Below, in pieces: positions 1 to 53,001 of a DNA stretch of 53,001 bases (within the stretch, counting starts at the first letter, position 1; every line of letters begins with the position of its first letter). The notes beneath the pieces were generated by a model. It worked only from the letters and a program-made list of their open reading frames with translations, had not been told where the DNA came from and ran no database searches. A program made the position numbers and the translations under genes. This stretch comes from Methanospirillum stamsii (GTDB lineage Archaea; Halobacteriota; Methanomicrobia; Methanomicrobiales; Methanospirillaceae): NCBI RefSeq assembly GCF_003173335.1, contig NZ_QGMZ01000021.1, positions 1-53,001 of the forward strand, given 5' to 3'.

Positions 1-90
1 CCATATTTCTCCATGATTATAAAATTTTGATGCCATCCATACCTGGCATCCGGTAATCAGAACTGGGTGTATCATAAGATAATAAGGCTC
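1..90 (-). pseudogene. Receiver-domain fragment (response regulator remnant)
   Basis: Read on the minus strand, this stretch translates to a receiver-domain core with S-D-Y-R-M-P-G-M-D-G-I, the segment around the phospho-acceptor aspartate, followed at once by an in-frame stop (I-L-stop). It matches base for base much of the minus-strand receiver at 19810-19895 further along the window. The gene continues beyond the left edge, so how much survives cannot be seen. I read it as a decayed copy of the receiver-PAS-kinase family that dominates the first 20 kb. Confidence 0.6.
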
Positions 91-153
91 ATGAAAAGAG
101 CAATAACCCATTAGATTTTTTGGTAAACATTTAATTAGAGTGATGAAGTATAG

Positions 154-309
154 AGATACATTCCACAATTGGACCGGAATAATACCACCACGATTACATT
201 AGTTTATCACATCCCTGTACCTACAAAAAAGAAGCAGAATATCCGGATTATTCTCCCATCCGATAGTAGTCTGGATGTATGGCCGAACGGACAGACAATG
301 CAGGTATAA
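154..309 (+). other. Short open frame, possible gene remnant
   Basis: An open frame of 51 codons follows a TAG at 151-153 and ends at TAA 307-309. It has no ATG; the only plausible start is TTG at 169. The translation is hydrophilic and ends P-N-G-Q-T-M-Q-V. I do not recognise it. It may be the C-terminal scrap of a lost gene. No other coding signal is visible between the receiver fragment and the kinase that starts at 322. Confidence 0.2.
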
Positions 310-321
310 TCGAATCAAAAC

Positions 322-3300
322 ATGATATCAATTATCTATGCAGATGATAAAGTTGGCCTGCTCCGCTTAGGGAAACAAATCCTGGAGCAAAATGATGAAT
401 TTTCCGTTGATACCTGCATAACGATACAGGAAAGCCTGGAAAAGATTATCCATCATACCTATGATGTTATCATATCCGGATTTTCGAAACCTGGCATAGA
501 CGGGATTGCACTTTTAAGAGCAGTCAGGGAGAGGTCAAGCATCCCGTTCATCTTTCTGAAAAGCCCTGATAATCGAGAAGACCTCCTTGAGATATTCCGA
601 AGTAATGCAGATATTTTTCCCTGGAAAGAAGGCGATGAGGAATCACTGTTCCTCATCCTAGCCCTGAAAATCAGACAATTAGTACAGAGAAATCAACCGG
701 AAATCAGCGTGAGTGGTCTTAAATCCGAAGTAGAGACACTCAGGCACCGGGGGGCAATGCTTCGCATTCTCAATGAGATTATCTCTGAGGTAAATAATGC
801 TCAAACTATCTCAGATCTCCTGGAAAAGGTCCTTGATAAGTCAATTCGTCTCTTAAACTTTGATGCAGGGGGGATATATTTCGTAGACACTGATTCACGG
901 ACGGCTCATATTGTTCATTCACAAAACCTCCCTTCCGGGTTTATTGCAGAAGTTGATGATGTATCAATCGATAAAGAACCCTATAAGACGATGTTTGTGA
1001 GAAATCAACCCCTTTTTATCGAAAATTACGCCCGGGTAAGCCCGGAGCGTTCACAGAAATATGGATTGTGCTCAATTGCAACGCTCCCCCTCATGGCAGA
1101 AGGAAAAGCCATCGGGGTGTTAAATATTGCCAGTTTTAGACGATATCTCATCAGTGATGAGGAAAAGGAGACACTCATCTCAATAAGCAGGGAACTAGGC
1201 AGTGCGATAGGGCGGCTTTTTGCCGAAGAAGAAAAAATTAAGGGTGCACAAAATATCAGAACCCTGTTTCAGTCAATCGATGATATTATCTTTGTTATCA
1301 ACCTGAAAGGAGATATCGTAGCCATGAATACCGCTGCAGAGGAGAGATTATCCTATTCAAAACAGGAACTCATCGGCAGGAGTATTCTTACCATTCTTGA
1401 TCCCGAAAAAAGAGAAGAAGCACTCAAATTCTATGACAAACTGATCGATGGAACCGGGAAGGATAATTCCATCCCGATCATTTCAAAGAATGGTGCCCGT
1501 ATCGAGGTAGATACAAAGATTACACGGGGAAAGTGGGATGACCAGGATGTTCTCATCGGGGTGAGCAGGGATGTCACCGAACGCAGGCAATTTGAGGAAG
1601 CATTACAAAAGAGCGAACGCCAGTTAAATGAAGCACAACATCTCGCAAAGACCGGCAGCTGGGAACTGGACATCCCTGCAAACTTTCTTACATGGTCTGA
1701 AGTCATCTTTGAGATATTTGAAATTGATCCGCTTCAATTTGGTGCATCATATGAGGCCTTTTTAAACGCCATACATCCGGATGACCAAAAAGCAGTAGAC
1801 GATGCCTATTCTGATTCATTACAAGAGAAAACACCCTACCAGATTGAACATCGTCTGCTCATGCCGGATGGCAGGATTAAATATGTTCAGGAACGATGCG
1901 AAACAAAGTATGATGATTCCGGAAAACCCCTGTCATCCCTCGGAACAGTCCAGGATATAACCGAACTCAAAGAGACAGAGAAGGCTCTCAGGCTATCCCA
2001 GGAAAAATATTCAAAATTATTCCTTTCCAGTCCGGATGCCATCATCATTTCAGATCTTGATAGTGGGAGAATCATTGAAGTAAATGAAGCATTTTCGCTG
2101 AACATGGAGTATACTCCTGATGAATTAAACGGAAAGAACACCATAGAACTTGGTATATGGGGCACAAAGGAAGAACGGGATAAATTAATTTCCCTAATAA
2201 AAAAACAGGGCAGAGTAAGAGGATTTGAAACGATTACCCATGCGAAATCAGGAAAGCGCTATTTCGTATCGATTTCTGCTGAAACAATTGCAATAGAAGG
2301 TAATAGGTTTCTTATCAGCACCATACGTGATATAACGAAGCGGAAACAACATGAGATAGCTCTGAAAGAAAGTGAGGAGAAATACCGGAATGTTGTTGAA
2401 CAGGCCCGGGACGGTATCGTTATTGTTCAGGACCTCAATCTGGTATTTTCAAATGAAGCATTTGCCCGAATGACCGGATACACGATTAAAGACCTTACCG
2501 GACTTGATTTTCGAACGCTCTTCCCACCAGATAAACAGGAAAAGATTGCAGAGGTAATACAGAACAGACTGGCAGGAGAGTCATTACCCGGAATGTATGA
2601 AACAACTCTCCTTCGATCCAATAACTCTGAAATTCCGGTTGAGGCGATTGGAGCATTCATTACATATCATGGTGCTCCTGCAGATCTTATCATCATTCGG
2701 GACATTAGTGAGCGAAAAAGACTAGAAATTTCTCTCCTGGAAGCATTGCAAAAACTCAAAATTCTTACCGGAATAACAAGGCATGACATCATCAATGATT
2801 TGAATATCATCACCGTATCACTGGATTTAGTGCTTGGCATGGACATGTCACCACAGCAGCAGGAATATATTACCAATGCTCTTACTGCAGGAGAGACCCT
2901 GAAAAATACCATCGAATTTACCAGGGAGTATGAGGACTTCGGATCTCTGTCCAGCAGGTGGGTACACCTTGCATCTATCGTCGATGCTGCACGATCTGAT
3001 GTGTATCTCGGAGAAATAACGGTTGAAATTTCTATCTCTTTGGACATTGAAATTTTTGCAGATCCCATCATCCAGAAAGTCTTTTCCACGTTATTTGATA
3101 ATTCTATCAGACATGGCACTACCATCTCTGCAATCCGGGTAAAAGCACAGAAACAGAAGAAAAACCTCGTTATCGTCTATACTGATGATGGGATAGGAAT
3201 TGAAGAGAAGGATAAGGAGAATATCTTCAAGCACGGGTTTGGAAAAAATACCGGAGTGGGGCTTTACCTTGTCAGAGAACTTCTATCCATCACCGGACTT

Positions 3301-3387
3301 AAAATTAGTGAAACAGGAAAACCAGGGGAGGGTGTCAGATTTGAAATTGTTGTCCCGAATGGAACATTCAGATTTCAAAAGCATTAA
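322..3387 (+). CDS. Pseudo-receiver/GAF/PAS sensor histidine kinase
   Basis: Cytosolic signal-transducing histidine kinase of 1021 residues without membrane segments. Domains in order: receiver-like (1-120), GAF (about 145-312), four PAS domains (about 320-430, 440-545, 560-680, 690-800), the T-R-H-D-I phospho-acceptor box with His about 821, and a HATPase with N box (F-D-N-S-I-R-H-G), G1 (D-D-G-I-G-I) and G2 (G-K-N-T-G-V-G-L). The receiver is degenerate: the acidic pair D8/D9, S81 and K102 are present, but residue 53, where its paralogues have the phospho-acceptor Asp (S-D-Y), is Gly (S-G-F). The N-terminal domain therefore probably cannot be phosphorylated and may act as a binding or dimerisation module. 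The signal sensed is unknown. It is the first of four related kinases in the window. I see no clear ribosome-binding site. Confidence 0.93.
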   Translation: MISIIYADDKVGLLRLGKQILEQNDEFSVDTCITIQESLEKIIHHTYDVIISGFSKPGIDGIALLRAVRERSSIPFIFLKSPDNREDLLEIFRSNADIFPWKEGDEESLFLILALKIRQLVQRNQPEISVSGLKSEVETLRHRGAMLRILNEIISEVNNAQTISDLLEKVLDKSIRLLNFDAGGIYFVDTDSRTAHIVHSQNLPSGFIAEVDDVSIDKEPYKTMFVRNQPLFIENYARVSPERSQKYGLCSIATLPLMAEGKAIGVLNIASFRRYLISDEEKETLISISRELGSAIGRLFAEEEKIKGAQNIRTLFQSIDDIIFVINLKGDIVAMNTAAEERLSYSKQELIGRSILTILDPEKREEALKFYDKLIDGTGKDNSIPIISKNGARIEVDTKITRGKWDDQDVLIGVSRDVTERRQFEEALQKSERQLNEAQHLAKTGSWELDIPANFLTWSEVIFEIFEIDPLQFGASYEAFLNAIHPDDQKAVDDAYSDSLQEKTPYQIEHRLLMPDGRIKYVQERCETKYDDSGKPLSSLGTVQDITELKETEKALRLSQEKYSKLFLSSPDAIIISDLDSGRIIEVNEAFSLNMEYTPDELNGKNTIELGIWGTKEERDKLISLIKKQGRVRGFETITHAKSGKRYFVSISAETIAIEGNRFLISTIRDITKRKQHEIALKESEEKYRNVVEQARDGIVIVQDLNLVFSNEAFARMTGYTIKDLTGLDFRTLFPPDKQEKIAEVIQNRLAGESLPGMYETTLLRSNNSEIPVEAIGAFITYHGAPADLIIIRDISERKRLEISLLEALQKLKILTGITRHDIINDLNIITVSLDLVLGMDMSPQQQEYITNALTAGETLKNTIEFTREYEDFGSLSSRWVHLASIVDAARSDVYLGEITVEISISLDIEIFADPIIQKVFSTLFDNSIRHGTTISAIRVKAQKQKKNLVIVYTDDGIGIEEKDKENIFKHGFGKNTGVGLYLVRELLSITGLKISETGKPGEGVRFEIVVPNGTFRFQKH

Positions 3388-3592
3388 CTACCGAGGTTAT
3401 AAAGTATTGCCAAAAACTCTCCTGGTCACGATAATATAGAAATTACGTGCGAATACTCGATTTGTGGCCCTCATTTTTCCCAAATCGAACTATCTGCACA
3501 ATAAAAGACTCCCGGATGATAATCAATGAACTCACGTTAAAATCTGGAGGCAATAAATGTAACCTGGACTCTGTAAGTTTTGCGAAGGAACC

Positions 3593-3710
3593 ATGATAGA
3601 AAGAAAAACTACAATACACTGCCCATGTTCCGGATCAAGTAATCATTATTAAGGATGTGGCTGTTTATATGTACAAACGATGTGGGATAACAAAGGTTTT
3701 CTTATAATGT
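3593..3710 (+). pseudogene. Possible transposase zinc-finger remnant in a 463-base gap
   Basis: The gap 3388-3850 has no intact gene. A frame from ATG 3593 begins M-I-E-R-K-T-T-I-H-C-P-C-S-G-S-S-N and stops after a few codons. The next frame continues with I-K-D and K-R-C-G. This C-P-x-C-G-S-x-N ... K-D ... K-x-C-G layout resembles the N-terminal zinc finger of IS1-type (InsA) transposases. It is too short and broken to be sure. Nothing else is recognisable in the gap. Confidence 0.25.
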
Positions 3711-3850
3711 CTCATATCAAACCGATAAAATCATGGATGATGGTTATGTCGGAACAATTTATGTCTGCCCTTTTACAACATGAAAAATCGAAATTTCTGC
3801 CATATTTTACTGATTTGAATGAAAACGTATTATAGCAAAAAATACCTTAA

Positions 3851-4165
3851 ATGCTTATGAAATTATCTGAAATTCCATCTGATATTCATTCAAAAATTAT
3901 CCCGCATTATCACATTACTACGATATGGATCTTCGGTTCAGCAGTCCGTGATGATTTCTCTGATGAAAGTGACATAGACATGGTTGTAGAATTCGAGCCT
4001 GATGCACCAATAACCCTACTTACTCTTGCCTCATTACAGAGCGAACTGGAGAAGTCGTTCGGAAGAAAGGTGGATTTAATCACCCGGAAAGCAATCGATG
4101 ATTTTATGAACCCAATTCTCAAGCAAGAGGTATTATCATCTATGGTGAAAATGTATGGAACGTGA
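3851..4165 (+). CDS. MNT-family nucleotidyltransferase antitoxin (MntA-like)
   Basis: Small minimal nucleotidyltransferase of 104 residues (98 if the second ATG at 3857 is used). The active-site signature G-S-A-V-R-D-D ... S-D-I-D-M-V-V lies at about residues 33-49, with a third acidic residue in K-V-D-L-I. Such proteins pair with HEPN toxins; characterised MntA proteins silence the HEPN RNase by transferring AMP onto it. Its stop overlaps the start of the HEPN frame at 4155, the usual arrangement. The partner is truncated, so this may be an orphan antitoxin. The Gly-Ser-x-x-Arg motif and both Asp residues of the metal site are intact. Confidence 0.85.
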   Translation: MLMKLSEIPSDIHSKIIPHYHITTIWIFGSAVRDDFSDESDIDMVVEFEPDAPITLLTLASLQSELEKSFGRKVDLITRKAIDDFMNPILKQEVLSSMVKMYGT

Positions 4166-4343
4166 TATTTCACTCCTTGTTGATATCAAAACGATGTGTT
4201 CTGATGCCATCTCCTTTCTTGGAGATCGAAGTAAAGAAGAGTTACAACAGGATCGGCAATTACAGTATGCCCTCATCCGGTGCCTGGAAGTGATTGGTGA
4301 AGCAGCAAAACTGATATCACCAGATACAAAAAAAAATTTCTAA
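4155..4343 (+). pseudogene. HEPN toxin (DUF86/HepT-like), C-terminally truncated
   Basis: The 62-residue frame matches the N-terminal half of HepT-like HEPN proteins, including the helix with R-C-L-E-V-I-G-E-A-A. It overlaps the upstream antitoxin by 11 bases. Family members are about 110 to 120 residues long and carry the catalytic R-x4-6-H motif near the C terminus. Here the frame stops at S-P-D-T-K-K-N-F just after a run of nine A, and no continuation is visible in other frames. The RNase motif is absent, so toxin activity is not expected. Confidence 0.75.
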
Positions 4344-4393
4344 ATGATAAACTCATTTACCCTGCCGGACAATACATCATTTACAAAAAAAGT

Positions 4394-5242
4394 TTAAAGG
4401 GATTCTGCACTCGTGTTTGAGGCACAATATAAGCAATCTTCACAATGTCCTTCTTTATATGGCTCAGTTGGATCCGGATTCTCTTTTATAAATTCTGCAA
4501 GTTTCTTTACCCCGACATCTGTTGACATAAGCCCGGCACCGGAGATTATATACTCATGACAAAGGTTTGGATCATCACAGAGCTCGGTTCCATGAACCCC
4601 GATATACCATTCAGACTGATTGACCTTCAGCCCACAATCACACACAGCATAGGGAGATGCCAGACGGTCGGTGGAAATATCAGCATTGATATCCTGGGGC
4701 AAAACCGTACAGGGAGCATCCCAGCAATCTGCCCAGACGCCTTCTCCGGTCTCATTCATACATGGTTTCAGATACACGTCTCCGGAATAACCATAGGGAG
4801 TATTGTTCGGATCAATCTCATTCTTTGGAAGCGGAGCTGCATGGGCGAAAGAATACGTGGAGGTAATCTGTCCGACTGAATACCCGGCCTTTATCATCCA
4901 GTCACCATACTCGTCCATGTAAATACCGACCGGCTCCCAGGTATCACAGGATTTGCCAATTGACGGACCCTTCTCTACCGTACAGGAACACCGCATCTTC
5001 GTTGGATCATCCTGATCTGGGACACAAAATGCAGTATTACACAGAGCATACGGCTGTGTGCATATACTGGAAAATAATCCTTCCTCTTCATCAGAAGATG
5101 AAGACACATCAGCATTCTCATCGAGACTTTCATCCACACTCTCATTAACACTCTCATCATCAGTTTCTTCCGCACACACAACGGAAAAAATACCGAAAAA
5201 AAGCAATACACCTAAAAATAAACAAGCGGTAATGTATTTCAT
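4394..5242 (-). CDS. Secreted cysteine-rich protein
   Basis: Predicted exported protein of 282 residues. A signal peptide begins M-K-Y-I-T-A-C-L-F-L-G and ends near V-V-C-A, followed by a highly acidic Ser/Glu/Asp stretch (about residues 26-55) and then a domain with about 20 cysteines, many in C-x2-C or C-x3-4-C spacing. The paired segments P-Y-A-L-C and P-Y-A-V-C suggest an internal repeat stabilised by disulfides. I chose ATG 5242 rather than TTG 5248 because a GAGGT ribosome-binding motif lies just ahead. There is no C-terminal membrane anchor. I do not recognise the family; a cell-surface or extracellular role is inference. Confidence 0.75.
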   Translation of the reverse strand: MKYITACLFLGVLLFFGIFSVVCAEETDDESVNESVDESLDENADVSSSSDEEEGLFSSICTQPYALCNTAFCVPDQDDPTKMRCSCTVEKGPSIGKSCDTWEPVGIYMDEYGDWMIKAGYSVGQITSTYSFAHAAPLPKNEIDPNNTPYGYSGDVYLKPCMNETGEGVWADCWDAPCTVLPQDINADISTDRLASPYAVCDCGLKVNQSEWYIGVHGTELCDDPNLCHEYIISGAGLMSTDVGVKKLAEFIKENPDPTEPYKEGHCEDCLYCASNTSAESL

Positions 5243-5404
5243 AGTCAAACCTCAACCAGAAGAGGTAATAAGCAATCTTCTCACGTACTATAAAAAATAT
5301 CGCAACTGAGTTTTTCATAATCCGGATGAAGAATGAGCGGGAAAAATACCTGTAAGAGATTCAAATGAGCAATATTAACAACAAACAGGTATGACTAAGT
5401 AATA

Positions 5405-6034
5405 ATGACTCCTCTTGTTTACCTCTATGTCCATGATACCATGGCAGACTGGGAACCGGCTTTTCTTCTCCCTGAACTTGTATCAGGCCGGTTTTTTAAA
5501 GATCCGGACCAGCGGTACCAGTCCCGTCTCTGTGGCCGGACATTAGATCCGATAACCACCATGGGAGGAATCAAACTTGTCCCGGAGATAACATTCGGCG
5601 ACATACAGCCGAAACAGGGCAACGTCCTCATCCTTCCCGGATCAAATACCTGGATGGATCCGGTGCAGGACCAGGTGCTTGAAAAAGTCAGGGGATTTCT
5701 TGAAACTGATATTTTAACCGGTGCAATCTGCGGAGCCACCATGGGACTTGCACGAGCCGGACTCCTCAATAACCGGCCACATACCAGCAATGACCTTGCA
5801 GTGCTCAAAACCTATTGTTCCGGATACACCGGAGATGAGTATTACATCTCAAAACCTGCAGTCACCGACGGGAATCTCATTACCGCATCCGGTTTTGCAG
5901 CGGTTGAGTTTGCCTATGAAATACTGAAAAAACTTGGAGTCATGCGGGAAGAAACAATTACCGCATGGTACAATCTGAACGTCCAGAAAAAACCTGAATA
6001 CTTTTACCAGCTCATGGATTCACTGAAAAAGTAA
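5405..6034 (+). CDS. DJ-1/PfpI-family glutamine amidotransferase-like protein
   Basis: A 209-residue class I glutamine amidotransferase-like protein of the DJ-1/PfpI superfamily. The nucleophile elbow is visible as G-A-I-C-G-A-T at about residues 106-112, preceded by V-L-I-L-P-G-S (oxyanion region). A late H/G-rich segment L-I-T-A-S-G-F-A-A-V-E-F is typical of the YdeA-like branch. Members include chaperone/deglycase-like and protease-like proteins, so the reaction cannot be told from sequence. It is monocistronic with a cytosolic product. Its last 45 bases are repeated about 500 bp downstream (see the repeat at 6502). Confidence 0.85.
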   Translation: MTPLVYLYVHDTMADWEPAFLLPELVSGRFFKDPDQRYQSRLCGRTLDPITTMGGIKLVPEITFGDIQPKQGNVLILPGSNTWMDPVQDQVLEKVRGFLETDILTGAICGATMGLARAGLLNNRPHTSNDLAVLKTYCSGYTGDEYYISKPAVTDGNLITASGFAAVEFAYEILKKLGVMREETITAWYNLNVQKKPEYFYQLMDSLKK

Positions 6035-6116
6035 GTCCTACCCCCGGGAGAATCCTACGGCATTATATATCATATTAAAAATATCCGTAATTCTTTCATA
6101 ATCAGGAAGAATAGGA

Positions 6117-6293
6117 TTATTTTAAATAATTTTTAAATTCTTCTACTGGAATTGTTTTTGGTTTAAAGAAACGTACTTTTTCAAGTTCATGAGGTATCCG
6201 GTAATTTTGTAGAGTTTTAATAATAGTTAGATACGAATGTTTTTCAATACAATCAAAAAATACACACGTGTCAAGAAAAACTGATTTTACCAT
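6117..6293 (-). pseudogene. PIN-domain toxin remnant (VapC-like)
   Basis: A 58-residue minus-strand frame begins M-V-K-S-V-F-L-D-T-C, the beta-1 strand and first catalytic Asp of PIN RNases. It then jumps to a C-terminal-like tail after about 30 residues. PIN toxins need about 130 residues and three or four acidic residues; only the first is here, so I read an internal deletion. Its ATG lies inside the last codons of the antitoxin frame (6287-6445), the coupling typical of VapBC-type operons. Confidence 0.6.
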
Positions 6294-6445
6294 TGAATGG
6301 ATTTGAGGCGATTCATCTTGTCATCAAATTCTTCTTTTGTCACAACGATTGCAACCATGCCTCTCTGTGTTGCTCCTCCATATGGCAGCATACCTCTTTT
6401 ATACGGTTTACCAATATTTTCTTTGGGATCAACCTCTCCGGACAT
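6287..6445 (-). CDS. Small antitoxin-like protein paired with a PIN remnant
   Basis: A 52-residue frame from ATG 6445 with a charged C terminus ending R-L-K-S-I-Q-W. It sits directly upstream of, and overlaps, the PIN remnant, which is why I call it an antitoxin. The sequence has no DNA-binding motif I can name. An A/T-rich TATA-like stretch (TATATAATAATTG on the plus strand, 6445-6457) lies immediately ahead, so transcription could be near-leaderless. Antitoxin function is inferred from position only. Confidence 0.5.
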   Translation of the reverse strand: MSGEVDPKENIGKPYKRGMLPYGGATQRGMVAIVVTKEEFDDKMNRLKSIQW

Positions 6446-6501
6446 ATATAATAATTGCAATTATCTGACATGAAAGTAACTCAGAAATAACAAAAAATAC
6501 T

Positions 6502-6546
6502 ATTACCAGATTATGAATTCACTCGGAAAGTAAACCCTAACCCCTG
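6502..6546 (+). repeat. Partial duplication of the DJ-1/PfpI gene end
   Basis: These bases align without gaps to 6003-6047, the last codons and stop of the DJ-1/PfpI gene (TACCAG, ATTCACT, AAAGTAA and CCC blocks shared). The reading would be Y-Y-Q-I-M-N-S-L-G-K-stop against F-Y-Q-L-M-D-S-L-K-K-stop. The copies bracket the antitoxin/PIN remnant. The rest of 6446-6754 shows nothing else I can identify. Confidence 0.65.
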
Positions 6547-6754
6547 GAATTCAGCAATGACCTAATATGCCATTGAATTCCATACGATGATAGACAATTA
6601 TATAGAGAGATCTCTGTAAGATGCGACATAGGATTTTAAAAGCAATCCCAACGAGGTATTTCACATACGAATCAAAGGAAAACTATCTGTAATCCTTCCC
6701 ATTTATGAATATTCGAAGATGAAGGAGGATCTTCACAAAACCTAAAGGAGAAAT

Positions 6755-7090
6755 ATGACCGCAATCCAGATACATTCAGCCCTTCCTTCTATTATTGACC
6801 AGATTACCTATAATTTTGCCCCGACAAGTATCATTCTCTTTGGAAGTTATGCACTTGGGTATCAACAGAAAGACTCAGACCTTGACATTATGGTGGTGCC
6901 CCCATACAAAGGAAAAAGTCTGGATAAATCAGTAGAGATACTATCATCGCTTTATCCTTATCCTGATGTTCCAGTCGACCTGATTGCCATAAGTCCGGAA
7001 GAGATGTCCAGAAGATATCATGAAGGAGATCCTCTCATCCGTGAAGTATGTACATCCGGAGTGATTTTATATGAACAAGACGGCCCTTGA
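6755..7090 (+). CDS. MNT-family nucleotidyltransferase antitoxin
   Basis: Minimal nucleotidyltransferase of 111 residues with L-F-G-S-Y-A-L-G ... S-D-L-D-I-M-V-V at about residues 29-48 and a later V-D-L-I strand that supplies the third metal ligand. A strong Shine-Dalgarno (AAAGGAG) lies seven bases ahead of ATG 6755. The following HEPN frame starts inside its last codons but breaks off after 25 residues, so the gene survives as an antitoxin without a working toxin next to it. Confidence 0.85.
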   Translation: MTAIQIHSALPSIIDQITYNFAPTSIILFGSYALGYQQKDSDLDIMVVPPYKGKSLDKSVEILSSLYPYPDVPVDLIAISPEEMSRRYHEGDPLIREVCTSGVILYEQDGP

Positions 7091-7148
7091 ATGGCAGCAA
7101 AAAGCAAATAATGACCTCCTAACAGCAGAGCGGAGATCATCGTCTTAG
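7071..7148 (+). pseudogene. HEPN toxin stub
   Basis: This 25-residue frame overlaps the MNT gene by 20 bases. It begins M-N-K-T-A-L-E-W ... K-A-N-N-D-L-L-T-A-E, the first helix of HEPN-domain proteins, and then stops. Nothing resembling the remaining helices or the R-x4-6-H motif follows. It is a deletion remnant. Confidence 0.6.
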
Positions 7149-7424
7149 ATAATCCAAATTATGAGTAATAATTTTTAACCGGCCATCTGATTACAGGATT
7201 TGACCCTTCACCAAACACCTCTTTCCTCCCGGACACCTCACAGGCATGACAACTCTTAAGCAAAACAGCCATCAGGTTTTTTACCTATAAATATCAATAT
7301 CCCAGATACCGGAGATCTAAAACCCCACGAACCAGTATCTGTAATTATTAAAATTTTAAGATACATCAAGAGGAGAGCCAGAAATTACAGAATAACAAAA
7401 CCTTCAGAACAGTCATTGACGAGT
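7149..7424. other. Intergenic, no gene seen
   Basis: No convincing coding frame or repeat is visible between the HEPN stub and the promoter of the next kinase. The stretch is A/T-rich with scattered stops in all frames. Confidence 0.5.
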
Positions 7425-7433
7425 ATTTATAAT
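7425..7433 (+). promoter_or_regulatory. TATA box of the 7454 kinase
   Basis: ATTTATAAT centred about 25 bases before ATG 7454. Archaeal transcription starts about 25 bases downstream of the TATA box, so the mRNA is expected to begin at or next to the start codon (leaderless). No Shine-Dalgarno is present, which agrees. Confidence 0.6.
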
Positions 7434-7453
7434 TTTTTGTTCAGGCTGGTTAC

Positions 7454-10400
7454 ATGACCGATGAAATACGGGTTCTCTATGTCGACGATGAAGAATCACT
7501 CCTTCATATAGGCAAAATATTCCTGGAACGACAATCCGGATTAAAAGTAGATACATCAATCTCTGCCACACAGGCACTTCACCTCCTTGAAAAAACCAGA
7601 TTTGACGTCATCGTCTCCGATTACATGATGCCCCGGATGGATGGTATAGAATTTTTAAAAAAAATACATACATTACACCTCGATATTCCGTTTATCCTGT
7701 TTACCGGGAGAGGCCGCGAAGAAGTCGCAATAGAGGCTATCAACAACGGTGCTGATTTCTATCTCCAGAAGGGAGGAGATCCCAAAGTTCAGTTTGCTGA
7801 ACTTGATCACAAGATTCACCAGGCAGTAGCCAGAAAACGAACCGAACATGAACTCATTGAATCAAAAAAACAACTCTCTGATATCATAAACTTCCTTCCG
7901 GATGCAACGTTTGCCATCAACCGGGATGGCATCATCATCTCATGGAACCGGGCCATTGAAGACCTGACCGGACTCTCTGCTGACCAGATGCTTGGAAAAG
8001 GCAATTATGAATATGCTCTGCCTTTTTACGGGGAAAGACGGAAGATCCTCATAGACCTTATCTTCGAATCTGAGGATAAGATAGCACAAAGATACTCCCA
8101 TATCATCAGACAAAAAGACCAATTAATAGCAGAAACTACACTTAACCTGCAGGAAAGGGGAAGGGCCACATTTGCATTAAAAGCAAGCACACTCTATGAT
8201 AGTTCAGGTGAGATTGTCGGAGCCATCGAATCAATCAGAGACATAACCGAACAGAAACAGGCAGAAGAAAAACTCCATAATGCATATGAACAGATAGCAC
8301 AGCGGGAAGAAGAACTTCACTCCCAACTGGAGATGCTTGCCGAAAGTGAGAAGAAGACCCGGGAAAGTGAGACAAAATTTCGTTCAATATTTGAAAAATC
8401 CCTTGATGCATTCATGCTCACCGAAGATGGCCGTCTGGTAGATTGTAATGAAAAAGCCCTCCATCTCTTTGGATACCACGATTATGAAGAGATGAAAGAT
8501 ATGCAAAGTTTTGAAGCTTCTCCAAAATTCCAACCGGACGGAGAAGATTCAAAAACAGGGGCTGAAAAACACATTCAAAAAGCCTTTGAACTCGGAGAGG
8601 ATAAATTTGAATGGATCCATAAAAGAAAGGACGGGAGCACATTTCCCGCAGAAGTTCTCCTCTTTTCCTTTGAAATAAATGGAAAGAAGTATCTTCAGTC
8701 ATCTATCCGGGACATAACCGAACGAAAACTTGCAGAGATTGCTATTCAGGAGAATGAAGAAAACTACCGGAACGTGATTGAATATTCTCCATTCGGGATG
8801 CATTTTTACGAACTCTTAGATAATGGCGATCTCATCTTCACCGGTGCAAACCCTGCTGCTGATACCATCCTGGGCATGGATCACAGCCTGCTTATCGGAA
8901 AACCATTGGAAGAGGCATTTCCTGGTCTTGTGGACACACAAATACCAAAGAAGTATCGCCAGATAGCAAAAGAAGGCGGATTCTGGCATGATGAACAGAC
9001 ATATTCTGATTCAGGGGAGATTCATGGCTCATATACCATGCAGGTCTTTCAGATTCAGCCGGGAATAATCGTCGCTGCCTTTTTTGACATCACCGAACTG
9101 AAACGGGCAGAAAACGCATTAAAAGAGAGTGAAGAAAAATATAGAAAACTCTTTGAAGAGAGCAATGATGCCATCTTTATTGCTGATACCACCACCCGAA
9201 AATTTACCGATTGCAACCGGAAGGCCGAACTATTGACCGGATATTCCAAAGAGACCATCCTTTCCATGGTTGTAGATGAACTGCACCCTGAAGACCTCCG
9301 GCCGGAAATCATCCATGCATTCAAAAAATTCGTGGATGGATATACCGAGAGTATTGAATCATGTATTCTTACCCGTGAAGGCAGTGCGGTTCCGGTATCA
9401 ATTAATGCCTCAGTGGTTGTTATTGGAACGAAAAAATATCTCATCGGAATAACACGGGACTTAACCCTGCAAAAAGAGATAGAGAATGCCTTCCGGGAAA
9501 AAACCATTGAAGTTGACAAATTCTTCAACATCAGTCTTGACCTCTTCTGCATTGCTGATACCAATGGAATATTTCACCGGTTAAATCCTGAATGGGAGAA
9601 GACTCTTGGGTATAATCTCTCCGAACTAATGGGAAAGCGATTTTTGGATTTTGTCCATCCGGATGATATACAAAAGACAATTGACCAAGTTTCAGATTTA
9701 CGTGATCAAAAGGAAGTAGTCAATTTTGTAAACCGGTACCGGCACAAAGACGGTACATACCGATGGATTGAGTGGCGATCTGTTCCACGAGGGGAGCGGA
9801 TTTTTGCAGCAGCCCGCGATATAACCCACCATTACCTTGAAGAATACTACATGGCAGGTCTGAATTCACTCAAACAGGATCTGCTTGTTATGCAATCCCT
9901 CGATGAAAAACTGAAAAAGATAACGGAATGTTCAAAAACCCTGTTTAATGCAGATTGTGCCAGGATATGGATTGCAAAACCTGGCGACCGCTGTAATGAG
10001 GGATGTAATTACTCAAAACCTCCGGATACCAGTTGTGATATCTCTGTTTCATGCCTCCACCTGGTTGCTGATTCGGAAAAGGACACCTGCCTGACCAGAA
10101 AAGATGACCGGATACCGTTTGGTGTATCCATAATAGGAAAGATAGCAACCGGCACCTCCCCTTCCATTATCATCCCGGACGTGAGCAATTCTCCGCCGGA
10201 GTTGGAATCAGACCTGACCGGAATGCCTGAACATACTTCGTTTGCAGGATTTCGGCTTCTCTCATCAGACGGAAATCTTCTCGGCGTACTTGGTATGTTT
10301 AGTAGTGAGGAGATAAGCGAAGAAAAATCCGTCTTTTTACACAATCTCGCATCCACAACGTCCCAGGTGATACAGACATCACAAGCGGAAGACGCCCTTC

Positions 10401-11824
10401 GTGAGAGTGAAGAAAAATTCAGACAACTCATAACGCTAGCTCCTGTTCCCTTCTGCCTGGTAACTTCAGGAGATATGATTGAGTACTGTAACGAACGTTT
10501 TGTTAAAACCTTTGGGTACACGGTTGATGATATCCCCACCTTACACAACTGGTGGGAACGTGCATATCCTGATGAAGTATACCGCCAGGAAGTCATGAAT
10601 AATTGGATATCCCGGGTAAAGGAGGCATCTAAAGAGGGAGGTGACATTGAATCTTCAGAATATTATATCACCTGCAAAGACGGCACGACAAAAAATGTCC
10701 TCATCGGCGGAATAGCAATTGAGAACATGTACCTGGCCGCTTTTATCGACATTACCGAGCAAAGACAGGCTGAAGAAGCACTCAGGGATAGTGAATCACG
10801 ATACCGGACCATTATTGAAAATATGCAGGATGCATTTTTCAGGATTGATAAGAATAGCCGGATTATTATGATAAGTGGATCTGCAGCCCGGATGCTTGGG
10901 TATGGATCAGAAGATGAACTGCTCGGCCTTTCGGTGTTATCAATCTGGCATAATCCTGATGACCGGAAACGGTTCATAAAAACCATGAAAGAGAATAATA
11001 ACGTAGTACATGACTATGAAGCAGATTTTGTCAAAAAAGACGGGACCAGATTTCCAATCTCGATGAGTGCCCATATCAATTATGATAGTCAGGGTAACTT
11101 TACCGGAACCGAAGGACTCGTTCGTGATATCACCGAACGGAAAAAGGTTGAAGAAGCCCTGTTACTTACCAATAAAAAACTGAATCTTCTTTCAAGTATC
11201 ACAAGGCATGATATCAACAACCAGCTCCAGATCCTATTAGGATATCTGGAGATTTCAAAATCATACCTCTCTGAACCTTCAGAACTTAAATCGGTCATTG
11301 CAACAGAGGAGAGGGTTGCTCATACCATAGCACGTCAGATAAGGTTTACCAAAGACTATGAAAACATGGGAGTTGCACTCCCTCTCTGGCAGAACGTGGC
11401 ACTAATTATTGCAGATGTGATAAAAGATCTGCCAATCAGGGATATCAGTATCACCGTCGAAGAAAAAACCCTTGAGATCTTTGCAGATCCCCTCCTTGAG
11501 AAGGTTTTTTACAATCTCATAGAAAATGCCCTGAAATACGGCGGAGATACCATGACAGAGATCCGTATTTTCAGCAGACAGGAAAGAAATTCCCTGTATC
11601 TATTTGTAAAAGATAACGGATCCGGAGTTACTCCGGATGATAAACTGCAACTTTTCACCAAGGGATTTGGTAAAAATACCGGGCTTGGCCTCTTCTTATC
11701 AAAGGAGATCCTGACCATTACCGGTATCAGCATTACCGAGAACGGTATCTTTGGAGAGGGTGCCCAGTTTGAGATTTTGGTACCGGAAGGAGGATTTCGC
11801 ATCCTTCGGATGAAAAACACATAG
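7454..11824 (+). CDS. Receiver/multi-PAS/GAF hybrid sensor histidine kinase
   Basis: Soluble hybrid kinase of 1456 residues. An N-terminal receiver (1-125) has a full set of active residues: D11/D12, phospho-acceptor D56 in S-D-Y, T84 and K106. Then come PAS domains at about 140-265, 310-420, 435-550, 560-680 and 685-800, a GAF domain (about 805-970), two more PAS domains (985-1105, 1110-1230), the T-R-H-D-I box with His about 1252, and a HATPase with N-A-L-K-Y-G and G-K-N-T-G-L-G-L. A coiled coil at about 270-310 links the first two PAS domains. The GAF domain is Cys-rich, a possible redox or metal site. With the receiver at the N terminus, the protein may receive as well as send phosphoryl groups. 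The ligand is unknown. Confidence 0.93.
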   Translation: MTDEIRVLYVDDEESLLHIGKIFLERQSGLKVDTSISATQALHLLEKTRFDVIVSDYMMPRMDGIEFLKKIHTLHLDIPFILFTGRGREEVAIEAINNGADFYLQKGGDPKVQFAELDHKIHQAVARKRTEHELIESKKQLSDIINFLPDATFAINRDGIIISWNRAIEDLTGLSADQMLGKGNYEYALPFYGERRKILIDLIFESEDKIAQRYSHIIRQKDQLIAETTLNLQERGRATFALKASTLYDSSGEIVGAIESIRDITEQKQAEEKLHNAYEQIAQREEELHSQLEMLAESEKKTRESETKFRSIFEKSLDAFMLTEDGRLVDCNEKALHLFGYHDYEEMKDMQSFEASPKFQPDGEDSKTGAEKHIQKAFELGEDKFEWIHKRKDGSTFPAEVLLFSFEINGKKYLQSSIRDITERKLAEIAIQENEENYRNVIEYSPFGMHFYELLDNGDLIFTGANPAADTILGMDHSLLIGKPLEEAFPGLVDTQIPKKYRQIAKEGGFWHDEQTYSDSGEIHGSYTMQVFQIQPGIIVAAFFDITELKRAENALKESEEKYRKLFEESNDAIFIADTTTRKFTDCNRKAELLTGYSKETILSMVVDELHPEDLRPEIIHAFKKFVDGYTESIESCILTREGSAVPVSINASVVVIGTKKYLIGITRDLTLQKEIENAFREKTIEVDKFFNISLDLFCIADTNGIFHRLNPEWEKTLGYNLSELMGKRFLDFVHPDDIQKTIDQVSDLRDQKEVVNFVNRYRHKDGTYRWIEWRSVPRGERIFAAARDITHHYLEEYYMAGLNSLKQDLLVMQSLDEKLKKITECSKTLFNADCARIWIAKPGDRCNEGCNYSKPPDTSCDISVSCLHLVADSEKDTCLTRKDDRIPFGVSIIGKIATGTSPSIIIPDVSNSPPELESDLTGMPEHTSFAGFRLLSSDGNLLGVLGMFSSEEISEEKSVFLHNLASTTSQVIQTSQAEDALRESEEKFRQLITLAPVPFCLVTSGDMIEYCNERFVKTFGYTVDDIPTLHNWWERAYPDEVYRQEVMNNWISRVKEASKEGGDIESSEYYITCKDGTTKNVLIGGIAIENMYLAAFIDITEQRQAEEALRDSESRYRTIIENMQDAFFRIDKNSRIIMISGSAARMLGYGSEDELLGLSVLSIWHNPDDRKRFIKTMKENNNVVHDYEADFVKKDGTRFPISMSAHINYDSQGNFTGTEGLVRDITERKKVEEALLLTNKKLNLLSSITRHDINNQLQILLGYLEISKSYLSEPSELKSVIATEERVAHTIARQIRFTKDYENMGVALPLWQNVALIIADVIKDLPIRDISITVEEKTLEIFADPLLEKVFYNLIENALKYGGDTMTEIRIFSRQERNSLYLFVKDNGSGVTPDDKLQLFTKGFGKNTGLGLFLSKEILTITGISITENGIFGEGAQFEILVPEGGFRILRMKNT

Positions 11825-11918
11825 TCACTAGCAGCACACCCGGTTTTTTCCGAAAAACTGGCATCGGACTGACTGATTTTTCTTTATCAACAGGGGTTAA
11901 AACCTAAAAGTTTAACAC

Positions 11919-11927
11919 CTTATATGG
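11919..11927 (+). promoter_or_regulatory. TATA box of the 11950 kinase
   Basis: CCTTATATG centred about 27 bases ahead of ATG 11950, with no Shine-Dalgarno between. This again fits a leaderless transcript. It also implies that the kinase is transcribed independently of the one that ends at 11824. Confidence 0.5.
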
Positions 11928-11949
11928 AGAGCTATATCATATCACACTC

Positions 11950-14900
11950 ATGCCAGACTCCCCCCTTTCTATTCTCTATGTGGATGATGAATCTCTGAAT
12001 TTGATTGCAACCAAAGAATATCTGAAGTCACGGGGATTCATTGTAGATACTGCACAGTCCGGAACTGAGGCGCTTTTAAAGACAACCGAGCACCAGTATG
12101 ATGCCATCATCTCCGATTACCAGATGCCAGGCATGGATGGTATCGGACTGGTAAAGGAGATCCGGAGCAGGGGGCTGGAAACTCCGTTTTTACTATTCAC
12201 CGGACGGGGAAGAGAAGAGGTTGTCATAGAGGCAATAGACAGCGGGGTGGACTTTTATGTTCAGAAAGGAGGCAATCAGGCCTCACAATTCAAGGAACTG
12301 ATCCATAAGATTGGGATTGCCGTCCAGAAAGTCCGTGATAGCAGAGCTCTCCAAAAGAGTGAACTGAGATTTCGTTCGCTCATTCAAAACTCATCAGACA
12401 TTATCAGAATTCTTGACCGGGACGGAATTATCCGGTTTGACTCTCCATCCTCTGCAAAAATCCTCGGGTACCCGGAAGGCTCGCTCATTGGCAGATCTGC
12501 CTTTGATTTTATTCATCCGGAAGACCGGGAACAGGTCTGGTCGGACTTTCAGGATGTCTGTAATGACAGAAATAACCATGAACCTACAGAATACCGTCTG
12601 AAAAAAGAAGATGGAACATATCTCTATGTTGAATCGGTCGCTCTATCTCTCCTTGATAACCCGGAGATACAGGGTATTGTAACAACCACCCACCCCATTC
12701 ATTCCCTGAAAATGGCTGAATTCAGGATGAAAAAGGTAACTGACGATCTTGCAGCAGCATATGAGGAACTGGCATCGAATGAGGAGGAACTCAGGGTAAG
12801 TTTTGAAATGCTGAAAGAGCAGGAACTGGCCCTTTCAGAGAGTGAAAGTAAATTCCGGAACATGGCTGAGCGATCCTCTGACCTGATAATCCTCATTGAT
12901 AAAAACTTCCTCCCCGTTTATATCTCCCCTTCCGCCCCCTCGATTATCGGGTATGAGTTGGATGATTTTATCGGAAAAACTGCATCGTACTGGGCACAGA
13001 CAATATTCTCCCCAATGGGCCCGGAATTTCTCAATTATGCCCACCGGACCATGAAAGGGGAATCTTTCTCAAACCTTGAGCTGAAGATCCGAAAAAAAGA
13101 CGGCTCACTCGCATATATCAGTGGAAGTGCAGTTCCAACCGTTCACGAAGGCATCATTACCGGAATTCAGATATCAATGCGGGATATCACAAAGGTTAAA
13201 ACTGCCGAACTGGCACTCCGGGAGAGTGAAGAAAAATTCCGCCGTTTTGCCTCCAATGCCCGCGACATCATCTTCCGGATGTCACTACCGGATGAAAATT
13301 ACGAGTATGTAAGTCCTGCATTAGAACAACTCACCGGTTATACTCCGGAGGAATTCTACGAAAACCCGGCATTATTTAGCACCCTGATTCATCCGGACTT
13401 TACAGAGTATGTAGAAAAACAGAAAAGAGATCTCCGGAACGGTCAGGTGCCTGCTACGTATGAGTTCAGGATAACTGACCGGTCAGGAAACACCCGGTGG
13501 TTAAACCAGAGAAATGTCCTTGTCACGGATAGCCAGGGAACTCCGGTTGCCCTTGAAGGCATCGTAACCGATGTCACCATACAGAAAAACACCGAGTTAA
13601 AACTCCGGAGAAGTGAACAACGGTTCCTTGCAACAACCATCAATGCCGGATTCTGGGTTTGGGAAGTGGATGCAGACGGGACATATACCTACTCAAGTCC
13701 TGCAGTGGAAGCAATCCTGGGGTTAAAACCGGAGGAGATTGTCGGAAAAGTCCGGTTTTTTGAACTCTTTGAACCATCTGTACTGGAAGAACAGATTGAA
13801 GTTGCCAAAAAATTATTCGGCTCACAAAAACCCTTCTCAGATTTTATCAATCTGAACCAGCATAAAAATGGGAAAACCATCATCCTGAAGACCAGTGGCA
13901 CACCGGTGTTTGATGAACAGGGAACCTTTACCGGATATTGCGGGGTTGACCAGGACATAACCACAGAAAAGGAGGCAGAAGAAAAGATACGGGAGAGTGA
14001 GGCACGGTACCGGTTACTTGCAGATAATGTCCATGATGTCATCTGGACTACCGATGAACGAATGAGAATCACCTACATCTCACCTTCTGTCACCGACTTA
14101 CTTGGGTATACTCCTTCTGAAATGCAGAAGTTGCGATTTAAAAACATTCTCTCCCCCCAATCCTATGAACGGATAGTCAGTCATCATTATTTGTGGATGG
14201 ACCAACTTATGGACAACAAACGCGTTCCTGACAAAACAGTTGTAGAATTAGAGTTCATCCGCAAAGATAAGACCCGTGTCTGCACAGAGATAATGATACG
14301 GCCGGTCTATTCAGGAGATCTCTTTTCAGGCTTTGTCGGTGCTGCACGGGACATAACACGAAGAAAGCACACTGAAAGAGCTTTAAAGGTTGCAAATCAC
14401 CAGCTCAGCCTGCTGACCAGCGTCACCAGGCACGATATCCTCAATAAAGTCTCGGTAATTTTTAGTTATCTCTCTCTTGCTGAACTTGAATACCTGAGTC
14501 CAAAAACTGCTGATTACCTTCGGATTATTACCATGGCTACCGAAGATATTCAGTCGAATATTGAATTTACCCGGGTGTACCAGGACTTAGGCTCACAAGA
14601 ACCCCAGTGGTTTATCCTTGATTCAGTGATGCCAAGGTCGGTCCCGCCAGTCTCTATTCATTACACAACAGAACTTCACCAATTCTCGTTATATGCAGAT
14701 CCCATGCTTGAAAAAGTCTTTTTTAACCTTCTCGATAATTCCATCAGGCATGGAGAATCGGTATCTGACATCCAGGTTTCAGCACATGATTCAGAACAGG
14801 GGCTTATCATCACCTGGGAAGACAATGGAACCGGCATCCCATTTGATCAAAAAGAAGAGATTTTTGAACGCGGTGTCGGGAAAAATACCGGATTCGGACT

Positions 14901-15021
14901 GTTTTTGGTCAGAGAGATATTGCTTCTTACCGGCATTACCATACAGGAGACCGGAGTTCCGGGAAAAGGAGCCAGGTTCGAGATAAAGGTACCAAAAGGA
15001 GTATACCGGATAATTTCATAA
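11950..15021 (+). CDS. Receiver/PAS hybrid sensor histidine kinase
   Basis: Soluble hybrid kinase of 1023 residues. The receiver (1-125) is complete (D12/D13, phospho-acceptor D56 in S-D-Y-Q-M-P, a Thr in L-F-T-G-R-G and a Lys in V-Q-K-G-G). Five PAS domains follow (about 130-245, 295-410, 425-545, 550-670, 680-800) with a coiled coil at 250-285, then T-R-H-D-I with His about 828 and the HATPase (D-N-S-I-R-H-G, D-N-G-T-G-I, G-K-N-T-G-F-G-L). There is no GAF domain. It ends 34 bases from the stop of the convergent, IS-interrupted kinase. Its C-terminal kinase core is closest to that neighbour, which suggests local duplication. Confidence 0.93.
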   Translation: MPDSPLSILYVDDESLNLIATKEYLKSRGFIVDTAQSGTEALLKTTEHQYDAIISDYQMPGMDGIGLVKEIRSRGLETPFLLFTGRGREEVVIEAIDSGVDFYVQKGGNQASQFKELIHKIGIAVQKVRDSRALQKSELRFRSLIQNSSDIIRILDRDGIIRFDSPSSAKILGYPEGSLIGRSAFDFIHPEDREQVWSDFQDVCNDRNNHEPTEYRLKKEDGTYLYVESVALSLLDNPEIQGIVTTTHPIHSLKMAEFRMKKVTDDLAAAYEELASNEEELRVSFEMLKEQELALSESESKFRNMAERSSDLIILIDKNFLPVYISPSAPSIIGYELDDFIGKTASYWAQTIFSPMGPEFLNYAHRTMKGESFSNLELKIRKKDGSLAYISGSAVPTVHEGIITGIQISMRDITKVKTAELALRESEEKFRRFASNARDIIFRMSLPDENYEYVSPALEQLTGYTPEEFYENPALFSTLIHPDFTEYVEKQKRDLRNGQVPATYEFRITDRSGNTRWLNQRNVLVTDSQGTPVALEGIVTDVTIQKNTELKLRRSEQRFLATTINAGFWVWEVDADGTYTYSSPAVEAILGLKPEEIVGKVRFFELFEPSVLEEQIEVAKKLFGSQKPFSDFINLNQHKNGKTIILKTSGTPVFDEQGTFTGYCGVDQDITTEKEAEEKIRESEARYRLLADNVHDVIWTTDERMRITYISPSVTDLLGYTPSEMQKLRFKNILSPQSYERIVSHHYLWMDQLMDNKRVPDKTVVELEFIRKDKTRVCTEIMIRPVYSGDLFSGFVGAARDITRRKHTERALKVANHQLSLLTSVTRHDILNKVSVIFSYLSLAELEYLSPKTADYLRIITMATEDIQSNIEFTRVYQDLGSQEPQWFILDSVMPRSVPPVSIHYTTELHQFSLYADPMLEKVFFNLLDNSIRHGESVSDIQVSAHDSEQGLIITWEDNGTGIPFDQKEEIFERGVGKNTGFGLFLVREILLLTGITIQETGVPGKGARFEIKVPKGVYRIIS

Positions 15022-15055
15022 CTCCCCTGCCAGGTGAGTGTTAACAGGCTAATGG

Positions 15056-18000
15056 TTACTGGGTTATCCGGTACGACCCGGAGGGGACTACTATCTCAAA
15101 TCTTGCCCCTTTTCCATATGTTCCGGTCTCTTTTATGGTGATGTTTGTGAGCGATAAAATTTCCCGGACCAGAAACAGACCATGACCGGTGTTCTTTCCA
15201 TACCCCCTCTCAAATATTCTCTCTTTTTCTTCGGGGAGGATTCCAACTCCGTTATCTTCATAGATGATAGTCAGTGATTTATTTCTCTCTTGTGAAAAGA
15301 CAGATATTTCAGTTACATGCTCACCATGTCTGATTGAATTGTCGAGTAAATTATAAAAAACCCGCTCCAGCATGGGATCTGAAAACAAGGATATCCCGGA
15401 GGTATTATCAGAAAAATGAACCGTATCAGGCACTGATGATATGGGAAGAATTGATGAGAGAGAGAACCAGAGAGGTTTTTGTGATCCGAGATCCTGGTAG
15501 ACCCGTGAAAATTCAATCTGTGTCTGGATTTTTTTAATCACCTCAGTCATCTTCTGCACATACTCTAATATTGCAGGATTATCAGATTCCATCTCCAAAA
15601 GCCGGAGATATCCATAGAAAACAGATATTTTATTCAGAATATCATGCCGTGTTATGCTTGAGAGAAGGTTTAACTGACGATTTGCATTTAAAACCGCCTC
15701 TTCGATAATTTTTCGTTCGGTGATATCCTGGTTGGCCCCGTGCGTCTTTACCAGGTTCCCATGTTCATCAAAAACCGCCCTGACCCTGACAGAGATATTA
15801 CGAACCTCACCATCCCTCCTGATAATCTGGTGCTCAAAATCAGAGATAAAATCAGGATCAGAGGCCTCTAACGTCCTGCGGGCCTCCTCAAGTAATTTTT
15901 GAATGTCAGATGGATAAACAAATTCACGGGTATACCTTTCAGCAGTCATTTCATACCCGCCCTCTCTCTCTGCCGTAGTTCCATACATTGCATAAAACCG
16001 GTCATTCAGGGTAAAAAGCTGTGATGCAATGTCATACTCCCAGCTTACAAGATTTGCCATCTCCATCGTTTCGGCAAGTCTTTTTTCGTTTTCTATGAGA
16101 ACCCGTTCAATTTGTGACCGCTCAATGTCTGCTCCGGCTTTTCCTGCAATGATATCAATGATCTCCTGAACCGAAATCCCCGGATTTATTGGACTGTATG
16201 AGAGGATACACAAAACTCCAATGATATCACCCTCCGAATTTTTCAGCGGTGCTCCGATATACCCCCTGAAATCCCGGTTTATTATCGCCCTAATCTCAGG
16301 ATAGACTTCTGTGACATTGTCAGGATAAAATGCAAAACCTTCACTAATGGTATCGACACATGGAGTGCCCTCAAGCCGGAATGTAAAATTATCAATCTTC
16401 TTCCCTTCAAAAATCATCGAAAGGGCTTTTACATACTTTCTATCCGGGGAAAGCTCACCAATCATGACACAATCGGCAAAAAGCCATGTACTGATACTTG
16501 ACACAATCCGATCCAGAGATTTGATACCTGTCGCTCCGACCAGACCGGTGACCATAGCATTTATGGCCGATTCTGCAGCCTTCTCTTCGGTGATGTCACG
16601 AATAATCGAGAGCATCGTAGGTACCTGATTGAGATCAAACAGAGAGACACTGATGTCAATTATCTTTTCCTGGTTGTCAGGTGCGATATAGTGTGTCTGA
16701 AACGCAGCATGTCCGGTTTTTGTGATCTTCCGCATCATTGCCGGAGCCCGGGCTTTCATCTCCGGAGTATCAAGATCGATGAGTCTTTTGTTTTTCAACT
16801 CTTCATCAGACATCCCAAGAATTTTTAAGGCAGATTCATTTGCATCATAAAATGTTCCCGGACCATGAGAGGTAAGTTCGTTCATCATAATCCCTTCATG
16901 GGCATTTTTCATAATTAAACGATATCGCTCCTCTCTCTCCCGCATTGCAGCCTCATTCTGCTTTTCCTTTGTAATATCTTCAACGGATGAGAGGATCTGG
17001 GGCATCCCCTGGATCATGATAATACTGGAAGAGAACCTGCAGGTTTTTATTTCTCCGTCCTTTGTTCGACATTTCAGTTCCCTTCCCCGGACATGGTAAT
17101 TCTCCCGGATATCTTTTGAGAATTCTGCAAATTCTGATTCATTTACAAAAATATTCAGTTCAGAAGGGGATTTTCCTATCACTTCTTCGCGGTTGTACCC
17201 GGAGTTCTGGAGAAATGCATCGTTCACATCGGTGAAAAATCCGGTACCAGCGGACACAAGCGTTAAGGGGATTGGATTTCCTTTAAACAAGGTCACAAAT
17301 TTCTCTTCAGAAATACGGAGCTGTTGTTCTATCAGTTTATTCTGAGTGATATCCCGCATCGAAATTTGGGTTCCGGAAACGATACCATCCCGAATTATCG
17401 GAATTGCATACAGATTGACAAATATTCCGGTCCCGTCCTTTTTAAAGATTTGAAGCTCCTCATTTTCGGTGGGAACAGCACCGGTAATCTTTTGGATAAT
17501 ATCTTCGCAATTGGGGAGGTCATTCGAAAAAACCGGTGCACAAGCTGAATCAACAGATCTTCCAATCAGTTCTTCGGGAGTATAACCGATAATAGTCTTT
17601 GCAGATGGTGAGACATACGAAATATTCCGCTCTTTATCCAGGATGATGATAAGATCCGGAGACCGTTCTGCCATTCCACGGAACCGTTCTTCATTATCCC
17701 GAAGAGCTTCTGCCATATTTTTCTCCTCGGTAATATCCTGCGAAATTGCACCAAACCGGTATCCTTTATCGGTTTTCATGAGAAAAACCGTCTTTCGGGT
17801 GATCAATCGTCTCCCATCAATACTGATGGCGTTAAATATCCTCGGGCCTTTGAAACCTGCTACTCCAGTCGTTAATGCACTCTTAAAAGATTTTGTAATA
17901 TGGTTCAGGGTATTTTCATCCTTATCTTCAGGTGGAATCAGTTGAATCATAAGATCCCAGGCGGTCATCCCGATAGCGTCCTCTTTTCTAATTCCAAAGA

Positions 18001-18440
18001 TTCTTTCAGAAGCAGGATTCCACTCGATTACTATCCCATCTTCATCAATGAGTGAGACTGCCTCACTTGTCGCTTCAAAAAAGGAACGAAGTCGCGTTTC
18101 ACTCTCGTGGAGTGCACGTATATGCTGCATCCGTTCGGTTACGTCACTGGTAACCCCACGAAATCCGGTAATGACCCCGGAGGAATTAATCAGGGGATAT
18201 GACCTGCAGTTAAGAATTTTATAACTTCCATCTTTATGCACCGCCGGAACATCAAAGGTTGCAAGGCCGGGTTTTCGGTTACTTACATTGTTAAAATAGT
18301 TCTGAAGTAATTGTTGTCCGTCCGGGTGAAGAATGGAAAAGAATGAACTCCCGACCAGTTCATCCGAACTATACCCGACAATATCCTCACATCTCGGACT
18401 TACATAGGAGAATACTCCGGTAAGGTCAATTTCCCAGATA
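15056..18440 (-). pseudogene. C-terminal part of IS-interrupted hybrid histidine kinase
   Basis: Carries most of a receiver-PAS-kinase: the second half of a first PAS (W-E-I-D-L-T-G-V-F-S-Y), four more PAS domains, a GAF domain, a further PAS, then T-R-H-D-I and a complete HATPase (D-N-S-I-R-H-G, G-K-N-T-G-H-G-L). Its apparent upstream codons (to 18523) come from the end of an IS630 element and are not native. The missing N terminus is at 19541-20084. Joining the parts at the TA target gives P-D-A-I-W-E-I-D and a 1308-residue protein. If translated from an internal start the fragment would lack the receiver. Whether it is expressed is unknown. Confidence 0.85.
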
Positions 18441-18456
18441 TAGGGAGCGACATAAT
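18441..18456 (+). repeat. Left terminal inverted repeat of the IS630 element
   Basis: TAGGGAGCGACATAAT. It shares TA at its outer end and the inner CGACATAAT block with the right end; the five bases between differ. Confidence 0.8.
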
Positions 18457-18468
18457 ATTTTATTAATA

Positions 18469-19538
18469 ATGACTCCCCAATATATTCATATGCGGCGATT
18501 GAAAGTGGTAAATGCTGAAACAATGGCTATCATAATACAATCAGAAATTATGACAAATGACGAATCACGTTATAATCATCGTTTACATGGAGTATTACTT
18601 GTTTCAAAGGGATATTCTTGTTTAGAAACTGCAAAAATTTTGGGTCATACGGTAAAAACCATTGAGAATTGGGTAAATCAATTTAATGAGGATAGTTTTC
18701 AAGGTTTAAGAGATGAAAAAAGAACGGGAAGGCCTTCTTCTCTCTCAAACCAACAATTAGAAGAAATCAAGCAAATTTTAAGAAAAGACCCAATATCACT
18801 TGATTATGAACAAAATCTCTGGGACGGGAAACTGCTTAGTTATCACATTGAAAAAACGTATGGAATAATGATTAGTGTTCGCCAATGTCAAAGACTGTTC
18901 CATAAATTAGAGTATCGTCAGGTGAAACCCCGACCAATCAGTTCAAAATCAGATCCAAAAAAACAGGAGAGTTTTAAAAAAAACTAAAACGTAAATTCCA
19001 AAGCGGAAAATATGAAATTTGGAGTTCAGATGAATGCCATTTTCAACAAAATGGCACTCGATGTAAAATGTGGATTCCAAATGATATTAAAAATCCTGTT
19101 GTGAAACAAGAACCAACGAGAAAAAAAGTCAGTGTTTTTGGATCAGTCAATGTTTCTGATGGTAGGTTAGTGTATTCTTTGCAACAAATTTTCAATGCAA
19201 AAACCTTTTTAGATCATTTAAATCAAATTCTCGAATATAAACCACCAAGAAAAAAAATTTTGTTGATTCTAGATAATGCAAGATATCACCATGCAAAAAT
19301 TTTACTTCCCTGGCTTGAAAGTAATAAGCGAAGTATAGAACTTCTTTTTTTACCCCCATATAGTCCTGAGCTGAATCCGATTGAACATGTGTGGAAACGA
19401 GAGCGCTACATAGGGACGCACAATCGGTTTTTTCCTACTATTACTGCCCTAAAAGAATGTGTGACCGATGTATTTGATAGATGGGCTGAGCCAAATATTG
19501 AATTACGTTCTCTATGCGCAATTAATTATGTCGTTTAG
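18469..19538 (+). CDS. IS630-family DDE transposase, two frames (probable -1 frameshift)
   Basis: Frame one (18469-18987) encodes the helix-turn-helix half: winged/HTH segment with G-H-T-V-K-T-I-E-N-W and a second HTH. Frame two (open from about 18978 to 19538) carries the DDE catalytic core: S-S-D-E-C-H-F, L-L-I-L-D-N-A-R-Y-H-H-A and P-E-L-N-P-I-E-H-V-W-K, giving Asp, Asp and Glu. The frames meet at eight A followed by C (18976-18984), containing the canonical slippery heptamer A_AAA_AAC in frame one. A -1 slip there would make one protein of about 356 residues, a normal length for IS630. Programmed frameshifting is known in this family; a disabling mutation is the alternative. The catalytic residues are intact. 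Confidence 0.85.
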
Positions 19539-19540
19539 TA
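19525..19540 (-). repeat. Right terminal inverted repeat of the IS630 element
   Basis: ATTATGTCGTTTAGTA on the plus strand, the reverse complement of TA-n5-CGACATAAT. The TA target copy follows at 19541-19542. Confidence 0.8.
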
Positions 19541-20084
19541 TAGCATCAGGGGTGGTTTCAACAAGTGCACGAAACTTGCCCTCACTCTCCTGTAAGGCTT
19601 CTTTGGTCCTTACCAGTTCGTTAAACTGCTGCAGTTGTTCAGTTTCAGCCCGCCTTCGCCGCACCGCCTGTTTTATCTTATGAGCCAGTTCAACAAATTG
19701 TGCCTTTGGTTCTCCACCCTTTTGAATGTAAAAATCTGCTCCGTTATTAATGGCTTCAATGGCGATCTCTTCACGGCCTCTTCCGGTAAAAAGAAGGAAG
19801 GGAATATCACCATATTTCTCCCTGATGACTTTTAAAAATGCAATGCCATCCATGTCCGGCATCTGGTAATCTGATACAATAGCATCATAAGAGCCGATAT
19901 GAGGAGAGTTTATCGCCTCATGAACTGAGGCTATCGTCTCAACGGTAAATCCACCAATCCGCTCCAGGAAGAGTTTTCCAATAAAGAGAAGGTCAGGTTC
20001 ATCATCTACGTAGAGAAGAGAGATATTATCTGTGTGATTTGTTTGTGATTGAGTATTTATATCTGCCACATCCGGAGTGAGCAT
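19541..20084 (-). pseudogene. N-terminal part of IS-interrupted hybrid histidine kinase (receiver domain)
   Basis: Encodes a complete receiver (phospho-acceptor D72 in S-D-Y-Q-M-P-D-M-D-G, T in L-F-T-G-R-G, K in I-Q-K-G-G), a coiled-coil linker and the first residues of a PAS domain (F-R-A-L-V-E-T-T-P-D-A-I) before running into IS630 sequence and a stop about ten codons later. The product, if made, would be a free-standing response-regulator domain. The start is ATG 20084; a TATA-like GATATAAATAC lies just inside the coding region, so the real start is not certain. Confidence 0.85.
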
Positions 20085-20106
20085 AGGTTATTTTTCTCCA
20101 TTCTTG

Positions 20107-20128
20107 TCTCCGGCCAATTGTCCGGAGA
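20107..20128. promoter_or_regulatory. Inverted repeat upstream of the interrupted kinase
   Basis: TCTCCGG and CCGGAGA form 7-base arms separated by eight bases, about 25 to 45 bases ahead of ATG 20084. It could be an operator or a hairpin in the 5' leader. A TATA-rich stretch on the minus strand lies further upstream at about 20195-20208. Confidence 0.4.
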
Positions 20129-20411
20129 AATATTTAGACATAGTGATTGGAAGAGCAGTCTATTAACCCTTTTGAGAGAGAATTATCCCCATAGTTTATA
20201 TATATACAAAGGTAAGGTCCAATATTTTTAATTTTCATCCGTGAGATCCGGGGGTTAACAGACTTATCCGGCTTTGCTTTTGGTGATTACGATAAGACCT
20301 GACGTCACTGAACCGACTCATATCCTGATGAAAGGGAAATTTTATCGGTGTTATGGAAAGTTTTGATGAATTCTCAATACCTATATCTGTTTATTGTGAG
20401 AAGCTCTATAA

Positions 20412-20837
20412 ATGCTTGATCTGACATCACTCAAAAAGGCAATATCTTCTATGAATAATGCAATTTTGGTCTGTCAGTATAAAGATAATGCCTGGAATGA
20501 GCAGAATAATGTCAGAGAAGTAATCGAGGCCGGAGTTATTCAGAATTTTGAGTTCACGTATGAACTTTCATACAAATTTATGGTCCGGTGGATCTCACTT
20601 AATATCTCCCCGGAGGCAGCATCACCCCTGACAAAACGGGATATCTTCAGAACTGCAGCACGAAAAGAACTGATTTTAGATCCAACACTCTGGTTTACAT
20701 TTACCGATGCCAGGAATATCACTTTTCATACCTATGATAGAAAAAAGGCTGAACAAGTCCTTCTCCTGGCCCCTGCTTTGCTTGAAGAAGCATCATATTT
20801 ATATTCGGTTCTGGAGAGACAGAATGCTGAGCCTTGA
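20412..20837 (+). CDS. HI0074-family nucleotidyltransferase substrate-binding (HEPN-like) protein
   Basis: A 141-residue all-helical protein of the NTase_sub_bind (HI0074) family, recognised by V-I-E-A-G-V-I-Q-N-F-E-F-T-Y-E-L-S-Y-K and by R-N-I-T-F-H-T-Y near residue 100. It is the HEPN-fold partner of an MNT nucleotidyltransferase and forms a complex with it. The gene encoding that partner starts 14 bases before this stop. Unlike most such pairs in this window, both members look full length. The R-N-x3-H segment fits the HEPN R-x4-6-H site, so toxin activity is possible but unproven. Confidence 0.85.
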   Translation: MLDLTSLKKAISSMNNAILVCQYKDNAWNEQNNVREVIEAGVIQNFEFTYELSYKFMVRWISLNISPEAASPLTKRDIFRTAARKELILDPTLWFTFTDARNITFHTYDRKKAEQVLLLAPALLEEASYLYSVLERQNAEP

Positions 20838-21126
20838 ACCGATATATCTCGAGGAGATCCTGACCATCCTGAAGTCTCATCTGAAAAATTGTGACATTTT
20901 TGCATTTGGTTCACGGGTTTCAGGCACATATCAGAAGTTTTCAGATCTTGATATAGTGATCAAAGGGACGGACGAGATTTCTCCGGAAGTAATTAACTCC
21001 TTAAAGGAGGCATTTTCCCTTTCTTCGATACCGATATCTGTGGATATCGTTGATTATCATGCCGTTTCTGATCAATTCAAATCGGTCCTTGATAATTCTG
21101 AAAAAACCCTCCTGATAAGGCTTTAA
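20824..21126 (+). CDS. HI0073-family MNT nucleotidyltransferase
   Basis: A 100-residue minimal nucleotidyltransferase. I chose ATG 20824, which overlaps the upstream gene by 14 bases, because the longer frame from 20707 only shadows it. The signature F-G-S-R-V-S-G ... S-D-L-D-I-V-I and the later V-D-I-V-D strand provide the metal-binding carboxylates. It pairs with the HI0074-like protein as a toxin-antitoxin-like or nucleotidyl-transfer complex. Confidence 0.85.
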   Translation: MLSLEPIYLEEILTILKSHLKNCDIFAFGSRVSGTYQKFSDLDIVIKGTDEISPEVINSLKEAFSLSSIPISVDIVDYHAVSDQFKSVLDNSEKTLLIRL

Positions 21127-21430
21127 AATTCCGGATATCAACCCCTCATTTACTTCATCCGAAAAATTCACCTCTGTAATCGAGGTTGAGGCTTCGTGAA
21201 ATTACCACAGGTTTCCTCACAAATTTTGATAAAAAAATATACGAATAGGATATTAAAACCAGAACGGATATATTTTCATCCAAAGGTCACCTATGGACAT
21301 CAATTCATCCATACTCTTATCATCTTAAGGGTGAATACTCCTCCACGAAAACCCCGGACCTGACTGGAAATCCATACCAAATGATGTAAGATAATCAAGA
21401 ATCCGGCAGTCTGATCTCAAAATCCGATGA
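21127..21430. other. Intergenic, no gene seen
   Basis: About 300 bases without a convincing frame, repeat or RNA gene. Confidence 0.5.
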
Positions 21431-21463
21431 ATGATCTCCCGATCCGGAGTTTATGGAGGTATC

Positions 21464-21999
21464 ATGATAAACACGATGGTTCCTGATAACCTGCCGGTCC
21501 CGGCTCTCCGGTTTTTAATCTTTACAATCCTGATTCTCTCCTGCTTCATTTCATCAGCATTCGCTGTATCCCCTGAAACGCTGATTGCTGCCCTTCCAAC
21601 TGCATCGGATATAACACCCGGGCTTGACATGAAAAATCCACCCGGAATTACTTCACAATCCGATGATCCCAACTATTTGTAACCAATTATGTTACCGGAA
21701 AAGGGTGGTATGAAATCCGGTCCTATGGTTCTTTTGGAAAGATTAAGGATGACTCCGTTGTAGAACGGATGGTCATGGAGCGATTTGAGGCCAGGTATCA
21801 TGAGGAAGAACTGGTTGATCTTCAGGCATTTTATCTTGCAAACGAGGATCTTTTCATTAAAAGCTTCATGTGGGAATACCGTGATAAACTTGACCTTCTG
21901 GCTCGTACGTGCCAGGACCTGGTAGAAGGAAAAATCGTCTCCAAAGTGACATATACACCAAAGCGGTGGGATATCCTCCCTCCGGAACTGAAAGAATGA
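21464..21999 (+). pseudogene. Exported protein gene with a single-base frameshift
   Basis: Start ATG 21464 follows GGAGGT. A signal peptide (hydrophobic F-L-I-F-T-I-L-I-L-S-C-F, cleavage near S-A-F-A) leads to a mature part that stops at D-D-P-N-Y-L (21682). One frame over, the reading continues without interruption as F-V-T-N-Y-V-T-G-K-G-W-Y-E-I-R to 21999 (E-L-K-E-stop). One missing T in the ATTTG at about 21676-21680 explains both. The restored protein has about 178 residues with a charged helical C-terminal half. I do not recognise the family. A sequencing error cannot be excluded. Confidence 0.7.
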
Positions 22000-22076
22000 T
22001 TATTAGATAATAAATTATCCTTTTGAAGATCAGAAATGCATAACCAGTTTGAGTGACAATCTAAACAAGAGGAAGA

Positions 22077-22316
22077 ATGGAAACGGTAATTTCGGAAGAC
22101 AAGGATTTAATTGTTCCCAGAGAAATATGGAGAGAGGCTGATTTTTCTCCAGGTGACCATGTTATGATATCAGTAGTGGATGGGAAAATAGTCATAATTC
22201 CTGAAAAAAATACCATTGTGGCAAAATTTAAGGCTCTAGCCGAAAAGGTTCAAATTAATGATTATCAATCTGATGAACAATACGATTTAGAATTACAGGA
22301 ACGATTGGATCTTTAA
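22077..22316 (+). CDS. AbrB/MazE-type antitoxin (VapB-like)
   Basis: A 79-residue protein with a swapped-hairpin AbrB fold signature, V-P-R-E-I-W-R-E-A-D-F-S-P-G-D-H-V followed by an I-I-P strand, and an acidic C-terminal tail for toxin binding. The Shine-Dalgarno AGAGGA lies just ahead of ATG 22077. The VapC gene starts three bases after the stop. It probably represses its own operon. The homologous pair at 30751-31405 shares the same architecture. Confidence 0.8.
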   Translation: METVISEDKDLIVPREIWREADFSPGDHVMISVVDGKIVIIPEKNTIVAKFKALAEKVQINDYQSDEQYDLELQERLDL

Positions 22317-22319
22317 AGC

Positions 22320-22733
22320 ATGTATTATATCGATGCAAATGTCTTCATATACGCTGCAATAGATAACTCCGATAAAGGGAGATGGTCTCGTGATGTTCTT
22401 CAAAGAGTTGAAAATAATAATATTAAGGCGATTACATCATATCTGACCTGGGATGAATTTACCTATGCTCTTTTAAAGAGGATTAACCGGGCTGTTGCAG
22501 AAGAATATTCTTCCTTTCTCTTTGAATTACATGATTTGTCATTTATCCCGGTTGATGAAAAGATAATAAAATCAGCCGGATATTTCTTCTCTCATTACAA
22601 ATTAAAACCTCGTGATGCCATTCACATTGCAACAGCGATGAGTTTTGATGTGAAATATATGATATCAGAAGATTCAGATTTTGAATCGATTCCATTGATA
22701 AAAAGAATGTGGATGAACGATACATGGTTTTAA
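22320..22733 (+). CDS. VapC-family PIN-domain ribonuclease toxin
   Basis: Full-length 137-residue PIN protein. Acidic active-site residues are visible: D5 in Y-Y-I-D-A-N, E in W-D-E-F near residue 46, D in P-R-D-A-I-H-I-A-T-A at about 100, and D in S-E-D-S-D-F at about 120. Such toxins cleave tRNA or rRNA and are held inactive by the VapB partner encoded just upstream. This is one of only two toxin-like genes in the window that appear complete. Confidence 0.88.
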   Translation: MYYIDANVFIYAAIDNSDKGRWSRDVLQRVENNNIKAITSYLTWDEFTYALLKRINRAVAEEYSSFLFELHDLSFIPVDEKIIKSAGYFFSHYKLKPRDAIHIATAMSFDVKYMISEDSDFESIPLIKRMWMNDTWF

Positions 22734-22820
22734 GAATGTTCACCAGATAGACCATAGTTTTATCTGTCCGGAGAAAAAGCCCTGTCTTTCAACCACGGCG
22801 GGATTTTTTTACCCCTTAAA

Positions 22821-22846
22821 ATTACCAAACATTGGTAATAATTACC
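22821..22846. promoter_or_regulatory. Operator-like triple half-site ahead of the AAA_14 ATPase
   Basis: ATTACCAA-ACA-TTGGTAAT is an 8-base-arm inverted repeat, and its right arm overlaps a second palindrome, GGTAAT-A-ATTACC. Three alternating half-sites thus lie 20 to 45 bases upstream of a TATA element (TATTTATAC, 22864-22872). This is a typical place for a regulator to act. The regulator is not known. Confidence 0.55.
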
Positions 22847-22897
22847 CCCTATTTTAGCCAAAGTATTTATACCCATATCATCAATATCAAAAGACAC

Positions 22898-24232
22898 GTG
22901 TTTCGAACGATAACCTCTCATCTGGTATCCTGGAAAAAAACCCACCGGACTCCTCTTTTAATCAGGGGTGCAAGACAGGTAGGAAAAAGTTTTAGTGTTG
23001 AGGAATTTGGCAAAACCGAATTTGATAAAGTGATTTCTCTAAATTTTGATTTAAATCCGGGTTTAATCAAAATATTTGACTCAAGAGATCCCGATTCCAT
23101 AATCACCCAGATAGAACTCTTATTTCGGGTGAGAATCACAAAGAATTCACTCCTATTTCTGGATGAAATACAGGAATGCCCAAATGCGATAACTTCCCTT
23201 CGGTACTTTAAAGAATTACGCCCGGATCTTTTTGTAATAGGAGCTGGTTCACTCCTTGAATTTGCATTTACCGAAGGTATCCGGATGCCGGTTGGAAGAA
23301 TCCAGTTTTTAAATATGTTTCCTCTTTCCTTTTATGAATTCATGAAGGCAATGGGCGAAGACAATCTCATATCTTACCTCAATACCATTTCATATTCCGA
23401 TTCTATCCCTCCGGCAGTTCATGAACAGCTCCTCGTGCTTCTCCGGACATTTGTTATTCTTGGAGGAATGCCTGAAGTCATCGTTTCATATATTGAGACA
23501 AAAAGTATACTGGAGGCTTCCTATGTTCAGGATTCACTTATAGAAACATATAAACGTGATTTTAGTAAATATGCCAAATCATCAGAATTAATTCATCTCC
23601 AGACCGTTTTTTCTGCTATCCCCCGGATGGTATCAGAACAGATAAAATACGTAAATATTGACCGGGAATCAAGATCCCGAGAGTTAAAGACGGCATTACA
23701 CCTCCTGACCCTTGCCCGGGTGATAACTCCGGTCTTTAGTACTGATGCATCAGGACTTCCCCTTCGGGCGAAACTTTCAAACCGTCAGAAGTTTATTTTT
23801 CTGGATATCGGACTTATGCAGCATCTTTGTGGATTAAATGCGGAAATTTTAAGCCAGAAAGAGATGATGCAGATAAATAAAGGAAATTTAGCAGAACAGT
23901 TTATCGGCCAGGAATTATTGGCACTCGAAGATCCCTATATCAGTTCAGAACTCTATTTCTGGGCACGAGATAAACAAGGTAGTTCGAGTGAAATAGACTT
24001 CTGCATTGCCAGAAAAGGAAGAATATATCCGGTAGAAGTAAAATCGGGAACGACAGGAAGATTGCGTTCGCTTCGAATATTCATAGAGGAGAAAAAACCA
24101 CCATTCGGAATTCGGTTCTGGGAAGGAGAACTCTCTTTTCATGATGATATTTTATCAATACCGCTCTATATGGCCGGGGAGTCAGGTCGGCTTATCGATG
24201 AAGTGTTTGAGGCAGAAAAAAATCATCTCTGA
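22898..24232 (+). CDS. AAA_14/DUF4143 ATP-binding protein
   Basis: P-loop ATPase of about 444 residues with an N-terminal AAA_14 domain (Walker A R-G-A-R-Q-V-G-K-S, Walker B F-L-D-E-I-Q-E-C, sensor-like G-A-G-S) and a C-terminal DUF4143 domain that ends in a PD-(D/E)XK-like core (E-I-D-F-C-I-A and V-E-V-K-S-G). I prefer GTG 22898 to the upstream TTG 22832 because the latter lies inside the inverted repeat, while a TATA box sits about 30 bases before GTG 22898. These proteins are common and variable in archaeal accessory regions. The target of the ATPase is unknown; a defence or mobile-element role is often suspected but unproven. Confidence 0.85.
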   Translation: MFRTITSHLVSWKKTHRTPLLIRGARQVGKSFSVEEFGKTEFDKVISLNFDLNPGLIKIFDSRDPDSIITQIELLFRVRITKNSLLFLDEIQECPNAITSLRYFKELRPDLFVIGAGSLLEFAFTEGIRMPVGRIQFLNMFPLSFYEFMKAMGEDNLISYLNTISYSDSIPPAVHEQLLVLLRTFVILGGMPEVIVSYIETKSILEASYVQDSLIETYKRDFSKYAKSSELIHLQTVFSAIPRMVSEQIKYVNIDRESRSRELKTALHLLTLARVITPVFSTDASGLPLRAKLSNRQKFIFLDIGLMQHLCGLNAEILSQKEMMQINKGNLAEQFIGQELLALEDPYISSELYFWARDKQGSSSEIDFCIARKGRIYPVEVKSGTTGRLRSLRIFIEEKKPPFGIRFWEGELSFHDDILSIPLYMAGESGRLIDEVFEAEKNHL

Positions 24233-24327
24233 TCTGAATTCTCCCTAAATCCCGGGTTATTTAATGATATCTCCGTCATGGTACCGTCATCAGCAGGAAT
24301 ATAAAAAAGACAGGATTATCTCCTGTT

Positions 24328-24501
24328 TTATCTCCGGACCAGATTATCTATCACCTCCACCTCCCCGGATTCATCAGCCCGGAGATAACAGAATACATCC
24401 TGTGCACTCCGGATATGCCGGATATAGAGGTATAAGGTGCCAATCCCGTTTATGACAGAAACCAGAATTGAGATATACCCGATTATACTATCAACACTCA
24501 T
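24328..24501 (-). CDS. Small single-pass membrane protein
   Basis: A 57-residue frame whose ATG directly follows the stop of the upstream gene (TAA-ATG). One hydrophobic segment (I-I-G-Y-I-S-I-L-V-S-V-I-N-G-I-G, about residues 6-26) is followed by a charged C-terminal tail. It is the third gene of the minus-strand operon 25591-24328. The function is unknown. The close coupling and the G-G-A-G-G-A ahead of its start support a real gene. Confidence 0.5.
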   Translation of the reverse strand: MSVDSIIGYISILVSVINGIGTLYLYIRHIRSAQDVFCYLRADESGEVEVIDNLVRR

Positions 24502-25053
24502 TTATCCTCCGAAACGTATCCCCTCGGTCAGATTGAGGTTGCCGATAGCATCACTGTCATGAGTTATCGTCCGGTTCAAATCCCGTGACTCTGCCCTTAC
24601 CAGTATGATACCTGACCCGTTTACCATGGTAACGGCATCATTTCCCGGAATAAGATCCCTGGTCGATACATACTGTCCGGACTTCATCAGTCCCGTATAC
24701 CAGATCTTCGAATCAGAGGGAGTGTTGCTCTCCGGAAGGCTGAATACACAGAGGTTTTGCTCTCCTGCTATGCCGGAATTTTGGGTGGTATACTCATCCA
24801 TTCCGATTGGCCCGGAAGACCGGGCATTGGTGCTTGTCCGGACCTCTCCATTGTCTTTTACCTCAAGGTTCCGGAATAATGCTGCGATATCGGTGGTAAA
24901 GAGATGTGCTGCATAGGTCTGACCCTGGCTGATAACCGACGAAGAGACCCATGATGCCCCGTCACAAACAATACTGGACGATATCGAATCCTGAGCGGCA
25001 AATCCGGTTACCAGCAGACAAAAAATGCCCGTGAGGGCATATATCCGATTCAT
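24502..25053 (-). CDS. Exported protein of unknown function
   Basis: A 183-residue protein with a signal peptide (M-N-R-I-Y-A-L-T-G-I-F-C-L-L-V-T-G-F-A-A) and a Ser/Thr-rich, mostly polar mature part with N-G-S and N-R-T type sequons. It has no membrane anchor and no domain I recognise. It lies 34 bases after the 25088-25591 gene and runs directly into the small membrane-protein gene, so the three are probably co-transcribed. Confidence 0.65.
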   Translation of the reverse strand: MNRIYALTGIFCLLVTGFAAQDSISSSIVCDGASWVSSSVISQGQTYAAHLFTTDIAALFRNLEVKDNGEVRTSTNARSSGPIGMDEYTTQNSGIAGEQNLCVFSLPESNTPSDSKIWYTGLMKSGQYVSTRDLIPGNDAVTMVNGSGIILVRAESRDLNRTITHDSDAIGNLNLTEGIRFGG

Positions 25054-25087
25054 TTCTCACTTCCCGGAAAAAAGAAAAGAGAAGGAA

Positions 25088-25591
25088 TCAGGCCAGAGCA
25101 GGAACAGTGTCGGCCCAGGTTTCTATGGCGGTCAGGATGCTGTCTGATTCGAAACTGGAGATACTCACCCGGTCACGTTTGAAGGCGACGTTATAGAGTT
25201 CTCCGGTTTCGGTGTGACATTTCAGGGTGACTGAAAAACTGTCCTCCGAACTGTCATGAGATGCAGTCCCGCCCATTGCACTTGCCATTGCGGTATTGGC
25301 AAGCACGGTTGAAACGAGGGTGTCAAATGCTCCGGATGTTCCGGCCCGTATGGTTACATACCCGACCTGTTTTCCTTCCGTGTTCTCGTATACCACCTTT
25401 CCGGTGTAATACTCGGAACTCTTCTGGACTGCCGAAAGGGTCTCTCCTCCGGAGGTATAGGGTGTGCAGTTCCATGGATTGTCGGTGATAATGCCACTGA
25501 CGATGGTGTTCATTGCTTCCTTACTTGCAAACGGGCTGGCGAGAACCCGTTCTGCACTTTTTACGGTTGATTTAGTTACAAAATCTGCCAT
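25088..25591 (-). CDS. Unknown protein, first gene of a three-gene operon
   Basis: A 167-residue soluble protein with no signal peptide at ATG 25591; a longer form would need GTG 25612. Notable are A-S-P-F-A-S-K-E-A-M-N-T-I-V-S and an Ala/Gly/Ser-rich middle. A TATA-like ACATATATAC (25641-25652) lies upstream. I do not recognise the family. The operon puts an exported protein and a membrane protein behind it, which suggests a surface or secretion-related role. Confidence 0.6.
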   Translation of the reverse strand: MADFVTKSTVKSAERVLASPFASKEAMNTIVSGIITDNPWNCTPYTSGGETLSAVQKSSEYYTGKVVYENTEGKQVGYVTIRAGTSGAFDTLVSTVLANTAMASAMGGTASHDSSEDSFSVTLKCHTETGELYNVAFKRDRVSISSFESDSILTAIETWADTVPALA

Positions 25592-26004
25592 GTTCGATGT
25601 TTCCCCTGTCACAGGTGTGACATACAGTATTGGACGAGAGTATATATGTCCAGGAAAACGAATGGCAATCGGGAGGAGGAGAGGACAGGGTTTAGGGAAC
25701 CGCTGGGTTTGATGAGCGATGGATAGAGAAATTGTGAGGTCCTTTGATGCTCAATAATATATGTCGCTTTCCGGTATCCGGGGATTTCAGATGTAAAAGA
25801 CGGTGAAAAAGTATCTGATTTGACATAATGAAAGATAAGATCATCTGAACCAGGGCAAATTGAGATCCCGATAATTTCTCAAAGAAAAAAACAAAACCTG
25901 AAATGATCCAATCAAACACATTAATTTATGTGATTGGAAAATAATGATATTATTATCCGGATATACTCCAAACCAAAATTTATTGAGATTATCAGAGGTG
26001 AATA

Positions 26005-26247
26005 ATGGGAGCAATAACAGTGAAAGCGATTTATGATGGTTCATCATTCAAAGTACATGAACCACTTGATCTGGAGCCAAATACTGAATATCTCTTAACA
26101 GTGGAAAAAAAATCCTCTGAAAAACCAGTTCATACAATAGAATTTTTAATACAAAATGCAGGAACAATTTCTGGTCCTTCAGACTTTTCTGAAGAACATG
26201 ATCATTATCTCTATGGAACACCCAAAAAGAGTAGAAATACAGAATGA
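26005..26247 (+). CDS. DUF104 (AF2212-like) antitoxin
   Basis: An 80-residue protein opening with I-T-V-K-A-I-Y-D-G-S-S-F-K, then P-L-D-L-E, the beta-sheet core of the DUF104/AF2212-like antitoxins that accompany PIN toxins in archaea. A perfect GAGGTGA Shine-Dalgarno lies five bases ahead of the start. The ATG of the PIN gene overlaps its stop (ATGA). The partner is truncated. Confidence 0.75.
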   Translation: MGAITVKAIYDGSSFKVHEPLDLEPNTEYLLTVEKKSSEKPVHTIEFLIQNAGTISGPSDFSEEHDHYLYGTPKKSRNTE

Positions 26248-26542
26248 AATCGGTGTTTATTGATACTTCCTTTGTGATTGCAATGTTTACACCGGAGGAT
26301 AAATATCATCAAAAAGCATTAGCGATATCTCACGATCTTTTTCAGTATCAACAAATATGGATTACTGATGCTGTTCTCTATGAAATAGGAAACAGTTTTT
26401 CGAAATCAAAAAAGACACCTGTTGCAGAGTTCATTCGAGATTGCTATAAAACTGAACAGATACAAAATAAGTTTGTTCAGGAAGAACAGAATAAAATGCC
26501 ATGTGGGGATTAATTCACATGAGTTTATGTAACCATGCATAG
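26244..26542 (+). pseudogene. PIN-domain toxin, frameshifted and decayed at the C terminus
   Basis: The open frame gives 89 residues with the first PIN Asp (V-F-I-D-T-S-F) and a Glu in V-L-Y-E-I-G-N, then ends at M-P-C-G-D-stop (26513). In the next frame W-G-L-I-H-M-S-L-C reads on to 26542. This matches the family's W-x-L-T-D-C-x-S-F segment, but the catalytic Asp is replaced by His. The frame is therefore shifted and the active site lost. The toxin should be inactive while the DUF104 antitoxin is intact. Confidence 0.7.
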
Positions 26543-26576
26543 CCAGGGGGTAAAAATTGAGGATTATTTTATTCCC

Positions 26577-28493
26577 TTATCCTTTCATTTTATTCAGGAT
26601 TTTGCCCTTTAGCCGGATAATATCCCGGTTATTCTGATTCAATGCCAACCCCGTGTTCACTGACTTCAGTGCATCAGAAAACCGTGACAGTTCATAGAGG
26701 ATATCAGCCCGGACCTTCCAGACCTCTTCATCATCAGGTTTCAGGGTGATTATCTGATCAAATAATTCGAGAGATTTTTCATATTTTCCTTCCGAGATCA
26801 ACAGATCAGCAAGTCTCATAAACATTTCCGGATCTTCCAATCCGAGTTCTATTGAACGGAAATATGCCTCGGTTGCTTTCTCTGATTCACCCGTCATCTC
26901 GTAGCAATACCCAAGGTTATCCCAGATTGCAGGTTCTTCCGGAATTAATTCAATCGTCTTTAAATAAGCTTTAATTGCCTCTTTCTGATTGTCCCGGCAA
27001 CTTTCTATCCATCCTAAATCCCACCAGACGTCCTCATTATCAGGTAACTCACCAGATAAAAACTCAAAAATTTCATATGCATTCTCATACTCTTCCAGAA
27101 GACCAAGAACATATCCTTTATGGATAAGAGCATCATAATTTTTCGGGTTTTTTTCGAGAACACCTTCAATTATCTCCAGGGAATCCTCATACTCCTCTTG
27201 TTCTTCAAGAACGGATGCCAATGAGAGGAGGAGATCTTCATTATCAGGAGCAATCTCTAATCCTTTCCGGTATGCCTCTTCTGCCTCCTGAAAAAGTTCG
27301 AGGTCTTCATATATTTTTCCAAGAAGTTTCCATCCATTCTTCTCATTCGGATGAGTTTTCGCATACCATTGTGCGGCAATCAGTGCCTGATCAGGGAGTC
27401 GATTATTGGAAAGAGTGTGAGCCATATCATAGAGTAAAGGGGATTTTTCTGAAAATGCATCTTCTGATTCGAAAATTGCCTTCGCTTCATCATACCTTGT
27501 CAGGGTCATTAAAACCTGACATTGAAGCACACGATACGTCCAGGGAAGAGTTATTTTCATCTCCGCTTTTTTCAGCGAATCTAATGCTTTTTCGAAATCT
27601 CCCTCCCGAAAATATGCCATTCCAAGAAAACAATAAAAAAATGCGTTGTGAGGGTACTGCTTCGCTCCAGAAGAGAGGATCTCTATTGCCTTTTTATTCT
27701 CTCCGGTCTGAAGTTCAATAAACCCTCTATAATATAGTCCTCCTTCCTGATTTCTCTCCTCCTTCGTGAGGGATGAAAGAAGTTCTTTAGCATCCTCAAA
27801 TTTTCCATTCCTGACAAGCATCTCAATTCGTTCAATACACCTGATTTTTGAGGTTTTGATAAGATGAATTAACCTATCCTCACAGACTTTGGCTTCGTCA
27901 CATCTCCCCAGATGACGAAGACAGATATTCCTCTGCTCAAGAATTTTTATATTATTGGGATCCTTTTCAAGAAACGTGTTAATACGAACCAGGAGATCAG
28001 ATGGTTCGAGCGTATGGCTCAGGGCTTCAAGGTATGAAGGTATATTCCGGCCGCTATTCCCTTTTAAACCTGAAGCCTTCTCAAATGCTAAAGCCGCATC
28101 CGTATACTGACCGGTATTAAGAAAGGCAACCCCAAGTCCATTCCAGGCATATGATGAATCCGATTTATGTTTCAGGTAGGTATTCAGGCTCTCGATACCG
28201 TTTTGATAATCTTTTCCTTCTAATTGCGATAATCCCAGATACAGATACGCATCATACTCTGTAGGGTTAATCCGGAGTGCTTTCCTGCAGGATTCGGCTG
28301 CTTCAGAAAAAAGGCCACATCTGAGCTGAATACATCCCTGAAGAGTAAGAATAAATGGATCGTTTGGAGCAAGATTGTATGCCTGATTGATAAGTTTCAA
28401 TGCTTCCTGATTTCTGTCCTGAGAGTGGAGATTTATGGCTTTTTGCAGAAGATCTCCAATTTTCTTTCTCGGTGAATTTTTTATGAGTGGCAT
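26577..28493 (-). CDS. Tetratricopeptide-repeat protein
   Basis: A 638-residue protein made almost wholly of TPR units (about 16 to 18), seen as recurring 34-residue helix pairs with the G-x-x-L-x-x-L ... A-x-x-x-F/Y-x-x-A-L pattern and P at the turns (for example N-P-K-N-Y-D-A-L-I-H-K-G-Y). There is no signal peptide, membrane segment or enzymatic domain. TPR arrays are protein-interaction scaffolds. It stands alone, divergent to the AAA-ATPase-like gene at 28581. Confidence 0.9.
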   Translation of the reverse strand: MPLIKNSPRKKIGDLLQKAINLHSQDRNQEALKLINQAYNLAPNDPFILTLQGCIQLRCGLFSEAAESCRKALRINPTEYDAYLYLGLSQLEGKDYQNGIESLNTYLKHKSDSSYAWNGLGVAFLNTGQYTDAALAFEKASGLKGNSGRNIPSYLEALSHTLEPSDLLVRINTFLEKDPNNIKILEQRNICLRHLGRCDEAKVCEDRLIHLIKTSKIRCIERIEMLVRNGKFEDAKELLSSLTKEERNQEGGLYYRGFIELQTGENKKAIEILSSGAKQYPHNAFFYCFLGMAYFREGDFEKALDSLKKAEMKITLPWTYRVLQCQVLMTLTRYDEAKAIFESEDAFSEKSPLLYDMAHTLSNNRLPDQALIAAQWYAKTHPNEKNGWKLLGKIYEDLELFQEAEEAYRKGLEIAPDNEDLLLSLASVLEEQEEYEDSLEIIEGVLEKNPKNYDALIHKGYVLGLLEEYENAYEIFEFLSGELPDNEDVWWDLGWIESCRDNQKEAIKAYLKTIELIPEEPAIWDNLGYCYEMTGESEKATEAYFRSIELGLEDPEMFMRLADLLISEGKYEKSLELFDQIITLKPDDEEVWKVRADILYELSRFSDALKSVNTGLALNQNNRDIIRLKGKILNKMKG

Positions 28494-28580
28494 TTTCCCA
28501 AACCATTTAAATCAATACCCTTATCCTTTAACCATTTCTCTATTCACTATAAAGCCTGGTGGAATTCAATAGTATTACTG

Positions 28581-30323
28581 ATGAAAAGGCATATGACTGG
28601 GAAAAAGAAAGAATATACCATAGACAGGGACTGTATGATTAAGAAATTCCGGGTAGGTACTGACGATTTTAAAAAATTATGTGACGAAGGGGGATATTTT
28701 GTTGATAAAACTCTCTTTATCAAAGAGATAATTGATGGAAACGAAGTAACCCTCATTCCACGCCCCCGGCGTTTTGGTAAGACCCTCAATATGACGATGA
28801 TGCGGTACTTCTTTGAACGATCAGAGGAGAGCCGTGCCTACCTTTTTGATTCGTGTGCTATTGCTGATTACCCTGAATATATGAAGCATCAGGGACAATA
28901 TCCTGTTATTTTTATTAGCTTAAAGGATCTTAAAAGAGATTCGTATGATCACTTTATCAAGGCAACAAAAGCTGAGATTGGGAGATTATACAGAGAATTT
29001 TTACCAATTAGTGAATCCTTACCTGAAGCGATCAGGGACCGGTATCTTCGTATTTGTAAGGAGGAATCACCAGAACATGAACTTTATAACAGCCTGAAAG
29101 AACTTATCTCTCACTGCTACCACTTTTACAAAAAGCCGGTCATCGTCCTTATAGACGAGTATGACTCCCCCATGATAGAAGCCTTTTCCAAGGGATATTA
29201 CAATGAAATGACGGATTTCATGCGATCATGGCTTGGAGCAGGATTAAAACCGGAGCAGGGCCAGGTTCTCTACCGTGCTGTCATCACCGGAATTCTTCGA
29301 ATTGCCAAAGAGTCCATCTTTTCTGATCTCAACAATCTGGATGTCGCAAGCCCGCTTATGATCGGCCCCTATGCAGATAAATTCGGGTTTACCGAGCAGG
29401 AGGTTTCCCGTATTCTGACCGCTTTTGAGGTCGAAGGCCATGCAGACATCATCCGGGACTGGTTTGATGGATATTCGTTTGGTGGTCACATAATATACAA
29501 CCCCTGGTCTCTTATCAGTTATATTCAGGCAATTCCAAACCCTCCGTCTCCGAAATGGCTGAATACTTCTTCGAACGCCCTCGTATATGAGGAACTTACA
29601 TCAGGGGGGCTTTTGATAAAACGGGATCTTGAGTTGTTGCTTTCCGGGGAGGAACTTAGATATCCTCTCTCTGAGAATATTACCTTTGGAGATATCGGAA
29701 AAAATCCGGTAAATATCTGGAGTTTACTCTATTATTCTGGTTACCTGAAGGCAGATGACCCAAAATTTGCAGAATATGATCCAAATCTTCTAACGTATGC
29801 CCTTTCTATTCCAAATCGGGAGATTTTTCTTGCATACCGGCAGTTTGTGAATCGGTTATATGAAACTGGAACTATTAGTGCCGGGATTAAAGATTTTATC
29901 TCTTTTTTTCTCGAGAATAAGACCCCTTCTGTCCTCGAGCAGACGCTTTCCGATCTGATCCTGGGCCTTGTGAGTGTGTATGATGTGGCAAAACTCCCTG
30001 AGGCTGTCTTTCATGCTTTCGTTCTTGGGCTGCTCGCAAATCTTCGGAATGTATATGAAATTCGATCCAATGTCGAAGCGGGATATGGCAGGGCCGACAT
30101 CCTCATGATCCCGAAGACCGGATCATATTCAATCGGGTACATTATCGAATTTAAGAGTGTAAAAAAGGAGGGAGACGGAGTGAAAGCAGCATCTGATGGT
30201 TTGGCCCAGATACGGGAGAAGGAGTATATGGCTGCTTTGCTCCATGCAGGGGTACCCATGGAGAAGATAGTAAAACTTGCCGTTACGTTGCAGGGAAAGA
30301 AGGTAACGGTGAAAAAAGAGTAA
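28581..30323 (+). CDS. AAA-ATPase-like/PD-(D/E)XK nuclease-superfamily protein
   Basis: A 580-residue protein (shorter if ATG 28635 is used). The N-terminal AAA-ATPase_like domain (PF09820 type) shows F-V-D-K-T, the P-loop variant R-P-R-R-F-G-K-T-L-N and V-L-I-D-E-Y-D-S-P. The C-terminal PD-(D/E)XK_9-type domain shows G-Y-G-R-A-D-I-L, Y-I-I-E-F-K and a late A-L-L-H-A segment. These proteins are abundant and highly duplicated in archaea and Bacteroidetes; their substrates are unknown and selfish-element or defence roles have been proposed. The key P-loop Lys and the D ... E-x-K residues are present. Confidence 0.9.
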   Translation: MKRHMTGKKKEYTIDRDCMIKKFRVGTDDFKKLCDEGGYFVDKTLFIKEIIDGNEVTLIPRPRRFGKTLNMTMMRYFFERSEESRAYLFDSCAIADYPEYMKHQGQYPVIFISLKDLKRDSYDHFIKATKAEIGRLYREFLPISESLPEAIRDRYLRICKEESPEHELYNSLKELISHCYHFYKKPVIVLIDEYDSPMIEAFSKGYYNEMTDFMRSWLGAGLKPEQGQVLYRAVITGILRIAKESIFSDLNNLDVASPLMIGPYADKFGFTEQEVSRILTAFEVEGHADIIRDWFDGYSFGGHIIYNPWSLISYIQAIPNPPSPKWLNTSSNALVYEELTSGGLLIKRDLELLLSGEELRYPLSENITFGDIGKNPVNIWSLLYYSGYLKADDPKFAEYDPNLLTYALSIPNREIFLAYRQFVNRLYETGTISAGIKDFISFFLENKTPSVLEQTLSDLILGLVSVYDVAKLPEAVFHAFVLGLLANLRNVYEIRSNVEAGYGRADILMIPKTGSYSIGYIIEFKSVKKEGDGVKAASDGLAQIREKEYMAALLHAGVPMEKIVKLAVTLQGKKVTVKKE

Positions 30324-30353
30324 ACTCATTTTACTTTTTATTCGAAACCAGGA

Positions 30354-30485
30354 TCATTCCTGCCAATCATCGTGCCCTAACGGTGCCTCGTTCAGTTCAT
30401 TCCGGTACATCTGCCACCGGGGCATATGCCGGGTAAGAATTTCACGAAACCGATCATTATGTTTTTTTCTTATTTGTTGGGCCAT
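30354..30485 (-). pseudogene. C-terminal scrap of an M48/YgjP-type metallopeptidase
   Basis: The minus-strand frame reads L-H-E-M-A-Q ... R-F-R-E-I-L-T-R-H-M-P-R-W ... E-L-N-E-A-P-L, which matches the tail of YgjP-like zinc peptidases (H-E-x-x-H, then M-P-D-W-x-x-R). The second metal His of HExxH is Gln here, and a stop precedes the segment, so only 43 residues survive. These peptidases often ride next to type I restriction genes, in keeping with other restriction scraps nearby. Confidence 0.5.
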
Positions 30486-30521
30486 CTCATGAAGGGATCA
30501 TACCGTGTTAAATCGATATCT

Positions 30522-30573
30522 ATCCGGTTACTTGGTTAACAAGAGGTGAATATGTTTAAAGATACCCTTGACA
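30522..30573 (+). repeat. 52-bp imperfect direct repeat, copy 1
   Basis: Near-identical to 32547-32598. It includes TTACTTGGTTAACAAGAGG, GAATATG and GATACCCTTG. It holds a Shine-Dalgarno (AGAGGTGA), an ATG and the first codons (M-F-K-D-T-L) of a small protein family. The frame stops after 12 residues here. Nothing else is recognisable from 30486 to 30750. Confidence 0.7.
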
Positions 30574-30734
30574 GACTGTGTCATCAGTGATTTTTCACTT
30601 CACTCAATCGGAGTGATTCTGGTAAGAAAGGGGCGAAAGGAATTTTTCAAAGCATTTGTCAAACAACACCCTCTATAATGCAGGATAGTAGTTCTTACCC
30701 AGGACAGGTAATAATAATACATCAAACGCAAATC

Positions 30735-30744
30735 TAGTATACTA
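30735..30744. promoter_or_regulatory. Palindrome ahead of the VapB gene
   Basis: TAGTATACTA is a perfect 10-base palindrome ending seven bases before ATG 30751. It is well placed for autoregulation by the VapB antitoxin. Confidence 0.35.
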
Positions 30745-30750
30745 AGTCCC

Positions 30751-30999
30751 ATGAATATGATTGAAGTGATTATTGGAGAAAATGGAGAGATAATTATTCC
30801 CGATAAGATGAGAAGAAACCTGGATCTTTTTCCCGGAAAAAAAATTTTTCTCTATGAGCAGGATGATTCTATACATATTATTCCATCAGAAAGAAAGGCC
30901 TCCAGTAAATTTTCTCAGTTTGCACATCAACATAATCGGATATTAAACATTGATTCTGATAGTGATTATGATGAAATGCTCCATGAGAGAGTCGGATAA
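30751..30999 (+). CDS. AbrB/MazE-type antitoxin (VapB-like)
   Basis: An 82-residue paralogue of the antitoxin at 22077: I-I-P-D-K-M-R-R-N-L-D-L-F-P-G-K-K-I forms the swapped-hairpin DNA-binding motif, followed by H-I-I-P-S-E and an acidic D-S-D-S-D-Y-D tail. The VapC frame begins three bases after the stop but is frameshifted. The antitoxin itself looks intact. Confidence 0.8.
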   Translation: MNMIEVIIGENGEIIIPDKMRRNLDLFPGKKIFLYEQDDSIHIIPSERKASSKFSQFAHQHNRILNIDSDSDYDEMLHERVG

Positions 31000-31002
31000 A
31001 TT

Positions 31003-31405
31003 ATGTATTACCTTGATTCCAACATGGTCATTTATGCATCAGGTGACTCTGGAGTAAAAGGTGAATGGTGTAGATCGGTAATTTCCATGATTGAAAATGG
31101 ATCGGTATCTGCATGCACCTCATATCTTACCTTTGATGAATACTTCTATAAAATCAAAAAAGAGTTTTCTCATGAAGATGCGGTAAAATTGTCTGAAATA
31201 TTTCTATATTGCTAACCTGAAATTTATTCCGGTTGATGAAAAAGTAATAATATCAGCACATCAACTCCTTACAGAATTCCGTATAAATCCCAGGGATGCA
31301 CTGCATGCTGCAACAGCCTTTCTTGCAGGATGCAGGCATCTGATTTCCGAAGATAATGATTTTAACCGGTTTTCATTCATTACTAAAAAATGGATGGAGT
31401 TATAA
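31003..31405 (+). pseudogene. VapC-family PIN toxin with a frameshift
   Basis: The first frame gives 70 residues (M-Y-Y-L-D-S-N-M-V-I-Y ... F-D-E-Y) and ends after L-Y-C at 31215. One frame over, I-A-N-L-K-F-I-P-V-D-E-K-V-I continues through P-R-D-A-L-H-A-A-T-A and S-E-D-N-D-F to TAA at 31405. A single missing base at about 31205 explains it. Every PIN catalytic residue is still present across the two frames, so the lesion is recent. It is homologous to the intact VapC at 22320. Confidence 0.8.
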
Positions 31406-31429
31406 CTTTAAAATTTTCTAGTTAGAACG

Positions 31430-31970
31430 TTAAAATAATCGAGAGTTGGAATAGATGTTATACGCATCAAGGAGTATCTCGGTTGGAATTCCTTTCTCTT
31501 TTAACCTGCTCTGGATGAAGGGTTCGTACTCTTTTCTGATGTTTTTGCAGAGGTTTTGTTTCTCCCGGTCTTTATCTGTGTCGTGTGCAAGTCCATGCGG
31601 GTCTAAAAAGACTACCTGTTGGTGGCCCTCCCGTATCATCCAGAAGATGTAAGTCCGGATAAAAGTCAAGCGGTTTCGAAGAGTCCGACTCCCAGCCGTG
31701 CATAGCTTTGGAGGAGGAAGCATTCATACCCGGAGTACCGGTCTTTTCAGATGTTAAGTATCCGGAAAGGTCCCGGACAAACTGTTCTTCTCCCTCGTTT
31801 ATTCCAAGAGGTTGTATGGTGAGGATCTCATTTTTCCGGTCCAGGCGGCAAGGAGCGGCTGGTAAAGGTGGCGGTCCCAATATACGTTTCTGATGGATGG
31901 GTTATTGAGAGCACCGAATATCTCTGACTTTTTGATATGGAGCCATATCTTTTCAGATATAGTAAGTTGT
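31430..31970 (-). pseudogene. Restriction/helicase subunit remnant (type III Res-like C terminus)
   Basis: Three overlapping minus-strand frames form one degraded protein tail: Y-W-D-R-H-L-Y-Q-P-L-L, then I-Q-P-L-G-I-N-E-G-E-E-Q-F-V-R-D-L, then F-Y-P-D followed after a one-base shift (about 31655) by I-F-W-M-I-R-E-G-H-Q-Q-V-V-F-L-D-P-H-G-L. The F-Y-P-D-F-I ... V-F-x-D-P-x-G layout is that of the nuclease-like C-terminal part of type III restriction Res subunits and related DEAD/H proteins. The helicase portion is gone. The 238 bases to the next gene hold nothing I recognise. Confidence 0.5.
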
Positions 31971-32208
31971 CGATAAGATGCCCGTTATTTTTTTTCAAAG
32001 AGAAAGGCCGTCTTCTTTACAACTGATGACCTTTGCCTGGAATAATGAGAAGAACCTCTTATGCTTCAATTATGTGTGATAATTCTGATATGTCATAGTA
32101 TGAGGTCGATTTATTTTATCTGATTACCGGGAGATCTATTATCACTATAGAGAAGAAATATTCATGTTATACCTTACTTTCTGAATTCATTAAACAGGCA
32201 GATACTCA

Positions 32209-32493
32209 ATGGATGTACTTAGGGAAATCAATATTATGCTTCCGGATCTAAAAAGAAGATTTGGAATATCGCGTATTGGTGTTTTTGGCTCACAGATTAC
32301 CGGTAATGCATCTCCGGGAAGTGATATTGATATCCTTGTCACCTTTGAGGAAGGAAAAGAGACCTTCGATAATTATATGGATCTAAAATTTTTTCTGGAA
32401 GATAAGTTTGGAAATAGGGTTGATCTTGTCATTGAGGATAGTATAAAATCCAGATTGAAAGACAGAATTATTAAGGAAACGGTTTTTGCATGA
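32209..32493 (+). CDS. MNT-family nucleotidyltransferase antitoxin
   Basis: A 94-residue minimal nucleotidyltransferase with G-V-F-G-S-Q-I-T-G ... S-D-I-D-I-L-V and R-V-D-L-V for the metal site. It is the sister of the gene at 44124 (shared E-G/K-K-E/K-T-F-D-N and L-K/R-D-R/P-I tail). Its stop overlaps the ATG of a HEPN stub (ATGA). The toxin is lost, so this is an orphan antitoxin unless it acts on a HEPN protein made elsewhere. Confidence 0.85.
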   Translation: MDVLREINIMLPDLKRRFGISRIGVFGSQITGNASPGSDIDILVTFEEGKETFDNYMDLKFFLEDKFGNRVDLVIEDSIKSRLKDRIIKETVFA

Positions 32494-32564
32494 GGGACTG
32501 GATATTATTATTAAAAGAACCTCTGATGATACAATTATATGTGATAATCCAGTTACTTGGTTAA
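32490..32564 (+). pseudogene. HEPN toxin stub interrupted by repeat sequence
   Basis: Begins M-R-D-W-I-L-L-L-K, the start of DUF86-type HEPN toxins, then diverges and stops after 24 residues. The loss point lies close to the start of the 52-bp repeat at 32547, so deletion or insertion at the repeat probably removed the rest. Confidence 0.5.
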
Positions 32565-32598
32565 CAAGAGGTGAATATGTCTGAAGATACCCTTGCCC
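32547..32598 (+). repeat. 52-bp imperfect direct repeat, copy 2
   Basis: Pairs with 30522-30573, about 2 kb away, in the same orientation. It contains the Shine-Dalgarno and first codons of the small gene that follows at 32576. Confidence 0.7.
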
Positions 32599-32796
32599 AG
32601 ATCCATCAAAACGGTCATAGTATTATTTCGTGAACTTGGGCCAGTTGATGCAGTGAGATTTTTACATCTCTATGATAGAGGTCATGGGGATTACACTAAA
32701 GAGAGATCCGAATGGTTAGTTAAGGATCCGGATGTGTTTCTTTCAAACTTTTTAGAGTGGAAAGAAAAAAGAAAAGAAACATCAAATCAACTCTGA
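32576..32796 (+). pseudogene. Small unknown protein, frameshifted near the start
   Basis: ATG 32576 follows AGAGGTGA and reads M-S-E-D-T-L-A-Q-I-H-Q-N-G-H-S-I-I-S, then stops. One frame over, R-E-L-G-P-V-D-A-V-R-F-L ... G-D-Y-T-K-E-R continues to 32796. The joined product would be about 72 residues and is charged and helical. I recall similar short proteins (G-P-V-x-A-V-R-F-L, G-D-Y-T-K-E-R) from methanogens and bacteria with no assigned function. The matching 5' end at 30522 is also broken. Confidence 0.55.
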
Positions 32797-32836
32797 TTTT
32801 CATTCAGTCATTTTTTTACTTGAACAATCTTACGAC

Positions 32837-33277
32837 ATCTGAACTATCGGAAGTCCCTCAAATATCTCCCGGATATACCCGGAATTTTTCTGATACACCA
32901 CATGGCTCTTCTTAGGCATTCCCCGGAATGTTTCGTTCACCCTCTTTTGGTCCGTGAACTGAAACGACAGATCCATAGCCTCTATTATGAACGCTCCGGT
33001 CTCTCGATAGATAAGAATGCCTTTTCTGCCATGGCTCACGATAAAGCCGAAAAGATTTCACCGTATTGAATATTAGAAATCCCTATATCTATGAGTTTCT
33101 TGGTCTCAAACCCCAGGAGGTGATGGGAGAGTCTCATCTTGAGGATCATCTCCTTGACAAACTTTAGGAGTTTCTTCTTGAAATGGGTCATGGATTCTGG
33201 TTAGAAGGGAGGCTGAAACGAATCCTGATTGGGGATAGTCATTATTTCGTTGATATGGTGTTTTATCACCGGTAATG
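32837..33277 (+). pseudogene. DUF1016/YhcG-type PD-(D/E)XK nuclease fossil
   Basis: The plus strand reads L-L-V-R-E-L-K-R-Q-I-H-S-L-Y-Y-E-R-S-G-L-S, then a frame change, then R-N-P-Y-I-Y-E-F-L-G-L-K, S-H-L-E-D-H-L-L-D-K-L, an internal TAG, E-F-L-L-E-M-G-H-G-F and Y-F-V-D-M-V-F-Y-H-R before a final stop. This is the order of conserved blocks in the YhcG/DUF1016 nuclease family, ending just after the catalytic V-D-L-V-F-Y-type strand. At least one frameshift and one nonsense codon make it inactive. The minus-strand frame at 32830-33039 is only its shadow. Confidence 0.7.
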
Positions 33278-33373
33278 ATACTCAAGAACCTTGGAGTCTA
33301 ATAATATGTCCACTCCCTCTAATTTGCTTATCTCCATACCCTACTAAAAACTCCGCTCAGGATCCATTTAGTA

Positions 33374-35569
33374 TTATTTTGGGATCTGTTGCTCAATTAG
33401 TTTTTCACAAATTTCCTTAATATCGCTGTCCAAATATTTCACTGCATATGATGATGCGAGAAGTACATCTGGAATATATTGATCATATTTTTCATGGACT
33501 AAATCTCCAATTTTTTGAGATATTTCAATTAGAGAGGGCATATTTTCAGGTAAATCAGAATAAAAATCAATGATATCCTCCAAATCCGAACTGGAAAATT
33601 TTAACGCCATATCATAATTATTTGTATAATCTATATCAAATCCCTTTGATATAAACCCAATTTTTGCAATTGTACGGTTTTTCGCTGTACCTGTCCAGGT
33701 AAACCAATAAACATCCTTTCCATCAACTACATAATTTTTAGATGCCAACTTTGCATCATGAGCTGTTGTACGGGCCATTTGAAGCATTTCTTGGGCTTTT
33801 TTATCCAAATAAGGAATTTTTTTGTCAGAGAGGAGAATTTCTTTCATTTTTTCAACAATTTTTGGATGAATATCAGGTAATTCTGCTCCAAAAAATTTTG
33901 GGACTTTAGCCCCAAGAGATGGAGTAACCAATATTTCCTTTTTTTTGTAATCAATATTGATGATTTCCCATCTTTTTCCTGCCAATATTAAATATTTCCT
34001 TCCTTCTAAGCCAGGAGTATGGGCAATACTGCCAATTCTTCTTCCCTGATTTATGACATCCATGTCAGAAGAGGTCTGAAATACAGCATAAAAATCAATT
34101 TTTTTTACAATCTCTTCTCCTTTCAATCCAAGAATAATGAGATTATCAGGAGTCTGTTCAATGAGATCAGCATTTTTCATTGTTCGGATGATAGAAATAT
34201 AATCATCTTTAAGGATAGAGGGGAATGCACCATTTTTGACTAATATTTTATAAAGATCGAGGAGATTTATTCCTCCTTTTTCTTTTATGACACTCAAAAT
34301 CTGTTGCACAAAAGTTGAGTAATATTGATAATGAGCATGAGGAGGTTCATACCATTTTTCTAGCATTAATTCTGACATTGCTATTGCTCGGATTAAATTA
34401 GGGAATAATCGAGAAATAAGATCATCTGACTTTTTTTCGGTGATGAACATTATCATCTCTGAACTTTCTCCTTCTCCTCTACCACTACGTCCCAATCGTT
34501 GAACCAGTGAATTAACAGACCAAGGTGTTCCCACTTGACCAATTCGAGCGAGATTACCCACATCTATTCCCATCTCAAGGGTACTTGAAGTAAAACATGA
34601 AGTCAATGAATTAGATTTTAATTCTGATTCTGCATCTTCACGTTCGGATTTAGAGAGAGAACCATGATGAATCATAAAAAAGTCAGGAGAGCCGTTCTTC
34701 TCAAGATGGTGATGAACTAAATCTGTCATCAATTCTAAATTTTCTTTAGAATTGATAAAAATCAGGGACGATTGTCCATTAAAAAACAATATTATATCAT
34801 TAATTATTTTATGAATAAAATTGTTATCATCGTCTTCATTTGGTTTTGTACTGATAGTACTCTTTTCTTGAAAATATCCTTTAATTAAATATCGGATGTT
34901 CCGACCACTTTCAGAATCATCGATGATATCCACAGATTCAGGATTTGTCGGCATCAACCATTTTTTAACAAGATCTGTATCACCAAAAGTGGCGGAAAGT
35001 CCAATAATTCTAATAGGAGATTTCCTAAATTGTGCTATTCTGGATAATAAACTACGAAGGTGGGCCCCTCTCTCTACCCCAATAAAAGAATGCATCTCAT
35101 CAATAACGATATAGGACAATCCAGAAAAAAGAAGTGAAAGATCATCAGAGTGGTTAATAAATAAAGATTCTATTGATTCTGGTGTAATGAGAAGAACACC
35201 AGATGGGTTCTTAAGGAACTTTTTCTTTTTATCTGACGAAACATCCCCATGCCATTTAAACACAGGAATACCGGATAGATCACAGAGATGTTCCAACCTT
35301 TGAAATTGATCATTGATAAGAGCTTTTAATGGACCGACATATAACGTTCCGATTCCACTATTCTGGTTATCAATAATTTTGGATAATATAGGGAGAAATG
35401 CTGCTTCAGTTTTCCCAGCTGCAGTGTTTGCAGAAATTACTAAGTGATTAGTAGAGTTGTAAATTGCATAAATTGCATCTCTCTGAATTGGACGAAGAAT
35501 TTTCCAATTCATCTGGTTTAATTTCTGTTGAATTGTCGGATGTAATAATGAGTAGGCAGGTGGAATCAT
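33374..35569 (-). CDS. sngC: DEAD/DEAH-box helicase, Shango SngC-like
   Basis: Superfamily 2 helicase of 731 residues. Visible motifs: Q-motif region R-P-I-Q (27-30), Walker A A-N-T-A-A-G-K-T (47-54), motif Ib T-P-E-S (129-132), D-E-M-H (157-160), S-A-T (motif III) and Q-R-L-G-R-S-G-R (motif VI). The layout resembles Lhr-type helicases, with a C-terminal extension of about 330 residues of unknown fold. It is the last gene of a three-gene operon, 18 bases after the ATPase gene. With the TerB protein and the DUF2791 ATPase it forms the gene set of the Shango anti-phage system. Family assignment as a helicase is firm; SngC identity rests on context. Confidence 0.85.
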   Translation of the reverse strand: MIPPAYSLLHPTIQQKLNQMNWKILRPIQRDAIYAIYNSTNHLVISANTAAGKTEAAFLPILSKIIDNQNSGIGTLYVGPLKALINDQFQRLEHLCDLSGIPVFKWHGDVSSDKKKKFLKNPSGVLLITPESIESLFINHSDDLSLLFSGLSYIVIDEMHSFIGVERGAHLRSLLSRIAQFRKSPIRIIGLSATFGDTDLVKKWLMPTNPESVDIIDDSESGRNIRYLIKGYFQEKSTISTKPNEDDDNNFIHKIINDIILFFNGQSSLIFINSKENLELMTDLVHHHLEKNGSPDFFMIHHGSLSKSEREDAESELKSNSLTSCFTSSTLEMGIDVGNLARIGQVGTPWSVNSLVQRLGRSGRGEGESSEMIMFITEKKSDDLISRLFPNLIRAIAMSELMLEKWYEPPHAHYQYYSTFVQQILSVIKEKGGINLLDLYKILVKNGAFPSILKDDYISIIRTMKNADLIEQTPDNLIILGLKGEEIVKKIDFYAVFQTSSDMDVINQGRRIGSIAHTPGLEGRKYLILAGKRWEIINIDYKKKEILVTPSLGAKVPKFFGAELPDIHPKIVEKMKEILLSDKKIPYLDKKAQEMLQMARTTAHDAKLASKNYVVDGKDVYWFTWTGTAKNRTIAKIGFISKGFDIDYTNNYDMALKFSSSDLEDIIDFYSDLPENMPSLIEISQKIGDLVHEKYDQYIPDVLLASSYAVKYLDSDIKEICEKLIEQQIPK

Positions 35570-35587
35570 TTTATCGGAAAAACTGAA

Positions 35588-36916
35588 TTATAATTTCATA
35601 GAAACCAATTCATCTTCATCATCATCTTTTAAAAGTAATTCTGAAGAATCAGTCTCATCTTGCTTTGGATTTGATTCTTTTGGCAACATATTCAATATTT
35701 CCTGCCAGGATTCTTGAGAATTTTGTTCAATAACAGAAAGAAATCCTACAAATTTTTTTACACTGTCACCTGGTGTCATATAAAACTCGGAACCAAGTGT
35801 TTTAGCACAATAATTCATAAAAGCGGTAATTCCCTCATTGGGGATCAGGTATTTTTCGGAATCACCAAAAGCATACACATTACGAATATTATGAAATAGG
35901 ACATAGGTGTCTTCTGGTGTCAGATTTTCAAGATGGATTACTGGTCCTGAATAATCTTTCCTTCCATGTTGTGCAAACTCATTTTCTGAAAGTCTTCGAG
36001 CTAATGCTTCATAACTCATTAATCCTCGTCTTTTATCTGATAGGAATTCATCAATTCCGGCAAACATAAATCCGATATTTTTCACATTTCCCTGAAGTGA
36101 ATCATTAAGAATCCTCAGTATCATCTCATAATTGGCATTTCGAGCTTGAGAACTATTTAGGCGATGTGAAAGCACTCCCATTTCATCGATATTTATTAGA
36201 ATACCCTGATAACCTGCCATTCGAACGAAAGAGCCCCATAATTTTAAATAATCATATATTGTTGAATCGTTGATTATCGTCCTTACTCCCAAATCATGAT
36301 ATGCCTCTGTTTTTGTAGAATATTCTCCACTCAACCATCGAATACTGGAACTTTGAAGGACTTCATTTTGTGAATTATATCCTTCATAATATTTTGCAAC
36401 AACTGTAGCGAAATCATACCCGGAGACAAGATCCTGAAGAGGTTTTAATTTGTGATATATAGATTTAGTAACTTCAATATGGTCTTTTCCTTCTTCTCTT
36501 ATAGTAAAATCCAAATCAGAAATCCATTTTTCTACAATACTGACCATTGCTCCACCTTCTGGTTTTGCTTTGGTTGACATATTGTGCATAAGTTCAGCGT
36601 ATAGTTGCCGGGCCTGGCCATTAGATGCATGAAGTCGTCTATCAGGAGTAATATCTGCTTGAGTCACAACTAATTTCTGTTCTAAAGCAACGGTTCTACT
36701 TAAATTCAGAAAAAAACTTTTCCCGGAACCATATCGACCAATGATAAATCTAATTGTGGCACAATCATCTTTGATTTTTGCGATGTCCGAAAGAACTGCT
36801 TGAATTTCATCGGTTCTCCCTACCTGAATATGATGTAGGCCGATCCGTGGAACAACTCCGGCATTAAGTGATTGAATAATTGCGGTTCGTTCTCGTGGTT
36901 TGATTGATATAGTCAT
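35588..36916 (-). CDS. sngB: DUF2791/BrxD-like ATPase, Shango SngB-like
   Basis: P-loop ATPase of 442 residues with Walker A G-R-Y-G-S-G-K-S (60-67) and Walker B I-L-I-N-I-D-E-M-G (D244, E245), the signature of the DUF2791 'BREX system ATP-binding domain' family. The N-terminal segment R-I-G-L-H-H-I-Q-V-G-R is also typical. Its start overlaps the stop of the TerB-domain gene by four bases (ATGA), so the two are translationally coupled. In known Shango loci an ATPase of this kind sits between the TerB protein and the helicase, exactly as here. It could drive or regulate loading of the helicase; that is inference. Confidence 0.87.
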   Translation of the reverse strand: MTISIKPRERTAIIQSLNAGVVPRIGLHHIQVGRTDEIQAVLSDIAKIKDDCATIRFIIGRYGSGKSFFLNLSRTVALEQKLVVTQADITPDRRLHASNGQARQLYAELMHNMSTKAKPEGGAMVSIVEKWISDLDFTIREEGKDHIEVTKSIYHKLKPLQDLVSGYDFATVVAKYYEGYNSQNEVLQSSSIRWLSGEYSTKTEAYHDLGVRTIINDSTIYDYLKLWGSFVRMAGYQGILINIDEMGVLSHRLNSSQARNANYEMILRILNDSLQGNVKNIGFMFAGIDEFLSDKRRGLMSYEALARRLSENEFAQHGRKDYSGPVIHLENLTPEDTYVLFHNIRNVYAFGDSEKYLIPNEGITAFMNYCAKTLGSEFYMTPGDSVKKFVGFLSVIEQNSQESWQEILNMLPKESNPKQDETDSSELLLKDDDEDELVSMKL

Positions 36917-39813
36917 ATTATGTCCTCCAAAATTTTTGCTCTGATATCAAAATTTAATGAAATTTCTTCTTCATCTGTATTTTCAAAAAGATAGTCCCCG
37001 TAATTCTCATCAGACCAGGTATTTATCTCTTCAATTGTAGCATCCAACATAAATCGATTATTTCTGCAAATATTCTGTAATTCCATTTTAGACAGTGAAC
37101 TAGGTTTCGTCACATCTTTTAAGAATGGAATATATTTTGGATGAAGTCCATGATTATTGATATTGGAAGAATTATCAAGTGTTTTAGGAGAGTCAATTTC
37201 AATATTGTTTGATAAATCACTGTCATTATTAGATAGATTAGAACCATCTTCAATATTGTTTTCTTCTGAAGTAAGCGAATCGTGTAGAATTTTTTGGACT
37301 TTAAGCGTTTTATTTAATTTATCATCTACTAATTCTAGATTTAAGACAAAAGAGGGTTCAATAGGTGCTGGTTGTCCTATGACCTCTCCTTCTCTCATAG
37401 ATAAAGAGCGAGAAATTTGTATAGGTTGTTCAGATGAGGATTTAGGTAAATCAAATGGGAATAATGTTTGAATATCATCCTTCCCAAGACCCATATATTT
37501 AAAAATCTTATTTAATGACTTATATTCATTCGGCTCAAGATATCCATCTGCAGAAGCCATATCCCGAAGATACTCTGCTACGATTATTCTATTATTCTCA
37601 TTCAGATGTTCCTTTAATCGTGTACCCAACCTTTCTAGTGAAGGAGGGCTTGTATTGAGAATCTTTTGATATAGTTTAAGACAATCGACATCTAATTGAG
37701 TTAGTTCAGAGGATCCAAAAATGAACCGTTCAAGATGGTCTTGTTCTTCTAATGATATTTTTCCATCCACGAGAGCAATACTCATTCCTAGTTCGAGAAT
37801 AAAAGCAGTCGATGGATAGGCTTCCGATGTAAATATACTTTTATCAGGTAATGGATACATTACGACATTATCGTCCCATCGATATGGTGTTCCTGTAATA
37901 CGAGGGTCTGGAATGAGGATATATCCGATTTCTCGAGCAATATTGAACAATTGCCTGCTTTGAGTTGGTGTAAGGCGATCTCTTTTTTCAATTTGGTTTA
38001 ATGTTGCTAGAGAACTGATTGAAACATATGTTGCTTCTCCATCATAATTAGATGAAGTAAATATTAGATCCCATTTTGATTTATCTGGGTGATCAATCTC
38101 CTTTTTTAAAATATCAGGTAGTGATTGATATGCCTGTGCTGTTAATTCCTGTTCTCCCTTTCCTATCTTTCGGGAAGCATTATTTAGTTCTTCAATTGAT
38201 TCACTCCAAATTATGAATATTTTCTTAAATTGACTCTTTTTTCCGAGAGGATTAGTTATCTCAACACTTTCTAATTCTCTATCTGAGGAGTAACTTTGAT
38301 AATAAGGGAGTAATGAAGGGCTTGCGGGTCGATATTTCATTAAATAATTTCTTGCTGATGGTTTGAGTATCAATCCATTAGGATATTGCGATTTGAATTT
38401 TATTTCAAATAATCTTTTGAATTGAGGGGATAACTTTTGAGTAATTATTGATTTAGGAGTGTCCTGAATTGTATTTGCGAGAGAATACGCTATCTCCCAA
38501 TCGATTGGTTTACTATTTTCTGTATACCATGCAAGTAAAACAAGAACTTGATCATGTGATAAATCAAGGAGGTTAGGGAAAAATTGAGTAAAATTCTCCT
38601 CATTTATGCTAGAAAGATTTTTTGCTGAAATGTATGCAATAAACGATGTTAGATACGAGTTAAAAGATCCGGAAAAAGTATATCTCTTAAGTAATGAATT
38701 AACTTCCTGAATAATTATTGGGATATCCTTATTTTCAATAATTGCTCGATATTCTAATCCATAAAAAAACAAAAATGCATAACCAATATCTGATAATTCC
38801 GCAGATCTTCCACTTGAGAGCCAAAGAAGATAATTTGCTCTCTGATCATTACTGATATTTAAAAAGCGAGGCCAGTATCCTAAAGAACCTTTAGCTTCAC
38901 TTTTTGGTGTTCCAATTTGAAGATTCAAATTGATGCATGAAGCTTCTGTGTTTTCAGAAGGATTACTAGTCCAGTAGATTAGAGGATTTAGAATAAGATA
39001 ATTGTGTATTTGAATTTCCTTTAAATCGCCTGCCCAAGTGAGCACATCGGATTTGAGAGAGGGGGTTTCTTTGGTAGTAATGGTTTTGTTTATTTGAGGG
39101 GAATAATTTGTTTCAGAATAAGTAGTTTTTTTTACTGAAGGAGTTTTTGGACGCAATAAACTGGCACGATCATTAGATAAATTAACTTTATAATAAATGG
39201 AATCGCGAAAATCTCTCCTGGGTCTTCCAATAAAATTGTCAGACGAATGGATACTATCGTTTGTCTGACTATTGTTATTAGAAACATTAATGGGCCCTTC
39301 AAAAAATTTTTCAACAGGTTTGATTAACAAATCATTATGAAGATTGTATCTAGTTATCTCATTATTTTCAAATCCTGATCCTCTTTGAACCACCTCTTTA
39401 GGTTTTATTTGTGTTTCTGTATGAATAATATTTAGAGAATTGGGTTTATTAGGTGTCTCAAGAACCTTTGGTTTAGCATCATTTTTCTCAGGGATTGCTG
39501 TTATGGTTTTATGGGGATTGATTTCTTCATTTACAAATCTGTTTCTATATATGATATAGTAAGGAACGAAAATAACCCATAAAAATATTGTTAATATCCC
39601 GAAAACTATAGGATTTGGTCCAATATTGTTGTTTTCTTCCCTGATTTTTATTGCATCAAAAAATATTATTCCTGCTTGACACAGAATTAAAAGAAAAAAC
39701 AATCCATAATTTATTAATAACGATATAAAACTAACCAGGAATAATATTGCTAGAACAGTTCCACAATCAGATTTTTTCCCAATACATGACCATCCCTTTA
39801 ATTCATCCGACAA
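36913..39813 (-). CDS. sngA: Membrane-anchored TerB_N/TerB/TerB_C protein, Shango SngA-like
   Basis: A 966-residue protein with two or three N-terminal membrane helices (about residues 20-55 and 70-92), a long polar linker, then TerB_N (about 265-470; G-Y-W-P-R-F-L, Q-R-A-N-Y-L-L-W-L-S-S-G-R, I-G-Y-A-F-L-F-F-Y-G-L-E), a central part, a TerB domain (about 685-790) with two acidic helix pairs, V-D-G-K-I-S-L-E-E and A-D-G-Y-L-E-P-N-E, and a TerB_C-like tail. TerB folds bind metal ions through such acidic residues. The start is TTG 39813; no in-frame ATG lies near. It leads the operon with the ATPase and helicase. Known SngA proteins carry a TerB domain; whether a membrane anchor is usual I cannot say. 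Confidence 0.87.
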   Translation of the reverse strand: MSDELKGWSCIGKKSDCGTVLAILFLVSFISLLINYGLFFLLILCQAGIIFFDAIKIREENNNIGPNPIVFGILTIFLWVIFVPYYIIYRNRFVNEEINPHKTITAIPEKNDAKPKVLETPNKPNSLNIIHTETQIKPKEVVQRGSGFENNEITRYNLHNDLLIKPVEKFFEGPINVSNNNSQTNDSIHSSDNFIGRPRRDFRDSIYYKVNLSNDRASLLRPKTPSVKKTTYSETNYSPQINKTITTKETPSLKSDVLTWAGDLKEIQIHNYLILNPLIYWTSNPSENTEASCINLNLQIGTPKSEAKGSLGYWPRFLNISNDQRANYLLWLSSGRSAELSDIGYAFLFFYGLEYRAIIENKDIPIIIQEVNSLLKRYTFSGSFNSYLTSFIAYISAKNLSSINEENFTQFFPNLLDLSHDQVLVLLAWYTENSKPIDWEIAYSLANTIQDTPKSIITQKLSPQFKRLFEIKFKSQYPNGLILKPSARNYLMKYRPASPSLLPYYQSYSSDRELESVEITNPLGKKSQFKKIFIIWSESIEELNNASRKIGKGEQELTAQAYQSLPDILKKEIDHPDKSKWDLIFTSSNYDGEATYVSISSLATLNQIEKRDRLTPTQSRQLFNIAREIGYILIPDPRITGTPYRWDDNVVMYPLPDKSIFTSEAYPSTAFILELGMSIALVDGKISLEEQDHLERFIFGSSELTQLDVDCLKLYQKILNTSPPSLERLGTRLKEHLNENNRIIVAEYLRDMASADGYLEPNEYKSLNKIFKYMGLGKDDIQTLFPFDLPKSSSEQPIQISRSLSMREGEVIGQPAPIEPSFVLNLELVDDKLNKTLKVQKILHDSLTSEENNIEDGSNLSNNDSDLSNNIEIDSPKTLDNSSNINNHGLHPKYIPFLKDVTKPSSLSKMELQNICRNNRFMLDATIEEINTWSDENYGDYLFENTDEEEISLNFDIRAKILEDII

Positions 39814-39879
39814 AATATCATCTCAATATGTATATTGAACATTTAGAGTGAATATCCTTTAAATCATTCTTTTTGAGTT

Positions 39880-39894
39880 GATAATAATATACCC
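39880..39894 (-). promoter_or_regulatory. Candidate TATA element of the Shango-like operon
   Basis: On the minus strand GGGTATATTATTATC lies about 70 bases before TTG 39813. A near-palindrome (CAATATGTATATTG, 39835-39848 approximately) lies between. Either could carry the promoter; the leader would be about 45 bases if the first is used. Confidence 0.35.
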
Positions 39895-39974
39895 TCTTTG
39901 ATACCTGAAAAAAATTAATTGTTCAAATTTAAATCAAAAATATCAAGGTAGAGAACCACGCATTCTGAATTATA

Positions 39975-40275
39975 TTGATTGATCCATTTATACAAAAGAG
40001 CATTATATTGGGTGTGTTCACTCATAAATCCCGATATCAATCCGGAACTACCTCTATAGTGAAGACCAGTCTTCCGGTGGAGTCATATACCGATGAAAAG
40101 GTGGAGAAGAAAGCGGAGATCATGTATGAACATGTCTACCGGGTGTATCCGGAAATTCCCTCGCCCTATTATGGAAACGAGCAATATGAATTTTGATACC
40201 AGATTAGAGAGCTTTCGGGAGATTGCGGATATCATGAATGGGAACGGGGGAGAGAAAGAAAAAGATATGCAATAG
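39975..40275 (+). pseudogene. Possible type I restriction-modification gene ends
   Basis: One frame reads Y-T-D-E-K-V-E-K-K-A-E-I-M-Y-E-H-V-Y-R-V-Y-P then P-S-P-Y-Y-G and stops at 40196, resembling the C-terminal tail of type I R subunits. A second frame follows with L-E-S-F-R-E-I-A-D-I-M-N-G, resembling the tail of type I M subunits. Neither has a proper start or full domain. The assignment is by resemblance to remembered tails only. The remaining gap 39895-39974 and 40276-40346 shows nothing. Confidence 0.3.
40204..40227 (+). repeat. 24-bp direct repeat, copy 1 (left of the AIPR gene)
   Basis: TTAGAGAGCTTTCGGGAGAT followed by TGCG is identical at 42150-42173; similarity continues for about 25 more bases with a few changes. 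The two copies bracket the AIPR gene. Confidence 0.85.
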
Positions 40276-40346
40276 AAGAGCCATATTGAACTATACCGAT
40301 ACAAGACTCATTAAGATAATGATCTGGACAACAGGAAGAACACTCA

Positions 40347-42023
40347 ATGAATATTAATATCGCAATCATCGATCAGCGTCTCACTAAGATCTCTGAACAG
40401 ATCCGGGACCAGGCGAAAGAAGAGCTGGGGATTACTGATGAAACCCGCTTGAAATCATTAAGTTTTGTCTTTCTCACCGTAAAGACCGTCCTGGATCTGA
40501 CCGATGAGGAGACCTTTGACTGTCTGACTGAAGGCTCCGGAGATTTTGGCGTTGATGCAATACATCTTTCATTCGAGTGTGATCAGGAGATAACCGTCAC
40601 CCTGTTCCAGGGAAAATATAAGCAAAACTTAGAGGGCAACTCCAATTTCCCGGAGGATGGGATCAGTAAACTCATCCGTGCAATCTGGGCACTCTTTGAT
40701 CCATCAACACCCCTTGATTTCTTAAACCCACGATTATCCACAAAAGTTGAGGAGATCAGGTCTCTTATCCGTGATGGATATATCCCCCAGATTCGGGCAA
40801 TCGCATGCAATAATGGAAAGATATGGAATGATATCGCTAACCAGGAGATCCAAAGGGCAGATCTAGGGGACCAGGCGGTATTTGAACATGTGAACCATGA
40901 TCGGCTGGTAGCCATCCTGCAGGCAGCAAAACCAGTACATGATACCCTTCAATTCACCGGAAAGGCCTTGGTTGAAGATTTCAATTTTTCGCGGGTACTG
41001 GTTGGGCGGATGGCAGTGTATGAGATATATTCGCTTATCGAACGCCACGGAGAGAGACTCCTTGAAAGAAATATCCGGCGGTACCTGGGGCTTTCAGGAA
41101 ACCGAGTGAATGAGGCCATACGAGATACCTTACTCTCTGAAGAACGAGGAAATTTTTACTTTTACAATAACGGGATCACCCTGACCTGTGATAAATTTCT
41201 CTATAATGCATTTCAGAGCGGCGATTTCCCGGTAAAGGTTGAGAACCTGCAGATAATCAACGGAGGACAGACCTGCATGACAATATATAAAACACTCATG
41301 CAGACATCTCCGGACATAATCCCCCAGGATGCCTTTGTATTAGTCAGACTGTACCAGTTACCAAGTGAGAATGAGGATCTTGTCCGGCAGATAACCTATG
41401 CAACAAACAGCCAGAACCCGGTAGACCTCCGAGATCTCAAAGCAAATGATACCATTCAGCGCCAGTTGGAGATGGATATACAAGAAATTGGGTTTACCTA
41501 TAGAAGAAAGAGAACCGATTCACCCTTAAAACCAACCGATATTTCCTCTGGAACTGCAGCTGAAGCAATTCTTGCCGTATGGAGAAAGAAGCCACATCAG
41601 GCTAAATATTTTGTCAGGGAACACTTTGGGAGATTATATGATCAGATATTCAGAGATGACATCAATGGTGCTCAAACCATCCTTGCTGCACTCATCTATC
41701 GTATCCCTGAAGCAAAACGACGGAAACTAACCGACCAGGATCCCCCATTCCTGCGATATGCATCTGCTTTTATTGCAATGCAGATGGGAAAATATCTTCT
41801 AAGAGATTTGGGATGCCCCGTTCATAGTCTGACTCATCAGAATTTTTCCCGGGCAAAACAGTTGCTCGACGAAAAAGGCTCTGAATACCTGAAGAGAAGT
41901 ATCGTGTCGATTGATACTGCATTGAAAATGCTTTATGGAACAACTGATATTTCACTTCAACAACTCGCTGCTACCTTTCGAAGAGGGGACCTGATTGAGA
42001 TACTGGACCGTCTTGAAGAATGA
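40347..42023 (+). CDS. AIPR-family abortive-infection protein
   Basis: A 558-residue protein of the AIPR family (PF10592, 'abortive infection phage resistance'). Family hallmarks are the N-terminal D-F-G-V-D-A-I-H ... L-F-Q-G-K-Y (a PD-(D/E)XK-like strand pair) and the block F-Y-F-Y-N-N-G-I-T-L-T-C near residue 270, followed by I-I-N-G-G-Q-T and A-T-N-S-Q-N-P-V. Members act in phage abortive infection or accompany restriction-modification genes; the biochemical activity is not well defined. It is divergent to the Shango-like operon with about 530 bases between and flanked by direct repeats. Start ATG 40347 with a GGAAGA-like Shine-Dalgarno upstream. Confidence 0.88.
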   Translation: MNINIAIIDQRLTKISEQIRDQAKEELGITDETRLKSLSFVFLTVKTVLDLTDEETFDCLTEGSGDFGVDAIHLSFECDQEITVTLFQGKYKQNLEGNSNFPEDGISKLIRAIWALFDPSTPLDFLNPRLSTKVEEIRSLIRDGYIPQIRAIACNNGKIWNDIANQEIQRADLGDQAVFEHVNHDRLVAILQAAKPVHDTLQFTGKALVEDFNFSRVLVGRMAVYEIYSLIERHGERLLERNIRRYLGLSGNRVNEAIRDTLLSEERGNFYFYNNGITLTCDKFLYNAFQSGDFPVKVENLQIINGGQTCMTIYKTLMQTSPDIIPQDAFVLVRLYQLPSENEDLVRQITYATNSQNPVDLRDLKANDTIQRQLEMDIQEIGFTYRRKRTDSPLKPTDISSGTAAEAILAVWRKKPHQAKYFVREHFGRLYDQIFRDDINGAQTILAALIYRIPEAKRRKLTDQDPPFLRYASAFIAMQMGKYLLRDLGCPVHSLTHQNFSRAKQLLDEKGSEYLKRSIVSIDTALKMLYGTTDISLQQLAATFRRGDLIEILDRLEE

Positions 42024-42071
42024 TTAGAAGGAAGGTGAAATACTCATACCCCATATAAAGAGATAATCTGA

Positions 42072-42248
42072 CGGTGTTGGCTGGTCATTGTTTATTTTCC
42101 GGACCCGGATGTTCTGGCAAACGAGATTATTGAGAACATCAAAAGCGGCTTTAGAGAGCTTTCGGGAGATTGCGACTATCTTGAATGGGGACGGAACACA
42201 GGAAATTCTGTTAAGGGAAAATTCAAATCATCCCTTAACCAAGGATGA
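42072..42248 (+). pseudogene. C-terminal scrap, possibly type I M subunit
   Basis: An open frame without start: Y-F-P-D-P-D-V-L-A-N-E-I-I-E-N-I-K-S-G, the kind of helix that closes many HsdM proteins, then a frame change at the 24-bp repeat after which the other frame reads L-E-S-F-R-E-I-A-T-I-L-N-G. The same end segment occurs at 40204. It is a remnant; the HsdM assignment is tentative. Confidence 0.3.
42150..42173 (+). repeat. 24-bp direct repeat, copy 2 (right of the AIPR gene)
   Basis: Identical to 40204-40227, 1946 bp downstream in the same orientation. Confidence 0.85.
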
Positions 42249-42252
42249 AAAC

Positions 42253-42462
42253 ATGAACCGATATAAATTTTCAGTCATTATTGAAAAGGACGAAGGAGGC
42301 TATTATGCATTTGTTCCAGAATTGAAGGGATGTTACACCAAGGGGAACTCACATGAAGAGGTATACGAACGGATACAGGATGCTATCAGACTCTACGGAG
42401 AAGAGCCGATTGTATGTAGTGAGTCGGTCCATCAGTTTGAACACAAGTCTTACCATGGATAA
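42253..42462 (+). CDS. hicB: HicB-family antitoxin
   Basis: A 69-residue HicB-like protein: Y-K-F-S-V-I-I-E-K-D-E-G-G-Y-Y-A-F-V-P-E-L-K-G-C-Y-T-K-G followed by an amphipathic helix (E-E-V-Y-E-R-I-Q-D-A-I-R-L-Y). This is the partial RNase-H fold that binds HicA. I chose ATG 42253, preceded by AAGGATG, over the longer frame from 42088, whose extra codons read through the 24-bp repeat. It lacks a C-terminal DNA-binding domain. The HicA frame that follows is broken. Confidence 0.8.
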   Translation: MNRYKFSVIIEKDEGGYYAFVPELKGCYTKGNSHEEVYERIQDAIRLYGEEPIVCSESVHQFEHKSYHG

Positions 42463-42471
42463 TGGCAATTA

Positions 42472-42660
42472 ATCCATTCACATCCCCGGATCACTGCTGA
42501 CAAACTCATCCCGATTCTTGAAAAGAAAGGCTTTACTCTTATTCGACGAGTGGCAGTCATAAAATATATCAAAGTGATAAACAGGTACGAGTGACAGTAC
42601 CTTACCATTCCGGAGAAATTCTTCATCAAAAAATCCTATAACAGATTATCATCGATGCTG
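42472..42660 (+). pseudogene. HicA toxin remnant
   Basis: The frame S-H-P-R-I-T-A-D-K-L-I-P-I-L-E-K-K-G-F shifts by one base at CGACGAGTGG (about 42548) into S-G-S-H-K-I-Y-Q and V-R-V-T-V-P-Y-H-S-G-E-I-L, meets an in-frame TAA, then continues I-I-I-D-A-D-L-S. This is the dsRBD-like HicA fold with its G-S-H catalytic histidine segment. No start codon, a frameshift and a nonsense codon make it dead. The gap to 42890 has one open stretch (42741-42893) that I cannot assign. Confidence 0.65.
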
Positions 42661-42889
42661 ATTTATCATCTGATGTTCAAAGTGATTTTAAATCCAAATA
42701 TTCTGTTATTTCCGGGACATTTGATATTCTAACCTGATATGTCAAAAATACTAATGGACCTTATTTGCCCAGTGGAGAAGAACCCCGCCGTTATAGGGAA
42801 TCGCATACTTCTGTCCGGTTGAGTACGACGAAGGGACATGAAATTACCCTTCTCATAATACCGGGAGAAGAACTAATGAATATAAGAAA

Positions 42890-43168
42890 TTAAATGAACG
42901 ATGCTGACGGGCAATCTCCGGGGTCAGAACCGTGCTGCCATCCCGGACCTGGTCCGGAGGGCTTCGATATGAACTTCTCAACCGCAGCCCGCTTCTCATT
43001 CATGATCTGGAGAATACCATAGTTCAGCTGATCATCGGTCTGGAGCTGAAAGAGCTAGCGTAAGAGACGCTCTAGGTTCTCGATATCCTCCTTCTCACCT
43101 GTAACTCCTCGCCATACGCTGATCTCACTTCCCGTACAAATAATTCATCATTCTCTTTCATCGGTTTC
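42890..43168 (-). pseudogene. Unrecognised coding fossil next to KilA-N
   Basis: A minus-strand reading begins M-K-E-N-D-E-L-F-V-R-E-V-R-S-A-Y-G-E-E-L-Q, shifts frame to E-D-I-E-N-L-E-R-L-L-R, meets a TAG, then runs N-Y-G-I-L-Q-I-M-N-E-K-R-A-A-V-E-K-F-I-S to a stop near 42893. The protein-like helical character across two frames and an internal stop point to a decayed gene. I do not recognise the family. Confidence 0.35.
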
Positions 43169-43169
43169 G

Positions 43170-43935
43170 TTATTTCATCTCCTCGATCTCTGTTAAACTC
43201 AAATCCTTTGTAAGTAACTTCATCTGGTGAATGGCAATCAGGTTCAGTTTTTATAATCGTTCCTGCTGGGTCAGGTTCTCATAGATAAAATGGGCATTCA
43301 GATTCTCAAGATTGGACAGGCAGACAAGTTGAGAAATATCTGCAAAATCCCTGATATTCCCCTTTTTGTCAGGGCTTGCTGTTCTCCATTCCTTTGCCGT
43401 CATCCCGAAAAGGGCCATATTCAGCACATCTGCTTCAGATGCGTATATCCTGCTTATTTGTGCCCCGGTCAGTTCATCAGGAATGAGATTTTTTTTAATG
43501 GCGTCGGTGTGGATCCGATAATTAATCCGTGCCAGGTTTCTCCGGATATCCCAGCCAAGTTGCTTCCGTTCCTCATCCTTGAGCCGTTGAAACTCCTTGA
43601 TAAGATACAGCTTAAACTCAACCGATATCCATGAGGCAAATTTAAAGGCAATATCCTTGTGAGCATATGTCCCTCCATATCTGCCTGATTTAGAAACAAT
43701 CCCTATTGCATTAGTTTTTTCTATCCATTGCTTGGGAGTAAGAGTAAAACTATTGAGTCCTGCTTGCATTCTAAACCCATCGAATTCGATGGGGTTAAAA
43801 TTTGGGTTATTTAAATGTCCCCATATGCCGATGAACTCAATGGTATTTCTGTTTCTTAACCAATTTTGAATAATATAATCTGTACGCTCTGCATCCTTGT
43901 ATTACGCAATATCAGTAATGCAGATATAATTCGCC
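43170..43935 (-). pseudogene. KilA-N domain protein with two internal TAA codons
   Basis: The conserved KilA-N order is readable in one frame over about 250 codons: Y-I-C-I-T-D-I-A, TAA, Y-K-D-A-E-R-T-D-Y-I-I-Q-N-W-L-R-N-R-N, F-N-P-I-E-F-D-G-F-R-M, L-T-P-K-Q-W-I-E-K-T-N-A-I-G, then A-H-K-D-I-A-F-K-F-A-S-W-I-S. The stretch from ATG 43769 to TAA 43251 is an uninterrupted 172-residue frame. Past that TAA the reading resumes K-L-N-L-I-A-I-H-Q-M-K-L-L and ends E-E-M-K-stop at 43170. KilA-N proteins are DNA-binding proteins of phages and mobile elements. The domain before 43935 is not recognisable, so the N terminus is lost. Confidence 0.75.
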
Positions 43936-44123
43936 CGGGACAATCTTCTGCACAACCCGGCGGTTCCCCGGAATGGATATCATCTCCAATTGCGATTAAA
44001 ACTCTACATAATCCCCAAACAGTACTCATCAGATCCCCGCCACTGTTAATCGCAATGTAAAAACAAATACCTGAATACCTGCATATAACCAAATAATATC
44101 ACGGTTGATATCTAAATTTACAT

Positions 44124-44408
44124 ATGGATCCTCTCGCCCTTCTTCGCATCCACGAACCAGAACTTAAGCAAAGGTTCGGAGTAGAAAAAATCGGAATCTT
44201 TGGTTCTTTTGTTCACTGTAATGAACGTGAGGATAGCGATGTCGATGTTCTGGTAACTTTTGAGAAAGGAAAAAAAACATTTGACAATTTCATGGGGATA
44301 AAATATTACCTTGAAGAAATATTTCATCGAAAGGTGGATCTTGTCACAGAAGATGCCTTAAAACCACTCATTCGTGATCCAATACTAAAAGAAGTCGTCT
44401 ATGCCTAG
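44124..44408 (+). CDS. MNT-family nucleotidyltransferase antitoxin, partner missing
   Basis: A 94-residue minimal nucleotidyltransferase with G-I-F-G-S-F-V-H ... S-D-V-D-V-L-V and K-V-D-L-V. The residue after G-S-F-V is His rather than the usual Arg, a small departure. It closely resembles the gene at 32209. An overlapping frame from ATG 44401 starts M-P-R-E, as many DUF86 HEPN toxins do, but its remaining 55 residues show no HEPN helices or R-x4-6-H motif, so the toxin is gone. Confidence 0.82.
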   Translation: MDPLALLRIHEPELKQRFGVEKIGIFGSFVHCNEREDSDVDVLVTFEKGKKTFDNFMGIKYYLEEIFHRKVDLVTEDALKPLIRDPILKEVVYA

Positions 44409-44546
44409 GGAACAATCACATACCCGAAATTTCAGATCGCCCCAAAATTATGAAGAAATAAGTAATTTCTTCCAAGACACCCTCATAGTTACTCTAAAAA
44501 TTGACTTGAGAAAAAAAGGAACTGGATTGGCTCAAAGTAATTCGGT

Positions 44547-45782
44547 TCATTTTTTCCGGAGCAGAACAATCCTCAAATAATCCTCAGTCGCATCAAAGAC
44601 AGGGTCGGTCAGGTTCTCAGATCGCATCAGAGGAATAATTTTCGTCCGGACGCCCATTCCCCTGCTTTCAACATACCCGTAATCCCGGAGCATCTCTACG
44701 ATGAGAGGATTTCTTGGAGAACGCTGTCCCGCAATCATCTTCTCAACCGTCATGGAATTTGGAAGAGAACCAGGACTTATGAATTCTACCCGGTCAGCAT
44801 ACCTGCTCACTTCAATATCAACAGATCTCGTCCAGTCACGGTGGTAAAATGCATTGATTATTATTTCCCGGATAGCATCACGGGGATAGAGCCAGGTTTT
44901 AACCCTTTGAAAGCCGTCTGAAAGGGATGATTGTTCGAGAGTGATAAAGGGAGAGATAATCTCAGAAAAACGTTCAATAAGGCCGGCGTCTACAAGAGTT
45001 CTGGTCCCATTGGTGTCTATCAGATATCTTCCGGTGAGTGGCCCGTCTAAAACAGTATCAAGAAGGGTATGGTATGTTTTATCATCAGAATCATAGACGA
45101 TCACCCGGAGGCCGGCCTGCGGTAAAAATTTCCGGGGAGAAATCCCAAAAAGGACGAGGCCGGCAATTGTACAGATTATTCGCTCATCGGCTGCACGGGT
45201 CAGTAGACCAAAACCTAAAAGACGCTGGATCCATGCTTCTTCGTTGTCCGGGATTTCAGGATCCCTGATTATTATTGAGAGATACTCACGAATCCGGACA
45301 AGGTCCAGACTCTGAAGACTTGTCCCGGGAACAGGGAGAAGTTCAGGATGTAAAATTCCTCCGGCAGCAAAAAGGCGGGCCTGCTGCTCCCGGGTCGCCA
45401 GCCGGGAAGTAGAGCCGGCCCGGATATAGATCTCTTCCCGACCATTATGCCTGAGGACATAGGGTTTTGAAGTTCCCTCTGGGAATGAGATAACTGCTAC
45501 CCGTTTTCCGTCATCCATCCGGATAGTCTCATAAAAGGGAAGGATCATGGGATGGACATAACGGGCAAAAACGGTATCAATCACCCAGGGTTCAAGATCT
45601 TCCCGATTTATACCACTAATGGCTCCGTCATCCTCGACACCAATCAGAATCATTCCTCCCTGGTGATTAGCAAGGGCTACTACTTCTTTACCAAGTTGTT
45701 CAGGCCTGATGTCATCCTGAATAAACTCTACTCCGGAATTCTCCCCGTTCGCGATTATTCCGAGTAATTCTAGTTTATTCAT
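44547..45782 (-). CDS. AlbA_2/Schlafen-domain ATP-binding protein
   Basis: A 411-residue protein with an N-terminal AlbA_2 (Schlafen-type) domain (E-F-I-Q-D-D ... A-L-A-N-H-Q-G-G-M-I-L-I-G-V-E-D-D-G, about 18-55; I-Y-I-R-A-G-S-T-S near 125) and a C-terminal HATPase_c_4 region (A-I-R-E-I-I-I-N-A-F-Y-H-R-D-W, E-F-I-S-P-G-S-L, R-N-P-L-I-V-E-M-L-R, G-M-G-V-R). Databases often call this family 'RecG-like' or 'RNA-binding' transcriptional regulators. Schlafen domains bind nucleic acid and some are nucleases. It is monocistronic, with a 7-base-arm inverted repeat 25 bases ahead of its start. The exact role is unknown. Confidence 0.88.
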   Translation of the reverse strand: MNKLELLGIIANGENSGVEFIQDDIRPEQLGKEVVALANHQGGMILIGVEDDGAISGINREDLEPWVIDTVFARYVHPMILPFYETIRMDDGKRVAVISFPEGTSKPYVLRHNGREEIYIRAGSTSRLATREQQARLFAAGGILHPELLPVPGTSLQSLDLVRIREYLSIIIRDPEIPDNEEAWIQRLLGFGLLTRAADERIICTIAGLVLFGISPRKFLPQAGLRVIVYDSDDKTYHTLLDTVLDGPLTGRYLIDTNGTRTLVDAGLIERFSEIISPFITLEQSSLSDGFQRVKTWLYPRDAIREIIINAFYHRDWTRSVDIEVSRYADRVEFISPGSLPNSMTVEKMIAGQRSPRNPLIVEMLRDYGYVESRGMGVRTKIIPLMRSENLTDPVFDATEDYLRIVLLRKK

Positions 45783-45806
45783 AATTTTTATTCTCTTTTA
45801 CTGATT

Positions 45807-45826
45807 TCTGATTCAATTAAATCAGA
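45807..45826. promoter_or_regulatory. Inverted repeat ahead of the AlbA_2 gene
   Basis: TCTGATT-CAATTA-AATCAGA, 7-base arms, centred about 35 bases upstream of the start codon at 45782 (minus strand). The position suits an operator over the transcription start. Confidence 0.45.
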
Positions 45827-46041
45827 GGTTTTTTCAAACCTGCTGTGAGTTGAAAGAATTTCCCCTCAATTCCGGATAATTGTAATCATGAAATACCTGA
45901 TAAACCAACCACTGCTATGAGATATGTTCTCAATTATCTTCAATAAGATCAATGTTTAATGTGATAAACCGATATAACGCTTCGAAGATTACACCCGAAC
46001 CTATGATAAACGTAGCCGGAAATTTTTTAAAATTATGTAAA

Positions 46042-46290
46042 TTAGACCTTGGATTTTCCTTTACCAGCCTCTAAATTTTTTTCCTGAAGAGTAGATAAAA
46101 TTGCATTCGCCATAAGCCTGGCATGTTCATGTGTCATATAAACCCTGATTCCTTCAGTAACCAGTTTTCCATCCTTAAAAAGCCCGGGTAGTTCCATAAA
46201 ATCGAGGGCCATGTCATTGTTACTTGCCTGGATATTAACGGAATTGCAATATCGTGTGAGAATAATGTTAGTTATTGGATCTTTTGTCAT
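46042..46290 (-). CDS. DUF3467-like small protein
   Basis: An 82-residue protein with R-Y-C-N-S-V-N-I-Q-A-S-N-N-D-M-A-L-D-F near the start and R-V-Y-M-T-H-E-H-A-R-L-M-A-N-A-I later, the two blocks typical of DUF3467 proteins. The function is unknown. It begins four bases after the winged-helix gene and is probably co-transcribed with it. Confidence 0.6.
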   Translation of the reverse strand: MTKDPITNIILTRYCNSVNIQASNNDMALDFMELPGLFKDGKLVTEGIRVYMTHEHARLMANAILSTLQEKNLEAGKGKSKV

Positions 46291-46294
46291 GATA

Positions 46295-46756
46295 TCATCT
46301 ATTATATGAAGTTACAATTTTCTTACACTGCGTATATTTTACGAGATCTGTAGCAACAAATACAAATTTGCCAGTTTCATCGGTCGCACTTTTTTTGTTC
46401 TTCATTTTTTTAACAGACTCTGGTAATATTAATTGTTCGAGAAATTCAAGGTACTTTCTTCCAAGGTCTGTAACCTCATACCAGGTTGCTCTTTTATCTA
46501 TCCATTCATCCCCTTCTTTGATATATCTGCGAACCAGACCACCTTCAACTAGATCTTTCAGGACCGGATAGAGATCATTATTACTATTTTGATTGAATTC
46601 ATTCCCTATCTCACCAAATCTTTTCTCTCCTGTTTCCAAAAGAAAGAGAAAAATCGCCCAATGCTTATCATCCTTAAGAGCCATCGCCGGTAGACGGATT
46701 TCAAGGGGAAGCATATTGCTATAATGAATCACCATTCGCCCATCCAATACCATCAT
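46295..46756 (-). CDS. Winged-helix transcriptional regulator
   Basis: A 153-residue protein with a winged helix-turn-helix of the PadR/HxlR/ArsR kind (residues about 30-115: W-A-I-F-L-F-L-L-E-T-G-E-K-R-F-G-E-I, L-Y-P-V-L-K-D-L-V-E-G-G-L-V-R-R-Y, W-Y-E-V-T-D-L-G-R-K-Y-L). Upstream lies a perfect 18-base palindrome that overlaps a TATA-like sequence between this gene and the divergent 46873 gene. I infer that it represses itself and perhaps its neighbour. The C-terminal 35 residues contain a Lys-rich linker and no ligand domain I recognise. Confidence 0.78.
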   Translation of the reverse strand: MMVLDGRMVIHYSNMLPLEIRLPAMALKDDKHWAIFLFLLETGEKRFGEIGNEFNQNSNNDLYPVLKDLVEGGLVRRYIKEGDEWIDKRATWYEVTDLGRKYLEFLEQLILPESVKKMKNKKSATDETGKFVFVATDLVKYTQCKKIVTSYNR

Positions 46757-46804
46757 ACACCTCAGTCAAATTTTTCTAACCAATATCTCAGTAGGTAATA
46801 GATC

Positions 46805-46822
46805 AGTTAGTATATACTAACT
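46805..46822. promoter_or_regulatory. Perfect 18-bp palindrome in a divergent promoter
   Basis: AGTTAGTATATACTAACT reads the same on both strands. It is followed at once by TTTGGT-AAA-ACCAAA (46822-46836), a second inverted repeat. They lie 49 bases before the regulator (minus) and 51 bases before the 46873 gene (plus). The centre TATATA could also be the TATA box. Confidence 0.7.
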
Positions 46823-46872
46823 TTGGTAAAACCAAAACTCTCATTTCTATGAAAAACATGTAATAATAAACA

Positions 46873-47415
46873 ATGAATCATAGGCGGTTTGAAGAATTAG
46901 CAATTCTGAAACAAAAAACCAGAATAGGTATCTTTGGTTCATTTTTTGAAGAGCATAAAAAAGACCTGACAGATCTTCAGCATTATATACATACCAACTT
47001 GGGCTATAATGTCAGAATCTCTGAAAACCTGGAAAATGACGCTCCGCGCTCTAACCCAGATAAATACATACGCGATTACTCTTTATCAGAACTACTCATC
47101 GAAGACAGCCATATCCATATCCTGATCTTTTCTTTCCCAAAAGACACCGATCCTCATCATCTCAACCAATCGGCAACCATGGAATATACCATGATCCGGG
47201 AGAGAAAAAAGCCATATGTGGTTGTTCTCGTGGAGGAAGGTCTTCAGAAAAATATTCGAAATAGTTTTGGAGGAGTTATGAAGGGATCGTTAAAGATTGA
47301 TGGTTCCGGGTTTGAATATGAAATTATCGAATTCAAAATAATCGAAGACGCCTATTCTGAACTCACCATGATTCTCTACAGATTCATGAGAAAGATTTGG
47401 CATACCCATTATTAA
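46873..47415 (+). CDS. Unknown protein with Rossmann-like N terminus
   Basis: A 180-residue soluble protein. The opening I-G-I-F-G-S-F-F, the middle strand-like I-H-I-L-I-F-S-F and the later P-Y-V-V-V-L-V-E-E suggest a parallel alpha/beta fold such as the nucleoside 2-deoxyribosyltransferase/SLOG or TIR-related groups, but no catalytic motif is clear enough to choose. It is divergent to the winged-helix gene and shares its palindromic promoter region, so the two may be co-regulated. Confidence 0.6.
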   Translation: MNHRRFEELAILKQKTRIGIFGSFFEEHKKDLTDLQHYIHTNLGYNVRISENLENDAPRSNPDKYIRDYSLSELLIEDSHIHILIFSFPKDTDPHHLNQSATMEYTMIRERKKPYVVVLVEEGLQKNIRNSFGGVMKGSLKIDGSGFEYEIIEFKIIEDAYSELTMILYRFMRKIWHTHY

Positions 47416-47601
47416 CTCAGGGATAATAACTCCACATCCATTTGCCCACACAAACCCACAACGGTTATATACCCTTACTCAGATCTCAAAAAAATTAACC
47501 CACATACCATTCCCGGATCATCCTGAAACCTCTCCGTTTAATACCATTTAAATATAAATTTTCACTTTCACCCCCTTTACCTGAAGTTCAAATACCCGTT
47601 C

Positions 47602-47760
47602 ATGCAACCAAAGAGTGAGGTTTCCCCCAGGACCTCATCCGAATCGACACCCCTCCCGGAAAATCACCTGAAAGGATTCCAGACTGCTGCTCTTCTTGAG
47701 AACCTGACAATATTTGACCGGAATTTGGATCCCATGCAAAACAGGATAAAGGGGTACTGA
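47602..47760 (+). CDS. Small open frame upstream of the primase operon
   Basis: A 52-residue frame from ATG 47602 to TGA 47760. A TATA-like TTTAAATATA lies at about 47547-47556. The product is polar with a helix F-Q-T-A-A-L-L-E-N-L. It has no recognisable family. It may be the first gene of the mobile-element module or chance. Confidence 0.35.
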   Translation: MQPKSEVSPRTSSESTPLPENHLKGFQTAALLENLTIFDRNLDPMQNRIKGY

Positions 47761-47800
47761 AAAACCCTCTAAGAAGACCCGGAATTACCGGGGAACTGCA

Positions 47801-47878
47801 ATGACTAAAAAAACAATTATTTTTATCAAACCTGATCCTTCCAGGAGAAGTCATAAAAAGGCACCATTAATCTGCTAA
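47801..47878 (+). CDS. Very small basic open frame
   Basis: A 25-residue frame beginning M-T-K-K-T-I-I-F-I-K and rich in Lys/Arg, 13 bases before the next small frame. Support is only its position between two other short co-directional frames. Confidence 0.2.
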   Translation: MTKKTIIFIKPDPSRRSHKKAPLIC

Positions 47879-47891
47879 ATCGAGGAAAAAC

Positions 47892-48038
47892 ATGCGAAAA
47901 CGAAAACGAATAAAAAAAGCATACCCCCGCCATTTTTCATCGCTTGGAGGCTTCGGAAATCAAGCAGGGGTAATTCATATATCTCTCATTCACCGGATAA
48001 TATCATTTCTACCAAACAAAGCCGGGGTGCACCAATGA
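47892..48038 (+). CDS. Small basic protein coupled to the primase operon
   Basis: A 48-residue frame preceded by a GAGG Shine-Dalgarno. It begins M-R-K-R-K-R-I-K-K-A-Y-P-R and its TGA overlaps the ATG of the next gene (ATGA at 48035), the same coupling used by all later genes of the operon. The basic N terminus would suit nucleic-acid binding. No family is recognised. Confidence 0.45.
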   Translation: MRKRKRIKKAYPRHFSSLGGFGNQAGVIHISLIHRIISFLPNKAGVHQ

Positions 48039-48367
48039 AAGATCAAAACCGGACCGGCCGGATTGCAGTCTGGTCTGCCATCCATGACCTAAAAAGCCAG
48101 GGATACCTTGCCGACCGGTGTACCGGAACCAGCCGGACCTTTGACCTTATCGCCTGGAAATCCACAACCATCCTGGCTCTATGCATCCGGACCGCAAGAA
48201 AACAGGACATCACCCGTTTTCACCAGGAAATATCCAGAATATCCGCACTCATAAACCAGAAGCAGGTTCCGGGAACCATCGAATTCTGGCTGTACCACCC
48301 AAATGGAAAGACCAGATACCGGATAATGCCCGGTGGAGCCATGCTCATCAGGGAGGCTGCCGCATGA
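48035..48367 (+). CDS. Possible PD-(D/E)XK-fold protein of a mobile element
   Basis: A 110-residue protein. R-T-F-D-L-I-A-W-K followed by I-L-A-L-C-I-R and a basic A-R-K-Q-D resembles the D-x(n)-ExK layout of small archaeal Hjc-like or restriction-like nucleases, but the E-x-K carboxylate is not evident, so the active site may be degenerate. It lies in the replication operon of a putative integrated element and overlaps the next gene by four bases. Confidence 0.5.
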   Translation: MKDQNRTGRIAVWSAIHDLKSQGYLADRCTGTSRTFDLIAWKSTTILALCIRTARKQDITRFHQEISRISALINQKQVPGTIEFWLYHPNGKTRYRIMPGGAMLIREAAA

Positions 48368-48651
48368 ACTCACCATACCGGACAGAAGTCCTGTCAGCCG
48401 CCTTTGCAGCGATAAAACCTGCAGACACCCTCATCTCACGGCGGAGCATCGAAACCGAGATAGAAGTGCACCCCGGTCTGTACCCGGTACTCTCCGGACA
48501 GACCAGAATCGGACGAAGAACCAGCATCACCAGGGTCATGAACACCCTCTTTCCCCCGTGGAGCACAGAAACAGCAAAAAAACCCTACTCTAATGTCTGG
48601 AAAGTCCGGGCACATATCTATGATACCGAACATACCGGAGGAGAGGCATGA
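48364..48651 (+). CDS. Small winged-helix-like protein of the primase operon
   Basis: A 95-residue protein. I start it at ATG 48364, which overlaps the previous stop (ATGA), not at the upstream ATG 48181 that merely shadows that gene. It has a basic segment R-T-S-I-T-R-V-M-N-T-L-F followed by N-V-W-K-V-R. Small size and position just before the primase suggest an accessory replication or regulatory protein. The family is unknown. Confidence 0.55.
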   Translation: MNSPYRTEVLSAAFAAIKPADTLISRRSIETEIEVHPGLYPVLSGQTRIGRRTSITRVMNTLFPPWSTETAKKPYSNVWKVRAHIYDTEHTGGEA

Positions 48652-51600
48652 CCGGGGAAGAGCATATAAAAACCGGACTCTCTGTTCTCTTTTCACCCGG
48701 ACAGGTCGTAGAACTTCGTTCACTTGGAGACCATACCAGGTACGGATACTACACCGACATGGACAGACTTGCAAGAGATGCAGCCGTCATCGATAATATG
48801 CCCGGAATATCAGGGATATACGTAACACTCAACCAGGTAAACCCGGCACTCCTCTCCCGGTGTGCAAACAGAATTAAGACGGCAGGAAAAAAAGAACCCC
48901 AGACCGGAGACGGAGACATCACAAACCGATGCTGGCTCCCGATAGACATCGATCCCCTCCGGCCATCAGGAATCAGTTCATCTGACAAGGAGCACACAGC
49001 GGCTCTCAATCGGGCAGAAATAATCCGGGATTATCTCTTTGGACTTGGCTTTCCTGATCCGGTCATGGCAGACTCCGGAAACGGAGCCCACCTCCTGTAC
49101 CGGATTGACCTGCCAAATGACCCGGAGAGCAGCGATATCGTGAAAGGGTGCCTGAAAACACTTGACCTGTTCTTCTCCGACACCGACTGTGCTGTTGACA
49201 CCTCGGTATTCAACCCGTCCCGGATATGGAAACTCTACGGCACACGATCACGAAAAGGTGACCATACCGATGAACGGCCACACCGGGTATCAGAAATCAT
49301 CCATGTACCAGAGGCAATGTCTGTTGTCCCGGTATCCTCTCTCATCCAGCTGGCATCACAATTACAGACGGATACCACGGACAAAAGACCGGCAGAAGGG
49401 ATGAGTTCATCCGGAAAACCAGACCTTGCAGCCTGGCTAACAAGATATGGACTTTCGTATACCGAAAAACCATACCAGGTAGGACGACTCTTTATCTTTG
49501 ACCAGTGTCCGTTCTCTAATGCCCATAAAGACGGTGCATATGCCATCCAGTTTGCTAACGGAGCCATCTTCACCGGATGCCACCACAACTCCTGCGGAGG
49601 AAACACCCAACGGTGGCATGAACTCCGGGGCAGGTTTGAACCACAAAAGGAGGAGCCAAAACCGAAACGGGACTTTGAATCCTGGAAGAAGAGACAGATC
49701 CGGGACCGGGCTTGTGCAAAAGCCGAACGGGATGGGATGCCGGAGAAGACCGGGAACTCATTAGATACCGCCATGCAGGCAACAATTCCCCTTACAACCG
49801 GCGATCCAAATATTCATGACGAAGCAATCCGGATACTCCGGGAAGGAGACCCGATCCGGTATATCCTTGACATTTTCACCCGGATGCATGAAGGAGACGA
49901 GATAGTCGCAAGGTGTCTTCTCATGTCCCTTGCATCAAGGTTGGTTGTGAACTCTAACGGGCTACATGTTCTTGTCACCGGAGAATCCGGCAAAGGAAAA
50001 TCCCATGCCTTTGAGACCATGCTTGACCTCATTCCACAGCAGTTTCGGCTGTCCGGCGGGCTCAGTAACAAGGGACTTTTTTACACCCACGAAATCCGGA
50101 AAGGAATGGTAATCTGTCTTGATGATGTCAGCCTCTCTGAACAGATGCAGGAGACACTAAAAGGTGTTACCAGTTCGTTCCATAAGCCATTCATCTACCG
50201 GACAGTGGACAAGGACAGAAACGGAATAACAAAAGTGATTCCGGAACGGTGCCTGTGGTGGGTTGCAAAAGTCGAAGGATCCGGTGATGAGCAGGTATGG
50301 AACAGGATGCTCACCGTCTGGATTGATGACAGCCAGCAGCAGGACGACAAGGTTCTTGCAAAGAAACTGACTGCAGCGGCAAAACCTGCCTCACGGGCAC
50401 GGGAATTCGAACATGAGATCTCTGTCTGCCAGGAGATATGGAATAATATCAGGGAGGTCTCGGTAATCATCCCATATGCAGAAAATATCCGGTTTTCATC
50501 ATCAAAAAACCGGCGAAACCCGACGATGCTGCTTGACCTCATCCGGTCGGTTGCTGCATTTCGCCAGTACCAACGGAGGTATGAAGACGGTAATGGGTTT
50601 ATCGAGATTTCCGCAACAAAGGAAGACTTCAAAAAGGCGGTTGACATCTACCATCTCTTAAACGGGGTATCCGGTGCACAGATGACAAAACTTACCAGAA
50701 GTGAGTCTGTCCTTATTGATGCGATTAGAAACAGCGGCAAAACGGTATTTACGGTAAAAGATCTGCAGGATCTCGTGAGCAGGGCACACTCAACCATTAC
50801 CCGGATGTTGTACGGAAGAGGTCCGAACGGGACTCATCATACCGGCCTTCTGGAGAAATGTCCGCAGCTATCTGTGTATGACCGATCGGAAACTCTGGAA
50901 GAAGGGATGTACAAACGGGGAAAGGTGTACACCTGGGATTTTGATATGGACCGGATATGGTCGTGTGGTGGTTCCTGCTGGCTGGATGAACCGGATTCCC
51001 ATGAGGATGATGATGGTCCGGATGATAATTCAGATGGTAATTCTGACAATTGTTCAGATGATGGTTCTAGTAATTATTCTGATGATAGTCCTGACAATGT
51101 GCAAATGTGCACTCATGTGCACGGTATGTGCAGAGAGAAATGCACATTCAATCAGAACGATATGGAGTCTGCTCCGGAAAATACTTGCGATGCTGAATAT
51201 TCAGGTACGAATGTGCATTCCGGTCCGGGTGCTATAGAAGACCAGGATGACAGAATAGTTCCCTCTATCGCTCCTGAAAATTATGCACATACTTATTCAA
51301 ATAACTCAAAAATGTGTTGTTTTGAAAAATTAAGCGATGATTGTACTGAAACGAATGTGCATTCTGTTATGCACAATGGATGCACATCAGTGCACACTGT
51401 GCACATACCTTCCGGACCACCTCCGGGATCAGATACGAAGAGTAAAAAATTACGGTACCAGGATATCAATCCGGCCCGGTTTGTCCGGACAGATGAGGTA
51501 CTGACCAGGAAGTGTGATTGTTGCGGGAAGAGAAGAGGAACCTATAAGGAACGGGGAAATCCAGGAGGTCCTGTGATCTGTGACCGATGTTACAGCAGGG

Positions 51601-51806
51601 TGGTTTCGAGGAAGGTCATGACTTTTACGGCACTTCCGGGAGTGCTGCCTCTTTCCGGAATGAAAAAGACGAACCGGAGTCTTGGGAGGTGCAGCCTTTG
51701 TAACCTGAAGGAGATTACCTGGTGGGATGAGGAGACGAAGACCGGACTTTGTGATTCCTGCTTCCAGCGGGAACGTGTTTTTACTCCGATATCCGGAGGT
51801 GTATGA
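48648..51806 (+). CDS. Archaeo-eukaryotic-type primase/ATPase fusion of an integrated element
   Basis: A 1052-residue replication protein. Residues 1-220 form an AEP (primase-polymerase) core: L-P-I-D-I-D-P (metal site D100, D102), D-S-G-N-G-A-H (H148), V-D-T-S-V-F-N-P-S-R-I-W-K-L-Y-G-T (D184, 184-199). A zinc-binding C-P-F ... H ... G-C-H-H-N-S-C segment spans about 287-316. The ATPase has Walker A G-E-S-G-K-G-K-S (445-452) and Walker B V-I-C-L-D-D (488-493). A winged-helix region, an acidic Asp/Ser/Asn low-complexity stretch (about 780-815), a Cys/His-rich stretch (about 815-925) and two C-x2-C zinc fingers close it. It would prime and unwind DNA for an integrated plasmid or virus. It overlaps both neighbours by four bases. 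Confidence 0.85.
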   Translation: MTGEEHIKTGLSVLFSPGQVVELRSLGDHTRYGYYTDMDRLARDAAVIDNMPGISGIYVTLNQVNPALLSRCANRIKTAGKKEPQTGDGDITNRCWLPIDIDPLRPSGISSSDKEHTAALNRAEIIRDYLFGLGFPDPVMADSGNGAHLLYRIDLPNDPESSDIVKGCLKTLDLFFSDTDCAVDTSVFNPSRIWKLYGTRSRKGDHTDERPHRVSEIIHVPEAMSVVPVSSLIQLASQLQTDTTDKRPAEGMSSSGKPDLAAWLTRYGLSYTEKPYQVGRLFIFDQCPFSNAHKDGAYAIQFANGAIFTGCHHNSCGGNTQRWHELRGRFEPQKEEPKPKRDFESWKKRQIRDRACAKAERDGMPEKTGNSLDTAMQATIPLTTGDPNIHDEAIRILREGDPIRYILDIFTRMHEGDEIVARCLLMSLASRLVVNSNGLHVLVTGESGKGKSHAFETMLDLIPQQFRLSGGLSNKGLFYTHEIRKGMVICLDDVSLSEQMQETLKGVTSSFHKPFIYRTVDKDRNGITKVIPERCLWWVAKVEGSGDEQVWNRMLTVWIDDSQQQDDKVLAKKLTAAAKPASRAREFEHEISVCQEIWNNIREVSVIIPYAENIRFSSSKNRRNPTMLLDLIRSVAAFRQYQRRYEDGNGFIEISATKEDFKKAVDIYHLLNGVSGAQMTKLTRSESVLIDAIRNSGKTVFTVKDLQDLVSRAHSTITRMLYGRGPNGTHHTGLLEKCPQLSVYDRSETLEEGMYKRGKVYTWDFDMDRIWSCGGSCWLDEPDSHEDDDGPDDNSDGNSDNCSDDGSSNYSDDSPDNVQMCTHVHGMCREKCTFNQNDMESAPENTCDAEYSGTNVHSGPGAIEDQDDRIVPSIAPENYAHTYSNNSKMCCFEKLSDDCTETNVHSVMHNGCTSVHTVHIPSGPPPGSDTKSKKLRYQDINPARFVRTDEVLTRKCDCCGKRRGTYKERGNPGGPVICDRCYSRVVSRKVMTFTALPGVLPLSGMKKTNRSLGRCSLCNLKEITWWDEETKTGLCDSCFQRERVFTPISGGV
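51098..51405. repeat. Cluster of 13 TGTGCA/TGCACA motifs inside the primase gene
   Basis: TGTGCA or its complement TGCACA starts at 51098, 51106, 51116, 51127, 51141, 51212, 51284, 51356, 51370, 51381, 51391, 51398 and 51400. The motif falls in different codon phases (Met-Cys, Val-His, Cys-Thr, Met-His), so protein sequence alone does not explain it. A DNA-level role such as replication-origin iterons is possible. Both orientations occur. Confidence 0.75.
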
Positions 51807-52129
51807 TGGGGTTTGTGATAACTTCAGAGCGAATCGCAGATCCGGTCAGGTATGAGAAGGTTGGCAGGCTTCTTCCCGGGGATGATGAAATGATCCGGGT
51901 GATGGTGGACGGGTTTGGAGAGGTGATGAGGATTCCAAAGAGTGATTTTGTGCTGCTGTGGAATGGGCTTTCTCCGGATGGGATGAGGCTTTCCGAGTCA
52001 GAAAACCGGGTAATATTGTCCGGAGAAGGTGAGGAGTATGTGGTGTTGACCAGGCAGGTCCGGGGAATGCTGGAGGGCTGGCCAAAGAAGAAGGCTGCGG
52101 TGTTTGTGATGAGAGAGAATACACCATAA
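51803..52129 (+). CDS. Unknown protein, last gene of the primase operon
   Basis: A 108-residue soluble protein overlapping the primase stop (ATGA). The sequence suggests a small beta-rich fold (E-M-I-R-V-M-V-D-G-F-G-E-V-M-R-I-P-K-S-D-F) with a second half V-I-L-S-G-E-G-E-E-Y-V-V-L-T. I recognise no family. Its G/C-rich coding bias matches the primase gene, so it belongs to the same element. Confidence 0.65.
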   Translation: MMGFVITSERIADPVRYEKVGRLLPGDDEMIRVMVDGFGEVMRIPKSDFVLLWNGLSPDGMRLSESENRVILSGEGEEYVVLTRQVRGMLEGWPKKKAAVFVMRENTP

Positions 52130-52202
52130 TGGTAACAAAGATCCGGGTCATATCAAATCTATGAGAAAGTCATTTTTCTAAATCGAAGATACACTGATTA
52201 AC

Positions 52203-52219
52203 TCATAATGTAATTATGA
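52203..52219. promoter_or_regulatory. Inverted repeat just before the 52223 start
   Basis: TCATAAT-GTA-ATTATGA has 7-base arms and ends three bases before ATG 52223. It is likely an operator for an autoregulated antitoxin-type gene. Confidence 0.5.
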
Positions 52220-52222
52220 TAT

Positions 52223-52468
52223 ATGGAAATTCAAACAAACCTTCAATATATTTTTGATGATCGTGGCAATAAAACGGCAGTAATAATCCCTATTGCAATG
52301 TGGGAAAGCATGATTCAAATGAGTGATGTAAAGGTAACTCAGGCAAGAAGGAAAAATATTGATTTATTATTCGGAGCTTTGAAAGATAGTCCGGTTCTTG
52401 CTGATATTGAGGAATATTCTCAAAAAACACGTGAAGAGGGAGTAGAAAACACATGTAAAAATTTTTAA
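52223..52468 (+). CDS. Antitoxin-like protein
   Basis: An 81-residue protein that opens with I-Q-T-N-L-Q-Y-I-F-D-D-R-G-N-K-T-A-V-I-I-P-I and W-E-S-M, the beta-beta-helix start common to Phd/YefM-like and related small antitoxins, then a charged helical tail. The upstream inverted repeat fits autoregulation. No intact toxin follows; the next frame is a short relative of this protein. Confidence 0.6.
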   Translation: MEIQTNLQYIFDDRGNKTAVIIPIAMWESMIQMSDVKVTQARRKNIDLLFGALKDSPVLADIEEYSQKTREEGVENTCKNF

Positions 52469-52525
52469 AGATGACCGATGGAGATATGGGGAACCTGGTG
52501 AATATATGAAAGGCAGTAAGGTATC

Positions 52526-52651
52526 ATGATTCAAAATATACAATACATATATAATTGTGCAGGTCACAAAACCTCCTTTATTGTCCCAATAGACATATGG
52601 GAAAAGGTTCTGACACCCTGTGATAAGCAATCAAGAAGGGATGGAGAATGA
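52526..52651 (+). CDS. Short relative of the 52223 antitoxin-like protein
   Basis: A 41-residue frame: I-Q-N-I-Q-Y-I-Y-N-C-A-G-H-K-T-S-F-I-V-P followed by I-D-I-W-E-K-V. It lines up without gaps with the first 30 residues of the 52223 protein. It may be a truncated duplicate or a genuine very small protein. Confidence 0.5.
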   Translation: MIQNIQYIYNCAGHKTSFIVPIDIWEKVLTPCDKQSRRDGE

Positions 52652-52676
52652 TAAACTTAATAGATATCCTGACTGA

Positions 52677-52973
52677 ATGACTCTCTTACCTTCATCACCG
52701 GGACTATGTCTCGCATGTGGAAAAAATATCACCCGAAAATCCGCTGAGATTCATCTGATATCACATCAGAAACGGAAACCATCCAAACCTTCTGCTTATC
52801 TGATAGAGGTTACCGTTGAAGACCACCCTGAATATTGGATGTATCTCTCTTCTTACCCTGATACAACTCTTGAAGATATCGACCTCCTCCTCAAGGATTT
52901 GTGGATGGGAGATGACCACATAAGTTCATTTTTAATTGACCTAAGTTTATCGAATTATAACTCACCTTATTGA
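52677..52973 (+). CDS. Zinc-finger/pRiA4b ORF-3-like protein, possibly truncated
   Basis: A 98-residue protein. The N-terminal C-L-A-C-G ... H-L-I-S-H is a C2H2-like zinc-binding element. Then Y-L-I-E-V-T-V, P-D-T-T-L-E-D-I-D-L-L-L-K-D-L-W and D-H-I-S-S-F match the start of plasmid pRiA4b ORF-3-like domains, where L-E-D-L-D-x-F-L-R-D-I-W ... H-L-S-x-F is usual. The domain normally runs further than the stop here, so the protein may be cut short. Role unknown; relatives occur on plasmids and near transposons. Confidence 0.55.
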   Translation: MTLLPSSPGLCLACGKNITRKSAEIHLISHQKRKPSKPSAYLIEVTVEDHPEYWMYLSSYPDTTLEDIDLLLKDLWMGDDHISSFLIDLSLSNYNSPY

Positions 52974-53001
52974 ATTTATTCTCAAAATATTTTCATTCAA
53001 C

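Follow-up and report, generated by a model that had tools for sequence, protein, structure and literature searches.

Shango is an antiphage system known from experiment in bacteria and, in Pseudomonas aeruginosa, it reduces the plating of several phages 10-100-fold and protects liquid cultures (PMC10250203). Its three genes, sngA, sngB and sngC, encode respectively a protein with TerB domains, an ATPase and a helicase, and parts of this set have relatives in systems of other composition. In BREX type 2 a homologous ATPase and helicase, BrxD and BrxHI, are tightly linked, and a model has been proposed in which BrxD acts as the loader of the helicase BrxHI (PMC12839542), while SngC itself has been grouped with BrxHI, DruE and DpdJ (PMC12278908); BREX, however, has no TerB protein. 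The TerB of tellurite-resistance and Ter stress systems (e.g. PDB 2ou3) in turn has its fold and conserved acidic loops in common with SngA, but these systems differ in their biology and carry no linked ATPase-helicase pair of the Shango kind.

For the archaea, a 2026 paper on Halococcus describes Shango-like genes in mixed defence loci (PMC13321033), and the main text of an archaeal survey (PMC12988326) makes no mention of Shango, although its supplements may already count archaeal copies. Such copies are in any case present in public records. The haloarchaeon Natrinema zhouii, for example, has on a plasmid (NZ_CP084885.1) three genes in the same order that match the PADLOC Shango profiles with E-values of 1.7e-89 (SngA), 2.5e-170 (SngB) and 1.5e-272 (SngC), labelled TerB N-terminal domain protein, ATP-binding protein and helicase and not named Shango; the surprise for specialists is thus modest.

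Here we describe a locus from a methanogenic archaeon with the same three genes, in the same order and direction and with the same domains, as the Shango operons of P. aeruginosa PA14 and E. coli (PMC10250203). The host differs, this copy being archaeal, whereas the Shango that has been tested is bacterial. It is an archaeal example of a known system and not a new system, and its value is that of a comparative resource and a test case rather than of a new type of immunity, placing Shango in methanogens, whose viruses are poorly known.

Operon layout and identity

The window, by which we mean the whole stretch of 53,001 nucleotides analysed, comes from Methanospirillum stamsii, a member of the Methanomicrobiales, and is the contig labelled C14 in a genome of 3.74 Mb with 99.9% completeness. 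Three co-directional open reading frames on the minus strand span positions 33374-39813. The first, sngA (36913..39813), starts with TTG and encodes 966 aa comprising a predicted N-terminal membrane hairpin, a low-complexity linker and the domains TerB_N, TerB and TerB_C; the second, sngB (35588..36916; 442 aa), encodes an AAA+ ATPase of the BrxC/BrxD (DUF2791) family, modelled with an Orc/Cdc6-like fold; and the third, sngC (33374..35569; 731 aa), encodes a DExH helicase of the BrxHI/Lhr type. Their position, the overlap of 4 bp between sngA and sngB (36913-36916) and the gap of 18 bp between sngB and sngC (35570-35587) are exactly those of the preliminary description of this DNA. Upstream of sngA, and on the same strand, lies an AT-rich leader (39814..40028), which presumably contains the operon promoter.

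Profile comparisons support the assignment to Shango. SngB matches the PADLOC SngB profile at 9.4e-161 (533.7 bits, against 138.2 bits for BrxD) and SngC the corresponding SngC profile at 4.1e-224 (744.5 bits, against 447.3 bits for BrxHI). The weakest match of the three, at 158 bits, is that of SngA, whose first 250 residues fall outside the profile; it covers profile positions 30-524 of 528 (1.5e-46, 158.1 bits) and is the only PADLOC match of this protein. Likewise, Pfam recognises TerB_N (6.4e-23), TerB (1.9e-9) and TerB_C (7.1e-13) in SngA, all three above cut-off, BrxC_BrxD (PF10923; 3.7e-139) in SngB, and DEAD (2.4e-32) and Helicase_C (1.6e-15) in SngC. The preliminary description had proposed, as content, a TerB_N/TerB/TerB_C protein, a DUF2791 ATPase and a DEAD/H helicase in the order of bacterial Shango, with the motifs of all three intact; Pfam and PADLOC agree on the content, the SngA, SngB and SngC profiles match in the bacterial gene order, and the Walker, helicase and TerB acidic motifs are all kept. 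The two comparisons that it had suggested, with PADLOC models and by phylogeny, gave the same answer, in that all three Shango profiles match, SngB and SngC above the BREX models and SngA to the exclusion of any other, and in that the trees, run for SngB and SngC, place the window proteins among archaeal and bacterial Shango operons.

The adjacent and co-directional arrangement sngA-sngB-sngC is that of the bacterial records, and the layout is shared by every bacterial locus inspected and by a further eleven loci from methanogens. With three profiles in canonical order and a layout recurring in both groups, the match is far beyond chance, and taking profiles, gene order, motifs and trees together we consider it almost certain that the locus represents a complete Shango operon. 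Divergence from the bacterial copies is unevenly distributed: in comparison with copies on bacterial plasmids SngB is 51-56% and SngC 34-44% identical, whereas SngA of the E. coli and Cetobacterium plasmids is only 21-28% identical to that of the window, which has a long linker.

Distribution and lateral transfer

At E 1e-30, a SngB homologue is carried by 15 of the 232 genomes searched within the order and by 11 of the 393 sampled across the phylum, counts that include a divergent archaeal lineage (loci L020, L025, L026 and L059); archaeal Shango is thus patchy and not unique to this window. The nearest relative found is in a metagenome-assembled genome (MAG) of Methanogenium (locus L016, genome G479), which belongs to another family of the same taxonomic order. 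Its SngB is 83% identical to that of the window while its housekeeping PyrG is 67% identical; for a congener of the window's host the corresponding figures are 53% and 84%. The SngB and SngC trees both pair the window with the Methanogenium MAG, with support of 100/99 or better and contrary to taxonomy. This pairing, together with the inverted relation between SngB and PyrG identity, shows lateral transfer among the Methanomicrobiales, so that the transfer suspected in the preliminary description is substantiated as movement between methanogen families. The Methanogenium operon is also locally AT-rich (GC 0.366 vs 0.436 and 0.465), and the genes that flank it are unrelated to the flanks in the window.

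Eleven copies from methanogens fall into a single clade of the SngC tree (100/99), which a copy from a Cetobacterium plasmid adjoins (98/98). The Natrinema zhouii copy, whose SngA has a TM2 domain as its head, clusters with bacterial copies outside the methanogen clade. The trees, built for SngB and SngC, draw their bacterial rows from plasmid records only and so give no direction of transfer between the domains. A recent jump from a bacterium to an archaeon is not supported, the nearest copies being methanogen ones and the bacterial sampling too thin to root the tree. An SngB homologue is carried by 682 plasmid records, mostly conjugative plasmids, with at most 56% identity to SngB of the window and with neighbours annotated in the order TerB protein, ATPase, helicase. 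Window positions 30000-46000 had no nucleotide match in plasmids, and SngB had no match in phage records; seven IMG/VR contigs carry Shango-like loci with SngB 49-53% identical, and these served only as alignment rows.

A cassette flanked by remnants of a type I R-M operon

The operon is part of an acquired, compositionally distinct cassette of 6.74 kb (33290..40028), at both edges of which homology to a type I restriction-modification (R-M) operon stops, the left end being approximate because the homology fades between about 33285 and 33290. The GC content of the cassette is 0.332, compared with 0.40-0.48 in the rest of the window, where no other stretch of 6.7 kb falls below 0.392, and the GC3 of the operon genes is 0.22-0.25 as against 0.38-0.51 in eight neighbouring genes. 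The low CCGG content of the operon genes, on which the suspicion of transfer had originally rested, is evident in the same comparison (1.04 per kb in the cassette against 7.0-17.0 per kb elsewhere in the window).

An intact type I R-M operon, encoding HsdM, a DUF1016 PDDEXK protein, a hypothetical protein, HsdS and HsdR, is present on contig C22 of the same genome (locus L060). To the left of the cassette, on the plus strand, lies a decayed fragment of the DUF1016 PDDEXK gene (32950..33285), with 90% DNA identity to L060 3666-3997, inside the intact gene; to the right, also on the plus strand, lies the 3' tail of hsdR (40029..40196), 86% identical to the end of the intact hsdR and 92% identical to hsdR in a contig of the congener (L053). 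Both pieces keep the order and orientation that they have in L060. In the congener contig hsdR runs straight into the AbiU-like gene that comes next in the window, with 92% DNA identity up to position 40029; in the window this AIPR/AbiU-like gene (40347..42023, plus strand; PADLOC AbiU 1.4e-46, Pfam AIPR 1.2e-49) is a defence-type neighbour outside Shango. Shango with its short flanks thus takes the place of ~6.25 kb of R-M operon, either by replacement in one event or after the R-M operon had first decayed. Close to the ends of the cassette a single direct repeat is present, GATCCATTTA at 33361 and 39981, which lies off the homology breakpoints; it was therefore rejected as a target-site duplication and may be due to chance.

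Three further features of the window were noted. Between an AAA-ATPase/PDDEXK gene and a nucleotidyltransferase gene, two overlapping broken open reading frames (31430-31880) have the appearance of a decayed gene, and 61 bp of this sequence recur in contig C22. A KilA-N protein at 43251-43769 corresponds to positions 78-250 of 281 of the candidate defence family PDC-S22 (5e-93) and is probably shortened at its N terminus. Further along, positions 48001-53001 have a GC content of 0.476 and 17 CCGG per kb, and within them (48001-51806) is encoded a protein of 1052 aa with a P-loop motif and no significant match in Pfam, NCBIfam or PADLOC, possibly the replication protein of an integrated element.

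Defence and its alternatives

Our overall explanation, to which we assign a probability of roughly 0.8, is that the locus is a complete Shango defence operon, laterally acquired and now situated between what is left of a type I R-M operon. An antiviral or anti-plasmid role in the host archaeon is probable: Shango is protective in bacteria, the genes here are intact and have moved laterally, and they lie in the company of R-M remnants, an AbiU-like gene and a gene of the PDC-S22 type. The homology of SngB and SngC to BrxD and BrxHI could alternatively mean that the locus is a leftover or a variant form of BREX type 2 next to an unrelated TerB protein. This is extremely improbable: the Shango profiles score far above the BREX profiles, SngB reaches 132.9 bits where the NCBIfam cut-off for BrxD is 350, the nine window proteins scanned with PADLOC include no BREX core match, with PglX, PglZ, BrxC and PglW not seen, and no type 2 BREX turned up among archaea in the published survey (PMC12839542). 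Moreover, the TerB gene is joined to sngB by the 4-bp overlap and recurs in the same position in bacteria and archaea. On the higher Shango scores and the missing partners, membership of BREX type 2 was rejected.

A different question is whether a genuine Shango homologue might serve some other purpose in methanogens, for instance in DNA repair or in the response to metals or membrane stress. The best-known settings of TerB domains are tellurite-resistance and stress operons, some archaeal copies adjoin Mre11/Rad50-like gene pairs, and antiviral activity has been published for bacterial copies only (PMC10250203); yet the presence in 15 of 232 genomes, the transfer against taxonomy, the replaced R-M operon and the defence-type genes nearby are defence-like, since a housekeeping function would be more widespread and vertically inherited, and we regard a non-antiviral role as unlikely. 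It is also very unlikely that the operon no longer functions and is merely carried along, silent or in decay. Its island neighbours are indeed visibly decayed (the DUF1016 fragment, the hsdR tail and the broken frames at 31430-31880), but the three Shango frames retain their full length and their active-site motifs, and sngA shares its leader and TTG start with the copy in Methanogenium.

SngA and its variable head

Hydropathy peaks at residues 14-58 and 63-90 of SngA indicate an N-terminal hydrophobic hairpin, and a structural model of low confidence (mean pLDDT 60) has helices at 16-34, 36-60 and 68-95 followed by a low-confidence linker. A hydrophobic segment occurs in the N-terminal part of 12 of the 14 SngA proteins checked, bacterial ones included; one of the two exceptions is cut by a contig end, while the other, from the congener (L019), has TPRs instead, which argues that membrane anchoring is inessential to the family. 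The head of SngA is thus variable and usually, by prediction, membrane-bound. In the TerB domain, two D-x6-E loops (D683/E690 and D756/E763) are kept in 26-28 of 28 SngA sequences and may bind metal. No solved structure was found for SngA by sequence, and about 130 columns of the low-confidence model match 2h5n and the TerB-family structure 2ou3. The conservation shared with the Methanogenium copy extends over some 40 bp before the sngA start and includes a GAGATGAT motif positioned like a ribosome-binding site. Archaeal copies widen the diversity available for mapping the essential parts of SngA. In genome G370 the protein is only 566 aa long (L023 7179-8879) and has a membrane segment, TerB and TerB_C without TerB_N, SngB and SngC being complete; the protein may be naturally reduced to a minimal form, or the copy may be decaying.

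SngB, SngC and a possible mechanism

In SngB the Walker A (G60-K66) and Walker B (D244-E245) motifs are invariant in 21 sequences. No solved structure was found for it by sequence; its model (mean pLDDT 73) is nearest to ORC/Cdc6 initiator ATPases, with a weak Foldseek match (E 0.02) and a VIA-align Z of about 11, other AAA+ proteins scoring nearly as high as ORC in the latter. The helicase motifs of SngC are conserved in 33 sequences, and its nearest solved relatives by sequence are the ATP-dependent DNA helicases 5v9x and 7lhl. No nuclease or toxin domain was recognised in SngA, SngB or SngC.

The literature searched contained no account of how Shango works and no assay of an archaeal copy. 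We tentatively suggest, with somewhat less than even confidence in the scheme as a whole, that SngB, as an Orc/Cdc6-like AAA+ ATPase, would load or activate the SngC helicase on invading DNA, by the same logic as that proposed for BrxD and BrxHI; that membrane-anchored SngA might hold the complex close to where DNA enters the cell and sense or signal infection; and that the replication or processing of viral DNA would in consequence be blocked. The supports for such a scheme seen here are the ATPase and helicase motifs, the fold class of SngB, the predicted membrane hairpin and the conserved TerB loops. A more elaborate proposal would make archaeal Shango a distinct functional branch, in which SngA acted as an adaptor suited to its particular host, its head being interchangeable (membrane hairpin, TM2 or TPR), and the missing effector step were given by a separate Mre11/Rad50-like nuclease, adjoining in several archaea and coming from elsewhere in the genome in the present case; this we consider very unlikely.

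Related loci

The divergent Shango-type lineage (L020 228-5851; L025 6377-12070; L026 295-3836; L059 89-5907) forms one clade with support of 100/100 in both trees, and its complete members have the gene layout of Shango. The first protein of L020 and L025 has TerB_N and TerB_C matches and no TerB match, while the L020 proteins outscore those of the window on all three PADLOC Shango profiles. The L025 copy stands beside a gene pair that by eye resembles BrxL and PglZ.

The genome of the window also encodes a second DUF2791 ATPase (L061 6984-8285, contig C4), which sits on a very long separate branch and scores 375 bits with the BrxD profile; it adjoins genes for a TPR protein and histidinol dehydrogenase, and no helicase or BREX gene was found around it in the 18 kb read.

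Finally, five of the 17 archaeal loci (L017 780-5209; L018 190-4628; L056 7921-11975; L025 544-5731; L063 10739-14964) have a metallophosphoesterase and SMC/Rad50-like ATPase pair (Mre11-Rad50 or SbcCD-like) at a distance of no more than a few kb from the Shango-type operon, compared with 0 of 17 bacterial or viral-contig loci checked; no such pair was found near the Shango operon of the window. Three of the five are from one genus, and the pair occurs on either side of the operon. On the Natrinema zhouii plasmid the operon is followed by genes for a metallophosphoesterase and an SMC-type ATPase.
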